The position numbers and the translations under genes are program-made. A stretch of DNA of 51,478 bases from Tabrizicola soli. GTDB taxonomy: Bacteria; Pseudomonadota; Alphaproteobacteria; Rhodobacterales; Rhodobacteraceae. Shown one piece after another: positions 1 through 51,478 of the stretch. The notes beneath the pieces were generated by a model. It was not told the origin of the DNA and did no database searches. It saw nothing but the letters and a program-made list of their open reading frames with translations. The stretch is taken from the NCBI RefSeq assembly GCF_015999335.1, contig NZ_JAEACP010000028.1, forward strand, positions 1 to 51,478, read 5' to 3'. Within the stretch, counting starts at the first letter, position 1. Every line of letters starts with the position of its first letter.

Positions 1-127
1 GGCCGGCTGAAGGACTGGAGACGCGTTGCCACCCGATACGACAGATGCCCGGAAACCTTCTTCTCCGCTATCGCCCTCGCAGCAACCGTCATGTTCTGGC
101 TCTGAAACTCAATGAGTCTGGAGCCTA
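1..127 (+). mobile_element. IS end (right part of an IS5-type element), transposase C-terminus
   Basis: Positions 1-105 read in frame 1 as the last 34 residues of a DDE transposase ending ATVMFWL then TGA, a C-terminus typical of IS5-family elements. The non-coding tip CAATGAGTCTGGAGCC follows, and then CTA. The block 1-127 is the exact reverse complement of 51352-51478, so the same element bounds both ends of the window in opposite orientation. The tip abuts TA at both junctions, consistent with a TA-type target. The rest of the element lies outside the window. The family call rests on the C-terminal sequence only. Confidence 0.85.
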
Positions 128-2496
128 GGATCGGCATCACGGATGTGGTCCTTTTGGAGCGCAAGCAGCTGACCTGCGGCACCACATGGCATGCGGCGGG
201 GCTGGTGACGCAGTTGCGCGCGACGCAGCGGATGACCGAGCTTGCGCAATACACGGGCGAGCTGTTCGGCAGGCTGGAGGAAGAGACCGGGCAGGCGACG
301 GGGTTCAAGAGGAACGGCTCGCTGCGGCTGGCGAAGACCCCCGCGCGCTATGAGGAACTGGCGCGCGGCGCCTCGATGGGGCGCAACTTCGGCCTGCCGG
401 TCGAGGCGCTGACGCCCGGCCAGATCAAGGAGCGCTGGTCGCCGATCAGCACCGAGGGGCTGGTGGGCGGCTTCTGGTTCCCCGACGACGGGCAGGTCAA
501 CCCGGCCGACGTGACCATGGCCTATGCCAAGGGGGCAAGGATGGGCGGGGCGAAGGTGCTGGAGGGCGTCGCCGTCACGAAGATCCTGACCGCGAACGGC
601 CGCGTCACCGGGGTGATGACGGAACACGGCCCCATCGCCGCGAAGAAGGTGGTGATCTGCGGCGGCATGTGGTCGCGCGACCTGGCCGCCGGGATCGGCG
701 TCACGCTTCCGCTGCACGCGGCCGAGCATTTCTACGTGGTGACCGAGGCGATCCCCGACCTGCCGCGCGACCTGCCGGTGATGTTCATGGCCGACGAATG
801 GTCCTACTACAAGGAAGACGCCGGCAAGCTGCTGGTCGGCTTCTTCGAGCCGGGCGCCAAGCCCTGGGGGCAAAAGGGCATTTCCGAAAGCTTCTGCTTC
901 GATGCCCTGCCCGAGGATATCGACCACATCGGTCCCTATCTGGAAATGGCGATGAAGCGGGTGCCGGTCTTGGAACGCACCGGGATCCAGCTGTTCTTCA
1001 ACGGCCCGGAAAGCTTCACCCCCGACAACCGCTATCATCTGGGCGAGACGGCCGAGGTGCGCGGGCTCTTCTCGGCCACCGGCTTCAACTCCATCGGCAT
1101 CCTGTCCTCGGGCGGGGTCGGCAAGGCGATGGCCTCGTGGATCGCCGAGGGCCATCCGCCGGTCGAGCTGAGCGACGTGGACGTGCGCCGGACGCAGGCC
1201 TTCCAGCGCAACCGCAAATACCTGCAGGACCGCTCGGTCGAGACCATCGGCACGCTGTTCGGCATGCACTGGCCGGGGCTGCAGTTCGAAACCGCGCGCG
1301 GGGTGCGCCGTTCGCCCTTCCACGACCGCTGGCTGGAGGCGGGCGCCTTCATGACCGAGCTGGCGGGGTGGGAACGGCCGGGCTTCTTCGGCACGCCGGA
1401 AGAGGTGGCGAATGTCGAATATTCCTACCATCGGCCCAGCTGGTTCAAGAACGTCGCCGCGGAATGCCGGAACACGGCCGAGAACGTCTCGGTCTTCGAC
1501 TACAGCTGCTTCGTCAAATACCGGGTCGAGGGGCCGGATGCGCTGGCCGCGCTGAACCATGTCTGCGCGGGCGAGTGCGACGTGCCGGTGGGCAAGATCG
1601 TCTATACCCAATGGCTGAACCCGCGCGGCGGGATCGAGGCCGATGTGACGGTGATCCGCGTCGCGGAAGATGCCTTCCTCGTGGTGACGGTGGCGCTGTC
1701 GCAGCGCCGCGACATGGCCTGGCTGCGCCGCAACATCCCCGAAGGCGCGCGCGTCCATGTCAGCGACATCACCTCGGGCACGGCGATGCTGGCCGTCATG
1801 GGCCCGAAGGCGCGCGAGCTGATGGCGCGGGTCTCGCCCGACGATGTCTCGAACGATGGCTTTCCCTTCGGCACCTCGCGCGAGATCGACCTCGGCTATG
1901 CGCGCGTCCGCGCGAGCCGGCTGACCTTCGTGGGCGAACTGGGCTTCGAGCTGATGATCGAGACCGAATTCGCCGCCCATGTCTGGGAGGTGCTGGCCGA
2001 GGCGGGCCGGGACCTGGGCCTGAAGCCGGCGGGCTATTTCGCGCTGAACTCGCTGCGGATGGAGAAGGGCTACCGCCACTGGGGCCACGACATCGGCGAG
2101 GAGGATACGCCGTTTGAGGGCGGCTTGGGCTTTGCGGTGGCGATGGGCAAGGCGGATTTCATAGGCCGCGAGGCGCTGCTGGCGCAGCAGGCCGAAGGGC
2201 CGGTCCGCCGCCGGCTGGTGCAGGTTCGGCTGGAGGGCGGGGCAGAGGCGCCGATGCTTTACCACCACGAGCCCATCCTGCGCGATGGCAGGCTGGTGGG
2301 CTCGGTGATGTCGGGCGCTTACGGCCACCGTGTCGGCGCCTCGCTCGGCCTCGGCTATGTCTCGCATCCCGAGGGGGTGGCGAAGGACTGGCTGGAAACC
2401 GGCACATGGGAGGTCGAGGTCGCCATGAAACGCTACCCCGCCTCCGTCCAGTTCGGCCCGTGGTATGATCCGAAGGGGGAGAAGATCAGGGGATGA
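112..2496 (+). pseudogene. FAD-dependent dimethylglycine/sarcosine dehydrogenase-like protein, 5'-truncated by IS
   Basis: The protein has an N-terminal FAD-dependent oxidoreductase (DAO) domain (about residues 1-360), a short linker and a C-terminal GcvT/aminomethyltransferase tetrahydrofolate-binding domain (about 430-790), ending [15 protein letters not shown]. This is the layout of dimethylglycine or sarcosine dehydrogenases, which demethylate N-methylglycines and pass the C1 unit to folate. The motif TWHAAGL (residues 26-31) is typical of the family. The GxGxxG Rossmann motif that should precede [10 protein letters not shown] is missing. The first codons lie in IS sequence and native homology starts near base 128. 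About 25-30 residues have been lost, so FAD binding should be impaired. The remaining frame is fully open, which suggests recent disruption. Confidence 0.85.
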
Positions 2497-2612
2497 GCGG
2501 GACCACGGCGCGGTCGGCCCCCCGCTTTCCGCCCTTTGCGTCGGATCGTGCTCCGTTCCTCCCCTTCGAGCCGGTAGGACAAGACCGCCGTTCCCCGCGC
2601 CCGCAACCGTGG

Positions 2613-3389
2613 TCACCGGGCCCGTGGCCGCTCCCAGACCATGCCTGCCAGTCGGGGATCGTCGGCGAACGAGTCCGGCGGAAACTCCATCCCGAGGCGG
2701 GGGTGCTCGCGGACGGCCTGCGCTCCGCTCCGGTTGATGCGGATGCGCCATGTCTGCCGCTCGACCGGCGCGGCGCTGCGGAACGCCCGGCAGCTCAGCA
2801 CCGCGAAATTCGCCCCATGGGCCGGATCGCGCACCGAGGCGTAGCGGATCACCTCTGCCCCGATCTCGCGGGCCGTTTCCGCAAGGCTCTGGCAGGGGTC
2901 GTAATCGGTCGGGTGCAGCCACCGGGCAGCATCGCCCGCCAGCGCGCCGGTGGTGAGATCGAGGGCCACGGGGCTCGCCAGTTCGACCGAGAAGGCGGTG
3001 TATTCGGCCGCGTCATCGGGGAATGGCGTCTCCGGGCTCTCGGCGTAGAAGAGGAAGCGGTAGAACGCCATTTCGGCCACGGCTGTCTCCGGCCGCTCCG
3101 CGCCATACCAGACGCCCGGCGTGATCCCGGCCCGCCGGAAACGCGACCCCTGCGGATAGGGGCGATAGCGGAACGGCGTCGAAAGCAGATAGTCCAGATG
3201 GCGGCATTCGGGCGGCACCGGCGGCTTGCTCTGGTCCAGAATGGCTTCGAGCATGTCCTGCTCGCCAAGGCTGTCGACCAGCTTGAGCGTCGAGACGCGG
3301 TGCTGCGCCTCGACCAGCCGCCATGCCGGGCTTTTGAGCGGCCGGGCTTCAGAGCGGAGCGCGGCGGGCGTCCAGATAGGTGACGACAT
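2613..3389 (-). CDS. RES-domain toxin (NAD+ phosphorylase type)
   Basis: A 258-residue protein with a RES domain: conserved Arg/Tyr surroundings in YPQGSRFRRAG, then GVWYGAERPETAVAEMAFYR with its Glu, and a C-terminal Ser-rich strand region. RES toxins degrade NAD+ and are neutralised by an Xre/MbcA/ParS-type antitoxin, which is the gene immediately upstream. The ATG at 3389 (MSSPIWTPAALRSEARP) was chosen because it gives the classic start inside the antitoxin gene, overlapping it by 41 bases; the open frame upstream of it is antisense-like and lacks homology. The family and pairing are secure. Activity is inferred. Confidence 0.88.
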   Translation of the reverse strand: MSSPIWTPAALRSEARPLKSPAWRLVEAQHRVSTLKLVDSLGEQDMLEAILDQSKPPVPPECRHLDYLLSTPFRYRPYPQGSRFRRAGITPGVWYGAERPETAVAEMAFYRFLFYAESPETPFPDDAAEYTAFSVELASPVALDLTTGALAGDAARWLHPTDYDPCQSLAETAREIGAEVIRYASVRDPAHGANFAVLSCRAFRSAAPVERQTWRIRINRSGAQAVREHPRLGMEFPPDSFADDPRLAGMVWERPRAR

Positions 3390-3729
3390 CCACGAGTCCC
3401 TGGGCAGAGGCGATCCGTTCGGCGGGCCGGGCGCCGAGGGCGGTGTTGGGGGCGGCCAGCCAGGCACGGGCAACGCCCTCATCTCCGCCGGTGATCGCAT
3501 CCAGCGAGCGGAAAGCGCGCACCAGAAGGGCTGCAAGCTCGAAAGGTTTGCCATGATCCGCCAAGGCGGCCTCCCCGCTCTTGAAGCGGGACACCTGCGC
3601 CTCGGAGACGCCCAGCACCTCGGCCAGGAGACGGCCGGAGATGTCGAGCCGTTCTGCCGCCCGGATGGCGGCCTTGGTCAGGACGGCCCCGCGATCCGGT
3701 GCGGTGGAGTGTCGGTGGGCATTCAGCAT
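3349..3729 (-). CDS. Xre/MbcA/ParS-type antitoxin of the RES pair
   Basis: A 126-residue protein with an N-terminal helix-turn-helix (about residues 17-55, ending EVLGVSEAQVSRFKSG) and a C-terminal MbcA/ParS/Xre toxin-binding domain containing the typical ALLVRAFRSLDAITGGD and ARAWLAAPNTALG. It binds the RES toxin and probably represses its own promoter. It is the first gene of a two-gene operon whose toxin start overlaps it. An AAAGGA ribosome binding site lies a few bases upstream of ATG 3729. The ATG at 3729 is the first in-frame start. Confidence 0.88.
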   Translation of the reverse strand: MLNAHRHSTAPDRGAVLTKAAIRAAERLDISGRLLAEVLGVSEAQVSRFKSGEAALADHGKPFELAALLVRAFRSLDAITGGDEGVARAWLAAPNTALGARPAERIASAQGLVDVVTYLDARRAPL

Positions 3730-4029
3730 GACGAGTCCTTTCTTGAGGAAATATAGTGCATAAAGGTTCCGAAGGGAAGGAAAAATTGTCGTGATCTTGC
3801 GCCCGAGAGGGAGCGATCCTCAGCGCCCATACCTTCACTCGCGGTCATCCAAACACGGCAAACGGCCTCGGCATGGGCTCAATGCCCGCCTTGCGTGCGA
3901 TAGCGGCGACTGACCTTTACGCTCGCCGCGACAGCGCCATAACAACGGCGAATTGTGCTTCGATAGGAACATCTAGTGTCGGGGCGCTGGTCGGCCCATA
4001 TTGATGGGGTTCGGCTTGGAGGGAATACG
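3730..4029. other. Divergent intergenic region
   Basis: About 300 bases between the leftward RES/Xre operon and a rightward membrane-protein gene. It must hold both promoters, and it is more AT-rich near 3745-3790. I found no convincing gene, tRNA or strong inverted repeat. A good Shine-Dalgarno (GGAGGG) sits just before the ATG at 4030. Confidence 0.4.
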
Positions 4030-4668
4030 ATGACTGCATGGACGGCAACGGAATGGTCTGCCTTTGGCGGTGTCCTGTCGGGTGTCGGAACCGTAATCGG
4101 CGCGGTAGCGGTGATCGTCGCCGCCAATTTGGGGTCCAGCACGTTCAAAAGTTGGCGCGAGCAGAAGCTGTCCGAGCGGAAGATCGAACAGGCCGAGCGT
4201 ATTCTGACCGCCACCTACAAAGCAAGGCGCGGCCTTGAGTATGTCAGAAGCCCGCTGATAACCGCGCACGAACTAAATGCAGCCGAGAAGCACCTTGAGA
4301 TGCTGGATTGGTGGGCAACGACAGATCGGAAGCAGAGCCTCATCACCAAGCAGGCTTACTTCAATCGCCTGAATGCTGTTGCGGAGGAACGGAGGGCTGT
4401 CGAGGAATGCCTTCCGATGGCACGTGCCTTGTTCGGGGAACAGGTCGAGAAGGCGCTAGAAACGCTCAACCGACAGTATCACATAGTCAATGTCGCTGCG
4501 GACATGAATGATGATGTGGGTGACGACCGCGACTTTGCCCGCAAGCTCCGTTCCGACCTGAGCAGCGCCAGCGGGACCAAGATACCCAACGAGATGAACG
4601 ACATTATCGCTGCGCAGGTGGAGCTGATCGAGGATGCCCTGCTTCCGGTGCTTCGGCTGGAAAAGTGA
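4030..4668 (+). CDS. Small single-pass membrane protein with helical cytoplasmic domain, unknown function
   Basis: A 212-residue protein. Residues 12-34 form one hydrophobic segment (GGVLSGVGTVIGAVAVIVAA), followed by about 175 mostly helical, charged residues, for example WREQKLSERKIEQAERI. The start at 4030 is preferred over an upstream in-frame start because GGAGGG lies 6 bases before it and the membrane segment then falls at the N-terminus. Codon use is less GC-biased than in the tail genes, which suggests acquisition. I do not recognise a family. Position among toxin-antitoxin loci makes an accessory or defence role possible but unproven. Confidence 0.7.
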   Translation: MTAWTATEWSAFGGVLSGVGTVIGAVAVIVAANLGSSTFKSWREQKLSERKIEQAERILTATYKARRGLEYVRSPLITAHELNAAEKHLEMLDWWATTDRKQSLITKQAYFNRLNAVAEERRAVEECLPMARALFGEQVEKALETLNRQYHIVNVAADMNDDVGDDRDFARKLRSDLSSASGTKIPNEMNDIIAAQVELIEDALLPVLRLEK

Positions 4669-4771
4669 CGCACGGCCAGGACTGGGCTGGCATCTCCTGA
4701 ATCCCACACGGCAGACCTGAACTAGTCCAGCCACTTGCCGCCCGCGTCCCGCATACAGGGTATATGACGTT

Positions 4772-4960
4772 CGAGCTGACCGACCGATCAGGTTTGCGGT
4801 TGAAGACACTGCCCTAGTTGCCGAGGCGCTGGATCGCTCAGAGAGCGGCGTGGATTTCGCCGATGCCCTGCATCTGGGGCGGTCGGCCGGCTGCGAGGGC
4901 TTCGCCAGCTTCGGCCGCAAGTCCGCCAAGGCGGCGCATCCGCGGGATATCATAGCATCT
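4772..4960 (+). pseudogene. C-terminal remnant of a VapC-like PIN-domain toxin
   Basis: Reading the plus strand from about 4793 gives FAVEDTALVAEALDRSE, then GVDFADALHLGRSAGCEGF and ASFGRKSAKAA. The segment matches the C-terminal half of PIN-domain VapC toxins, in which DFADALHL carries a conserved catalytic acidic residue and SFDRK is the last motif. Here the second Asp is replaced (FGRK). There is no start codon, N-terminal half or antitoxin upstream, so it is a broken toxin. No stop interrupts the readable part. Confidence 0.6.
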
Positions 4961-5040
4961 TCGAGCCCTGAGCCTACGCCGCCAGCCTTTCCGGGGCCAG
5001 CCAGCTTCCCTGATGCAAAGGCAAGAATTTCTGGAACCGC

Positions 5041-5140
5041 GCCCCCGCAACCAAAAATCCTAACCTTTTCAGATAGTTAGAACCCGACATAAACCGTCGG
5101 GCTTTTGCGTTGCGAATTCTTGTCAACACCTGGTCAACGT
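5041..5140 (+). repeat. att-like block A: tRNA/tmRNA-3'-end-like CCGCAACCA, hairpin, GTCAACA repeats
   Basis: This block contains GCCCCCGCAACCA (5041-5053), a hairpin with T-run, TTTTGCGTT (5103-5111), and two GTCAAC repeats (5122-5128 and 5132-5138). The same parts occur in the same order with almost the same spacing at 43719-43820: 58 bases from CCGCAACCA to TTTTGCGTT in both copies, then 29 or 30 bases to GGTCAAC. The layout resembles the 3' end of a tRNA-like gene followed by integrase-binding repeats. No complete tRNA can be folded upstream, and its role as an attachment site is inferred. Confidence 0.5.
5083..5106 (+). terminator. Rho-independent terminator-like hairpin
   Basis: CCCGAC (5083-5088), loop ATAAACC, GTCGGG (5096-5101), then CTTTT. 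It lies inside att-like block A. It could terminate transcription of whatever RNA gene formerly ended at CCGCAACCA. Confidence 0.6.
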
Positions 5141-5189
5141 TTGACGAGGCCCCCTGCGACGGGGCGAATAATCGTGCAGAAGACGACCA

Positions 5190-6047
5190 TCACGCGGCCG
5201 CTCTGCATGCCGGTTCAAGCCATGACCAGATTTCCGCAGTGACCTGCGCAAGTGGCCGTCCTTCGAGAGCCGTGCCCTCTGAGTAGGCCCGCCACTGCGT
5301 CATCTTCGCCGGATCGGTCGAGAACTCCGCGGACAGCCCGACAGGGCAGGCGGCTGGAACAATCGTGTCGCGTCGCGCGAAGGTTCCTCGAATCGCAACA
5401 GCGAGGTCGCCCATGTCGATGTCGACGGACTTCGGCAGCGTCCACAGATCGTAGAGATCCTTCATCCGGCTGTTCGCCAAGCCCAGCGCCACCACGGCCT
5501 GGAACTTCTCGGCGATGACGGTGGCCGGTGAATAGGCGCAGATCGATGCGGCAGGAAAGTCCAGCAGGGAGCCATATTCGATCTCGAACTTCGGATCGGC
5601 CAAGGCATCGCCGAAGCCGAGGTCCACGGTGATCGGAATGCGCGTGCTCCCGAGATATGCATCAGTCCGGAGCCGCATCCCGCCATAGATCTGGTCTTCC
5701 CGAATAGCGACGGCTGTAAGGCTGGCAACGTCGTAGACCAGCCCATCGCCTCCATCGATGGCGAGGATCTGAGAGAACGCGGTTTTGAGTTCGGCCTCCT
5801 CATCCGAACCGAACGCCAGGAAGTCGATGTCCCGGGTGAAACGCCCTGTGTCGGCTGTCCACAAGGTGACGAGCATGCCACCCTTCAGGACGAAGCGGTT
5901 GCGATACTCGGAGACCGACAGCCGGTACACCAGTCGTTCGAGACCGAAAGCCACCAGGACGACGTCGAACAGCTGACCTTCCGCACGGGCGAGGTTCAGC
6001 AGACGCTGACGCACAGAAGCCGCGATATCTTTCGGCTGCTTAGCCAT
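5190..6047 (-). CDS. abiEii: AbiEii-family nucleotidyltransferase toxin
   Basis: A 285-residue nucleotidyltransferase-like protein. KGGMLVTLW (GG at 56-57) followed by RFTRDIDFLAF (D73 and D75) are the first two catalytic motifs of the DNA polymerase beta fold, and RMKDLYDLW is the family's later conserved block. AbiEii toxins are the toxin half of the AbiE abortive-infection system and transfer nucleotides to host RNA. The ATG (6047) overlaps the 3' end of the antitoxin gene by 8 bases, so the two are translationally coupled. All expected motifs are present, so it is probably functional. Confidence 0.92.
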   Translation of the reverse strand: MAKQPKDIAASVRQRLLNLARAEGQLFDVVLVAFGLERLVYRLSVSEYRNRFVLKGGMLVTLWTADTGRFTRDIDFLAFGSDEEAELKTAFSQILAIDGGDGLVYDVASLTAVAIREDQIYGGMRLRTDAYLGSTRIPITVDLGFGDALADPKFEIEYGSLLDFPAASICAYSPATVIAEKFQAVVALGLANSRMKDLYDLWTLPKSVDIDMGDLAVAIRGTFARRDTIVPAACPVGLSAEFSTDPAKMTQWRAYSEGTALEGRPLAQVTAEIWSWLEPACRAAA

Positions 6048-6660
6048 TGGATGTCAGGGCCTCCAGATAGGGGCGCATCTGGTTCCACGCGCCGTTCTCG
6101 CGAGCGGCTGCAGCAAGCTGGCCTGCCGTTGCCTTCCTGGCGCGCAGCGCGGCCTTCATCGCTTCAATGGCAACCGATCGGTCCACGAGCTTCGGGTTCC
6201 GAAATGCGTCTGCAATCGTCTTGGCGATGGAATAGACCCGCACTTCCACCTCCCGGATGCGGTGGGTCTCGACGCCATTGGTCAGGTAGGGTTCGCGGAA
6301 GCGCACGATGCGGACGCGCGGGTACTCGATCTTCGGTGCCCAGTCCTTGGCACCGATGGCGATCCACACCCGGCGTGGAAGTTGGTCGGTCAGCTGATGA
6401 AAGGACAGCGCCGAAGTCAGGCAGATGACGGCCTTGGGAGCGAGTTTGGCGATGTCGATCAGGCCCGCATGCAGGTCTGGTTCGCTATCGGGAAGCTGGT
6501 ACAGTCCCCGTCCAATTCTTACCACCACGCCATCTGCCACCGCTCGCGCGATGGTGGTTCCGCTCACGCCGATGGATGCCAGATCCCTTGAACGGGCTGG
6601 CGCATGGTCTTCCATGTAGTCGATCATGCGGGCGCGCTGGCCCTGATCCATAGCGAGCAT
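6040..6660 (-). CDS. abiEi: AbiEi-family antitoxin and autorepressor
   Basis: A 206-residue protein with an N-terminal winged helix-turn-helix (about 20-58, including VSGTTIARAVADG and RIGRGLYQLP) and a C-terminal AbiEi toxin-antagonising domain (SALSFHQLTDQLP, then the RVYSIAKTIADAF block). In characterised AbiE systems this protein binds inverted repeats in its own promoter. A perfect 12-bp inverted repeat begins one base upstream of the first ATG (6660). With no obvious Shine-Dalgarno, the mRNA may be leaderless, or translation may start at the fourth codon (6651). Confidence 0.92.
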   Translation of the reverse strand: MLAMDQGQRARMIDYMEDHAPARSRDLASIGVSGTTIARAVADGVVVRIGRGLYQLPDSEPDLHAGLIDIAKLAPKAVICLTSALSFHQLTDQLPRRVWIAIGAKDWAPKIEYPRVRIVRFREPYLTNGVETHRIREVEVRVYSIAKTIADAFRNPKLVDRSVAIEAMKAALRARKATAGQLAAAARENGAWNQMRPYLEALTSNG

Positions 6661-6661
6661 C

Positions 6662-6708
6662 GTTACAAAACCTCAGACGAGATCGCATCTTGTCCTAGGT
6701 TTTGTAAC
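6662..6708 (-). promoter_or_regulatory. Operator of the AbiE operon (perfect 12-bp inverted repeat)
   Basis: GTTACAAAACCT (6662-6673) and AGGTTTTGTAAC (6697-6708) are perfect reverse complements separated by 23 bases, placed immediately upstream of abiEi. AbiEi proteins are known to bind such paired repeats cooperatively and to repress their operon. Centre-to-centre spacing is 35 bases. The promoter core must lie inside or just outside the repeat pair. Confidence 0.8.
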
Positions 6709-6798
6709 ATACAGCTCAGCTTCAAGCAACCTGCGCTGACCCGCCCCCCACAGCGTCATCCTGATCAATCACCGCAGATTGTGCGGAGATTAGGCCTG

Positions 6799-6894
6799 CT
6801 ATTCTCCGCACGGCCGCCCCGCTGCCAATCCTTGCCGTTCGATGAAGCTTGGAACGGATAGCTCCTGGAGCGCGAGAAGCGGCTGAACTTTCAC
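6799..6894 (-). pseudogene. Possible remnant of a ParE-like toxin
   Basis: A GTG at 6894 overlaps the stop of the ParD-like antitoxin (GTGA), the usual toxin start geometry. The frame reads KVQPLLALQEL and then SFIERQG, resembling the first helix of ParE/RelE toxins, but stops after 31 residues. No further ParE motifs are visible downstream, so the toxin appears truncated. The identification is weak and rests on geometry plus a short resemblance. Confidence 0.3.
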
Positions 6895-7148
6895 TGTTGG
6901 TTCCGCGCGATCACCTCCGCCGCGGAGGACGGACGGTAGCTGGATTCCGGCGCGCTGAACCCAGCGGCAAGTTCTGCCCGCAGCTGTTTGAACGCGGCCG
7001 CCTCCCGGCTTGCCATGTCGCACCGGATCAGCTCCTCAACATAGGCGCTGACAGATCGATAAGGCCCACCGTCGCTCACCCTCAACGCCAGGAACTCGAG
7101 CAGTTCCTCATCGATCTCCAGCGTCATAGTTCTGGGTCGGCCCGTCAT
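6891..7148 (-). CDS. ParD-like (ribbon-helix-helix) antitoxin
   Basis: An 85-residue protein starting MTGRPRTMTLEIDEEL. The N-terminal strand plus SDGGPYRSVSAYVEELIR is the ribbon-helix-helix of ParD/CopG-type antitoxins, and the C-terminal charged tail ending EVIARNQQ is the toxin-wrapping arm. The start at 7148 is chosen because it sits at the conserved N-terminal strand, after the stop of the upstream gene (10-base gap). The expected toxin downstream is only a stub, so this looks like an orphan antitoxin, perhaps kept as a regulator. Confidence 0.75.
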   Translation of the reverse strand: MTGRPRTMTLEIDEELLEFLALRVSDGGPYRSVSAYVEELIRCDMASREAAAFKQLRAELAAGFSAPESSYRPSSAAEVIARNQQ

Positions 7149-7158
7149 CCGTCTCTCC

Positions 7159-7740
7159 CTACTGGCTGTCAGCTTGCGCCTCGGTAACCGCATGGCCGCA
7201 GTCGGGACACGCAGAATCTGTCCTTGCAAACGCAAACCCGCACTCGAGGCATGGCTTCAGATCCGTCATGTCCTCCAGGAAAGCGCAACGCTTGCACAGC
7301 GTCTTTGTGTGCTTCAGCGACAGATACTCCCTGAAATCAGCAAGCCAAGCGAGGATCGCAACGCGCTTCCAATCGCCGTCCCAATTCGTCGCCTTCTCGC
7401 GCCAGGCCATATATTTTCGCGCGCGGATCCCGCGCTTCTGGGCCGCGGTCAGGGCTTCCTTTTTCGCTGGAACCTCGAAAACGTGACCGCAATAGCCCCG
7501 CCCGACTGGACTGTTGCAGATCCACGTTCCCGCCTTCTTGCGAAACTGAATCGACAGGCTCGAGCACAGAGGGCAGCAGTCGCGCATTTCCGCGACGACG
7601 GCGTCACGGATCGCATAGCATTCCTCCCGTAACTCAGCGCGATAGTCGTGGGCAGGTTCCCGTGCCTCATATTCGGCTTTTGCCTTGTCCAAATAGGGCT
7701 GAACGCGGGGTATTCTCACCGTGTGCTGAAGGACGAGCAC
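7159..7740 (-). CDS. Multi-zinc-ribbon protein of unknown function
   Basis: A protein of up to 193 residues with several paired-cysteine sites: DCCPLCSSL, then a Cys near GRGYCGHVF, then CKRC, CLECGFAF and CPDCGHAV near the C-terminus. These would form about two or three zinc ribbons, suggesting nucleic-acid binding or a structural role. The middle (AQKRGIRARKYMAWREKA) is basic. The first usable start is GTG 7740, with GTG 7719 as an alternative; neither has a strong ribosome binding site. It lies 10 bases upstream of the ParD-like gene in the same direction and may be cotranscribed. Family unknown to me. Confidence 0.6.
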   Translation of the reverse strand: MLVLQHTVRIPRVQPYLDKAKAEYEAREPAHDYRAELREECYAIRDAVVAEMRDCCPLCSSLSIQFRKKAGTWICNSPVGRGYCGHVFEVPAKKEALTAAQKRGIRARKYMAWREKATNWDGDWKRVAILAWLADFREYLSLKHTKTLCKRCAFLEDMTDLKPCLECGFAFARTDSACPDCGHAVTEAQADSQ

Positions 7741-7767
7741 TGCTTCATGGTCGGCGCCGCATGTTGC

Positions 7768-7938
7768 TCATTCCGAACCAAGGAATTGAACCCTGGTGCG
7801 CTTCCAGTTCTTCCAGTGCCAGGGCGGGCCGTGCTTCCGCCTGGCGACGAAGATTTCGCGCGCAGCTTCCTGGCCCGTAATGGTCCGCCTGTCGAGGGCG
7901 TCTTGAACACGCTGGAACTCAAATGGCCATTCAATCAT
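7768..7938 (-). CDS. Small tryptophan-rich protein, 56 residues, unknown
   Basis: ATG at 7938 to TGA at 7768: begins MIEWPFEFQRVQDAL, contains TGQEAAREIFVARRKHG and ends with PPWHWKNWKRTRVQFLGSE. The composition (acidic amphipathic start, basic Trp-rich end) looks like a real small protein rather than random sequence. It precedes the zinc-ribbon gene by 27 bases on the same strand. Function not recognised. Confidence 0.5.
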   Translation of the reverse strand: MIEWPFEFQRVQDALDRRTITGQEAAREIFVARRKHGPPWHWKNWKRTRVQFLGSE

Positions 7939-8008
7939 GAGACAATACCACTGATCGAGAACAGCGCGCCTCGGCTAAGAAATTGGTGCCGAGGTCCACG
8001 CCTTGGCA

Positions 8009-8254
8009 TCATTGGCACGCTCGCGCTTGATCACGCAAGACAGCGTAGTCGCTTAGCATCCGGACGATGACGGCCCCCTCCGGCAAAGCCTCAACCTCGT
8101 CCGCAGCCCGCGCCTGATCGGCCGTCGTGTAGTCGACCACGGGCGGGCAGGGCGCGCGGGCGTCAGAACCGCCCATCACGCAGCCGGTCAGCCACAGCAT
8201 CGCGATCAGGAGGGCGGCGGGCGGCGGCGTCGAGCATCTGGCGTTGGATGGCAT
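8009..8254 (-). CDS. Rz1-like outer-membrane spanin lipoprotein
   Basis: An 81-residue protein starting MPSNARC, with a hydrophobic signal and lipobox LTGC (Cys25), then a Pro/Asp-containing periplasmic stretch. The gene starts inside the Rz-like gene in another frame (overlap 8163-8254), the typical embedded Rz/Rz1 arrangement. Spanins fuse inner and outer membranes in the last step of phage lysis. An in-frame start further upstream exists, but the lipobox position favours 8254. The call rests on lipobox plus overlap, as these proteins have little sequence conservation. Confidence 0.7.
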   Translation of the reverse strand: MPSNARCSTPPPAALLIAMLWLTGCVMGGSDARAPCPPVVDYTTADQARAADEVEALPEGAVIVRMLSDYAVLRDQARACQ

Positions 8255-8408
8255 CGTTTCTCTCTCGGGCATCAAGCCGTTCGGCGGCGCGCCCAGCGCG
8301 TTCACCGGCGCGGCGCAGGTTCAGAAGGAACAGCAGGATCGCTGCGGCGGCGAGGATCAGGCCCAACGCTTTTCGCGCCGGGCCATGGGAGAGGCGCCAG
8401 CCGATCAC
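8163..8408 (-). CDS. Rz-like inner-membrane spanin
   Basis: An 81-residue protein with one membrane segment (about 14-31, ALGLILAAAAILLFLLNL) followed by a charged, probably coiled-coil periplasmic domain rich in Arg, Glu and Asp. It starts with an ATGA overlap on the stop of the M15 endolysin gene and contains the start of the Rz1-like gene. Order (endolysin, Rz, Rz1) and topology indicate the inner-membrane spanin subunit of the prophage lysis cassette. Confidence 0.7.
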   Translation of the reverse strand: MIGWRLSHGPARKALGLILAAAAILLFLLNLRRAGERAGRAAERLDARERNDAIQRQMLDAAARRPPDRDAVADRLRDGRF

Positions 8409-9079
8409 CGCTGGCCCCGCTTCCAGTCATCGAGCCGGGCGTGGATGGTCGCGGCGATCCCGATCAGCGCGATGGCGATCAGCACCCAGCGCAGCGTGTC
8501 GAGGTAGGGCACCAGCGGTTGGATCGTGGACTGGGTTTCGGCAAGAACGTCCTGAAGTATTTCCACCCCGGCCGCGCCGACGGTCGCGGCACCGGCGGCG
8601 CCCCCACCGCGGAGCGTGCGGCTTTCGGCCAGGACTTCGCGCGCAGGCGGCAGTTCCGGCGCGAAGGGCACGGGCCGCACCGGGAAGGGATCGCCCCAGG
8701 AGCGGGCAGGCCCGAGGTCGATGTGCATGAAACCGGAGCGGGGGTAATAGCCGAAGCCGAGGAACCCGACCGCCCGCGCTGCCGCCTCGAAGGCCGCGGG
8801 ATCATGGTTCGCCATCGCGATGTCGAAGGCCGTGCCCTGCATGTGTTTCGAAGCCGGGGCGCCACCGACGGCGCGGTTGTGTTCCGGACTGCGATAGGCG
8901 GAGCGGATGATCAGCGGCTTGCCGAGGCGGTCGCGCAGGGCCTGCAGCTTGTCCATGGCCTCAGTGTTGATCTTGATCGCGCCGGTGCCGCGGCAGGCGA
9001 TCTCGGCGGCTGAGAAATTCGGCCAGCGCCAGGCGCTCGCGGGCACGTCGCGCCAGTGCGGGTAGGTCAGGGTCGGCAT
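8405..9079 (-). CDS. M15-family peptidase endolysin with C-terminal membrane anchor
   Basis: A 224-residue protein. The peptidase M15A core contains IIRSAYRSPEHNRAVGG, SKHMQGTAFDIAM (His and Asp zinc ligands) and FMHIDLG (third ligand and catalytic residue). It would cut D-Ala-containing cross-links of peptidoglycan. A hydrophobic segment near 190-210 (LRWVLIAIALIGIAATI) suggests membrane tethering, unusual for a soluble endolysin but seen in Rhodobacterales prophages. The start at 9079 has GGAGG 7 bases upstream. It is followed by overlapping Rz/Rz1 genes. Confidence 0.88.
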   Translation of the reverse strand: MPTLTYPHWRDVPASAWRWPNFSAAEIACRGTGAIKINTEAMDKLQALRDRLGKPLIIRSAYRSPEHNRAVGGAPASKHMQGTAFDIAMANHDPAAFEAAARAVGFLGFGYYPRSGFMHIDLGPARSWGDPFPVRPVPFAPELPPAREVLAESRTLRGGGAAGAATVGAAGVEILQDVLAETQSTIQPLVPYLDTLRWVLIAIALIGIAATIHARLDDWKRGQR

Positions 9080-9094
9080 AGGATCCTCCAAATG

Positions 9095-9117
9095 AAAAAC
9101 CCGCCTCTTGGGCGGGG
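9095..9117 (-). terminator. Rho-independent terminator upstream of the endolysin gene
   Basis: On the minus strand: CCCGCC, loop AAGA, GGCGGG, then TTTTT. It lies between the holin-like gene and the endolysin start, so it would end the tail transcript and separate tail from lysis expression unless antiterminated. Confidence 0.75.
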
Positions 9118-9145
9118 GATGTAGCCGTTGCAGTGGTGGTTCACG

Positions 9146-9454
9146 TCAGTCGGATCGGCCGCGCTGGAAGGCGTCGAAGAGCATGTCGCGCATCGAGCGG
9201 ATGTCGGTCTCGATCCGGTCGAGGCGGTCGCCGTCGGCCTTGCGGTCCTCGCTGCGCTGGCGGTCGATCCGGTCTCGGTCGGCGATAAGCTCCCGGTCAA
9301 GCCGGTCCAGCAGGGCCTCGTTCGTAAACGCCTTGCGCGTAATCGCCACGATCAGGGCCATGGTGCCGCCGATCAGGGCGGTCAGGGCGGCGGTGATCCC
9401 GTGGTCCCGAAAGGCCCGCGCGACCTCCCCGGCGAGAGTGGTCTGGTCGTTCAT
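9146..9454 (-). CDS. Holin-like single-pass membrane protein
   Basis: A 102-residue protein with a short N-terminus, one membrane segment (about 19-38, ITAALTALIGGTMALIVAIT) and a long charged helix with heptad-like Asp/Arg repeats (RLDRELIADRDRIDRQRSED). This topology is typical of hemolysin XhlA- or holin-associated proteins next to endolysins. It sits between the tail protein gene and the endolysin. Specific family not certain. Confidence 0.6.
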   Translation of the reverse strand: MNDQTTLAGEVARAFRDHGITAALTALIGGTMALIVAITRKAFTNEALLDRLDRELIADRDRIDRQRSEDRKADGDRLDRIETDIRSMRDMLFDAFQRGRSD

Positions 9455-9479
9455 GATGATCCTTTCGTGGTCCTGCAGT

Positions 9480-11402
9480 TCAGAAATCGGTTTCGAGGTA
9501 GACCCCGGCGCAGTCGTAGGCGACGGCGGCGGCCGTCGCGCCGGTGTTCAGGAACAACCGCGGAGACAGGAACTGCGTCGCGGCGGGAAGGTCGGCGGTG
9601 ATTTCCTGCTCGAAGACCGCGCCCGTAACCTCGTCGACGACGCGCACCCAGACGGATGACCCGTTCGGCGGCGCGGCGATGAACAGGGTCAGCACGCCGC
9701 CGGTGGCGATGGCGAAGCTCGCCCCCATGTCCGTCAGCGCAGGCGCCCCGGTGCCGTCGTTTGCAACCAGCTGCCACCTAGTGTGCGTTCCGCGCTGGAA
9801 GCCGATGCCGATGCAGTTGATGGCGGCCGCGAGCGTCAGCGTGGTGGCGAGCGCGGCTGTCGATCCATAGAGACCGAAGAACCCCATGCCGGTGGCCTGC
9901 AGGGTCGTCAGAGAAATCCGTGTCACGAAGGTCCAGCCACCGAGGCCCGCCGCGTTGCCGCGCCAGCAGGCCCAGCCTGCGGATCGCTGGTCGGCAACCG
10001 AGTCCACGACGGCCGCCGAGGTCAGACGCCAGCGCCGCATCGAGGCGGCAAGGTTCGTGGCGGCCAGCGTCGGGTGCGAGACAGTGCCGACCGAGGTGAT
10101 CGGCATGCCTTCTGTGGTGATGGTCGTGGTGACCGAAGGCGACCAAGTCGCGATGCGGTTCACCCCGAAATGCGGCTGGAGCGGAAAGTCCCTGCCGGAA
10201 GGGCGCATCACATCGATCCACGGCGCCCCGGCGCGGCTGCGGGCATAGACAGTCGCCTTCCCCGCGGGCGGCGGGGTCGGCGCTGCGCCGAGGCCAGGCA
10301 GGACCGTCGGCTGCGGCAGTTCCACCTGGCCGCTCGTGCGGTCGATCCGGATCGCATCGAAGAAGGCCGATCCGTCCGGGCTGACCTTGAAGCTGAAGTC
10401 ATCGTTGCCCAAGAGGCCGATCAGCGCCCGCGCCGAAAACCCGGTCTTGAAGGCGAAGGCGGCATCGTTCGCCGGTGCTGACTTGTTGACGGTCGCCTCG
10501 ATGCCCGCGCCCACGTTGTTCAGAAGGACGGCCGGTGTGTTCACCGACAGCCGGTTGTAACTGTCGGCCGTCGCCCCGCCTAGGCCCAGAAGCTGCGCCG
10601 TCAGGTTGGCCTGGGGCATTCCAACCTGCGTCACGGCATTGGCGAAGGTGACGGTCGGCGTGTTGATGACGGTCGTGCCACCGGCCCCTGCCGTGGCGGA
10701 GCCAATGTTGACGACCGTCGTGGACCCGGACGCGCCACCCGTCCCGAGGTTCACAGTCTTGGTGACGCCGGTCGTCGTGGCGCCGGTGCCAATTCCATAG
10801 GTCGCGGTCGTCGTTGCGGTGCCGATGGTGGCACTGGCCGCCGAGACCGTCACGGTCCCCGAGGCGGTTAGCGTACCCGAGAAGGTCTTGTTCCCGGTAA
10901 AGGTTTGCGTGCCCGCGAGGATCGCCAGTTCCGACGAGGTGTTCGGCAGCGTGTAACTGCGCGTCGTCCCGGCGCTGATCCCCGCCAGAGAAAAGGTGGC
11001 CTTCTTCGTCGGATCGGCGTCGTTCGCCAGACTGAACACGGCGTCCGAGACGTCGCGGGGCTCGCCCACTACCTCCCAGGCGCTGCCGGTCCAGACGAGG
11101 AGCAGGCCCTCAGCCGCCACCCAGAGCAGCCAGCCGGTGCGCGGGACGAGGCGGATCCAAGCGCCGTCGACCCAGAAGGCGATGTTCAGGTCCCATCCAG
11201 CCCAGAGGCCGGTCGCGCCCGAAGCCACCAGATGCCGGTTGCCATCGGCAGAGCTGGCTGGCGGCGCGATGCGCGTGCGGTCGAGAACCGACAACTGCAC
11301 CATGGCGTCGAGCAGGCGCAGCGCCTCGTTGTGGGTGACATGCTTCTGCGCCTGCGCCGCCAAGAGGTAGGGCAGGCCCAGATGGGTCGTGGTATCGGAC
11401 AT
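9480..11402 (-). CDS. DUF2793 tail fibre-like protein (copy 1)
   Basis: A 640-residue protein with an N-terminal DUF2793 region starting MSDTTTHLGLPYLLAAQAQK and VTHNEALRLLDAMVQLSV, widespread at the end of GTA-like tail operons. A Thr/Gly/Val-rich repetitive middle (about 165-260, for example TATTTATYGIGTG) looks like a beta-helical fibre, and the C-terminal receptor-type domain ends GVYLETDF. A clear paralogue with the same layout and ending lies at 46711-48594. It is probably a virion surface protein involved in host binding. Confidence 0.85.
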   Translation of the reverse strand: MSDTTTHLGLPYLLAAQAQKHVTHNEALRLLDAMVQLSVLDRTRIAPPASSADGNRHLVASGATGLWAGWDLNIAFWVDGAWIRLVPRTGWLLWVAAEGLLLVWTGSAWEVVGEPRDVSDAVFSLANDADPTKKATFSLAGISAGTTRSYTLPNTSSELAILAGTQTFTGNKTFSGTLTASGTVTVSAASATIGTATTTATYGIGTGATTTGVTKTVNLGTGGASGSTTVVNIGSATAGAGGTTVINTPTVTFANAVTQVGMPQANLTAQLLGLGGATADSYNRLSVNTPAVLLNNVGAGIEATVNKSAPANDAAFAFKTGFSARALIGLLGNDDFSFKVSPDGSAFFDAIRIDRTSGQVELPQPTVLPGLGAAPTPPPAGKATVYARSRAGAPWIDVMRPSGRDFPLQPHFGVNRIATWSPSVTTTITTEGMPITSVGTVSHPTLAATNLAASMRRWRLTSAAVVDSVADQRSAGWACWRGNAAGLGGWTFVTRISLTTLQATGMGFFGLYGSTAALATTLTLAAAINCIGIGFQRGTHTRWQLVANDGTGAPALTDMGASFAIATGGVLTLFIAAPPNGSSVWVRVVDEVTGAVFEQEITADLPAATQFLSPRLFLNTGATAAAVAYDCAGVYLETDF

Positions 11403-11423
11403 GGGGGTTCCCGCGGGTTGGGA

Positions 11424-14400
11424 TCAGAATTGCAGCGTGACGACGGCGGGCGTGCCGCGACCGAGGCGGTTCGAGAGCTGGTAGATGCGGATCACAATCG
11501 TTTGGCCGGGCCCGAGCGGCGCACCCCAATCGGCAGTCTGCTGGGCGGCGGCATAAAGGACGGAGGTCGTGGGGCTGGTCAGCGTGCGCTTGACGGTCGT
11601 CCCGTCGAGGATCTGGACGTCGTAGCTTTCTAGTTCCTCGGCCAGCGGTACATCGACCTGCTCCCAGGCATCGGCCACCAGCGCGCGGGACCGGCGCGTC
11701 CAGCGGATCGTCAGATCGCCCGGGCTGCGGACCGTCCGCCATGGCTGTTCGACATGGACCGGCGCGAAGGGAACAAGCCCCCGGCCGGTCGGCGTGAAGC
11801 CCAGCGCGGCATAGCTCGCATCACTGACCGCACGCGCGGCCGGGCCCACGCGCCAGTTCCACGGCAGTTCGAGGTCGGCTTCTGCGATGGGCAGCGAGGT
11901 CAGCGTCGCGTCCAACACCACCACACGGGCACCGGCCGGGGCGGGATTACCCATGGCAGTTTCCGACCCGCGCTGGCCGCGCAGGAGGCGGGTGAGGCGA
12001 TAGCGGCCGGGGGCAATCAGTTCGGCTTGGCCAGCCTGGACGATCTCCCAGACCCCGGCCGCCGTCTCAACGGCCAGTGCATTCGCCCCGCCGAAGAGCG
12101 CGATATCCGTCACGCTTTCCAGCGTCCCTGACTGCAGATCGACCACCAGCGCATTGCCCAAGTCGAATCGCGAGGTCGGCCCGGGAAAGAAGTCGAAGGC
12201 CAGTGTGCCGATCCGAGCACGGCTCCCGAAGGTCGTCAGGAGGCTGAACCCGTCCGTCGAGGCGCTGCGGAACACCGCGATCTGGCCTGGCCAGGGGCTG
12301 GCATGGGCGGTGATCAGGGGGCGATGGGCGGGCTGGTCTTCTGAGATCTGCGGCAGGTCCAGCATCACCACTTCCGGTGTGCCAAAGACAACGGGGCTGG
12401 CCAGCGAAGCGGGCCGAGGATCGCCGGGCGGGAGGTCATAGGCGGCGCGGTCCTGCCGCACCGCCTCGATGCCCCGCGCCTCAGCATCTGCCACAGAGAC
12501 GAGGCGGAACTCGACCTCCCGGCCGTCATGGGCGAGCTGGACGACGTCGGCCGGGTCCAGCGCCAGTCGCGAGGGCGGCAGGCGGAAGGTTGCGCTTTCC
12601 CGGCCGATCCAGGCTTCCATCAGTGCGCGGCGGCAGCGGCGCTCGGCCTCCTCGGGCGGGATCGCCATCGGGAAGCTTTCCGAGGCAATGCGCGTCGTGT
12701 CGACAGTGATGCGCCGCGCTTCAACCAGCGCCGCGTCGTAGTCCTCATCCGCCCGTGCGACCTGCCACTTCAGGGCCTGGGGCAGTTCGGTCTCCTGGCC
12801 GCGGGTCAGCTCAAAAGCCTCGCCATCGCGGCTGGCGACGAGATCGTCGATGGCGAGCGTCGCGACCGAGGCACGGCCGCGCATCACGAAGCGGATCATG
12901 CCCTCGGTTTCGATGGCGTCGAACCCGAAATGCCGGGCCAGCGTGGAAATCGATGCGCGTGGGCTTTCCAGCGCGCCGATCACATAGCCTTCGACCGCGC
13001 CCCAAAGGCCGGAGACGTCGATCAGGCTTTCCGCCAGCCCAGCGCGCAAGCAAAGATGGCGCACGATGGCGGCCAGAGACACAGCGCCGAGGCGTCCGGT
13101 CAGCCAATGGCCAAGGCGCCAGTTGGGGCCATCGGTCCAGACACCGGTCAGTTCGGGGAAGAACGGATAGGGCCGCGCGTCCCAGGTCCAGGCGGCGCAT
13201 TCCGGAACATGCACCATGCGGCCGCCATAGACCGACGACGTCGGGTTGTTCGCGCTCTGGCCCCACCAGAGATAGCTGGCCTCGAGATGGGCGCGCTGGA
13301 TCGCGTCGTCGCGCCAGCCGCGCGAGAAGTACGGGGTGAAGCTCTCGGACGACTTCGGATCGAAGAAGACGTTCGGCTGGTTCGTGCCGCGGTCGATGGC
13401 GGGGCACCCGAGTTCCGTGAACCAAACGGGCTTGGACTGCGGCACCCAGGACGTGGGCGTGCCGCTTTCCACCCCACCGGGCCGGTTGAAATGCGCGTTC
13501 GACCACCAGGCGCGCAGATCCTTGTAGCGGAACACCCAATGCTTGCCTGCGGCACCGTCAGAAATGGGCGTGCGGATCTGGGCCGACCGATCTGCGGCCG
13601 AGGCATAGAACCAGTCAAACCCCTCGCCGCCTGCGATGTTGACCTGCAGGTAGCCCCGGTCATGGATCGCGGACCAGCCTTCGAGCGCATCGGCATGGTC
13701 GAAGCCGTCACGCCAGTCGGAGAGCGGCATGTAGTTGTCGATGCCGATGAAATCGATGTTCGCGTCCGACCAGAGCGGGTCGAGATGGAAGAACACATCG
13801 CCCGTGCCGTCCCCGGGTTGGTGACCGAAGTATTACGACCAGTCTGATGCGTAGCCCACCTTGGTGCCCAGCCCGAGGACCGACTTCACATCCGCCGCCA
13901 GCGCCTTGAACGCAGTGACGGCGGGATAGGCGCTGGTGCTGGACCGGATCGTCGTCAGCCCCCGCATCTCGGTGCCGATCAGGAAAGCGTCGACGCCGCC
14001 CGCCACCGCGCAAAGGTGGGCATAGTGCAGGATCATCCGGCGCAGGCCCCAGTCGCCCGAGGGGCCGCTCCAGCTCACCGTGTCGCCGGAAATCGCAAAC
14101 TGCGCCGGGGCGGCCGCGCCGAAGAATGCTGAGGCCTGCGTAGCCGCCGCAGCCGTCTTTTCCACCGTGCCAGTGTAGCCTGCCGCTGGGGAACAGGTGA
14201 TCCGCCCGCGCCATGGGAAACTCGGCTGGCCCGGTGTCGCGGCATTCGCGCTGTAAGGGTTCGGCAGGGTGTTGCCGGGCGGCACGTCCATCAGCAGGAA
14301 GGGATAGAAGGTGACGCGCAGCCCGCGCGCCTTCATCTCGCGGATCGCCTGCACCACCGCGAAATCGGCAGGCGTTCCGCCATAGACCGGCCGATCCTCG

Positions 14401-15422
14401 GCATCACGGCTGACGAGATGGGCCGCAGTGCGGGAGACCCCATTGACCGTCCAGACCTTCGGGCTGGTGACCTTGGTCGCCACTTCCACACCCGGCTTGA
14501 TCGCGCAGTTGCCCGCGCGCAGATCATTGCCGAACCAGGCGACGACCAGGCTGACGCTTTCCACGGCCGGGGCCACGGCCTGCAGCCGGTCCAGCGCCAC
14601 GACGATGTCGGCCTCATCGGGCAGCGCGTTCAGGTTCTCAGCCGAGGTCGTGCCGCCCGTCGTCTGGCCGAAGATGGTGGTTGTCGCCCCGACCGTCTTG
14701 CGCACGGCTTCGGTCGCATAGGTGAACTCGCCCGAAGCCGGGATCATGGTGACGGCCTTGACCAGCCCCTCGGCAGTATCCGGGTCGGCCAAGGGCCGGA
14801 ACACCTCGAACGACAGCTGCGGCAGGCGATTGCCGTAGGTGGACAGCGGCAGTTCCTCGAAGACGACATAGGCTGTCCCGCGATAGGCCGGGGTATTGGC
14901 CGCCCCCATCTTGGCCGCGATGAACGGGTCGGCGGTCTGAGTCTCGTTGCCTGGATACCAGCGCCAGGTGATGCCGGTCATGTCGAGCGGCTTGCCGTCG
15001 GCCCAGATGCGGCCGATGCCGGTGATCGGGCCTTCGCACAGGGCGACCGCGAAGGACGCATAGTAGAGGTATTCCGTCGTCTGGACCCTCCCGCCGCCCC
15101 CGCCCTTGCCGCCGCCTTGCGTGGTAGTCTTGGTCTCCTCGCGGAAATCCGTGGCCCAGATGATGTTGCCGCCGATCCGCATGCGCCCGTAGAGGCGGGG
15201 GATGATGGCGCCTTCAGTGGCCGAGGTGATGCGCAGGGAGTCCAGTCGCTGGCCTTCGATCTTCTGTGCGGGCGCCAGCGAGGACACGATCCAGCTGTCG
15301 ACCACCGACCCGATGGTCGAGCCGATGAAACCGCCGATGGCGGCGCCAGAGAAGCCGAGGATCGCGCCGCCAAAAGCCCCGCCGATGGCGGAACCGACAG
15401 CGCCGAGGACGAGCGTGGCCAT
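11424..15422 (-). pseudogene. GTA-like baseplate multidomain (gp15-type) tail protein, split by an in-frame TAA
   Basis: Two open pieces in the same frame: 529 residues (15422-13833) and at least 790 (13796-11424). The first begins with Gly/Ala-rich GAVGSAIGGAFGGAILG and ends GYASDWS at a TAA at 13835-13833. Reading on gives YFGHQPGDGTGDVFFHLDP with no frame change. In relatives the stop position is an acidic residue before YFGHQPGDG, so one G-to-T change (GAA to TAA) explains it. Combined length is about 1332 residues, near the roughly 1300 of GTA gp15 homologues, which carry a glycoside-hydrolase-like TIM barrel and baseplate domains. It is either a nonsense mutation in a decaying prophage or, less likely, readthrough. 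Confidence 0.85.
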
Positions 15423-15431
15423 GGGGGAATC

Positions 15432-15863
15432 TCAGCGTGCGGGGAAGAGGAAGGCGAAGGCTATACGCCGCCGCCAAGCAGGCGTCAGCGGTTCCTCGAT
15501 GACGCCCAGCCGTTCATAGGCGTGGAGGAAGGTGTCGGGGCCGGTGAGGATGCCCACATGCTTGGCGATGGCGCGCGGGATCAACCGGAAGAGGATCAAC
15601 GAACCTGGTCCCGACGGCACGGAAACCTCGGGCATCATCCGTCGCGCCCCGTCAGCCAGCACCTCGCGCGGGCCGGTCTCGCCCCAGTCCCGGCTGTAGG
15701 GCGGGATCGGGAATGGTTCCGGCCCGACGACCTCGCGCCAGACGCCGCGCGCGAGGCCGAGGCAATCGCAGCCGACCCCGCGCAAACTGGCCTGGTCGTG
15801 GTACGGCGTGCCGAGCCAGGATCGCGCGACGGCGATGACAAGGGTGAAATCGGCGGCCCTCAC
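15432..15863 (-). CDS. NlpC/P60-type tail-associated peptidase (gp14-like)
   Basis: A 143-residue protein. WLGTPYHDQASLRGVGCDCLG carries the catalytic Cys of the NlpC/P60 fold and IAKHVGIL the catalytic His. These small peptidases sit at the tail tip and open peptidoglycan during DNA delivery. The gene lies between the DUF2163 gene (4-base overlap) and the large baseplate gene, exactly as in Rhodobacter GTA clusters. Confidence 0.9.
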   Translation of the reverse strand: MRAADFTLVIAVARSWLGTPYHDQASLRGVGCDCLGLARGVWREVVGPEPFPIPPYSRDWGETGPREVLADGARRMMPEVSVPSGPGSLILFRLIPRAIAKHVGILTGPDTFLHAYERLGVIEEPLTPAWRRRIAFAFLFPAR

Positions 15864-16744
15864 AGCACCGCCCCTTCATGCCCGCCATCCTTGGTGGCAT
15901 AGCGCAGAACCGCGTCCTGCCCCGGAATGTGCGGGAAACCCCGGAAGTTGGCGACATTGGCGAACTTCGCGCCGCAGGTGGCGGTCCGCTTGTCGCAGCC
16001 TGCCCGGACCACGAAGGTATCCGTCGCCGTGATCGGGCGCACCGGGGCTTCCAGCAGTGTCAGGATGGCAATGCCGTCAACGAGATCATGCGACAGCACC
16101 TCGACGCGCCGCCCGACATTCGCGCCGGTCGACCACTCGACCAGACCGAAGGCGAACCAGACCGCCGCGAAGGTGCCGAGGCCGGAGGCCGTGAACGCCC
16201 GGTCGCGCAGCACATCGATCACCGCGCCGGTGCCCTCGAAGGCCGGGGCCTCGAGGTTCACGCCGCAGCGCGCATCGCCCAGCGCCGCATCGCAGCTGGC
16301 CTGAAACGTCCGCCCGACCGTCTGGCCGAGAACATGGGCCAGTGACCGCACCTCCGCCACGAACGCGAGCCGCCCGCGCCGGATCTGGCCGATGGCGCCT
16401 CGGCGCAGGAGAACGCGCTGCGCCGGGGCCGACCAGTTCACCCGCCAGACCTCGACCGCTGCATTGTCCCACCGGCCGTCGAGGATGTCGGTCTCCGTGA
16501 TCCTGTCCGACGATAGTACCCCTTGGGCATCCTGCGCGTCCACCGACAGGTCCGACCCCGACCGCACCTCGGAAGCCGTCAGCCCGCTTTCCGGTTCGAA
16601 CTCGGTCCCGTCGAACGACAGCGTCCGGTCGTGGTCGGTGAAGCCGAAGGTCACACCATCGGCGCGGGTGATGCGCCAGCACCAGGACAGGGTGGTGGTG
16701 CCGTCGTCGAGATGGGCCTGCAGCGCAGGGTTCAGGGACTTCAT
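15860..16744 (-). CDS. DUF2163 tail protein (gp13-like)
   Basis: A 294-residue protein starting MKSLNPALQAHLDDGTTTLSW, with the DUF2163 N-terminal domain (WRITRADGVTFGFTDHDRTL) and a C-terminal region containing CDKRTATCGAKFANVANFRG, the metal-binding Cys-rich end of this family. ATG 16744 overlaps the stop of the DUF2460 gene (ATGA), and its own stop overlaps the peptidase start. It is a structural component of the tail tip. Confidence 0.9.
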   Translation of the reverse strand: MKSLNPALQAHLDDGTTTLSWCWRITRADGVTFGFTDHDRTLSFDGTEFEPESGLTASEVRSGSDLSVDAQDAQGVLSSDRITETDILDGRWDNAAVEVWRVNWSAPAQRVLLRRGAIGQIRRGRLAFVAEVRSLAHVLGQTVGRTFQASCDAALGDARCGVNLEAPAFEGTGAVIDVLRDRAFTASGLGTFAAVWFAFGLVEWSTGANVGRRVEVLSHDLVDGIAILTLLEAPVRPITATDTFVVRAGCDKRTATCGAKFANVANFRGFPHIPGQDAVLRYATKDGGHEGAVL

Positions 16745-17367
16745 GTGCGGATTTCCAGAAGCGGGATCGAGGTGATCGACCCGAGGCGTTCGAGATCGAG
16801 GGTGACGTCGAGGGCGTCGGTGTCGAAGCGGACGGGCACGTCGAACTCGAAGCCCGCGGTGATGGCCACGCCCCCGGCTGGCGCAGTGGTGAAGGTGATG
16901 AGGCCGGTGGCCGTGGAAACCGACCAGCCGGAGGCTTGCGGGGTGCCGTTCAGGGCGATGGTGACGGTCCCGACGACGGGCTTGGTGATCGCGCGCGTCC
17001 ACGTCTGCGCGCCGGAAATGTAGCGCTTGGTCAGCTGAAACAGGGTGGCCGCCCCGTTCCCGGTGCCAATGGGCTGATCGGTCGGACCTGACGACTGCGA
17101 CGGCAGGCAAGACTTGAAGTCGGCCCAGTCCTTGAAGCGAAAGCCATGCAGTCGGCCGTTGCGGGCCTCGAAGAAGGCCACGACCGCTGCCAGATCATCG
17201 GCGCGGCGGATGCCATAGGCGACGTCATAGCGGCGGCGGCTGTTGGCCCAGCTGGCATTGCGCTCCTCGGCCCCGCTTGCCAGTTCGACGATCTGGGTGC
17301 GCCGTTCGGGACCACCGCGCGCCCCGCGGCTGATGTTGTCTGGAAACCGGACCTCGTGAAATGCCAT
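16741..17367 (-). CDS. DUF2460 tail protein (gp12-like)
   Basis: A 208-residue protein starting MAFHEVRFPDNISRGARGG, with RRRYDVAYGIRRADDLAAVV and RLHGFRFKDWADFKS, the typical DUF2460 blocks (distal tail protein-like). It lies 9 bases downstream of the tape measure gene. The complete, conserved frame shows that this part of the tail operon has not decayed. Confidence 0.9.
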   Translation of the reverse strand: MAFHEVRFPDNISRGARGGPERRTQIVELASGAEERNASWANSRRRYDVAYGIRRADDLAAVVAFFEARNGRLHGFRFKDWADFKSCLPSQSSGPTDQPIGTGNGAATLFQLTKRYISGAQTWTRAITKPVVGTVTIALNGTPQASGWSVSTATGLITFTTAPAGGVAITAGFEFDVPVRFDTDALDVTLDLERLGSITSIPLLEIRT

Positions 17368-17376
17368 GGCGGTTCC

Positions 17377-19127
17377 TCACATGCCGCGGCGGCCGAGCGA
17401 CACGGCGCGGGCGATGTCGCTGGCGACCTGCGTGCGCGACTGGCGGAAGCTCTCGGCGTCGCGCGCATTGATCGTGACATTGACGGTCCAGACGCTGGCC
17501 TGGCCGTAACCTGCCGCCTCGCGCCGGGAGAGAACGCGCTCACCGCGTTGCAGGATCGCGGGCACCTCATCCGGACGCAGACCAGCCCAGCCACCGTTGT
17601 GCATGCGCGGCGCGCCCGCGAAGGCCAAGGCGGGGACCATGCGTCCGGGGCCAGAGGCGCCGACCACGCCGCCCGCGTGCAGGATGTTCGCGAAAATCCC
17701 GCCCGCGCCGCTCAGCGCGCCGGAGAGCGCATTGGCAATCGGGCCGAGGATGAAACGTCGAGCCGCGAGCTTGGCCAGATCGGCGATCATGGAGGTGACC
17801 AGGTCGCGGAAGTCGAGCTTGCCGGACTTCACGAAGTCGCCGATGGCGTTCTCGGCCGAGGTGAAGGCCCCGACCAGCGCCTGGCCGATATCCCCGCCGA
17901 TGTCGCGCGCTTTTGCAGCGTAGTCTGCAAGTGCGGCCGTGACGGCCTGCCAGCCGGTAAGCGCCGTGTCCGCGCCCTCGGCCGCAGCGGCGCCCGCGTC
18001 TCGTGCAGCGCCGCCTGCGCCATCTGCGGCGGTGGCAGTATCGTTCAGCCCGGCCGTCAGGGCATCGGCCGAGGCGGCGGCATCCGCCAGCGCGGTTTCG
18101 GCTTCGGTCCCCGTGCCGGTCACCGCATCCTTCAGCGCTTGCCAGCTGGCCAGCGGCCGACCTGCGGCGTCAGCCAGCATGCCTGCCGCCTCGCGATAGC
18201 CGTCGGCCCGGGCGCGGGCATCGTCGGCGATGGCTCCGAGCCCGAGATCGGGCGGCTCGAGATAGGTCCGCGACAGCGCGGCCGAAAAGGCATCCGCCGC
18301 TGCAGCACCGGCAGCGGTCGCGGCCCCCTCGAAGGGATTGCCGATGCGGCCGAGTTCCACCGGGTCGAGGATGCCGATCCGCACCCCACCTTCGCCGGTG
18401 GCCCATTCTGGCAGCAATGCCAGCGCCACGTTCAGGGTCTCGATGAAGTTGTTGATGCGCGTGACCACGCCGTTCAGCATCGCCTCGACGCCGGAGATCA
18501 GCCCGTTTGCGGCCTGGAACGCGAAGTCACCGATGGCCCCCGGCAGGCTGCCCCAGATCGCCACCGCGGCGTCATAGGCTCCCTGGAACATCGCCGCCGT
18601 CCGGTCGCCGAAGCTGACGACGCCCGCGATAGTGCCCTCAAGGGCCGAGAGCCCCGCCGCCTTCAGCCCTTCCCATCCGGCCGCCATGCGGGCGAGTGCC
18701 GCATCGAGCGACAGGCCGATCCGCGACCAGACTTCGCGAGCGAGATCGCCGAGCAGGCGGAAGGCTTCGCCCACGCCGCCGACCCGGGCGACGAGCTGCG
18801 AGAACTGGTAGATCAACTCGCCAGCGCCGACGATCAGTGCACCGATGCCGGTGCGGATCAGCGCCCCGCGTAGGAACACGAGCGCGGTGGCGAGGCCGCG
18901 CACCGATAGCGCCGCGGCCGCGAGCCCCGCCACCCAGCGACCCGCCATGACCGCGGCGAAGGTTGCGGCATAGGAGGCGAGACGCCCGAGGTTGCCGATC
19001 AGCGTGTCGATGGCAGACCGCAGGATCCCGCCATCGGACGCCAGCGCCACGAAGGCATTGGCCAGCGCCTCGATGGTCGGGGCGACCGCCACGGCGATGC
19101 GGTTGCGCAGGCCGTCGAACACAAGGG
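17377..19127 (-). pseudogene. Phage tail tape measure protein, 5' half missing
   Basis: About 580 C-terminal residues of a lambda-type tape measure protein: FDGLRNRIAVAVAPTIEAL, hydrophobic segments (for example YAATFAAVMAGRWVAGL), an Ala-rich helical middle (about 18000-18300), and the C-terminal tail LDFRDLVTSMIADLAKLAAR to ARAVSLGRRGM. Homology stops near base 19127, where the sequence switches to an SMC-like ATPase fragment on the other strand. The N-terminal part and all upstream morphogenesis genes are absent, so no complete tail can be made from this locus. Confidence 0.8.
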
Positions 19128-19128
19128 A

Positions 19129-19866
19129 TACGGTGGCGCGCGAACCTGCGCTTGGCGCCAGTCTGGCCGCTGCCGAAGCTGCCCTCGACGCCTTGCGCAC
19201 CGCTGCCTCCGACCTTGCCACCGCCGAGGCGCGCCTGACCCGCGCGAAAGGCGCCGTCGACCAGGCCCGCGGCACCGAACAGAAGGCGCGCGAGGAGCTG
19301 GCCGGCCTGAATGCCCATATCGCGGCTTTGGCCGAGGAAGGGATCGAGGAACGCCTGTCCGCAATCGCCGGCCAGCGCGCCGAGGCCGAGGCGCGCGCTA
19401 TGAAGCCGAGGTTCGGGCGCTGACCCGCCTGCGCCGCGCGCTGGACGAGGCGCGGACCAGGGCCCGCGACGCCTATTTCGGACCGGTGCTGCGCGAACTG
19501 CAGCCGCTGCTTGCCATCCTCCACCCCGGGGCGAGCCTCGGCATCGACGACAGCACGCTCTTGCCCGCGACCTTGACCCGCGACGGCCAGGCCGAGGCGC
19601 TGGAGATCCTCTCGGGCGGCACCCGCGAACAGGTGGCGATCCTGACCCGCCTCGCCTTCGCGCGCCTCTTCGCCGCCTCGGGCCGCCCCGTTCCCGTCAT
19701 CCTCGACGATGCCCTCGTCCATTCCGACGACGACCGGATCGAGGCCATGTGCGACGCCCTGCACAGGACGGCCCGCGACCAGCAGATCCTGGTGCTCACC
19801 TGCCGCCAACGCGCCTTCGCGGCGCTGGGGGGCGAACGGGCCGAGGTCCGGGTAGAGAGTGTGTGA
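19129..19866 (+). pseudogene. C-terminal fragment of an SMC/RecN-like AAA ATPase, frameshifted
   Basis: From about 19135 the plus strand encodes a coiled coil (LAAAEAALDALRTAASDLAT and following), then after a frameshift near 19398 continues as YEAEVRALTRLRRALDEART. The C-terminal ATPase lobe follows, with ABC signature LSGGTREQVAILTRL and Walker B PVILDDALVHSDDDR. A one-base loss in GAGGCGCGCGCTATG accounts for the shift. Such ATPases form chromosomal SMC-nuclease pairs with a metallophosphatase. The N-terminal lobe is absent. The fragment abuts the antisense tape measure gene directly, marking a recombination junction. Confidence 0.7.
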
Positions 19867-19993
19867 GTGGGTGCCGTGGCGTATCGAAACCGGGACTGTC
19901 GGCTCCAATATGCGCATCTGGATAAAGGCTTGCGCTATGGTTTCGGTGGCCGAAGAAGTGGCGTCGGATGGCGACGCGGGCCACATGATGCCT

Positions 19994-20152
19994 TCAGGAG
20001 ATGGCGGTCGATAGCCGAGCAAGAAAACCCGCCAGCTTGCGCAGCCCCGATGACTCGCCGATTTCCTCGAATGAGGAACAGATATCTTCAGCATGATAGT
20101 CTGTTAGACCCTCCCTCCTGGTTTGTGGCTGCTCCGCATTCTGCGTCCGCAT
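19994..20152 (-). CDS. Putative small protein, 52 residues
   Basis: ATG 20152 to TGA 19994, 18 bases downstream of the P-loop ATPase gene on the same strand. It begins MRTQNAEQPQTRREG and continues DYHAEDICSSFEEIGE and GLRKLAGFLARLSTAIS, an acidic then amphipathic helical pattern that looks coding. Its first codons lie in a 19-bp sequence that recurs inverted at 21803-21821. No family recognised; it could also be the tail of a longer lost gene. Confidence 0.4.
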   Translation of the reverse strand: MRTQNAEQPQTRREGLTDYHAEDICSSFEEIGESSGLRKLAGFLARLSTAIS

Positions 20153-20159
20153 CGTCCGC
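20141..20159 (-). repeat. 19-bp inverted repeat, left copy
   Basis: The minus strand reads GCGGACGATGCGGACGCAG. The identical 19 bases occur on the plus strand at 21803-21821, so the P-loop ATPase gene and its upstream region are bracketed by an inverted pair about 1.65 kb apart. The unit is itself a near-direct repeat of GCGGACG. Confidence 0.6.
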
Positions 20160-20170
20160 ACTGACCAAGG

Positions 20171-21613
20171 TCACAGTTCTTCCCGGCAGAGCCGAATGAT
20201 GCGCTCCCGGCCATGGCCGCGGCGGTCGAACCTCAGGCTGATCCCGATCCTGCTCAGAGCCGGTGCGATCCGCCGGAGGTGATCCGACAGGAGCCTGGCA
20301 GACCGCGGCCAGTCTTGCGGCACCGGCAGGCTGGACGTTCCCCGCAGGGTTTCGTCCAAGCGCGTCGCGGTGCCCTCCCAGATGTCGCGGCGGGCAAGAA
20401 TCTCGCAGATCCGCGGGGCAAGCGGATCTTCATCGATGGTCGCCTCGTTGATCTGGCGAATGTTTCGCTGGTAGGCAGAGAGGAAGGCGCCCTCCTCTTT
20501 GGCATAGGCAGGCTCGCAGGCAATTCCCCAGAGCGCAAAATCGGCCATGCGCGGCAGCGGGGTCGACTGCGCGATGCTGTTTTGCCGGCCGAGTCCGGTC
20601 GACAGCGCCGCGCACAGAGCCCCAAGCAGAGAAGGGCGAGCCGCTTCGAAGGCGCGCATGACCGCCGCATGTGGTTGCCGTTCGTCGTCCGGGACCTTGC
20701 TGAGGGTCACGGTGATGGTCCGGTCTGCCAGGTCAGGTCGGACGAAGGAATGACCAATGCCGTTGCAGATGATCGGATTGCACGCAGAGAGGTAGACCTC
20801 GTCCGCATCCGAGTAATTCTTTCGTGTCGCGAATGTTGCTCCCGTCGCCAGGCGGCAGAGGGCATCGGACATGGAGTGGGTGATGGTCGACACATTGTCG
20901 AAAGTCAGCAGGTGCCCATGTTGGGCCGCCAGGAAAAGGTCGCGCTCCGACTTGGGCATGGACCGCACGCCGCTCACGCGCGGGTCCACCAGGCTTCCAA
21001 GAATCTCGGTGGCTGTCGTTTTTGCGGTGCCTTGGCTCCCGAACAGGTACAGCAAGGGGAATGGCTGCACGCCGGCCAGCGTCCCGAGCAGATGTGCGAT
21101 AACCAGGAGGCGCTCGCCAGGGTCGTCGATCCGCAAAAAGTCCCACAAGGCGTCCAGGCTACCACTCGGAACCGGATCGGGGAGGGGCAGCATGCCCGCG
21201 GTCCGGCGAAAACGGATCGGCGAGTGTTCCAGGATGCGCCAGCCGGTCGCATCGATTTCGATGACGCGCCAGTCCGGGTCGCACAGGTCGATATAGATGC
21301 GATCTGCAGCCCTGGCGACGCGAAGATGGACGTCTTCCACGACATCACCGAATTGGGCTTCCGCCTTCAGCGTATCGATGAATCTGGTGAGGTCCTTCTT
21401 CGGGAAGATCTGTCCGGTCTCCTTGCGCTGGAGCCGTTGGATCAGTTCGGCAAACTTATCGCCGTTGATCGGCCAGATTTCGCTATGACCGTCCTGCATG
21501 ACTTCTGCGAAGAGGACACCTGCCGGCGTGCGAAAAGGCATGGCAATTTCTGCCAGTTGGTCAGATGGCGCTTCATCCTCGGCGATATCTGGCATGGCGT
21601 TTGCGTGGTTCAT
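20171..21613 (-). CDS. P-loop ATPase of phage/plasmid replication type (helicase-like)
   Basis: A 480-residue protein starting MNHANAMPDIAEDEAPSD with GAAGGA upstream. It has a Walker A-like LFGSQGTAKTTAT (about residues 189-200), a Walker B-like HLLTFDNVS (about 233), and then DRTITVTLSKVPDDER, the arrangement of superfamily-3/DUF927-like helicase domains fused to primases in mobile elements. The N-terminal 150 residues (VLFAEVMQDGHSEIWPING) resemble the accessory domain of such proteins. No primase active site was seen. It may belong to an integrative element or plasmid. Two DnaA-box-like repeats lie upstream. The exact family is uncertain. Confidence 0.65.
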   Translation of the reverse strand: MNHANAMPDIAEDEAPSDQLAEIAMPFRTPAGVLFAEVMQDGHSEIWPINGDKFAELIQRLQRKETGQIFPKKDLTRFIDTLKAEAQFGDVVEDVHLRVARAADRIYIDLCDPDWRVIEIDATGWRILEHSPIRFRRTAGMLPLPDPVPSGSLDALWDFLRIDDPGERLLVIAHLLGTLAGVQPFPLLYLFGSQGTAKTTATEILGSLVDPRVSGVRSMPKSERDLFLAAQHGHLLTFDNVSTITHSMSDALCRLATGATFATRKNYSDADEVYLSACNPIICNGIGHSFVRPDLADRTITVTLSKVPDDERQPHAAVMRAFEAARPSLLGALCAALSTGLGRQNSIAQSTPLPRMADFALWGIACEPAYAKEEGAFLSAYQRNIRQINEATIDEDPLAPRICEILARRDIWEGTATRLDETLRGTSSLPVPQDWPRSARLLSDHLRRIAPALSRIGISLRFDRRGHGRERIIRLCREEL

Positions 21614-21984
21614 GCGGCGTCCTTCATGATGCCCGATCGCCCGGCGCCGAGACAGCGGCGCCCGTGCAGATCGAGGGGTTGCGGGAGATGCATGAAGGAT
21701 AGAGGAGCCAACCCTGTCCGACGACGGGGGCACCCCTTCAGAATGTGGACAACCGGGTTCCATGTCGTCCAACCCTGTGGACAACGGCGAATACTCTCTC
21801 GCGCGGACGATGCGGACGCAGACTCCACTGTCTATGCGGCTCACCCTGTTTACACAGTAGTTCCGGGATGTGTGTGATGTGGATGCTGTCCCTGGGTGTG
21901 ATGTAGGTTCTGGCAGAGGTGGGCACCGGCGATGTTCCGGTAGGGTCTGGTTGCTGACACCAACCTGGACCGGAGATTCCACCG
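21614..21984. other. Intergenic region with DnaA-box-like repeats, inverted repeat copy and IS256 left end
   Basis: About 370 bases without a gene. It contains TGTGGACAAC at 21744-21753 and again at 21776-21785; the core TTGTCCACA on the other strand differs from the DnaA box TTATCCACA at one base. A TGTTTACACAG occurs near 21848. The right copy of the 19-bp repeat (GCGGACGATGCGGACGCAG) is at 21803-21821. The stretch from about 21880 to 21984 is the leader of the IS256-type element. A replication origin or partition site is possible but not shown. Confidence 0.4.
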
Positions 21985-22068
21985 ATGACCACCGACATGA
22001 TGAACCTGCGTGACCTCGTCGAGACGGCCCCCGACGCCGATCTTCTGCGGGAGATGATCGGCTATGCC
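21985..22068 (+). pseudogene. IS256-family transposase, N-terminal 28 codons
   Basis: ATG 21985 reads MTTDMMNLRDLVETAPDA, then DLLREMIGYA, the start of IS256-family transposases of alphaproteobacteria. It is cut at 22068 by the IS21-type element. No downstream part of the gene is found on the far side of the IS21 element, so insertion was followed by deletion or rearrangement. Confidence 0.7.
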
Positions 22069-22774
22069 TGTGTTTCGGCGTGCAATTTTGACCCCCTAAG
22101 GCGGGGTATCGGCGTCCAATTTTGACCCCCCTGATGTTCTGTCGGACCGTCCGTTGCGAGGCAGCGGACGGAGGGGGAGTTGAAGCGGGTGGATACGATC
22201 GCGCGGGTCCGGCGGGCCTTCTATGTCCAGGGCTGGTCAGTGAAGAAGATCGTGCGGGAACTGCACGTGTCGCGGAATACCGTCCGGAAGATCCTGCGGT
22301 CTGACGAGACGGACTTCAGCTACGGGCGGGAGCGGCAGCCGATGCCGCGGATCGGGCCATGGCAGGGACAGCTCGAGCAATTCCTGTCGTCCAATGCGAG
22401 CAAGCCTTCACGGGAACGGTGACCCTGATCCGCATCTTCGAAGAGCTGCGCGGGTTCGGATACGAGGGCGGCTACGATGCGGTGCGCCGGTTCGCGAAGA
22501 GCTGGTCACAGAGCCGTGGCGCGGTGACGGCGGAAGCCTATGTGCCACTCTATTATGCACCTGGCGAGGCTTACCAGTTCGACTGGAGCCATGAGGTCGT
22601 GCTGATCTCGGGCGTCACGGTGACGGTGAAGGTGGCACATGTCCGGCTTTGCAACAGCCGGATGATGTTCGCCCGGGCCTACATGCGCGAGAGCCAGGAG
22701 ATGGTCTTCGACGCGCACGACCGGGCCTTTGCCTTCTTCAAGGGCACCTGCACGCGCGGGATCTACGACATCGA

Positions 22775-22806
22775 GCCATGAGCCGCCACTGGTTCAAGGC
22801 CATGGC
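22775..22806 (+). repeat. Hairpin element B inserted in istA
   Basis: GCCATGAGCC (22775-22784), 13-base loop GCCACTGGTTCAA, then GGCCATGGC (22798-22806); the stem pairs with one bulged A. Stem-loop size and loop sequence match the second element at 23111-23143, with 10 of 13 loop bases identical and three transitions. It replaces coding sequence between GIYD and the next istA block. Confidence 0.6.
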
Positions 22807-23110
22807 GAGGGAAGACGGCGGTGGAGGCGGTCTTCACCGGCAAGGAACGCCATTACAACCGCCGCTTCCTGCAGATGTGCAGCCACTACTTGGTCCAGCC
22901 AGTCGCCTGCACCCCGGCATCGGGCTGGGAGAAGGGTCAGGTCGAGAACCAGGTCGGGCTGGTGCGGGAGCGGTTCTTCACGCCACGCCTGCGAGTGAAG
23001 AGCCTGGACGAGCTGAACGCCTGGCTGATGGACAAATGCGTGGCCTATGCCAAGGCGCACCGCCATCCCGAAGAGGCCGACAAGACGATCTGGGAGAGGT
23101 TCGAGGATGA

Positions 23111-23143
23111 GCCATTGTGCGCCATTGGTCCGAGCACAATGGC
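23111..23143 (+). repeat. Hairpin element A inserted in istA
   Basis: GCCATTGTGC (23111-23120), loop GCCATTGGTCCGA (13 bases), GCACAATGGC (23134-23143): a perfect 10-bp stem. It sits where istA homologues run uninterrupted from FEDE into the PHLVPYVG block. The outer bases GCCAT...ATGGCGA are the same as in element B. Confidence 0.65.
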
Positions 23144-23752
23144 GAATGCGCCCCCATCTCGTGCCCTATGTCGGCCCCTTCGACGGCTTCCACAGCGTGC
23201 CGGCTTCCGTATCGAAGACCTGCACGGTGCGGTTCGACAACAACAAATACTCGGTGCTGGCCACGGCGGTCGGGCGGCCCGTCGAGGTGCATGCCTATGC
23301 CGACCGGATCGTCATTCGCCAGGACGGCGTCATCGTCGGTGAACATGCCCGCGCCTTCGGCCGCGGCCAGACTGTCTATGATCCATGGCACTATGTGCCT
23401 GTTCTGGCGCGCAAACCTGGAGCGCTGCGCAATGGTGCTCCGTTCAGGGACTGGGTTCTCCCGCCTGCGATGACCGCGATCCGGCGCAAGCTGAAGGGCA
23501 GCGACGATGGTGACCGGCAGATGGTGCAGATCCTGAGCTGCGTGCCGGATGACGGGCTGCAGGCCGTCGAGGCCGCCTGCCGCGAGGCCGTCGATCAAGG
23601 TGTCCATTCTGCGCCGGTCGTCATCAACATCCTTGCCCGACGACGCGACCCAACCCCGCCGCCACCTCTACTGACCCCCACCGCGCTGCGCCTGACCCAC
23701 GAGCCCGTGGCCGATTGCGCCCGCTACGACAGCCTCAGGAGAACCAGCCGAC

Positions 23753-24481
23753 ATGGAACGCACCCAAATCCTCGACCTGATGGGCAGCCTCAAGCTCTAC
23801 GGGATGCGCAGCGCCTATGACGAGGTGATGGCCGCAGGTATCAAGCGCCAGCACGAACCGCCTCGCATCGTCGGCGACCTGCTGCAGTCCGAGATTGCGG
23901 AGAAGCAGGCCAGATCCATCCGCTACCAGATGACCGTGGCAAAGCTGCCGCTGGCCAAGGACATCGAAGAGTTCGACTTCACCGGCACGCCGATCAACGA
24001 GGGCTTGGTCCGGGAACTAGCCAATGGCAGCTTCGTCACCGACCAGCGCAACGTGGTTCTCATCGGCGGCACCGGGACCGGCAAGACCCACCTCGCCATT
24101 GCCATCGCCCGTGCGCTGATCCGTAACGGCACCCGTGGCCGCTTCTTCAACGTCGTCGATCTGGTGAACCGGCTGGAGACCGAGACCCGCGGTGGCAAAC
24201 AGGGGCGGTTGGCCGACTACATGACCCGCCTCGACTTCGTCATCCTCGACGAACTCGGCTATCTGCCCTTCGCGCAGTCCGGCGGCCAGCTCCTGTTCCA
24301 CCTGATCAGCCGCCTCTACGAACGAACCTCGATCATAGTCACCACCAATCTTGCCTTCGGAGAGTGGCCGACTGTCTTCGGCGACGCCAAGATGACCACG
24401 GCACTCCTCGACCGCCTGACCCACCACTGCGAGATCATCGAGACCGGCAACGAGTCCTGGCGATTCAAAAACCGCGCCTGA
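23753..24481 (+). CDS. istB: IstB ATP-binding transposition helper
   Basis: A 242-residue AAA+ protein. Walker A is [17 protein letters not shown] (about residues 103-119) and Walker B is [12 protein letters not shown], with the typical IstB N-terminus [20 protein letters not shown] and C-terminus ENRA-like SWRFKNRA. IstB shapes target DNA and recruits IstA. The start overlaps the end of istA as usual. It is intact although its partner is broken, so it could only act in trans with another copy. Confidence 0.95.
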
Positions 24482-24609
24482 GCCCGATCAGGGCCTGACC
24501 CGCCTCCACTCTGTGATCAGTTCCGTCGGCTCAGGCCCTGATCTCAACGTCGCAAAGGGGGTCAATTTTGGACGCCGATACGGGGTCAGTTTTGCGCGCC
24601 GATTTGACA

Positions 24610-24735
24610 GGATGATCTTCAACCACAGTTCGGCGGCGGCCATGGTGTTGTAGCGGGGATCGACGGCGAAGACCGCCATGAGTTGCCCGGCATCGGCTCA
24701 TCGTCGGTGACGGGGGAGCGGTCTTGATCATTCAT
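24610..24735 (-). pseudogene. Unidentified gene start, frameshifted and cut by IS21
   Basis: The minus strand from ATG 24735 reads MNDQDRSPVTDDEPMPG and then, one frame over, QLMAVFAVDPRYNTMAAAEL up to the IS21 end. The composition is protein-like in both pieces, suggesting one gene with a frameshift whose 3' part was removed by the IS21 insertion. I do not recognise the family. Confidence 0.35.
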
Positions 24736-24793
24736 GGCCGTTCTTTCCGTTGTTTCTGTGGACCTGAAATCCGAAGATCAGGGAGGTTTGCCT

Positions 24794-24820
24794 TGATAGC
24801 AATGCTAGCATCGCCTATCT
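24794..24820 (+). promoter_or_regulatory. Probable FitA-type operator
   Basis: TGATAGCA (24794-24801) is identical to the half-site described for FitA of Neisseria. It is followed by the perfect palindrome ATGCTAGCAT (24802-24811) and an imperfect opposing half-site CCTATC (24814-24819); GATAG/CTATC form an inverted pair. It lies 26-52 bases upstream of the antitoxin start, where autorepression would act. Confidence 0.65.
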
Positions 24821-24845
24821 GGAAGGGACAGGTCAGGAGGGTCTC

Positions 24846-25094
24846 ATGGCGAACATCACGATTCGAAATCTGGATGACTCCGTAAAGCACGGCTTGCGTC
24901 TGCGGGCCGCAAGGCATGGCCGTTCGATGGAAGACGAGGTGCGCCATATTCTGCGGGATGCGGTGGATCGGCCTGCCCGGCCCGTCGATCTCGCGGCGCG
25001 CATCAGGGCGCGGGTCGAAAAGTTCGGCGGGGTCGAACTCGACCTTCCGCCGCGCGAGCCGCTGCGCGAACCTCCGGCTTTCGGGCAGGTGTGA
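24846..25094 (+). CDS. fitA: FitA/VapB-like ribbon-helix-helix antitoxin
   Basis: An 82-residue protein. The N-terminal ANITIRNLDDSVKHGLRLRA and HGRSMEDEVRHILRDAV form the Arc/FitA ribbon-helix-helix; the C-terminal tail ending REPLREPPAFGQV contains the Arg that inserts into the PIN toxin active site. The ribosome binding site AGGAGG (24835-24840) is optimal. It is followed after 3 bases by the PIN toxin gene. It should repress the operon through the operator upstream. Confidence 0.9.
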   Translation: MANITIRNLDDSVKHGLRLRAARHGRSMEDEVRHILRDAVDRPARPVDLAARIRARVEKFGGVELDLPPREPLREPPAFGQV

Positions 25095-25097
25095 TCG

Positions 25098-25520
25098 GTG
25101 ATCATTCTCGATACCAATGTCATCTCGGAGCTGTTGCGCCCCGCCCCGGAAGTGCGGGTCGAACGCTGGCTTGCCGCCCAGAATGGCATCATGGTTTTCC
25201 TGACTGCCATAACCGAGGCCGAACTGCGCTATGGAATCGCGGTGATGCCTGATGGTCGACGCCGCGCGGGTATAGCGATGATGCTGGACAGCATCCTGCG
25301 CGAGGATTTCGCTGGCCGTATCCTGCCGTTCGACAGCCCTGCGGCCGAGGCATTCGCGGCAATCGCCGCCGCCCGCCGCTCGGCAGGCCGCCCCATTGCA
25401 CAGGCGGATTGCCAGATCGCCGCCATAGCCCACGCCGCGGGGGCATCTCTAGCCACCCGGAACGTCCGGGACTTCGCGGACTGCGGGATCCGGATCGTGA
25501 ATCCTTGGGAGGCGGAATAG
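25098..25520 (+). CDS. fitB: FitB/VapC-like PIN-domain ribonuclease toxin
   Basis: A 140-residue PIN-domain protein. MIILDTNVISELLRP carries the first acidic residue (D5), TAITEAELRYGIAVMP the conserved Glu, and RPIAQADCQIAAIAH the third Asp, with ATRNVRDFADCG the last. All catalytic acids are present, so it is likely an active Mg2+-dependent RNase. The start is GTG 25098, 3 bases after the antitoxin stop. Confidence 0.92.
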   Translation: MIILDTNVISELLRPAPEVRVERWLAAQNGIMVFLTAITEAELRYGIAVMPDGRRRAGIAMMLDSILREDFAGRILPFDSPAAEAFAAIAAARRSAGRPIAQADCQIAAIAHAAGASLATRNVRDFADCGIRIVNPWEAE

Positions 25521-25583
25521 GGGATGACCGGCTTTCAAGCATATAAGATGCGGCAGCCGGAGTTAAGTCGCGTGAGCGCAAAT

Positions 25584-26085
25584 TCACCCCAAACTGGTCC
25601 TGCCGGTCTCGACTACGCTTTTGCCGCCGCCCTGCTTGCACACCGCGATATGGGTAGGAATGCGATCTTTTATCGCCTCGACATGGCTGATAACGCCGAC
25701 CTGGCGACCTCGCGATTGCAGGCTTTCCAGTGCGTCGAGGGCCAGATCGAGGCTGCCCGTGTCCAAGGAGCCGGAGCCCTCGTCGATGAACAGGGTGGTG
25801 GCCAGCTCTCCCTGGCCGCCCATCCTTGACAGCGCCAGTGCAAGTGTCAGCGAGACGAGGAAGCGTTCGCCGCCCGACAGGCCGCGGGTGTGCGGGCCAT
25901 GTCGTGGCCCTCGACTTGAAGCGCCAGATTGGCGGCGCGGCGCAAGCGGCAACGCTGGTTCAGGTCGGCCAGCTGGCGATTGGCGTGATCTACCGGCATA
26001 TCCAGCGCAATCGACTGCGCGACTCGCGCGAAACGGTCGCCATTGTGCGAACCAACGGCGCGGTTTGGCCGATGTGCCCGTTGGC
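25584..26085 (-). pseudogene. sbcC: SbcC C-terminal fragment, frameshifted
   Basis: The minus strand from about 26085 reads RFARVAQSIALDMPVDHANR, then QLADLNQRCRLRRAANLAL. After a frameshift near 25895 it continues TRGLSGGERFLVSLTLALAL and LFIDEGSGSLDTGSLDLAL, ending VISHVEAIKDRIPTHIAV. These are the ABC signature, Walker B and D-loop of the exonuclease subunit SbcC. The zinc hook and N-terminal lobe are missing. It directly precedes the operator of the large operon and has opposite orientation. Confidence 0.8.
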
Positions 26086-26151
26086 AAGGATGCGCGTCGG
26101 AGCTCCGCCGGTCGAATCCGGGTGGCTTGACAGCCTGCAGTCCGTATGTAT

Positions 26152-26192
26152 AAAAACTATATGGGACCTACAAGGCATCCCATATAGTTTTT
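26152..26192 (+). promoter_or_regulatory. Perfect 15-bp inverted repeat, putative operator of the WYL regulator
   Basis: AAAAACTATATGGGA (26152-26166) and TCCCATATAGTTTTT (26178-26192) are exact reverse complements with an 11-base spacer, 22 bases upstream of the GTG start of the regulator. BrxR/CapW-type WYL repressors bind such inverted repeats over their own promoters. The AT-rich arms stand out from the GC-rich surroundings and could include the -10 region. The hairpin could also act at RNA level, but no T-run terminator layout is present. Confidence 0.8.
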
Positions 26193-26213
26193 ACTCTTAT
26201 TCGGACGACTGAT

Positions 26214-27107
26214 GTGAAGTGGAGCGTCGAGCGACGGCTGGAATTCCTCGAGTTCCGCCTGTTCTGGGAGGGCGGTGTAAATCGCGCCGACCTGATCGAG
26301 ATGTTCGGCGTCTCGGTCCCGCAGGCGTCCAAGGATCTGACGCTTTATCAGGAAAAGGCTCCCGGCAACGCCTTCTATGACAAGAGTGCCCGGCGCTATG
26401 TCGCAGGGGCGGGGTTCCGGCCAGTGTTCCTCGACCCCGACCCGGACGCCTGGCTTTTGCGGCTGCGCTCGGCGGCGGAGGGGTTTGCGGATGCGGGTGC
26501 CAACTGGCTCGCCGCCCCGCCCGAAGCCGACATAGCACTGACACCGCGCCGCAAGGTCGATACTGCGGCGCTGCGCGGTATTCTGGCGGCGCTGCGCGAA
26601 GGCGCGTCGCTGGAGATCCTCTACCAGTCGATGAGTCCCGCGCGGCCCGATCCGGTGTGGCGGCGCATTTCTCCGCATGCCTTCGGCTATGATGGTTTCC
26701 GTTGGCATGTGAGGGCCTGGTGCCACGAGACGGGAAAATTCAAGGATTTTCTGCTGCCGCGTGTTCTCGATATCGGAGGGCGCGGTGCCGCAGGCGCCAG
26801 CGGGGAGCAGGATCGGCTCTGGCATGACCACTTCGATATCGTCATCACGCCACACCCAAAGCTATCCGCGGGCCAGCAGGCGGTGGTTGCTCGGGACTAT
26901 GGTATGGTGGATGGGCGCGCCGCGCTTACCACACGCTACGCCATGCTGTTTTACGTTCTCAAACGTCTCGGTCTTTTGGAGGATGCGCGGAGCCGCGATC
27001 CTCGTACGCAGCATATCGTAGCAGAGAGCGATGCGGCGGTCGCCGCAGCCCTCCGTCGGGCGAATTTTGAGTTCGACGAGGCGGGGCAGACAGGCGGCGG
27101 GTCATGA
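26214..27107 (+). CDS. BrxR/CapW-like WYL-domain transcriptional regulator
   Basis: A 297-residue protein with an N-terminal winged HTH (residues 5-50, VERRLEFLEFRLFWEGGVNR and VSVPQASKDLTLYQEKAPG), a WYL domain (about 125-200, LEILYQSMSPARPDPVWRRI then PHAFGYDGFRWHVRAW) and a C-terminal WCX-like domain (HPKLSAGQQAVVARDYGM). These regulators head many BREX, CBASS and other defence operons and respond to infection-linked ligands. The GTG at 26214 is used; the overlapping ATG at 26212 is out of frame. It is 21 bases upstream of the next gene, and the inverted repeat upstream is its likely operator. Confidence 0.88.
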   Translation: MKWSVERRLEFLEFRLFWEGGVNRADLIEMFGVSVPQASKDLTLYQEKAPGNAFYDKSARRYVAGAGFRPVFLDPDPDAWLLRLRSAAEGFADAGANWLAAPPEADIALTPRRKVDTAALRGILAALREGASLEILYQSMSPARPDPVWRRISPHAFGYDGFRWHVRAWCHETGKFKDFLLPRVLDIGGRGAAGASGEQDRLWHDHFDIVITPHPKLSAGQQAVVARDYGMVDGRAALTTRYAMLFYVLKRLGLLEDARSRDPRTQHIVAESDAAVAAALRRANFEFDEAGQTGGGS

Positions 27108-27128
27108 TCTTGGCAAGAGGGTCGTGCG

Positions 27129-30100
27129 ATGCCGGATGAGGTATATCGGGCAAAGGAGCTGCGGGAGTTCTGGCGCAAGCGCAACTGCCCGGGGCCGGAT
27201 GCGCGGCCGATGCACCTCTATCTCTGCGACGACGACGAATATGCGGCTCTGGGACAGTGGCTGAAACCCAGGCTTCAGTCCCGCGCGGTCTCGTCCGGCG
27301 TGGCGGGATGGTTTGCGCTCTGGGCGGTGGAGAGGATCAGGCGTTTCTACGCCGGTGGAGGGCTGACCTGGGCCTTCGTGTTCGCCGGGGTGAGCGTTGA
27401 GCCCGATCAGAGGCAGGCCGCGACGCTTGCGGAAAGAGGATTGCTCTTCTGGCGCCGCCCGCTACGCCGCAGCGCCATGGGCGGCGGCCGGCATTTCCTC
27501 TATTCCCTGATGGCCGAGGGCGGACTGCCGGATGCGCTTCTGGCACGCGAGAGTGGCTACAGCGCGGCGCTGCTGGGGACCATCGCCGACATCGGCGCCA
27601 TGGGGGCCGCCGCGGCTCTGACGATCGCGCGCAGATGGCTGGGCGCCTTGCCGCAGGTTTATCAGGAGGACCAGGCGGCAGAGCTCTTGGCCGAGTTGGC
27701 GCAGGCCATCATCGGCCTGCGGGCCGAGTTGCCCGAAGGCGTCGCCGGCGCACTTGCCGAAAACTGGCTGAACCTTCACCGCCCCGGCTGGGAGGCAGGG
27801 CTTCCGCTTCGGCTGTCTGAGCCGGCGCGCGTCGCGCTGCTGCGGCCGGCCTTATCCGAAGACGACGCCCTGCTTCGCCATCGACGGCAGGTGTCGCAGC
27901 GCCTGCTGCATCGCCGGGCGGACGGAGTTGGCTGGGCCGGGGCGATCCGTATCCCGAACGGGGTGCTGCTTCCCCACGCGATGCTGCCCGTAGCCGCCGG
28001 CCACAGGGTGCTGCGGCTGGTCGCCGAGCAGGGGCCGGTGTTCCGGGCCGTGGCCGAAGCCGAGGGCTGGAGCATCTCTGGCGGCAGGCAGGCTGCGCTG
28101 CTGGCCTTGGCTCCCGACCGTGCCTGCATCCTTGCCGCCTATGCGGATGGCCGGCTGCTGGGAGAGTGCGTCCTGGCTGCCGGCCTGCCATCGCCCGAGG
28201 AGGCACCGACGCTCTGGCGTGCCTCCGCCCCCGGCGATCAGGCGGTGGAGCTGGTCCCGGCATCTTCGCGCGGAACCGCGGCTGGGCGGCTGTGGCTGCT
28301 GGCGCCCGCGGAGGCCGCTCCGGTCTTTTCCGAGGGAGTTCAGGCCGGTGAACCCGAGCCTGCGCCCAACGGGCGGCTGTGGCCGGTCTCCGGCCAAGGC
28401 ACGATCCGCTGCGGCGAGATCACCCTGAAGGTCGAAACCGGCTGCGGCAGGGATCAGGACCCTGCGACACTGCTGCCGCTGGCCGCGACCCTGCGGGGCT
28501 GGACCGCCGAAAACGGGCTGCCGGTGTTCTGCGGCACTCTGCGCTTTCTCGGGCTGCGGGGAGAGCATCCGGCCCGGGATTTGACGCAGCGGGTCCGGCT
28601 GCGCGACATGCGCGGGACGCTGGCCGGCCGGATCGTCGAATGGCCGGATGAGGACGGCGCCTCCCAGGCAAGGGTGGCGCTTGTCGCGCTGCCCACGGGG
28701 TTCTCGTTCGAGATGCGTGAGGCCGGGACTGGCTGCGCTGCGATAAGGGTCGAGGGGCTGCCGGCGGGATGGCATGTCCGCGCGAACGCGGGTGGCCTGG
28801 CCGTCGATCTCGATCCGGCGGTAGGGTCCTTGCTGCTGAGGGCAGGCGACGGCCTGCCCGCCATGGTCACTGCAGTCTTGTCCGATCCTGCCACGGGCCG
28901 CACCCTGCACCTTTCGGCGCCCTGGCCGTCGCGCGATCCGGTGTTGATCGATCCGACCGGCCAGCGGCTGGCGCAGAGCCGTGCGGCTTCCCTCTCCTCG
29001 CTCACGGGATGGCGCGGGGTGGTGCCCGCCGCCGGTGGCGCGCTCGAGCTGCGGATGGCGGGTCGTGCGGTCGGCTTCGGCATCGGCGGAATGCAGCGCC
29101 TTTCGGCCTGGTCCGGTCTCTTGGCGCAAGCCATGGCTCTGGCGGGGGCGGATGGAACGGTCGAGCTCTGTCTGGCCTGCGGGGTGCAGACGCCGCGCCT
29201 GGACCTTCGGCGTTATGACTGGCCCTCCACGCTGCGCGGGGACCGGCTGGAGTTGGGGATCGATCCGGTTCGGCTTCGCGCCATCACCCTTGAACCACCG
29301 CATCTGCTGCGGGAAACCGAAGCCAACGGCGAAATCCGCCTGTCTGACTGGCTGGGCGACCTACCGCAACTCTGGTTCATTCAGGGACGTTCCGAGCGGG
29401 GCGTGATGAGGGCGGAAGCCTGGTCGGCACGGCCCCGGCCGCGGTCCAGCCGCCCGCATCGCATCGCAGCCTATCACGCCGAATTCCGCGCTATGCTGGA
29501 GGATGTGTCGCATCCCGGCTGGGCTCAGTTGATTGCCCTGATCCGCCTGGCGCGCGAGGCGGGGGACGCTGGCGCGCTGGATCAGCTTCAGGCGCTGCCC
29601 GGCGTCCCGGCCATCGCGGTGGCGCTGCTGTTCCGGATGCGGCCGGGCGAGATCGTGCAGACCCTGGATATAGAGACCGAGGCACCGTTCTGGTGGCCAC
29701 TGCTGCCGTGCAATGCCTGGTCGAAGGGCCTGGCCCATGCCAGACGCCATCAGCTGCAACTGCTGGTGCAGGCAGGCCTCGTTGGGCGCGAGACCGAGGC
29801 CTCTGTGGCGGAGGCTGTTCAACGCCGCATCGCCTCGGTCCTGCGGCATCGGCCCGAGTTGAAGGCGCATTTCGGCGTTGCCCTGTTCCAGGCCGGTTTC
29901 TCACCAGTGGCGGGGTCGGGCGACATGCTCCTGCTGGCCCGTGACCCGGAGGCGCGCCTGCTGGAAGCCGCCCGCTCGCTTGCTGCCCGCGCGCCTGCGA
30001 TTCCCCAGGGCGTGACCGGAATCTCCGCTCCCCGGATTGCGGCCCTTGAGGACTTCTCGCCTGATCTGCGTCCGATCCTCGACGCGCCGGTGGCCGCCGC

Positions 30101-30239
30101 AGCCATGGCCGCAAGGGACACACGGCCCGCCGCCGAGGATGTGCTGCGGCTTCTCGCACTCCGCCATGCCGATCCGCAATGGTTCGACGATGCCTTGCCC
30201 CTTGCCCTGCAACTTCTTGCCATGAAGATGTCCGCATGA
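27129..30239 (+). CDS. Large protein of unknown function in helicase operon (1036 residues)
   Basis: A 1036-residue protein with no catalytic motif I can identify. The N-terminal 170 residues (YRAKELREFWRKRNCPGPD; ERGLLFWRRPLRRSAMGGGR; LMAEGGLPDALLARESGYSA) look helical and conserved in style. The middle is beta-rich with few Lys, and the C-terminal 250 residues are helical. Size and placement directly before a DUF1998 helicase recall DruH of Druantia type III and the STY4851/ECs_5259 family; I could not verify homology. Its stop overlaps the helicase start (ATGA), so the two are coupled. It may be a DNA- or helicase-binding subunit. Confidence 0.7.
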   Translation: MPDEVYRAKELREFWRKRNCPGPDARPMHLYLCDDDEYAALGQWLKPRLQSRAVSSGVAGWFALWAVERIRRFYAGGGLTWAFVFAGVSVEPDQRQAATLAERGLLFWRRPLRRSAMGGGRHFLYSLMAEGGLPDALLARESGYSAALLGTIADIGAMGAAAALTIARRWLGALPQVYQEDQAAELLAELAQAIIGLRAELPEGVAGALAENWLNLHRPGWEAGLPLRLSEPARVALLRPALSEDDALLRHRRQVSQRLLHRRADGVGWAGAIRIPNGVLLPHAMLPVAAGHRVLRLVAEQGPVFRAVAEAEGWSISGGRQAALLALAPDRACILAAYADGRLLGECVLAAGLPSPEEAPTLWRASAPGDQAVELVPASSRGTAAGRLWLLAPAEAAPVFSEGVQAGEPEPAPNGRLWPVSGQGTIRCGEITLKVETGCGRDQDPATLLPLAATLRGWTAENGLPVFCGTLRFLGLRGEHPARDLTQRVRLRDMRGTLAGRIVEWPDEDGASQARVALVALPTGFSFEMREAGTGCAAIRVEGLPAGWHVRANAGGLAVDLDPAVGSLLLRAGDGLPAMVTAVLSDPATGRTLHLSAPWPSRDPVLIDPTGQRLAQSRAASLSSLTGWRGVVPAAGGALELRMAGRAVGFGIGGMQRLSAWSGLLAQAMALAGADGTVELCLACGVQTPRLDLRRYDWPSTLRGDRLELGIDPVRLRAITLEPPHLLRETEANGEIRLSDWLGDLPQLWFIQGRSERGVMRAEAWSARPRPRSSRPHRIAAYHAEFRAMLEDVSHPGWAQLIALIRLAREAGDAGALDQLQALPGVPAIAVALLFRMRPGEIVQTLDIETEAPFWWPLLPCNAWSKGLAHARRHQLQLLVQAGLVGRETEASVAEAVQRRIASVLRHRPELKAHFGVALFQAGFSPVAGSGDMLLLARDPEARLLEAARSLAARAPAIPQGVTGISAPRIAALEDFSPDLRPILDAPVAAAAMAARDTRPAAEDVLRLLALRHADPQWFDDALPLALQLLAMKMSA

Positions 30240-33200
30240 CTGCTGCTCCCCGCTCCTCGAACCTCACCAGGGCGCTGGCGCGCATGGCGCATCGTTCGGC
30301 CTCGGCCGCCGTCGCGCGGGCCAGGGTCGCCGATCCGGTGTTGAACCGGGTGCTGCTGCGGCGGCTGGCGGCCGACCCAGGGCATCCCGATTCCCTGCTG
30401 GCGGAACCCATGTTCGAGGCGGCAAAAGCCTGGCAGCCGGCGGAGGCCAGCCTGGACCAGCTGTCGGGCACCCTGCTGGACCCGCTGCTGGTCGATGCGC
30501 TGGACCGCGCGCCCTCCTATCGCATGGAGCGGTCGCTCAGGCCCTATTCCCACCAGCTCGCGGCGTGGAAGGCCAGCCTCCAGGACGGCAAGTCGGTGCT
30601 CGTCACCTCGGGCACCGGCTCGGGCAAGACCGAATGCTTCCTGATCCCGCTGCTGAACGATCTGTTGGCGCGAACCCGGCCGGGTGGGGGAGTGCAGGCG
30701 ATCATGCTCTATCCGCTGAACGCGCTGATCGAAAGCCAGCGAGACCGCCTGGTCGCCTGGGCCGAGGGGCTGGGCGGGCGGGTGCGGTTTGCACTCTACA
30801 ACGGCGATACGCCCGAGACCGCCCGCAAGGCCGGCGAGAAATCGACCACCGCCGAGTTGAAGAACCGCCGCGACATCCGCGACAGGCCGCCGGATATCCT
30901 GGTGACCAACATCACCATGCTGGAATACCTGCTGCTGCGCGAACGGGACCGCCGCCTGCTCGATGCCTCGCAGGGGGCGTTGCGCTGGATCGTCCTGGAC
31001 GAGGCGCACTCCTATGTGGGCTCGCAAGCGGCTGAGATGGCGCTTCTGCTGCGGCGGGTGCGCGCGGCCTTCGGCGTGCGACCCGATCAGGTCCGGCTCA
31101 TGGCCACTTCGGCGACGATCGGCGGTGAGGCGGATGCCGCCGGGCGGCTGGCGGATTTCGTGGCTGCAATGGCAGGACAGGATCTGGCGAAGGTTTGTGT
31201 GATCGAGGGGCGCGAGGCGCCGCTGCCCTTGCCGGACCTTGGCGCGGACGTGCCACTGCTGCCTGATGACATGAGCTGCCAGTCGGACGATGTGCTGTGG
31301 TCCCGTCTGGCGCCGCACCCTCGTATTCAGACGCTTCGGCGCCGGATGGCCGAGGGTGGGGTGCGGCTTGGAGATGCCGCCGATGTGCTGTTCGGGGATC
31401 GTGGTCGGCAGGGGGATGCCCAGGCAGTGCTGGACGCTATGGCGCTGGCGCAGCGAGACGGGCAGCGGCTGCTACCGTGGCGGGCTCATGTGTTCCATCG
31501 GGCGCAAGGCGGCGTCTTCGCCTGTATTGACCCGGATTGCCCGCACAGGGATGCCGAGTTGCGCGAAGCCGGGGCCGCCTGGCCCTTCGGGGCGATCCAT
31601 CTGGTCCCGCGCCCGCTCTGCGGCTGCGGTGCGCTGGTTTTCGAGGTGGTGGCCTGCACTTCCTGCGGCGCGCCCCATCTGCAAGCCTCGCTGATCCCCG
31701 GCGCCCAGCCCCGCCTGGTGCCTCCGGAGGCCGTGGAGGGCGACGATTTCGCCTTGGACGCCGAACCTGACGACAATGAGGAGCCCGTGGCGACTGTCGC
31801 GCTGCTGGCGCCATTGGGTGGCGGTGGTTATCCGGGCTGGATCGGCAGGGAAAGTGGGATCGTCCATCAGAATAGTCCGCCGGAGGGGCAGGCGGTCGTT
31901 CCTCTTTCGGTGATCGAAAACCCCGACCCACGGACCTGTTGCCTCGAAGCCAGGCATTCGCGGCTTCAGGCCCTGCGCTTCGGGCCGGCGTTCTTCCTGG
32001 GTAACGCCATGCCGCAGGCGCTTGAAGAACTCGCCGCACCACAGGGTGAGGCTGGCCTGCCCTCGGCAGGGCGCAGGGCGATCAGCTTCACCGACAGCCG
32101 CCAGGGCGTTGCGCGCCTGGCGGCGAAGTTGCAGCAGGATGCCGAGCGCACGCTGACGCGCGCCTTCCTGTGGCACACCGTGCAGGAGAGGCCGCAGGGC
32201 GGCGATGCCGGGGAAATCGCCAGGCTCGAACAGAGCATCGCAAAGTTCCGCGACCTGGATGCTGATGCCCTTGCCGAGCAGATCGCGGAGGCCGAGGGCA
32301 GGCTTGCCACGCTGCGCGGGCAATCCGTGCCGGTGGTGCGCTGGTCCGATCTCGTCCAGCGGTTCGCGCAGCAAGCGGATTTGCGGTCCTTTGCCGGGGA
32401 GGTGTGGCGCGGTCGAAAAATCTCGGGCTGGCTTGGTGACGATCCCGTGGAGCTGGCGCGGATGTTCCTGTTCCGCGAGATGTTCCGTCGCCCCAAGGTG
32501 CAGAACAACCCCGAGACCATGGGTCTGGTGCGGCTGGCCTTCCCCGAGTTGGAGAAGGCGCTGGTCGAAGCGGGGGTGCCCGATCCGCTGGCCCAGCGGG
32601 GCGTTGATGCCGAAGGTTGGCGCGGGCTGGTGCTCGCCGCGGTGGATTCGGTGTTCCGCGACCGGCTGGCGAGCCAGATCCCGGACTGGATGGTGCCCGT
32701 GGTCTCGCCCCGGTTCGGGCGGCTGAACGTCATCCTGTCTTCTTCGACGCCACGGGAGGACCGTGGCGATGACCGCACCACCAGCTATTGGCCCGGCCCG
32801 GTGCCAACCCAGCGGCAGACCCGGTTGCAAGGGCTGGTCTACGGTCTGTTGCAAGGCGACCCGGCCAATCCGAGGCATCAGGACCAGGCCGCCGAAGTCC
32901 TGGACAGGATGTGGGGGCTGATCACCCGCAACGCCTGTAGCCAGCAGGCGGGATCCGGCAGATGGCGGCTGGACTTCGACCGCAGCGCGGTGACCCGTCT
33001 GAACCGCGCTTGGCTTTGCCCCGTCACCCGCCGGCCCTATGGATGGTCGGTAGCGGGTCGCAGCCCATACAATGTGGCGAGCCCCATGACGGAGCTGCGC
33101 TTCCCCGCGCTTCCCATCGCCAATGCCGGCGGCCTGACCTCGGCCGACCGGCGCGATCTGGCAGCCTGGGCCGAAACCGATACCGAGGTCGCCGCTCTGC

Positions 33201-36200
33201 GCGCCGCTGGCCTGTGGAGCGACCTGCACGACCGCATCGCCGGCTACCCGTCCTTCCTGCGCGCGCAGGAGCATTCAGCGCAGATCGAGCGGCGAGTGCT
33301 GAAAACCTATGAAGAGGCGTTCGATCAGGGGCGGATCAACCTGCTGAACTGCTCGACCACGATGGAGATGGGGGTCGACCTGAAGGCGGTTCAGTTGGTG
33401 GTCAACGCCAACGTGCCGCCCGCGCTGTCCAACTACCGCCAAAGGGTCGGCCGCGCGGGACGCCAGCGCGAACCCTGGGCCTTCGGCTTGACCTTCTGTC
33501 GCGACCTGCCGCTGGACCGGCAGACGTTCCTGGCACCCGGCGCGTTCCTGCGGCGGCCGATCACCGCGCCCAGGGTTTGGTTTGGCAGCGGTCCGCTGGT
33601 GCAGCGGCATGTGAACGCGGCGCTGCTGGGCGCCTGGCTCGCGGCCATGGGCGGGGGCAACATCAAGGCCAGCACCGGATCGTTCCTGGGGGCCGGCCTC
33701 GATGCGGATGCGCCTGCGGTGGATGCAGCGGCGGACCGTTTTCTTGCCGATCTGCGCGGCGACTGGGCCGCGCAGCCGCGACAGCAGGCCCTCGTGCCGC
33801 CGCTTGTGCGCGGGACGATCCTGGAGGGAGAAGATCCGCCGCGCCTGATCCAGCGGACTGCCGAGGCGGTGGAAGGGTTCATTACGGCTTGGCGGCGCGA
33901 ATACCACGAGTTGCTGGATCGCCGCGACGGGGCCGCCGAGCAGGAGGTGGCCGCTGCTTTCCTCCTGCGCGCCAGGCGCATGGCCGGAGAGTTCCTGTTG
34001 GGTGACCTGGCACGTCGGGGCTTTGCGCCGGCCCACGGATTCGCCACCGATGTGGTGACCTTCGACCCGCTGGTGTCGGGCAAGGCGGACGACGATCTCG
34101 ACATCACCTATAACAAACGGGCAGGTGCTTCGCGCGAATTGCACCAGGCGATTCGCGAATATGCACCCGGCAGCGAAGTCGTGATCGACGGGCTTGTCTA
34201 CCAGAGCGAGGGCGTCAGGCCCGCTTGGGGCGCGGATGCCGACGCCACCGGGCTGGAGGATCTGCAAACCCTGTGGGAGTGCCGCTCGTGTCAGGCTTTC
34301 GGTCTGTCGCGCTCGGCGCGCCCCGAGTCGTGCCCGGATTGCGGTGCGGTCGGGCTGCACGGCACCCAGATTCTCCGCCCGGCGGGCTTCCTGACCCGCA
34401 AGGCGCCGCATACCGGCTATGAAGCCCTTGCCCATACGCCTTTCGAACCCGCCAAGGTCTCGGCCCGGGGGGCGGGCTGGACTGTGCTGCCGAACCCTTC
34501 TGCAGGGCGCTATCGGCACGATCCGGAAGGGCAGGTCCTGTCCCGCTCGTCCGGCCGACTGGGCGGGGGCTATGCATTGTGTCTGTGTTGCGGCCGGGCC
34601 GAGCCCATGCAGGCGCCGGAGCAGGGTTTGCTGGCCGAGTTGCCGAAGGCGATCCGTCGGCATTTTCCGCTGGCCCGAAGCAAGACCACCCGGCTGACCC
34701 ATGATGGCTATTGCCCTGGCGGCTATACTGAGCCGCATCGGCTGCAACGGCATCTCCACCTGGCCCATAATACCCGCACCGACGTGTTCGAGATGCAGTT
34801 GCCGCTGTCAGTGCAGGTGCCGTCGGGACTGGCGCTGGCGGCGGCGCTGCGCGAGGCCCTTGCGGAACGGCTGGGGGTGGAAAGCGGCGAGATCGGTGTG
34901 AGCGCCGGGCCGCGGCAGGGCGCCAGTGGCGAGCCGCGGGTTTCCATATGGCTGCATGACCGGGCCGCCGGTGGGGCCGGGCTGACGGCATGGCTGGGCG
35001 AGGCCGGAATGTTGCGGGCCATGATGCGGCGCGCGGCAGAGCTGCTTGTCTGCCCCGAGGGCTGCCTGCGCGGCTGTCCGTCCTGCATCCTGCAACCGGA
35101 TCTCAGCCAGTCCGGCATCCGGCTCGACCGTCCAGCCGCAGCCGTGCTTGCGCAGACCATGGCGGAGGGCATCGCCCTTCCGGATGCGCTTTGCGTCTTC
35201 GGCCCGGAGACAAGGTTCCTGGGCCAGCCGATGACCGGGCGAATTGGCCAGTTGGCGATGGCCGGGGGGCTGCGCCGGCTCCGCGTCTATCTCCACGGAA
35301 ACCCGGCCGACTGGGACCTTTCGCGCTGGTCGCTCGCCGATGACCTTGCACGCTGGCGCGCGTCAGGCGCCGTGGTCGAGCTTTGCCTCGACACTGCGGC
35401 GCTGACCAGTGCTGGTTTCGATCTGGCGGTCCGGCTGTCGCTTTATCGCCTTGTCGGCGCGGCACGTTTGTTCCGGCTGGAGGCACTGCCCCATGCGGGC
35501 GGCCTGCCGGTGGTGGCGGTTCTTGAAACCGCCACCGGGCAGGAAGCCTTTGCCGTCTCGGAGGGAGCGGAAGCCCTGCCCGGGCGGGAGTGGGCTTCGG
35601 GCTCGGGTGGTCCGCTGATGGCCGGAGAATGGAATATGCAGGAGGTAGGAGCTGAACTGTCGCTCGACCGGCTGATGCAGCTTGCCACGGGGTCGGGCCG
35701 GGTCATGACTCCGGGTCCGGTTCTGGATGGACCGATCCAGGGATTCGGGCAGCGCTTCTGGGCGTGGCTGGCCCAGATGGTTCCGCTCGATCTGGCAGCG
35801 TTCCAGCGGCACGGGCTTCAGGAAATCCACTATACCGACCGCTATCTCCTGACGCCGGTGGCGCTGATGCTGGTGGCGCGTGTTCTTGCTGCGGTGCCGG
35901 GTGCCAAGACAGCGCGGCTGCGGATCGACCTTGCGCCGAATGAAGACCGGCGCGGGCCGAAGGACCATCCGAAGGTTTTCGACAGCTACGAGGATGACCG
36001 GATGCGCGTCGCGGTGCTGCGGGCACTGTTGCCGGCCGCGCAGTTGGAGTTGGCCGCGCGCCGAACGGCGCTTCCACATCGGCGCGAGATGCGGTTCACC
36101 TTGGCGGATGGCCGCAGGTTCCGCCTGCTTCTGGATCAGGGTCTGGGAGCATGGCGGGCGGAAATCAGCGGCGGCGGGCAGGATATGCGGCACGATTTTC

Positions 36201-36295
36201 AGGCTGCGGCGGAGAGCCAGGCGGCAGCCCTGTCCCGGTCCAAACTACACGTCGCTGGTGGGGAAGAGCCCATGGTCTGGGAGGCGCTGCCATGA
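30236..36295 (+). CDS. Giant DEAH-box superfamily 2 helicase with DUF1998 C-terminus (DruE/DrmA/DpdJ-like)
   Basis: A 2019-residue protein. Motif I TSGTGSGKTE (K131), motif II DEAH (255-258, VLDEAHSYVGSQAAEM), motif III MATSATIGG, motif V region STTMEMGVDLKAVQLVVNA, motif VI RVGRAGRQRE (about 1070-1079). The C-terminal DUF1998 has the four-Cys cluster CPEGCLRGCPSC (C1606, C1610, C1614, C1617). Further CxC/CxxC sites near 461-475 and 1348-1370 may form zinc ribbons. Such helicases are the ATP-driven cores of Druantia, DISARM and Dpd systems. The ATG at 30236 overlaps the previous stop, with a small gene coupled at the end. All helicase motifs are intact. Confidence 0.93.
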   Translation: MTAAPRSSNLTRALARMAHRSASAAVARARVADPVLNRVLLRRLAADPGHPDSLLAEPMFEAAKAWQPAEASLDQLSGTLLDPLLVDALDRAPSYRMERSLRPYSHQLAAWKASLQDGKSVLVTSGTGSGKTECFLIPLLNDLLARTRPGGGVQAIMLYPLNALIESQRDRLVAWAEGLGGRVRFALYNGDTPETARKAGEKSTTAELKNRRDIRDRPPDILVTNITMLEYLLLRERDRRLLDASQGALRWIVLDEAHSYVGSQAAEMALLLRRVRAAFGVRPDQVRLMATSATIGGEADAAGRLADFVAAMAGQDLAKVCVIEGREAPLPLPDLGADVPLLPDDMSCQSDDVLWSRLAPHPRIQTLRRRMAEGGVRLGDAADVLFGDRGRQGDAQAVLDAMALAQRDGQRLLPWRAHVFHRAQGGVFACIDPDCPHRDAELREAGAAWPFGAIHLVPRPLCGCGALVFEVVACTSCGAPHLQASLIPGAQPRLVPPEAVEGDDFALDAEPDDNEEPVATVALLAPLGGGGYPGWIGRESGIVHQNSPPEGQAVVPLSVIENPDPRTCCLEARHSRLQALRFGPAFFLGNAMPQALEELAAPQGEAGLPSAGRRAISFTDSRQGVARLAAKLQQDAERTLTRAFLWHTVQERPQGGDAGEIARLEQSIAKFRDLDADALAEQIAEAEGRLATLRGQSVPVVRWSDLVQRFAQQADLRSFAGEVWRGRKISGWLGDDPVELARMFLFREMFRRPKVQNNPETMGLVRLAFPELEKALVEAGVPDPLAQRGVDAEGWRGLVLAAVDSVFRDRLASQIPDWMVPVVSPRFGRLNVILSSSTPREDRGDDRTTSYWPGPVPTQRQTRLQGLVYGLLQGDPANPRHQDQAAEVLDRMWGLITRNACSQQAGSGRWRLDFDRSAVTRLNRAWLCPVTRRPYGWSVAGRSPYNVASPMTELRFPALPIANAGGLTSADRRDLAAWAETDTEVAALRAAGLWSDLHDRIAGYPSFLRAQEHSAQIERRVLKTYEEAFDQGRINLLNCSTTMEMGVDLKAVQLVVNANVPPALSNYRQRVGRAGRQREPWAFGLTFCRDLPLDRQTFLAPGAFLRRPITAPRVWFGSGPLVQRHVNAALLGAWLAAMGGGNIKASTGSFLGAGLDADAPAVDAAADRFLADLRGDWAAQPRQQALVPPLVRGTILEGEDPPRLIQRTAEAVEGFITAWRREYHELLDRRDGAAEQEVAAAFLLRARRMAGEFLLGDLARRGFAPAHGFATDVVTFDPLVSGKADDDLDITYNKRAGASRELHQAIREYAPGSEVVIDGLVYQSEGVRPAWGADADATGLEDLQTLWECRSCQAFGLSRSARPESCPDCGAVGLHGTQILRPAGFLTRKAPHTGYEALAHTPFEPAKVSARGAGWTVLPNPSAGRYRHDPEGQVLSRSSGRLGGGYALCLCCGRAEPMQAPEQGLLAELPKAIRRHFPLARSKTTRLTHDGYCPGGYTEPHRLQRHLHLAHNTRTDVFEMQLPLSVQVPSGLALAAALREALAERLGVESGEIGVSAGPRQGASGEPRVSIWLHDRAAGGAGLTAWLGEAGMLRAMMRRAAELLVCPEGCLRGCPSCILQPDLSQSGIRLDRPAAAVLAQTMAEGIALPDALCVFGPETRFLGQPMTGRIGQLAMAGGLRRLRVYLHGNPADWDLSRWSLADDLARWRASGAVVELCLDTAALTSAGFDLAVRLSLYRLVGAARLFRLEALPHAGGLPVVAVLETATGQEAFAVSEGAEALPGREWASGSGGPLMAGEWNMQEVGAELSLDRLMQLATGSGRVMTPGPVLDGPIQGFGQRFWAWLAQMVPLDLAAFQRHGLQEIHYTDRYLLTPVALMLVARVLAAVPGAKTARLRIDLAPNEDRRGPKDHPKVFDSYEDDRMRVAVLRALLPAAQLELAARRTALPHRREMRFTLADGRRFRLLLDQGLGAWRAEISGGGQDMRHDFQAAAESQAAALSRSKLHVAGGEEPMVWEALP

Positions 36296-36423
36296 CAATG
36301 GCCTGCCATCGCCAAGATCGAGTCATGATCAGGCGCGAAGGGGATACGGGTGGTTGTCGCCCGGCATGGTGTGCAATCTGTGGCCGGACAGAGGGATTGG
36401 GAGGTTTGCTTGAATTGGCGTGA
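36292..36423 (+). CDS. Putative 43-residue coupled peptide in the operon
   Basis: ATG 36292 overlaps the helicase stop (ATGA), the same coupling used elsewhere in the operon, and the frame runs 43 codons to TGA 36421-36423. It begins MTMACHRQDRVMIRREGDTG and ends CAICGRTEGLGGLLELA, with a CxxC pair. It overlaps the N-terminal codons of the ATPase gene. It could be a real small subunit, or a leader frame that carries ribosomes to the ATPase start. Confidence 0.35.
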   Translation: MTMACHRQDRVMIRREGDTGGCRPAWCAICGRTEGLGGLLELA

Positions 36424-39400
36424 TGATGTTGATGCCGGTTTGACCCCTGGGCTTCTCAAGGAAATCCTCCAGATCGTTCCCAGCGACCGGCGCACTTTTG
36501 CCGAGTATTTCGATTTTATCGACAAATCTGAAAGGATGAATGACGATCTTTTCTACTCTGCCTTGCTCGACCGTATCCAGACCAGCGACGACTGGTGCCG
36601 GTCTCTGGAGGCCGCCTTCCAGAAGTCCGCGCGTGAGAAGGAGCGGCAGCGCGCGCCTTCGATGAAGATCGGGAAATGGCTGCGGAACAATGTTCCCAGC
36701 TTCGGCTCAGCGCTGCCGGAAGGTGAAAGCGTTGCGGACGGGAAGATAGAAGAAATTCTGGCCACGATGACGCCGCTTCAACGCCAGGTCTTCGATCTGG
36801 CGGGCCGGTTTGGCGGCGGCAAAGGCAAGCACCAGGAGCCTGTGTTGGCGGATGCCGTTATGGACAATGAAGGCGTTGGTATGAAAAGGGAGCCGATGCC
36901 CGTGGCAGCGGAAAAATGCGGCGGGGGAGAGCCGACGTGGATGACGCTTCGCGACAGGCTTCGATCGGCGCTGGACGGGCTGACCGAGGCTGACACTGAT
37001 GCAGCCTCGGACATCTTGAACTTGGCCAAAGACCTTCAGGTCGCCTGTGCGGAGCATCAGCGCGAGGCCGCCGCCCGCGACAGGCTGCTGCTACAAGGAC
37101 GGCGCGCGACTCTGCTGGCCGCCCTTGACAGTCTCGCCGATCTTCCGGGCGGGGCCGACCTTCTGGCGAAGGTCGGCGCGGTCGACGACCCTGACATCCT
37201 TGACAGGGCCGAGGAGGCCGTCGCACCCCTGCTGGCGGCAGTTGCCGACTTGGACGTGGCTGCCGTGGCCCTTGCCGACGCGGCCGGGGCCGAGCGCGAT
37301 GCGCGGGCGGATCAGGGCCTCAGCCGTCCCGAAGTTCGGGCCGCGATGGACAGGCTTGACCGGACCGAAGCGGCCGAACAGACGGCCCGGAGCAGGCTGG
37401 AGGCAACCCTGCAAGATACGTTGCGGGTATTGGATTTCTCAAGGACACCGCCCGCCGAAATCCCCGCGGTCGAAGCGGAGGAACTCGTCGCTAAGCAGGA
37501 CGTTCAGGTCCGATTGCCGGAAGACACCGTGCCGGAAAGGCCAGAAGAACCGATAGCTGAAATCCTGCCCCGGCCGGAGCAGGAGCCCGCAGCCGAACCT
37601 CTGCTGCCCGAGGCACTGGCGGGAGGCACGCCGGAAGCGGAGGCCGAGGAGCTTGCCCGGCTCGCGGCGATCTTCGAAGACCCGCCGGAAAGTCCGGTCG
37701 AACCCGACCCTTCGGAGGCGGAGGTCGATCTGAAGGATGAGTCCGTGGCAGTCTGGACGGGCCGTAAATCGCTGGACGATCTTCTGGCGGATTACCTTGA
37801 CAGGGGCGAAGCCGCTCTGGCCTGGCACCTGGCCGATCTGGCCGAGGAGGCGGGGCACATTCCGCCGATCCCGCCGCTGCTGATCCGGGCGCTGGCCGCA
37901 GGTCCGGCGATCGCCGGTCCCTACGATCAGTCGACCCAGGCGATGGGCGAACTTCTTGCCGCCGCCATGTCGGCGCTGGAACGGGCGGAAGAGGCCGGAC
38001 CCGTCGCCAGCCAGCGGGCGCGTGGCATTGCGCTGGCCGCGCTCATCCGCCCGGCCTTGATGGCCCGCGACACCAATGCGCGCGACCTCCTGGCGAACCT
38101 GAGGCTTCCCGGCACCCTGTCGGGCTATGCAGGTGTTGTCGCCAGCCTGACGGGGCTGCGGCACGATCTTCAGCCCGGGATCGCGGAACTGGCGGCTTTG
38201 GCCGGGGTCGAGAAGCAGCGCCGTGTGCCACAGGCGCTTGCCGATATCCAGGATTGGCTCCCCCGCGCGCGAGCGGCTCAGGGTCCCCATGCGCCCTCCA
38301 ACACGATCCTGCACATCCTGCTTTCGGCAGGGCGTGATCTCGGCGGCCTGTTCGAGGCCGTGCTTCGCGACGATCTGCACGCCGTCGAGCACGGTCTGGA
38401 TTTTCTGCAACGGCTGGCTGGCGGTCGGGCCTTCGCGGAACAACTCATCTCTGCCGAGGAAAAGGCCCTCAACCGGCCTCGCAGCGATGCGATCCGCGGC
38501 ACCGCTCTGGACTGGATCTGCCGCAGGTTGCACGATGGCGCTGAACTGGTTCTCCGCTGGCGCACCGCCCGGCACGAGGACGGCATTGTCGACGACCGCC
38601 GCAAGGAGGACCTGCGGCGCCATGTCAGCGGCCTGCGCAAGGAACTGGAGCGGGTGGCGGGCGGCGCGGATGCCGACAGCGGGCTCGATGCCGCTGTGCA
38701 GCGTTGCGTGAATCGCGCGGTCCGGGACCTGATCACCATACTCGATGGTCAGGCCGGAAACACGGTGGCGATCCGCATCTCGGACGCACTGGACCTTGCT
38801 CTGCTGCGCCTGCCCGGCGACTGCCAGCCTTGCGCCCCCGACGACGACGCCTATGCCACCGAACGGATGCTTCAGCGCTCGCGGCTTCTGGCGGCGCTGT
38901 CGGCGCCCGAGACGGTGGCGGCGGATGAGGTCACGGCGCTGCGCCAACACCTTGCGGATCATGCGCTTCGGCCCGCCCGGCAGATCCTCGACCGGCTTCA
39001 GCGCGACGGCACGCTGTCCGAGGCGGAGCTTGCCGGTATGCGGCAAGAGCTGGAAGAGGCGCACCACGCCGCCGTTGCCCAGGCGGAAAGCAGGATCAGG
39101 TCGCTGCGCCACGAGATGGAACCTCTGCAAAGCATCGACCTCAGCACCTCGCAGGAAATCCAGCGCTGGCTGGACCGGCTGTCGCTGATTCTCGCCGCGC
39201 TGTCCCGCAGGCCCGAAGCCGGTCCGGTCCTGCCCATGCGCGACGGCCAGCGTGTACCCGACATTCCCGCCGATTTCCCGCAGCTTGCCGGAGTGCTGGA
39301 CGACGGGCGCCAGTTGCGCGATTCGGTGCGCGCGCAGATCATGCAGGAGCAGGAGGGGCGGCTGCGCAGCCTGGTCGACCGCTATCAGGCCGAGGGGCGG

Positions 39401-42283
39401 ACCGAACTGGCCGACCAGGCGGACCAGATCATTGCAACGTTGGGTGACAGGGATCTTCTGACCGTCGAAGACCTCCTGATCCGGTTGCAGAATGGTCAGA
39501 ACCCGGCGCTAAGCGATGAGGACGAGGAGGATCACTTTTCCCGCTTCTATCCCGGTTTCGTTTTGGCACTGAACTCGGCCGATGTGGGTGGCGGAAAGAT
39601 CCCGCCCGCCATCGACAGCGGCGGCATACTGGGGCCGCTGGATTTCTCGGTGCTGGACGAAGGTGAACGGAAACGCTCGGGGCAGCTGTTTGAGAACTGG
39701 CGCGCACTGAAGAATGCCATGAACCCCAATCGGACCGATCTGGGCCAGTCGCTGCGGCAGTTCATGGAACGGCTGGGTTTCACCTCGGTGGGCATCGAAC
39801 GGGAAACCGTTCTTTCGGCGCAGTTGCGCACCATGCGGATGCGCTGCGACGAGCTGACGGCGCAGCGCTGGTTCCTGCCGCCCGCTTTCGGCAGCGAAGC
39901 CCGCGGCAGTTATCCCGTGTTCCTGGCCAGCGGCAATATCGATGACGAGCAGGTGACGCGCGAACTGGCGAAGGTGGGACGTGACGCCCCCTGTATCCTC
40001 CTGGTGTTCGGCACCCTCACAAAGGCGCGGCGCGAGAATTTCGCCTTGGCCATGCGCCGCGCGAAACAGACCGTGCTGCTGATCGACGAGGCCCAGGTGC
40101 TTTTTCTGGCAATGGGCACCTCGTGGATGGAGCGGCTGTTCTCCTGCGGGGCACCTTTCGGCTATCTGCAACCTTATACGACCAGCGCGGGCAGGATTCC
40201 GGCCGAGATGTTCTTTGGACGCGAGGAAGAGATCGCCAATATCGAATCTGCCACGACGGATGGCTGTCTTGTATACGGCGGACGGCAACTCGGGAAATCC
40301 GCGCTGCTGCATCATGTGCGCAAGAGGTTCCACCAGCCCCTGACCGGGCGCCACGCCTATTACCTGAAGATCGATGAATACGGCGGTCAGGTGCAGGCGG
40401 CCGATCAGATCTGGTCGCTCATCCGGCGCGAACTCGCCTCGGACCAGATCCTGTCCCGCACGGCCGAGAATGCCGACGATATCCGTGACGGCATCCGCGA
40501 CTGGCTTGACCGGAGCGGCGAGCGCCGCATCCTGCTCTTGATCGACGAGGCCGACATGTTCCTGGCCTCCGAGGTTCGCAGTGGATTTCCGAACCTCAAC
40601 CGCCTCAAGGACATGATGGAAAGCTCGGCGCGGCGCTTCAAGGTGGTCTTCGCCGGGTTGCATAACGTCCAGCGGATGGCAAAGGCGCCGAACTCCCCGC
40701 TTGTCCATCTGGGGAAGCCGATCTGCATCGGGCCGATGAACACCACCAGCAAAAGCAGCCTCCAGGCCCGCCGCCTGGTGACCGAGCCGATGCGGGCGGC
40801 CGGCTTCGCTTATGCCTCGCCCGATTTGGTCCAGGCAGTGCTGACGCGAGTGAACTATTATCCCTCGCTGGTGCAGGTGTTCTGCAAGGCCCTGCTGGAA
40901 GGCATCTCGAACCAGCCGAGGCCGCGGGGGCAGGGGCCGCGTTGGGTGCTGGAGAAGGACAACCTCTTCGGGAGCAACGAGGACATCAACGACCAGATCC
41001 GCGAGCGCTTCCAGTGGACGCTGAATCTGGACCCCCGCTACGAGCTGATCGCCAAGGTGCTGGCGCTGTATCGGCTTGACAGTGCCGAGCGCGACGGTGG
41101 TGCCATGGCGCCCCAGGCCATCACCAGGGAGGTGGAGGGCTTCTGGCCGCGCGGTTTCGAGAGGCTGCCGCCAGAGGATTTCCGTGCCTTCCTGGACGAG
41201 ATGGTCGACCTTGGTGTTCTGATACGGCTGGGGCCGGGTATGGGCACCTATGGATTGCGTGGAGCGCAGGTGGCCCAGATGCTGGGCCAACGCGAGCAAC
41301 TGGAGCATGAGATCCTCCAGATTGCCGAAAAGGAACCGAGGGTCGACTATGACGCCAGCTTCTACCATCGCCGCTCACGCCCCGATCAGTCGGATCGCCG
41401 GTCGCCGCTCTCGGACAATGCCCTGCAGAAGCTGTTCGATACCGATTTGCCTGGGCTCCGCTTCCTCGCGGCGCCTCCGGGCATCTGGGGAACCGATGTG
41501 GCACGGGCCGTGGCCGAACTGGCCGAGGGCTGGCAGGACAAGAAGGGGCTTCTGGCCGGCACTATGCTGACAGGAGCCGAGGATGAACTCCGTCGGCAGG
41601 TTGAGCGTGGAAACGGGCGGCGGGTGCTGGTGATCCCGGCAGGTAGCAAGGGCGCATCCAAATGGGCTGCCTGGCTGGCTGAGCGCGACCAGGTTCGACA
41701 GGGTAATGTGCTTCCCGTATTCGTCGGGTCGCATGAGCAGATTGCCCAGGTCCGGCCCACGGTCGGGTCGGGTATCCCTGCCCAGGTGTTCCACGCTCGA
41801 CCGTGGGAGCGGAACATGTTGCGGGCATGGCTGGTGGAAGCGGGGCTTCAGGCGCTGGACACCGCCGAATGCCGTGATGCGCTGCTTGAGATTTCAGGTG
41901 GCTCGCCCTTCCTGCTGGGCGAGTTGCGCCCTCAATTGGAAGCACTGGTGTCGGGGCGGCGCAGTGAAGGTATCGGGGATACCATTCGCCAGATGGGCGG
42001 GGACTTCGACCTTAAACCCGCCGAAGCCGGCCTGCCCGCAAGCTTGGTGCCGGAATTCTGCACCGCAGTGGAGCTGCTGCAGCTGGGCGAGGAGCGGAGC
42101 GTTCTGGTTGAGTTGCTGGTCGGGGAAGGAAACGCCGACGCAGACCAGGACCTGAGGCTCATGGAGCGGCTGGGTTTGTTCCACCGGCCCGACCCGCAGC
42201 GCCCGGAGTGGATAGCCTGTTCTGCCTTGGGCGCGTTGGTGTTCAAGGCCTGCGAGCGGCCGGTCAGGGGTGGCGGGCGCTGA
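36350..42283 (+). CDS. Giant P-loop ATPase of unknown function (1977 residues)
   Basis: Residues 20-100 (WRDDVDAGLTPGLLKEILQI, ERMNDDLFYSALLDRI) form a compact helical domain, possibly an adaptor. Residues 170-1150 are largely helical with an acidic, Pro/Glu-rich linker near 385-460. The C-terminal third holds the NTPase: FFGREEEIANIESA, Walker A GGRQLGKS (1310-1317, K1316), Walker B ILLLIDEADMF (D1399, E1400), then winged-helix-like and helical repeats. A second DEA motif (VLLIDEAQVLF, D1246) lies before the P-loop. The domain order suggests a STAND/AAA sensor-type ATPase. The GTG at 36350 has GAAGGGG 6 bases upstream; TGATG couples it to the HEPN gene. No named family recognised. Confidence 0.8.
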   Translation: MVVARHGVQSVAGQRDWEVCLNWRDDVDAGLTPGLLKEILQIVPSDRRTFAEYFDFIDKSERMNDDLFYSALLDRIQTSDDWCRSLEAAFQKSAREKERQRAPSMKIGKWLRNNVPSFGSALPEGESVADGKIEEILATMTPLQRQVFDLAGRFGGGKGKHQEPVLADAVMDNEGVGMKREPMPVAAEKCGGGEPTWMTLRDRLRSALDGLTEADTDAASDILNLAKDLQVACAEHQREAAARDRLLLQGRRATLLAALDSLADLPGGADLLAKVGAVDDPDILDRAEEAVAPLLAAVADLDVAAVALADAAGAERDARADQGLSRPEVRAAMDRLDRTEAAEQTARSRLEATLQDTLRVLDFSRTPPAEIPAVEAEELVAKQDVQVRLPEDTVPERPEEPIAEILPRPEQEPAAEPLLPEALAGGTPEAEAEELARLAAIFEDPPESPVEPDPSEAEVDLKDESVAVWTGRKSLDDLLADYLDRGEAALAWHLADLAEEAGHIPPIPPLLIRALAAGPAIAGPYDQSTQAMGELLAAAMSALERAEEAGPVASQRARGIALAALIRPALMARDTNARDLLANLRLPGTLSGYAGVVASLTGLRHDLQPGIAELAALAGVEKQRRVPQALADIQDWLPRARAAQGPHAPSNTILHILLSAGRDLGGLFEAVLRDDLHAVEHGLDFLQRLAGGRAFAEQLISAEEKALNRPRSDAIRGTALDWICRRLHDGAELVLRWRTARHEDGIVDDRRKEDLRRHVSGLRKELERVAGGADADSGLDAAVQRCVNRAVRDLITILDGQAGNTVAIRISDALDLALLRLPGDCQPCAPDDDAYATERMLQRSRLLAALSAPETVAADEVTALRQHLADHALRPARQILDRLQRDGTLSEAELAGMRQELEEAHHAAVAQAESRIRSLRHEMEPLQSIDLSTSQEIQRWLDRLSLILAALSRRPEAGPVLPMRDGQRVPDIPADFPQLAGVLDDGRQLRDSVRAQIMQEQEGRLRSLVDRYQAEGRTELADQADQIIATLGDRDLLTVEDLLIRLQNGQNPALSDEDEEDHFSRFYPGFVLALNSADVGGGKIPPAIDSGGILGPLDFSVLDEGERKRSGQLFENWRALKNAMNPNRTDLGQSLRQFMERLGFTSVGIERETVLSAQLRTMRMRCDELTAQRWFLPPAFGSEARGSYPVFLASGNIDDEQVTRELAKVGRDAPCILLVFGTLTKARRENFALAMRRAKQTVLLIDEAQVLFLAMGTSWMERLFSCGAPFGYLQPYTTSAGRIPAEMFFGREEEIANIESATTDGCLVYGGRQLGKSALLHHVRKRFHQPLTGRHAYYLKIDEYGGQVQAADQIWSLIRRELASDQILSRTAENADDIRDGIRDWLDRSGERRILLLIDEADMFLASEVRSGFPNLNRLKDMMESSARRFKVVFAGLHNVQRMAKAPNSPLVHLGKPICIGPMNTTSKSSLQARRLVTEPMRAAGFAYASPDLVQAVLTRVNYYPSLVQVFCKALLEGISNQPRPRGQGPRWVLEKDNLFGSNEDINDQIRERFQWTLNLDPRYELIAKVLALYRLDSAERDGGAMAPQAITREVEGFWPRGFERLPPEDFRAFLDEMVDLGVLIRLGPGMGTYGLRGAQVAQMLGQREQLEHEILQIAEKEPRVDYDASFYHRRSRPDQSDRRSPLSDNALQKLFDTDLPGLRFLAAPPGIWGTDVARAVAELAEGWQDKKGLLAGTMLTGAEDELRRQVERGNGRRVLVIPAGSKGASKWAAWLAERDQVRQGNVLPVFVGSHEQIAQVRPTVGSGIPAQVFHARPWERNMLRAWLVEAGLQALDTAECRDALLEISGGSPFLLGELRPQLEALVSGRRSEGIGDTIRQMGGDFDLKPAEAGLPASLVPEFCTAVELLQLGEERSVLVELLVGEGNADADQDLRLMERLGLFHRPDPQRPEWIACSALGALVFKACERPVRGGGR

Positions 42284-43311
42284 TGTCCGTTTCGGTGCCG
42301 GAAATCTGGGCGTTGCCTGCGCCGGGTCAGTTTCTGGCTGAGGCCGAGGCGGCGGCCCTCAGGGGCGGGGCGGTCCTTGCGCTGGATGCCTCTACCCCGC
42401 GTGGCCTTGCGGCGGAACTCTCACGCCGGTTCCAGAGCAGCCACAGCGCCCACCGGCTTCAGCCGCAGTCCGGGATTCCGCCGTTGCCTGCGCTGGCGGA
42501 TCTGGTCGGTTGCGAGGGCGGGCTCGGGGTCCTTGTGGCGGCTGCCGACCAAGTGGTGATCGTCGAGGGTGACGATCTGCCCTTCGCCGATCTCGAGGCG
42601 TGGAAGATCTTCCTGCACCGCTTCGGCCGGGAACGGGCGCAGGTGGGAAATGGTCTGGCGATCCTGTTCCTCGGCCCGGCGGGCTTCGGCGCCGAAGGCC
42701 TCGGGCGGATCGAATGGACGGGACGGATGAGGCGACTGGATGCGATGATCTGGGCCGAGTTCCATGTGCCGTCTGGTCGCTCGGGCCTGTTCCAAGATCT
42801 TGCAGTGAATCTGGCCGCCGAGTTGTGTGGCTGGCGGCTGGACCTCATCGCCGATCTGGTCACCCAGCGCGAGGAGGACATCCTGTCGCCCCTCGGCTGG
42901 CTCCGCCGGAATGCCGATCGGCGCCAGGATTTCGAGGTAAACTATGGCACCCGTGGTTTTTACTGCCCGGTGCATCTGCTATTTTCGGGCCAGATGAAAG
43001 AAATCGAACTGCGGATATGGCGGGCGCAGCTGTCGGCGTTGTTTCCCTGGATCGAGGAGCATCGGTTGCGGATCATCGACCGTTATCGCAAGTTCCTGCG
43101 CATCGACGACCACCTACGCAAACTGCAGGTGAACGACGTGGAAAATATCGAGCTGGGTGCTCTGAGATTTCAATTGCGCCCGTATCTTCCCCGCAACGAG
43201 CTTGAACATATCGAGGCGTTGGCGTCGATGCGCAACGACCTTGCCCACCGCAAACCCGTGGACCCGCAGAAGTTCAGGCGCGCGCTGGAGATTTCCGATA
43301 CGTTACGTTAG
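42283..43311 (+). CDS. Terminal operon protein with C-terminal HEPN-like RX4H motif
   Basis: A 342-residue protein. The first 200 residues look like an alpha/beta domain without a visible P-loop (GGAVLALDASTPRGLAAELS; LGVLVAAADQVVIVEGDD). The last about 100 are helical and contain IEALASMRNDLAHRKPVD, with R317 and H322 spaced as in the RX4-6H active site of HEPN ribonucleases, preceded by a helix (ELEHIEALAS) as usual for that fold. HEPN domains cut RNA in many toxin and abortive-infection systems. The start overlaps the ATPase stop (TGATG), so they are cotranslated. The RNase role is inferred from one motif. Confidence 0.7.
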   Translation: MSVSVPEIWALPAPGQFLAEAEAAALRGGAVLALDASTPRGLAAELSRRFQSSHSAHRLQPQSGIPPLPALADLVGCEGGLGVLVAAADQVVIVEGDDLPFADLEAWKIFLHRFGRERAQVGNGLAILFLGPAGFGAEGLGRIEWTGRMRRLDAMIWAEFHVPSGRSGLFQDLAVNLAAELCGWRLDLIADLVTQREEDILSPLGWLRRNADRRQDFEVNYGTRGFYCPVHLLFSGQMKEIELRIWRAQLSALFPWIEEHRLRIIDRYRKFLRIDDHLRKLQVNDVENIELGALRFQLRPYLPRNELEHIEALASMRNDLAHRKPVDPQKFRRALEISDTLR

Positions 43312-43718
43312 ACGCTGCGAGACAGGTCGACAACTGCTGCGCCGGTCACAGTCAACCGCTTTCGCCGCGGGAAAGGCTCAGATTGGCGTCAAAAGGCTGA
43401 AGCCAAGATCGCGATCTTCGCATATTACGAAATCTATGCCGAAATAGGGTATGGATAAACTTTATTCTGTCTCATTTCGAATACGCTGCGAGTCAAACGT
43501 TGCACGGCTATTCTACTCTAGGAGCAATGCCAAGAAGAGTTCGGCGACGACGAAGCAGTTACTGGCCGGTGCATCTTATACTCTGCCCATGTAGCGTACT
43601 GATGTTGCGCTTTCCGAGCAAGACCTACGACATCCTGTTCCCGCGCCCGTTCGATGTGGGGAAGGTTGGGCATCTTCAGACGGGGCAGGTCAGCTCGGGT
43701 AGGTTACGGCGGTAGCTT

Positions 43719-43820
43719 GCCTCCGCAACCAGTTTTATACAACGTTCTCAAGACGTTACGAGCCGCCCCACAGGGCGGCTTTTTGCGTTCCACCACGCAG
43801 GTCAACAATAGGTCAACAAA
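43719..43820 (+). repeat. att-like block B, diverged copy of block A
   Basis: GCCTCCGCAACCA (43719-43731), hairpin with T-run, TTTTGCGTT (43781-43789), GTCAACA (43801-43807) and GGTCAACA (43811-43818). The order and spacing equal block A at 5041-5140, and the intervening bases also align (AAC-TT-TCA-GTTA-CCG at matching positions). Same orientation, 38.7 kb apart. Confidence 0.5.
43762..43784 (+). terminator. Rho-independent terminator
   Basis: GCCGCCC (43762-43768), loop CACA, GGGCGGC (43773-43779), then TTTTT. It is the first strong terminator after the large operon, 450 bases beyond its last stop, and may be where that transcript ends. Confidence 0.8.
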
Positions 43821-44223
43821 CGGACGGATTCCGCGTGCAAGATCAGCGCGATAGTGGGTCCGCAGGACGCAGACCGCGCGAAAACTGCAGTAGAGCGCGC
43901 TCGACCGGTTTACGGGTAGTAACCCACAGGTTCTCCGTCACTGCCAGATCATCACGTCGCCAAAGAACTCAATGGCGGCTCCGGTGACCGAAGCAACCGG
44001 ACAAGAATCCTCCACACGACATCTTGAAACCAAACGGCCCCCACCCCAGAATAGGCGGTATATCCATGGTTGCCATGGCGGGGGACGTGAAGCTGGACCT
44101 GTCCATGCGGATCGCCCGCCACGGTGACCTCGCCGAAGTGGCGTTTGCTGCCGAGGTGTCTGTCGTCGCGGCCCAGCCGTGCGCAGTGGATGGGTGCCCG
44201 TCAACGGTCGGGGCTGTACGAAT

Positions 44224-44240
44224 GGGGGACCCGAACGGAG
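44224..44240 (+). repeat. 17-base repeat upstream of RT (partner 45564-45580)
   Basis: GGGGGACCCGAACGGAG just before the RT start; GGGGGACCTAAACGGGG occurs 53 bases after the RT stop. They match at 14 of 17 bases in the same orientation. They may be the borders of an RT cassette or parts of its RNA. Confidence 0.4.
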
Positions 44241-44245
44241 AACAT

Positions 44246-45511
44246 ATGAGAAGTCTATTTGAAGAGGTTCGAAGCGAGCAGAATGTCTTTGCCGCCTGGA
44301 GGCACGTTAAGCGAAGCGCTTTGACCTCCGGGAATACTGAAATCAAGGGCCAGGCTGCTGAGTTCGAACATGAACATCAGAAGCACCTCAGAAGACTGAT
44401 TACCCAACTCAGGGAAGGCCGTTTTAAGTTCGACCCGGTCAAGGGTGTACTGAAGGACAAGAAGAAGAGGCTTTCGCAAGGCAAAGACCCGCGACCTATC
44501 GCCATTGCCACCTTACAGAACCGGGTAGTTCAAAGGGCAATCCTTCAGGTGTTGCAGCCTCGGGCTCTACTCGAGCCCAAAGACCCTGATTCCCGATCGG
44601 ATACGAAGATTGATGACCGCCTCGGCAAGATCAACGACGTGAACCATTCCAAGTACGGCGTCGGGGGCCTTATGAACCCCTACGGCGGTGTTCGCCCGGC
44701 AATCAGGTCGATCAGAGAGGCGATCGATGGTGGTGCGAAGTATTTCTACCAGTCGGATATCCGATCGTTCTTCACGAAGATTCCCACTGGCACCGTGGTG
44801 GATTTTGTTCGCCGTGAGACACAGGATGACGCTCTGTCTGACCTGTTTGCGGCGGCACTGGAAGTTCACCTTGCCAATCCTGAAGAGCTCGAGGGCTACA
44901 CCCAACTGTTCCCGAAGGGCGGGATCGGTGTTGCTCAAGGGTCGTCACTTTCAGCATTCGCAGGAAACGTGCTGCTCTACGACATGGATCATGCTCTGAA
45001 CGATAAGGGTGTGACCGCGATCCGCTACATTGACGACATACTAATGGTATCCCCAAACGAAGCGGACCTAGAAGCCGCAATCAGTTGTGCTGAAAAAACG
45101 CTGATCAGCTTTGGTTTTGGACTGTACAACGCCTCGGATGGTTCGGGAAAAGCCGATCGTGGGGAGTGCGCCAACTCGATTACCTTTCTTGGTTGCACGA
45201 TCCAGCCAAACCGCTGCGTGCCTAGTAAGCAATCGGTGCAGAACATGCGAAACAGCGTGACAGAGGCCCTTTCCAACTCGAAGGCAGCCATTCGGGAAGC
45301 AATTCGTAAGGGCGGAGGCCTCGATATAAAGTTATCCCAGAGCGCTATTCTGGACGCTATTGGTAGGCGACTCTATGGAGGGCAAAAGGCGTTTGCGTTC
45401 TGCACCGATTTACAGCCGTTCCAGCAGCTGGACGATCATGTCGCCACCCATATCCTCGACTATCAGGAATTCGTGCGGCGCAGCCTGAAAGGCAAAAGCG
45501 CTGAAATTTAG
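44246..45511 (+). CDS. Reverse transcriptase (RNA-directed DNA polymerase)
   Basis: A 421-residue protein from ATG 44246 (GGAG 9 bases upstream). RT blocks: KDPRPIAIATLQNRVVQRAI (group II-like RT1/2), YFYQSDIRSFFTKIP with D171 (motif A), GGIGVAQGSSLSAFAGNVLL (motif B), IRYIDDILMVSP with YIDD 261-264 (motif C), ITFLGCTIQP (motif D/E). The catalytic Asp triad is complete. No maturase X or endonuclease domain follows, and no DGR template or variable repeat was recognised. A stand-alone RT in a defence island is most like the UG/DRT or Abi-RT groups; the subclass is not determined. An in-frame start up to 220 bases earlier is possible. Confidence 0.85.
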   Translation: MRSLFEEVRSEQNVFAAWRHVKRSALTSGNTEIKGQAAEFEHEHQKHLRRLITQLREGRFKFDPVKGVLKDKKKRLSQGKDPRPIAIATLQNRVVQRAILQVLQPRALLEPKDPDSRSDTKIDDRLGKINDVNHSKYGVGGLMNPYGGVRPAIRSIREAIDGGAKYFYQSDIRSFFTKIPTGTVVDFVRRETQDDALSDLFAAALEVHLANPEELEGYTQLFPKGGIGVAQGSSLSAFAGNVLLYDMDHALNDKGVTAIRYIDDILMVSPNEADLEAAISCAEKTLISFGFGLYNASDGSGKADRGECANSITFLGCTIQPNRCVPSKQSVQNMRNSVTEALSNSKAAIREAIRKGGGLDIKLSQSAILDAIGRRLYGGQKAFAFCTDLQPFQQLDDHVATHILDYQEFVRRSLKGKSAEI

Positions 45512-45674
45512 ATGCTGGTGTACGGCATACCGTCCACGAGAGCTTTGTTTGCTGCCCATGGACGGGGGACCTAAACGGGGCAAGGCTCATCTCCTGGCTG
45601 CGTGTGCCATTCAGGAGGATTGGCTGTATCGCGCGCCGCACACCCATCTAAGAAATCGCGGTGCGGTTCGGGCC

Positions 45675-45902
45675 TCACTCCCTTTCTTTCACGACATACC
45701 CTGCCACGAAGTTCACCGCCCCCTGGGCCAGCGCGAGCCCTCCGGCGGCGAGCGAAGCGCCGACCTCTCCACCGCAGGCCTCCGACAGCCCCGGCAGCCA
45801 GGGCGCGATGGTCGCGGCCACGATCGGGCCGAGAAGGCTCGTCCAGCCGACGGCGGCCATCTTGCGGGTGGGGCGTAGGGTGGCCTGGTTGATCAGTTTC
45901 AT
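45675..45902 (-). CDS. Holin-like protein of second phage module
   Basis: A 75-residue protein with two hydrophobic segments (about 17-36 and 48-68; SLLGPIVAATIAPWLPGL and SLAAGGLALAQGAVNFVAGY) and a charged C-terminus VKERE. It follows the amidase gene by 22 bases on the same strand. Topology and position indicate a small holin. Confidence 0.6.
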   Translation of the reverse strand: MKLINQATLRPTRKMAAVGWTSLLGPIVAATIAPWLPGLSEACGGEVGASLAAGGLALAQGAVNFVAGYVVKERE

Positions 45903-45924
45903 GTGGTCTCTCCTTTGGGGTGCT

Positions 45925-46380
45925 TCAGGCCCGGTTGATCCAAGTGTGCACGACGAAGCCCGGGCAGGCTTTGGCGGCGTGGTCGTTGTGACCGGTGATG
46001 CGTGTGATGGCGGTCTCGGCGCGGATGGCCTCGATCAGGCCGCGCAGGGCCCGTTCCTGGGCGGCTGTGAAGTTCCGCTCGAAGGGATCGGTCGCGGATG
46101 AACCCGCTCCGCCGATTAGGCAAATGTGGATGACACCGCGATTGTGGCCTTCGACCCCGGCCCCGATCTCGGTCTCCGCGCGGCCGGGCAGGATCGCACC
46201 GTCGCGATCGATCAGATGGTGGTAGCCGATCTTGCGCCAGCCGCGTTCCTCGCGGTGCCAGCGGTCGATCTCCTTGCGCTTGGCGGTGAGGGGCTGGCCG
46301 CGCATCCAGTCGGGGTGGGTGGCGGCGCAGTGGATGACGATCTCGTCCACGGGGTAGCGGGCGCTGCCCTGGAAGATCAT
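45925..46380 (-). CDS. N-acetylmuramoyl-L-alanine amidase (T7 lysozyme-like endolysin)
   Basis: A 151-residue Amidase_2 protein. EIVIHCAATHPDWMRG provides the first zinc His, GYHHLIDRDGAILPGR the catalytic region, and ITGHNDHAAKACPGF the second His and Cys ligands. It cleaves the amide between MurNAc and the stem peptide. The ATG at 46380 is used. Upstream the frame stays open and reads KDGLFGPRTDASLKAVAAER, a peptidoglycan-binding-repeat signature, but with no start before a terminator. The gene may be truncated at its 5' end, or use a non-standard start. Confidence 0.82.
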   Translation of the reverse strand: MIFQGSARYPVDEIVIHCAATHPDWMRGQPLTAKRKEIDRWHREERGWRKIGYHHLIDRDGAILPGRAETEIGAGVEGHNRGVIHICLIGGAGSSATDPFERNFTAAQERALRGLIEAIRAETAITRITGHNDHAAKACPGFVVHTWINRA

Positions 46381-46500
46381 CGGCCCGGCGGCCGCCGCGA
46401 TCGCCGGTGGCTCCGGGTTTCGGATCGCGCCTCGTTCAGCCGCCACGGCCTTCAGGGAAGCATCGGTGCGCGGGCCAAAGAGGCCATCTTTCGGGCAAAG

Positions 46501-46524
46501 AAAAACCCCGCCGGAAGGGTGGGG
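46501..46524 (-). terminator. Rho-independent terminator between tail and lysis genes (second module)
   Basis: On the minus strand CCCCACCC, loop TTCC, GGCGGGG, then TTTTT. It has the same position relative to the tail and lysin genes as the terminator at 9095-9117 in the first module. Confidence 0.65.
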
Positions 46525-46546
46525 CGTGGGGCGGTCTGGGCGGGGT

Positions 46547-46693
46547 TCAACCGGCGGCGGGCGGGTCCGGCGGGGGGCTTTGCGCCTCCCGGGCGGCGGC
46601 CAGTTCAGCGGCGAGAAGCGCGCAGCGTTCGGAGAGGATCGCGATCTGCTGGCGCAGTTCGGCGACATAGGCGGCGGAAGCGGATGGCGACAT
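46547..46693 (-). CDS. Small coiled-coil protein, 48 residues
   Basis: ATG 46693 with AAAGGAG upstream, to TGA 46547. It begins MSPSASAAYVAELRQQIAIL and continues ERCALLAAELAAAREAQSPP, a clear heptad coiled coil, then a Pro-rich tail. It lies between the DUF2793 gene and the lysis genes, where the first module has its holin-like coiled-coil protein. Confidence 0.55.
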   Translation of the reverse strand: MSPSASAAYVAELRQQIAILSERCALLAAELAAAREAQSPPPDPPAAG

Positions 46694-46710
46694 GGAGGCT
46701 CCTTTCAGTG

Positions 46711-48594
46711 TCAGAAGTCAGTTTCGAGGTGGAGGCCCGTGCATTCGAACGCGACAGTCGCGGCGGTGGCGCCGTTGTTCAGGAAAAGGCGTGGGGCAAG
46801 GAAGGTCGCCGCCTGTGGCAGGTCGGTCGTTACTTCCTGTTCGAATACCGCGCTGGTCAGTTCATTGACCGCGCGCAACCAGACCGAGGTGCCCGCCGCA
46901 GGGCACCAGATTGTCAGGGTGATAAGCCCCGCCGTCGCGACCGGAAACCCGGCACCGAGATCCACGAGGGCTGGCGCGCCGGTTGCGTCATTGCTGACCA
47001 GCTGCCAGTTCGTGTGCGTGCCGCGCTGGAAGCCGAGGCCGATGGCTTCGATGAGAGCGGAAAGGGTTGTGGTCACGGCGAGGGCGGCCACCGAGGACAG
47101 CAGGCCAAAGAAGTCCATCCCGGTCGCTTGCAGGGTGGTCAGGCTGATCCGGGCGACAAGGGTGAAGCCACCGAGGCCCGCGGCATTGCCTCGCCAGCAA
47201 GTCGTGACGGCCGAGCGTTGATCGCAGACGGAATCCACCACTGCGGCCGAGGTCACGCGCCAGCGCCGGGAGCTGGACAGAAGTGATCCCGCCGCCAGGG
47301 CGGGGTGGCTGACGGTGCCGACACTGGTCAATGCGATGCCTTGCGCGGCGATCGTCGCGGCCGAGACTGGCGCCCAGGCCCCGATCCGGTTCAGGCCCAT
47401 ATGCGGCTGCAAGGGGAAGTCGCGCCCGGAGGGCCGGACTACCTCCAGCCAGGGCGCGCCCGCGCGCTGCCGTCCGTAGAGGGCCAGCTTGCCTGCCGGG
47501 GGCGAGGCAGGCACGGCCGAAAGGCCGGGGATCACGATCGGCGCCGGGAACTCCGCCCGCCCCGTGGCGCGATCGATCACGAAGGCATCGAAGAAGGCAG
47601 AGCCGTTCGGCGAGACCTTCAGCGACACATCATCGGACCCGAGAAGCCCGAACAGCGCCCGAGCCGAGAAGCCGGTCTTCAGGGCAAGGCTGGCATCATT
47701 CCCGGCCGCAGCCTTGTTGATTGTCGCCTCATGCGATCCGCCTGCGTTGTTCAGAAGCGTGGCGGCGGCGTTGACACTGAGCCGATTTGTGGCATCGGGC
47801 GAGGCACCGCCGAGGCCCAAGCCCAGCACGGTCACGTTCGCCGCGGCGGCGCCGATCGCGGTCACGCTAGCCGCGAAGGTGACAGTGGGCGTGTTGATGA
47901 TGGTGCTGCCCAGCGCCCCTGCGGTGTTCGATCCGAGGTTGATGACGGTCGTCGATCCGGCTGCGCCACCAGTGCCGAGGTTCACGGTCTTGGTGACGCC
48001 CGTGGTCGTGCCGCCGGTGCCGATGCCATAAGTGGCAGTCGTCGTCGCGGTGCCGATCGTCACCGCCGAATTCGAAAAGGTCGTGGCCCCCGCAAAGGTC
48101 TGGGCGGCATTGCCGAGATGGGCGAGCGTTGCGGAGAGGTTCGGTAGGGTAAAGGTGCGGGTCGTGCCCGCCGAGAGGCCAGAGAGATCGAAGGCGGCAA
48201 GCTTGGTCGGGTCGGCATCATCGGCGAGGCGAAAAAGGTTGTCAGGGATGGGCAGCGCTGCCTGCCGTACCCATGCGCCACCGAGAAAGGTCAGGGCAGC
48301 ATCGGTGGCACGATCCCAGACGGACCAGCCCTCGGCCGGGGGATAGAAGGCCCAGGCACCGTCCTGCCAGGCTGCGATCGAAAAGGCTTGGCCTGCCCAA
48401 GCGGCCGTGGGTGCCGCGCCTACGACAAAGCGTGCACCATCGACCGGCGATCCCGGCGGAGCGTTCAGTCCGGTGCTTTCCACGGCAGGCTGCACAAGGG
48501 CATCGAGAGCGCGGAAGGCCTCGTTGACGGTGATGTGCTTCTGCGCCTGGTTTGCCTCGAGGAAAGAGAGACGGATGTTCGGGGTGTCGGCCAT
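46711..48594 (-). CDS. DUF2793 tail fibre-like protein (copy 2)
   Basis: A 627-residue paralogue of the protein at 9480-11402: N-terminal DUF2793 (PNIRLSFLEANQAQKHITVN), Thr/Gly repeat middle (TATTTATYGIGTGGTTTGVT) and C-terminal domain ending GLHLETDF. Long blocks such as the TKTVNLGTGG region are nearly identical to copy 1, while the N-terminal third differs more. Same strand as copy 1. Confidence 0.85.
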   Translation of the reverse strand: MADTPNIRLSFLEANQAQKHITVNEAFRALDALVQPAVESTGLNAPPGSPVDGARFVVGAAPTAAWAGQAFSIAAWQDGAWAFYPPAEGWSVWDRATDAALTFLGGAWVRQAALPIPDNLFRLADDADPTKLAAFDLSGLSAGTTRTFTLPNLSATLAHLGNAAQTFAGATTFSNSAVTIGTATTTATYGIGTGGTTTGVTKTVNLGTGGAAGSTTVINLGSNTAGALGSTIINTPTVTFAASVTAIGAAAANVTVLGLGLGGASPDATNRLSVNAAATLLNNAGGSHEATINKAAAGNDASLALKTGFSARALFGLLGSDDVSLKVSPNGSAFFDAFVIDRATGRAEFPAPIVIPGLSAVPASPPAGKLALYGRQRAGAPWLEVVRPSGRDFPLQPHMGLNRIGAWAPVSAATIAAQGIALTSVGTVSHPALAAGSLLSSSRRWRVTSAAVVDSVCDQRSAVTTCWRGNAAGLGGFTLVARISLTTLQATGMDFFGLLSSVAALAVTTTLSALIEAIGLGFQRGTHTNWQLVSNDATGAPALVDLGAGFPVATAGLITLTIWCPAAGTSVWLRAVNELTSAVFEQEVTTDLPQAATFLAPRLFLNNGATAATVAFECTGLHLETDF

Positions 48595-48620
48595 GGGGGC
48601 GCCTTACGTCTCGGTGAACT

Positions 48621-49344
48621 TCAAAGGGTGATGTCGAGAATGGCGCCGCGGCCAAGCACCGGTCTGCGCGATGCGCGCCGCGAGGGGGCCAGAGACTGGG
48701 GCGCCGAAGTCGGCTGTTTGCATCGCCGTCGTGTAGGTGAAGGCAGGCGTGGCAAGGCCGGAAACCGTCCGCACCACTTCGGTCAAGGCCCAGTTGTCGC
48801 CCGCGAAGGCGCGGGTGCGGCGCGTCCAGCTGAGGGCGATATCGCCGCCGGGGAGGTTCACCCGTCGGGCATGACAGGGCCGCCAGGGCCGCAGACCGCG
48901 GGCTGAAGGCGCGAAACTGACCGCAAGATTCGCCGGATCGCCCGCCGGTTTGCTTGAGGCGCCGATCCGCCAGTTCCAGGGTGCGCCATAGTCCGCGCTG
49001 CCGATCGGCAGGGGTTTGACCCCGCCATCGAGCACGACGACCCGCGCCCCGGCGGTGGCCGGATTGGCGATCGCATCCTCGGTGCCGAGAAGGCCACGCA
49101 GGAGCCGGGTCAGCCGCCAGCGCCCGGGCGATTGCGGGCTGGCTGCGGCGAAGCCGACGATCTCCCAAGAATCAGGCGCGGTCTCGATCGCGAGCCAGTT
49201 TGTGCCCGAAAACACCGCCGGATCGCTGACGCTGGCGAACTGGCCCGCGATCATGTCGACCCAAAGCTCGTTGCCGCGGTCGAAGCGGTTGGTCGGCCCG
49301 GCATAGAAAGGGAAGGCAAGCGTGCCAAACCAGCCCGGCCGCAA
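48621..49344 (-). pseudogene. C-terminal fragment of a second gp15-type baseplate protein
   Basis: Begins abruptly at RPGWFGTLAFPFYAGPTNRF and matches the C-terminal about 240 residues of the first module's baseplate protein (ETAPDSWEIVGFA; RLTRLLRGLLGTEDA; APWNWRIG). Near the end a one-base loss shifts the frame: the expected VLGRGAILDITL ending at TGA 48621 is read in a neighbouring frame. Its 5' part is missing beyond 49344. Confidence 0.75.
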
Positions 49345-49471
49345 GATTGTAATAGAAGCGCTATGCTTAACCGAAGGGTGATCCGAGACCCCCCCGAATA
49401 GCCTGCTGTTTTTCCTCGAGGGTGGCGAAGGTCAAGGTGTCAGGCACCAAACTCATCCTCTCAAATTCGGG
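49345..49471. other. Junction between phage fragment and WYL gene
   Basis: The minus strand has a 29-codon frame, MSLVPDTLTFATLEEKQQAI and on, ending in TAA next to the baseplate fragment. It may be an IS or other mobile-element end that caused the truncation, but I cannot name it. Confidence 0.3.
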
Positions 49472-50446
49472 TCACGGCATGGCGGCAAAGTCTGAGCGGC
49501 GATGCCCCTCTATCATGTCGCGCAGTGCCTCCGGAGAAAGTACCTCGACCTTGTCGCCCCATTGGTAGAGATGCCAGGCCATCTCGAGCCAGCCCGCCGC
49601 GTGGAAACGCACAATCAAGCTGCCATCGGCCTGCGGTTCCAGCACCTGCCGTGGATGGAAGCGGAAGCCTGCGGCCCGGTCGGCGGCCTCCGGGGCAAAG
49701 CGCCAGACAACCTCGCCGTATTGCGCCGGATCCTGCCAGACGCCAAAGGCCTGCGCGGCGTATTCGGCGATGGTGAATCCCTCCTGCAGTGCGAAGCTTT
49801 CGTTCAGCGTTTCGGCCTCGTGGATGAGGTCGATGCGGAAGTTGCGCACTTCATCGGCCTTGGCCGGATCGCGAGCAGCAAGATAGGTCCGATGGCCCAA
49901 GAGGACCCCGTGCGGTTCCAGGATACGGGGTGCCGCGTCCTGATTGTAGCGCGCCCGCAGACGGAAAGGGCCACGCAGGGATTCGATGATGGCGTCGAGG
50001 ATGTCCGGTTGAAGGCTGACCTTCGGCCCTGGCCTGGTGACCTGGCCCATCGCCATCAGTACGGCTTCGGCATCCGCCTCGACCCGTGCGCGGGCCGGCA
50101 CTCGTGCAAGCAGTCCATCGCGCAGGTCGTTCAAGGCCTTCGCGTGGCGCAGCCGTCCCTCGGCCTCGGCCGTACGGGCCGCAATGTCGAGCGCCTCGAC
50201 GCCGGTTTCGTGCCGAAGCTGAAACTGCGACAGGCCGGGATTGACCAGCCGCCAGCGTCGCTTGCGGTCCTCTCCATCCGCAGCTTCGACATTGCCGAAG
50301 GTCTCCTCAAGCGCATCGGTCATTCGCTGCGCGGTGCGGTGCGAGACGCCGAATTCCTCGCAGATATCCTCCAGACTGACGCCGCCGCGCCGTGCAGCGG
50401 CAATCTGGGCAAGACGGATCAGATCTTGGGCCTTGGAAAACGACAT
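49472..50446 (-). CDS. WYL-domain transcriptional regulator (YafY-type)
   Basis: A 324-residue protein from ATG 50446: HTH (SLEDICEEFGVSHRTAQRMT), helical linker (ALDIAARTAEAEGRLRHAKA), WYL domain (FRLRARYNQDAAPRILEPHG, VLLGHRTYLAARD) and C-terminal WCX domain ending EALRDMIEGHRRSDFAAMP. It diverges from a 92-residue gene followed by a RecB-like nuclease, an arrangement in which it probably represses that operon. It is not closely similar to the BrxR-like protein at 26214. Confidence 0.88.
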   Translation of the reverse strand: MSFSKAQDLIRLAQIAAARRGGVSLEDICEEFGVSHRTAQRMTDALEETFGNVEAADGEDRKRRWRLVNPGLSQFQLRHETGVEALDIAARTAEAEGRLRHAKALNDLRDGLLARVPARARVEADAEAVLMAMGQVTRPGPKVSLQPDILDAIIESLRGPFRLRARYNQDAAPRILEPHGVLLGHRTYLAARDPAKADEVRNFRIDLIHEAETLNESFALQEGFTIAEYAAQAFGVWQDPAQYGEVVWRFAPEAADRAAGFRFHPRQVLEPQADGSLIVRFHAAGWLEMAWHLYQWGDKVEVLSPEALRDMIEGHRRSDFAAMP

Positions 50447-50585
50447 GCGGCCTCGCAAGCCTGTCAGAGATTGTCACCCCTGCAGGCTAGGAAGGTTGGT
50501 GCGACCTGTCGAGCCGATTCCCGAGTGATTTCCATCACCAGTTCCTTGGCCCAGCAGGCGCACCAACGAATTGAGAGGAAAAACA

Positions 50586-50864
50586 ATGGCTGGTCGTGTC
50601 ATCAGGATCGAAAGGGTTTCATCGCGAGGCGGCATCGTCGAGGAGCCTGTCTTCACGTCTAAGGGCTATCAGCTTGCCGATCCGGCGCATGGCAAACACA
50701 AGCACCACGCCGAACACGCGACCTATGTCCGAACGCTGGACGAGGCGGCCTCGCTTGTCAGTCGTGGCTTTTCGCTGCGCATGGGCGCAAAAGGCAAATC
50801 GCCATCCCTGATCGCGCCGAAAAGCCTCCGGATCGTGCGCGATAGTGATGTGTCGTTCGCCTGA
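50586..50864 (+). CDS. Small protein of unknown function next to RecB-like nuclease
   Basis: A 92-residue protein from ATG 50586 (GAGAGG upstream): MAGRVIRIERVSSRGGIVEE, a His/Lys patch HGKHKHHAEHATYVRTLDEA, then SLRMGAKGKSPSLIAPKSLR. Compact and basic. It lies divergent to the WYL regulator and 147 bases before the truncated nuclease gene, so it probably belongs to the same locus. No family recognised. Confidence 0.7.
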   Translation: MAGRVIRIERVSSRGGIVEEPVFTSKGYQLADPAHGKHKHHAEHATYVRTLDEAASLVSRGFSLRMGAKGKSPSLIAPKSLRIVRDSDVSFA

Positions 50865-51011
50865 ACCTGCGAATGGTTCAGTTGGGGCGCGCCGATTTAT
50901 TGGCGCGCCATGCCCGACAAGAATTGACACCCAAGGTGGTTATTGAAGAACCTGTGACCTGACGAGACGATTCCGGTTCGGGTTGCGCTCACTTACGATT
51001 TCAGGGCGACC

Positions 51012-51351
51012 ATGAGGAACCTCGGCGGCAACATCCTTTTCTCGGCGACCGACCTGATGCGGTTCATGGGCTGTGCCCATGCAACGACGCTCGACCTGAT
51101 GCGCATGCGCGGCGAGGGGCCGGAGCCGGGAGAAGACTCCGAGGATGCGGCGCTGCTGCAGAAACAGGGCGATGCGCACGAGGCAGCGCATCTGGAGAAG
51201 CTGAAGTCCGCCGGGAAAGCTGTGTTGGAAATTCCCCGCGGTGATCTGGTCGCCGACGCGCAAGCAACCCTGGCGGCGCTGGCGCAGGGTGCTGAGGTAG
51301 TCTTTCAGGGCGCGTTCTTGTCGGGCAACTGGGGCGGCTGGTCGGACTTCT
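51012..51351 (+). pseudogene. RecB-like (TM0106-type) nuclease, N-terminal 113 codons, cut by IS
   Basis: From ATG 51012: NLGGNILFSATDLMRFMGCA and ATTLDLMRMRGEG, then LLQKQGDAHEAAHLEKLKSA and AEVVFQGAFLSGNWGG, ending at the IS junction. The start resembles the N-terminus of TM0106-family putative RecB nucleases, which are large proteins with a Cas4/RecB-like nuclease and often a helicase domain. The active site and everything downstream lie beyond the IS. The family assignment rests on this N-terminal part. Confidence 0.65.
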
Positions 51352-51478
51352 TAGGCTCCAGACTCATTGAGTTTCAGAGCCAGAACATGACGGTTGCTGC
51401 GAGGGCGATAGCGGAGAAGAAGGTTTCCGGGCATCTGTCGTATCGGGTGGCAACGCGTCTCCAGTCCTTCAGCCGGCC
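51352..51478 (-). mobile_element. IS end, inverted copy of 1-127
   Basis: Exact reverse complement of 1-127: the transposase C-terminus reads leftward and stops at 51374-51376, and the element's tip abuts the truncated RecB-like gene. With the copy at 1-127 it forms an inverted pair around the whole window, so an assembler would break here. Confidence 0.88.

Follow-up and report, generated by a model that had tools for sequence, protein, structure and literature searches.

The window, by which we mean the whole stretch of 51,478 nucleotides that was analysed, contains a five-gene operon made up of a known system, Druantia type III, and an apparently undescribed STAND-HEPN module built from known parts. 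The interpretation to which we incline, with slightly more confidence than doubt, is that of a regulated composite anti-phage operon in which Druantia III is combined with a portable module, formed by a giant STAND-type ATPase and a HEPN partner, that would itself contribute to defence.

According to the open reading frames of the window, all five genes are open and are located on the + strand between positions 26214 and 43311 (Table 1). The regulator and DruH3 genes are separated by 21 bp, the DruH3 and DruE3 genes overlap by 4 bp in an ATGA sequence (30236-30239), a gap of 54 bp follows the DruE3 gene, and the ATPase and HEPN genes overlap in a TGATG sequence (42281-42285). The initial annotation had described five nearly abutting genes on one strand, and the gaps and overlaps that it gave were exact; likewise, K131 of DruE, K1316 of the ATPase and R317/H322 of the HEPN protein are where it had placed them. 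The length of 1977 residues for the ATPase depends on a GTG start; a database record of the same protein begins at the TTG at 36410, 60 bases further in, which gives 1957 aa and a gap of 114 bp after the helicase gene. When the window was compared with loci L002, L003 and L004, dN/dS ratios of 0.07-0.43 were obtained where dS was finite; since dS was saturated (1.25-2.98, and infinite twice), these ratios do no more than agree with purifying selection.

Table 1. Features of the operon and its upstream repeat, with positions in the window
Feature	Position	Strand	Details
Putative inverted-repeat operator	26151..26193	.	16-nt arms, 11-nt spacer, 20 bp before regulator start
CapW/BrxR-family WYL transcriptional regulator, 297 aa	26214..27107	+	Pfam WYL 35 bits; PDB 7tb6, 7t8k
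DruH3 (YjiT family), 1036 aa	27129..30239	+	PADLOC DruH3, NCBIfam YjiT_fam, PDB 9tud
DruE3, YprA-like DEAH helicase with MZB, 2019 aa	30236..36295	+	PADLOC DruE3, PDB 9tu7
Giant STAND/ORC-type ATPase (predicted), 1977 aa	36350..42283	+	Pfam AAA_22 41.5 bits; AF2 model
Predicted STAND ATPase core and winged helix (residues 1273-1663)	40166..41338	+	Walker A GGRQLGKS at 1310-1317
HEPN partner, 342 aa	42283..43311	+	AAA+-like domain lacking Walker A (about 1-215) and HEPN-like helical tail
Candidate HEPN motif RNDLAH (R317, H322)	43231..43248	+	residues 317-322 of HEPN partner

The PADLOC profile for DruE3 (PDLC00037) scored 1849.6 bits over profile positions 6-2043 of 2055, and the match covers residues 29-2029 of the 2038-aa ORF, including the C-terminus. 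The protein also matched the solved Druantia structure 9tu7 (E 9.9e-245). Its DEAH motif is at position 255, and K131 was read off the translation, as the strict GxxxxGK[ST] pattern does not fit DruE. For DruH3, the PADLOC profile (PDLC00039) gave 121.7 bits with a best stretch of 276 aa, the score against NCBIfam YjiT_fam was 240.5 bits (cut-off 150), and the DruH structure 9tud was matched over residues 11-248 (E 6e-18). Judged by these matches, the regulator, DruH3 and the full-length DruE3 are Druantia III proper and not new. The initial annotation had noted a likeness to Druantia III, which was right but understated, since the DruE3, DruH3 and YjiT_fam matches identify an actual Druantia III system. 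Passages of PMC13192584 describe DruH as a likely sensor with a dimer-dependent nuclease and DruE as a helicase that forms dimers and bears two PLD domains at its C-terminus; they also report congruent trees for the two proteins.

The product of the fourth gene is, on the evidence of its structural model, a STAND/ORC-type ATPase. The AF2 model of residues 1100-1977 (pLDDT 87.2) has a predicted STAND-type AAA fold with a winged helix, and the folds closest to its core are STAND/ORC ATPases, followed by NLRs and CED-4; the secondary structure of the model includes a further C-terminal alpha/beta stretch. What we take to be the Walker A motif, GGRQLGK[ST], is present in 31/31 rows of ATPase sequences, the window having the lysine at K1316, and in the presumed Walker B motif the D, E and D of DE.D are invariant in alignment A3. 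Pfam gave AAA models only, with no domain in the N-terminal part of about 1100 aa, and there was no match to any PADLOC family, to DUF499 or HmaC, or to 50,697 phage records. The viral structure library gave no match at E<=0.001. At least 1182 relatives were found at E<=0.001 among 7989 scored candidates.

The partner protein of 342 aa is probably an RNase, in which an AAA+-like domain lacking a Walker A motif precedes a HEPN-like tail. We base the HEPN assignment on a candidate R..H motif and the predicted helical tail. The RNDLAH sequence, which we presume to be the HEPN R..H motif, agrees with the Rx4-6H pattern of the HEPN superfamily, and R317 and H322 are invariant in alignments A2 (29 rows) and A6 (17 rows). 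R[NH]xxxH lies within the last 75 residues in 46/46 rows of A2 and A6 together, with the window counted twice and A6 being a hand-picked set that excludes the three HEPN hits without the motif (L040, L036 and L064). When all HEPN hits including the window are considered, 43/46 carry R[NH]xxxH; of the other three, L036 and L064 are truncated by the end of their contig, but L040 is not. A Walker A pattern occurs in just 1/46 partner rows. The model of the protein (pLDDT 94.5) shows C-terminal helices; the AAA+-like half took up the results of the fold searches, and its matches are modest, one being at E<=0.001. The Pfam HEPN match of the window protein falls below the cut-off, HEPN_Swt1 was touched by 2/17 diverse members, and no PDB entry was matched significantly in a profile search with the tail (best E 0.49). 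A profile comparison did not support homology of the HEPN protein to the C-terminal half of the ATPase (hhalign probability 0.2 percent).

The regulator is similar over nearly its full length (249-277 aa matched) to CapW (PDB 7tb6, E 1.6e-59 over residues 2-278 of 297) and BrxR (PDB 7t8k, E 2.6e-41), and a perfect inverted repeat with arms at 26151-26166 and 26178-26193 lies upstream. These results bear out the class assigned by the initial annotation, a BrxR-like WYL regulator. The half-site CTATATGGGA has two matches in the window with at most one mismatch, both in this inverted repeat, where 0.45 are expected, and counts of at least two were also obtained in 8/100 shuffles. At the same place in L109 there is a degenerate repeat scored as 84 percent complementary, and another in L110 was seen by eye alone, without a score; L111-L113 showed no equivalent inverted repeat at that place. 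BrxR, as described in parts of PMC9122601, binds inverted repeats and represses. As the regulator belongs to the same class, expression of the operon is probably kept down as long as there is no infection. The likeness to the BrxR/CapW repressors treated there consists of the sequence match and the upstream inverted repeat, whereas the BrxR site described in that source has a spacer of 5 nt instead of 11 nt.

The distribution of the genes was analyzed in 80 genome loci, which are the best of 516 relatives by similarity to the window and hence not a random sample. An iterated profile detected the HEPN partner in 45/80 loci from 13 phyla by record title, so the conserved co-occurrence of the ATPase and HEPN genes, for which the initial annotation had proposed a search, does exist. 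In the ATPase tree, L011 is labelled Acidobacteriota but is the neighbour of a Rhodobacteraceae locus, so that the phylum given for some assembled genomes may be incorrect. Where the two are separate genes (44 loci), the distance from the ATPase stop to the first HEPN residue matched by the profile is -26 to +53 bp in 42, the exceptions being L040 (3.7 kb, a hit without motif) and L061 (0.9 kb); in L080 both proteins are in one frame.

A DruE gene, scored by a profile built from the DruE of the window, is located directly upstream on the same strand in 9/80 loci (L002, L003, L004, L005, L008, L009, L010, L011 and L012). DruH is visible in eight of these, L011 beginning inside DruE; it is incomplete in L009 and in two frames in L005. 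Compared with 5/390 genomes having DruE3 anywhere, the 9/80 corresponds to a rough P of about 1e-6, with kinship ignored. In that order-level sample, the ATPase was found in 5/390 genomes and DruE3 in 5/390, two of the latter being fragments (G256 and G188, viewed in their short loci only); both genes occurred together only in the window's genome, and a close profile found the HEPN gene in 1/390. Viral contigs contributed four loci, of which L099 has the order DruH-DruE-ATPase-HEPN with DruE in pieces and three are distant.

Other arrangements also bring the pair near Druantia genes. It precedes DruH-DruE in L067 and is convergent with a DruE relative in L041 and L071, and in L006 a Druantia II system, with DruG2 (84.2 bits) and a full-length DruE2 (2158.6 bits), stands before a two-frame ATPase and HEPN. 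Upstream of the ATPase of L020 are a WYL gene and a type I methyltransferase (775 bits). On a plasmid of Azospirillum oryzae (L093:2362-12132), a 3256-aa protein fuses pPIWI-RE (X, MID, RNaseH) to the ATPase core, and the gene that follows it gave a HEPN hit. Another 19/80 loci contain a conserved three-gene set, here called the F2 set, in which F2, a protein of some 1039 aa, and a DruE-like helicase precede an ATPase without HEPN; in L018:260-14362, one of the 19, these are F2 (1039 aa), a DruE1/DruE3-like helicase (1645 aa) and the ATPase (2004 aa). A relationship of F2 to DruH was not supported (profile hhalign probability 0.2 percent). Nine cyanobacterial loci of the 80 have a helicase of a PLD-SNF2 family (F3) and no HEPN, while L046 and L059 are F3 loci that do carry HEPN; the F2-set and F3 families were identified on L018 and L047. 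One cyanobacterial ATPase relative (L042:7289-14482, 2398 aa) has N-terminal sigma-70 regions 1.2, 2, 3 and 4 and adjoins a PLD-SNF2-family helicase. Neither HEPN nor a listed helicase partner was found in 7/80 loci: four of these run into the end of a contig, 436 bp remain in L039, and more than 9 kb of sequence is present in L075 and in L049, where the ATPase is in pieces. Seven flanking genes of L038, L045, L057 and L062 matched no recognised defence family in Pfam, which, like the ATPase relatives lacking HEPN, counts against the composite anti-phage reading.

The 19/80 F2-set loci and the nine cyanobacterial F3 loci, in which ATPase relatives accompany helicases without HEPN, would suit a DNA-binding ATPase that acts as an ORC/TnsC/MuB-like loader for helicases, the HEPN protein then being a structural subunit or regulator and no killer RNase; ORC, TnsC and MuB are indeed among the fold matches. 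However, STAND, NLR and CED-4 folds rank at the top as much as ORC does, and the HEPN R and H do not vary within A6, which is what a catalytic role would predict. We consider the loader function quite unlikely.

The relation between the Druantia genes and the STAND-HEPN pair was assessed by correlating pairwise distances (mirror analysis) in the eight loci that hold all four genes. DruH and DruE are co-inherited (r=0.93), as are ATPase and HEPN (r=0.90), whereas correlations across the pairs were 0.22-0.40. Without L009, which has the fragmentary DruH, the values were 0.96 and 0.89 within the pairs and 0.39-0.66 across them. Identity between L003 and the window is 67 percent for the ATPase and 52 percent for DruE. 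In 6/6 other DruE3 loci opened there was no ATPase or HEPN hit, the downstream sequence covering over 8 kb in G306, G016, G556 and G435, 1.7 kb in G466 and 0.7 kb in G461. The strong correlation within pairs, the weaker one between them and the occurrence of each pair alone point to two separately inherited modules. The region was therefore rejected as one undescribed system, the reading of the initial annotation, given the DruE3 loci that lack the pair and the mirror analysis; it is better described as two modules that are each co-inherited as a pair and are more weakly tied to one another.

For the same reasons, we regard as very unlikely a single integrated machine in which this variant of Druantia III would depend on the ATPase and HEPN proteins as necessary components. 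The overlapping operon layout, the single regulator and the order conserved in 9/80 loci would agree with such a machine, but the mirror analysis ties the modules weakly, an additional small ORF separates DruE from the ATPase in L010 and L012, and L103 (genome G306) contains DruH and a close DruE relative (2141 bits against the window's DruE) in a genome in which no ATPase or HEPN was found. The weaker tie and the Druantia III loci without the second module argue against an obligate joint machine, and in the six other DruE3 loci opened the ATPase and HEPN genes did not form part of Druantia III.

The weak correlation across modules (0.22-0.40 over the eight loci) and their occurrence alone could reflect two independent systems that happen to be neighbours in a defence island, in which case the ATPase-HEPN pair would be a self-contained abortive system that does not communicate with Druantia; regions rich in defence genes are a common setting of Druantia III loci, as stated in sections of PMC13192584. 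This is rather unlikely in our judgement, because the placement of DruE directly upstream on the same strand recurs in the 9/80 loci and in viral contig L099, other Druantia arrangements and Druantia II are found elsewhere, and the cross correlations rise once L009 is omitted. The ATPase tree, a quick one with SH-aLRT supports only, also speaks against independence: a mostly Druantia-linked branch of 17 rows (support 93), in which 11 rows have DruE3 upstream, forms with the F2 branch of 24 rows, which have DruE-like helicases, one 41-row clade (SH-aLRT 99). On this tree, the state "DruE3 directly upstream" changes four times, or seven times when other nearby arrangements are counted, including L038 with a DruE-like ORF (158 bits) about 5 kb off. 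The pair was thus joined to Druantia several times or re-paired.

According to our preferred reading of a composite operon, the STAND-HEPN pair is probably a backup abortive layer. The CapW/BrxR-type repressor would keep expression low, and infection would relieve this repression. Druantia III, comprising DruH as sensor and nuclease and DruE as helicase-nuclease, would then attack phage DNA. The long N-terminal part of the ATPase is a probable sensor or docking region and its C-terminal STAND core may act as a nucleotide-driven switch; the partner would dock through its degenerate AAA+-like domain and carry the HEPN RNase. If infection continued, or if DruE activity exposed a ligand of the ATPase, the ATPase would bind ATP and assemble, clustering the HEPN tails into active dimers whose RNA cleavage would stop the cell.

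More generally, we propose, with a confidence somewhat short of even, that the pair represents an unnamed, phylum-spanning defence module in which an NLR-type switch is combined with an RNase docked by a pseudo-AAA adaptor. It may have been plugged in repeatedly behind Druantia II and III, type I restriction-modification and pPIWI-RE as a second abortive layer. Sister ATPases may drive helicase effectors (a DruE-like helicase plus F2, or PLD-SNF2) and have interchangeable sensor heads, including pPIWI-RE and sigma-70 regions 1.2 to 4.

GTA/prophage tail genes flank the operon on both sides (9480-20094 and 45925-49344 of the window), as do DUF2793 genes whose DNA is about 70 percent alike. GTA_TIM, to the left, is split over two frames, in line with the decayed neighbours mentioned in the initial annotation. 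Just upstream of the operon (23047-24481), a DnaC-like gene and the C-terminal domain of a transposase form what we take to be a probable IS21-type remnant. A reverse transcriptase gene follows the operon at 44024-45511 (PADLOC RT 127.5 bits, UG17 profile 113 bits), and no Rfam RNA reached the gathering score around it (43200-46200). The window ends, 1-130 and 51349-51478, form a 130-bp inverted repeat with 99 percent identity, perhaps an assembly break at a repeat.

If our reading is correct, Druantia III, a recently explained DNA-targeting defence, is tied to an NLR-like ATPase and a probable RNase, and the idea of a backup layer is directly testable. The spread over 13 phyla with changing partners would provide a model for the rewiring of bacterial NLR-like switches between sensors and effectors. 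Rhodobacter capsulatus DSM 1710 (L004) has the DruH, DruE, ATPase and HEPN genes and may thus offer a tractable laboratory host; no WYL relative was found in that genome.

A full-length match of all genes to one named system, which the initial annotation had named as grounds for giving up novelty, was obtained for the Druantia genes and not for the ATPase and HEPN genes. The latter have no family name in PADLOC 2023 or NCBIfam, in keeping with the earlier claim that they fit no known system. Among PDB chains, sequence searches with these two proteins returned nothing but a coiled-coil chain (E 6e-05) and two chains at chance level (E 0.53), which were rejected as relatives. The pair is unnamed in the PMC main texts searched. 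The word HEPN is absent from the main text of the Druantia papers PMC12458937 and PMC13192584, and the ATPase-HEPN combinations described in portions of PMC12839542 and PMC3710099 (DUF499/Hma) and of PMC11090510 (CoCoNuT) differ from the one found here. It is on these grounds that we describe the operon as a known system joined to an apparently undescribed module.

The window shares with Druantia III the co-inheritance of DruH and DruE reported in parts of PMC13192584, and differs by the addition of the CapW/BrxR-type regulator and the two-gene STAND-HEPN module. STAND/NLR-like defence ATPases, such as AVAST and the CARD-NLR-like LypABC, have the STAND core, Walker A motif and winged helix in common with the window ATPase, and LypABC, as outlined in sections of PMC13236601, likewise has a Walker-less ATPase domain as the partner of an Orc1-like ATPase. 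Unlike in those systems, the likely effector here is a HEPN protein acting in trans, and the ATPase has the long N-terminus without Pfam domain, the extra C-terminal alpha/beta stretch and no PADLOC match. Hma/DUF499-centred BREX-related systems, according to passages of PMC12839542 and PMC3710099, also bring together at a single locus an ORC/STAND-type ATPase, a helicase and a HEPN of the Swt1 type. However, their HEPN is fused to the DUF499 N-terminus and a methyltransferase is one of their core components, whereas the window has HEPN as a separate gene, an ATPase without a DUF499 or HmaC match and no methyltransferase among the matches listed for the five proteins (for DruE, the best 25 of 38). 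Finally, CoCoNuT systems resemble the operon in having a motor NTPase and a HEPN effector, and they often share a superoperon with other systems, Druantia III among them, but the relevant parts of PMC11090510 describe McrB-like GTPases and CnuE (wHTH plus HEPN), whereas the motor here is an ATPase of the AAA_22/STAND type.
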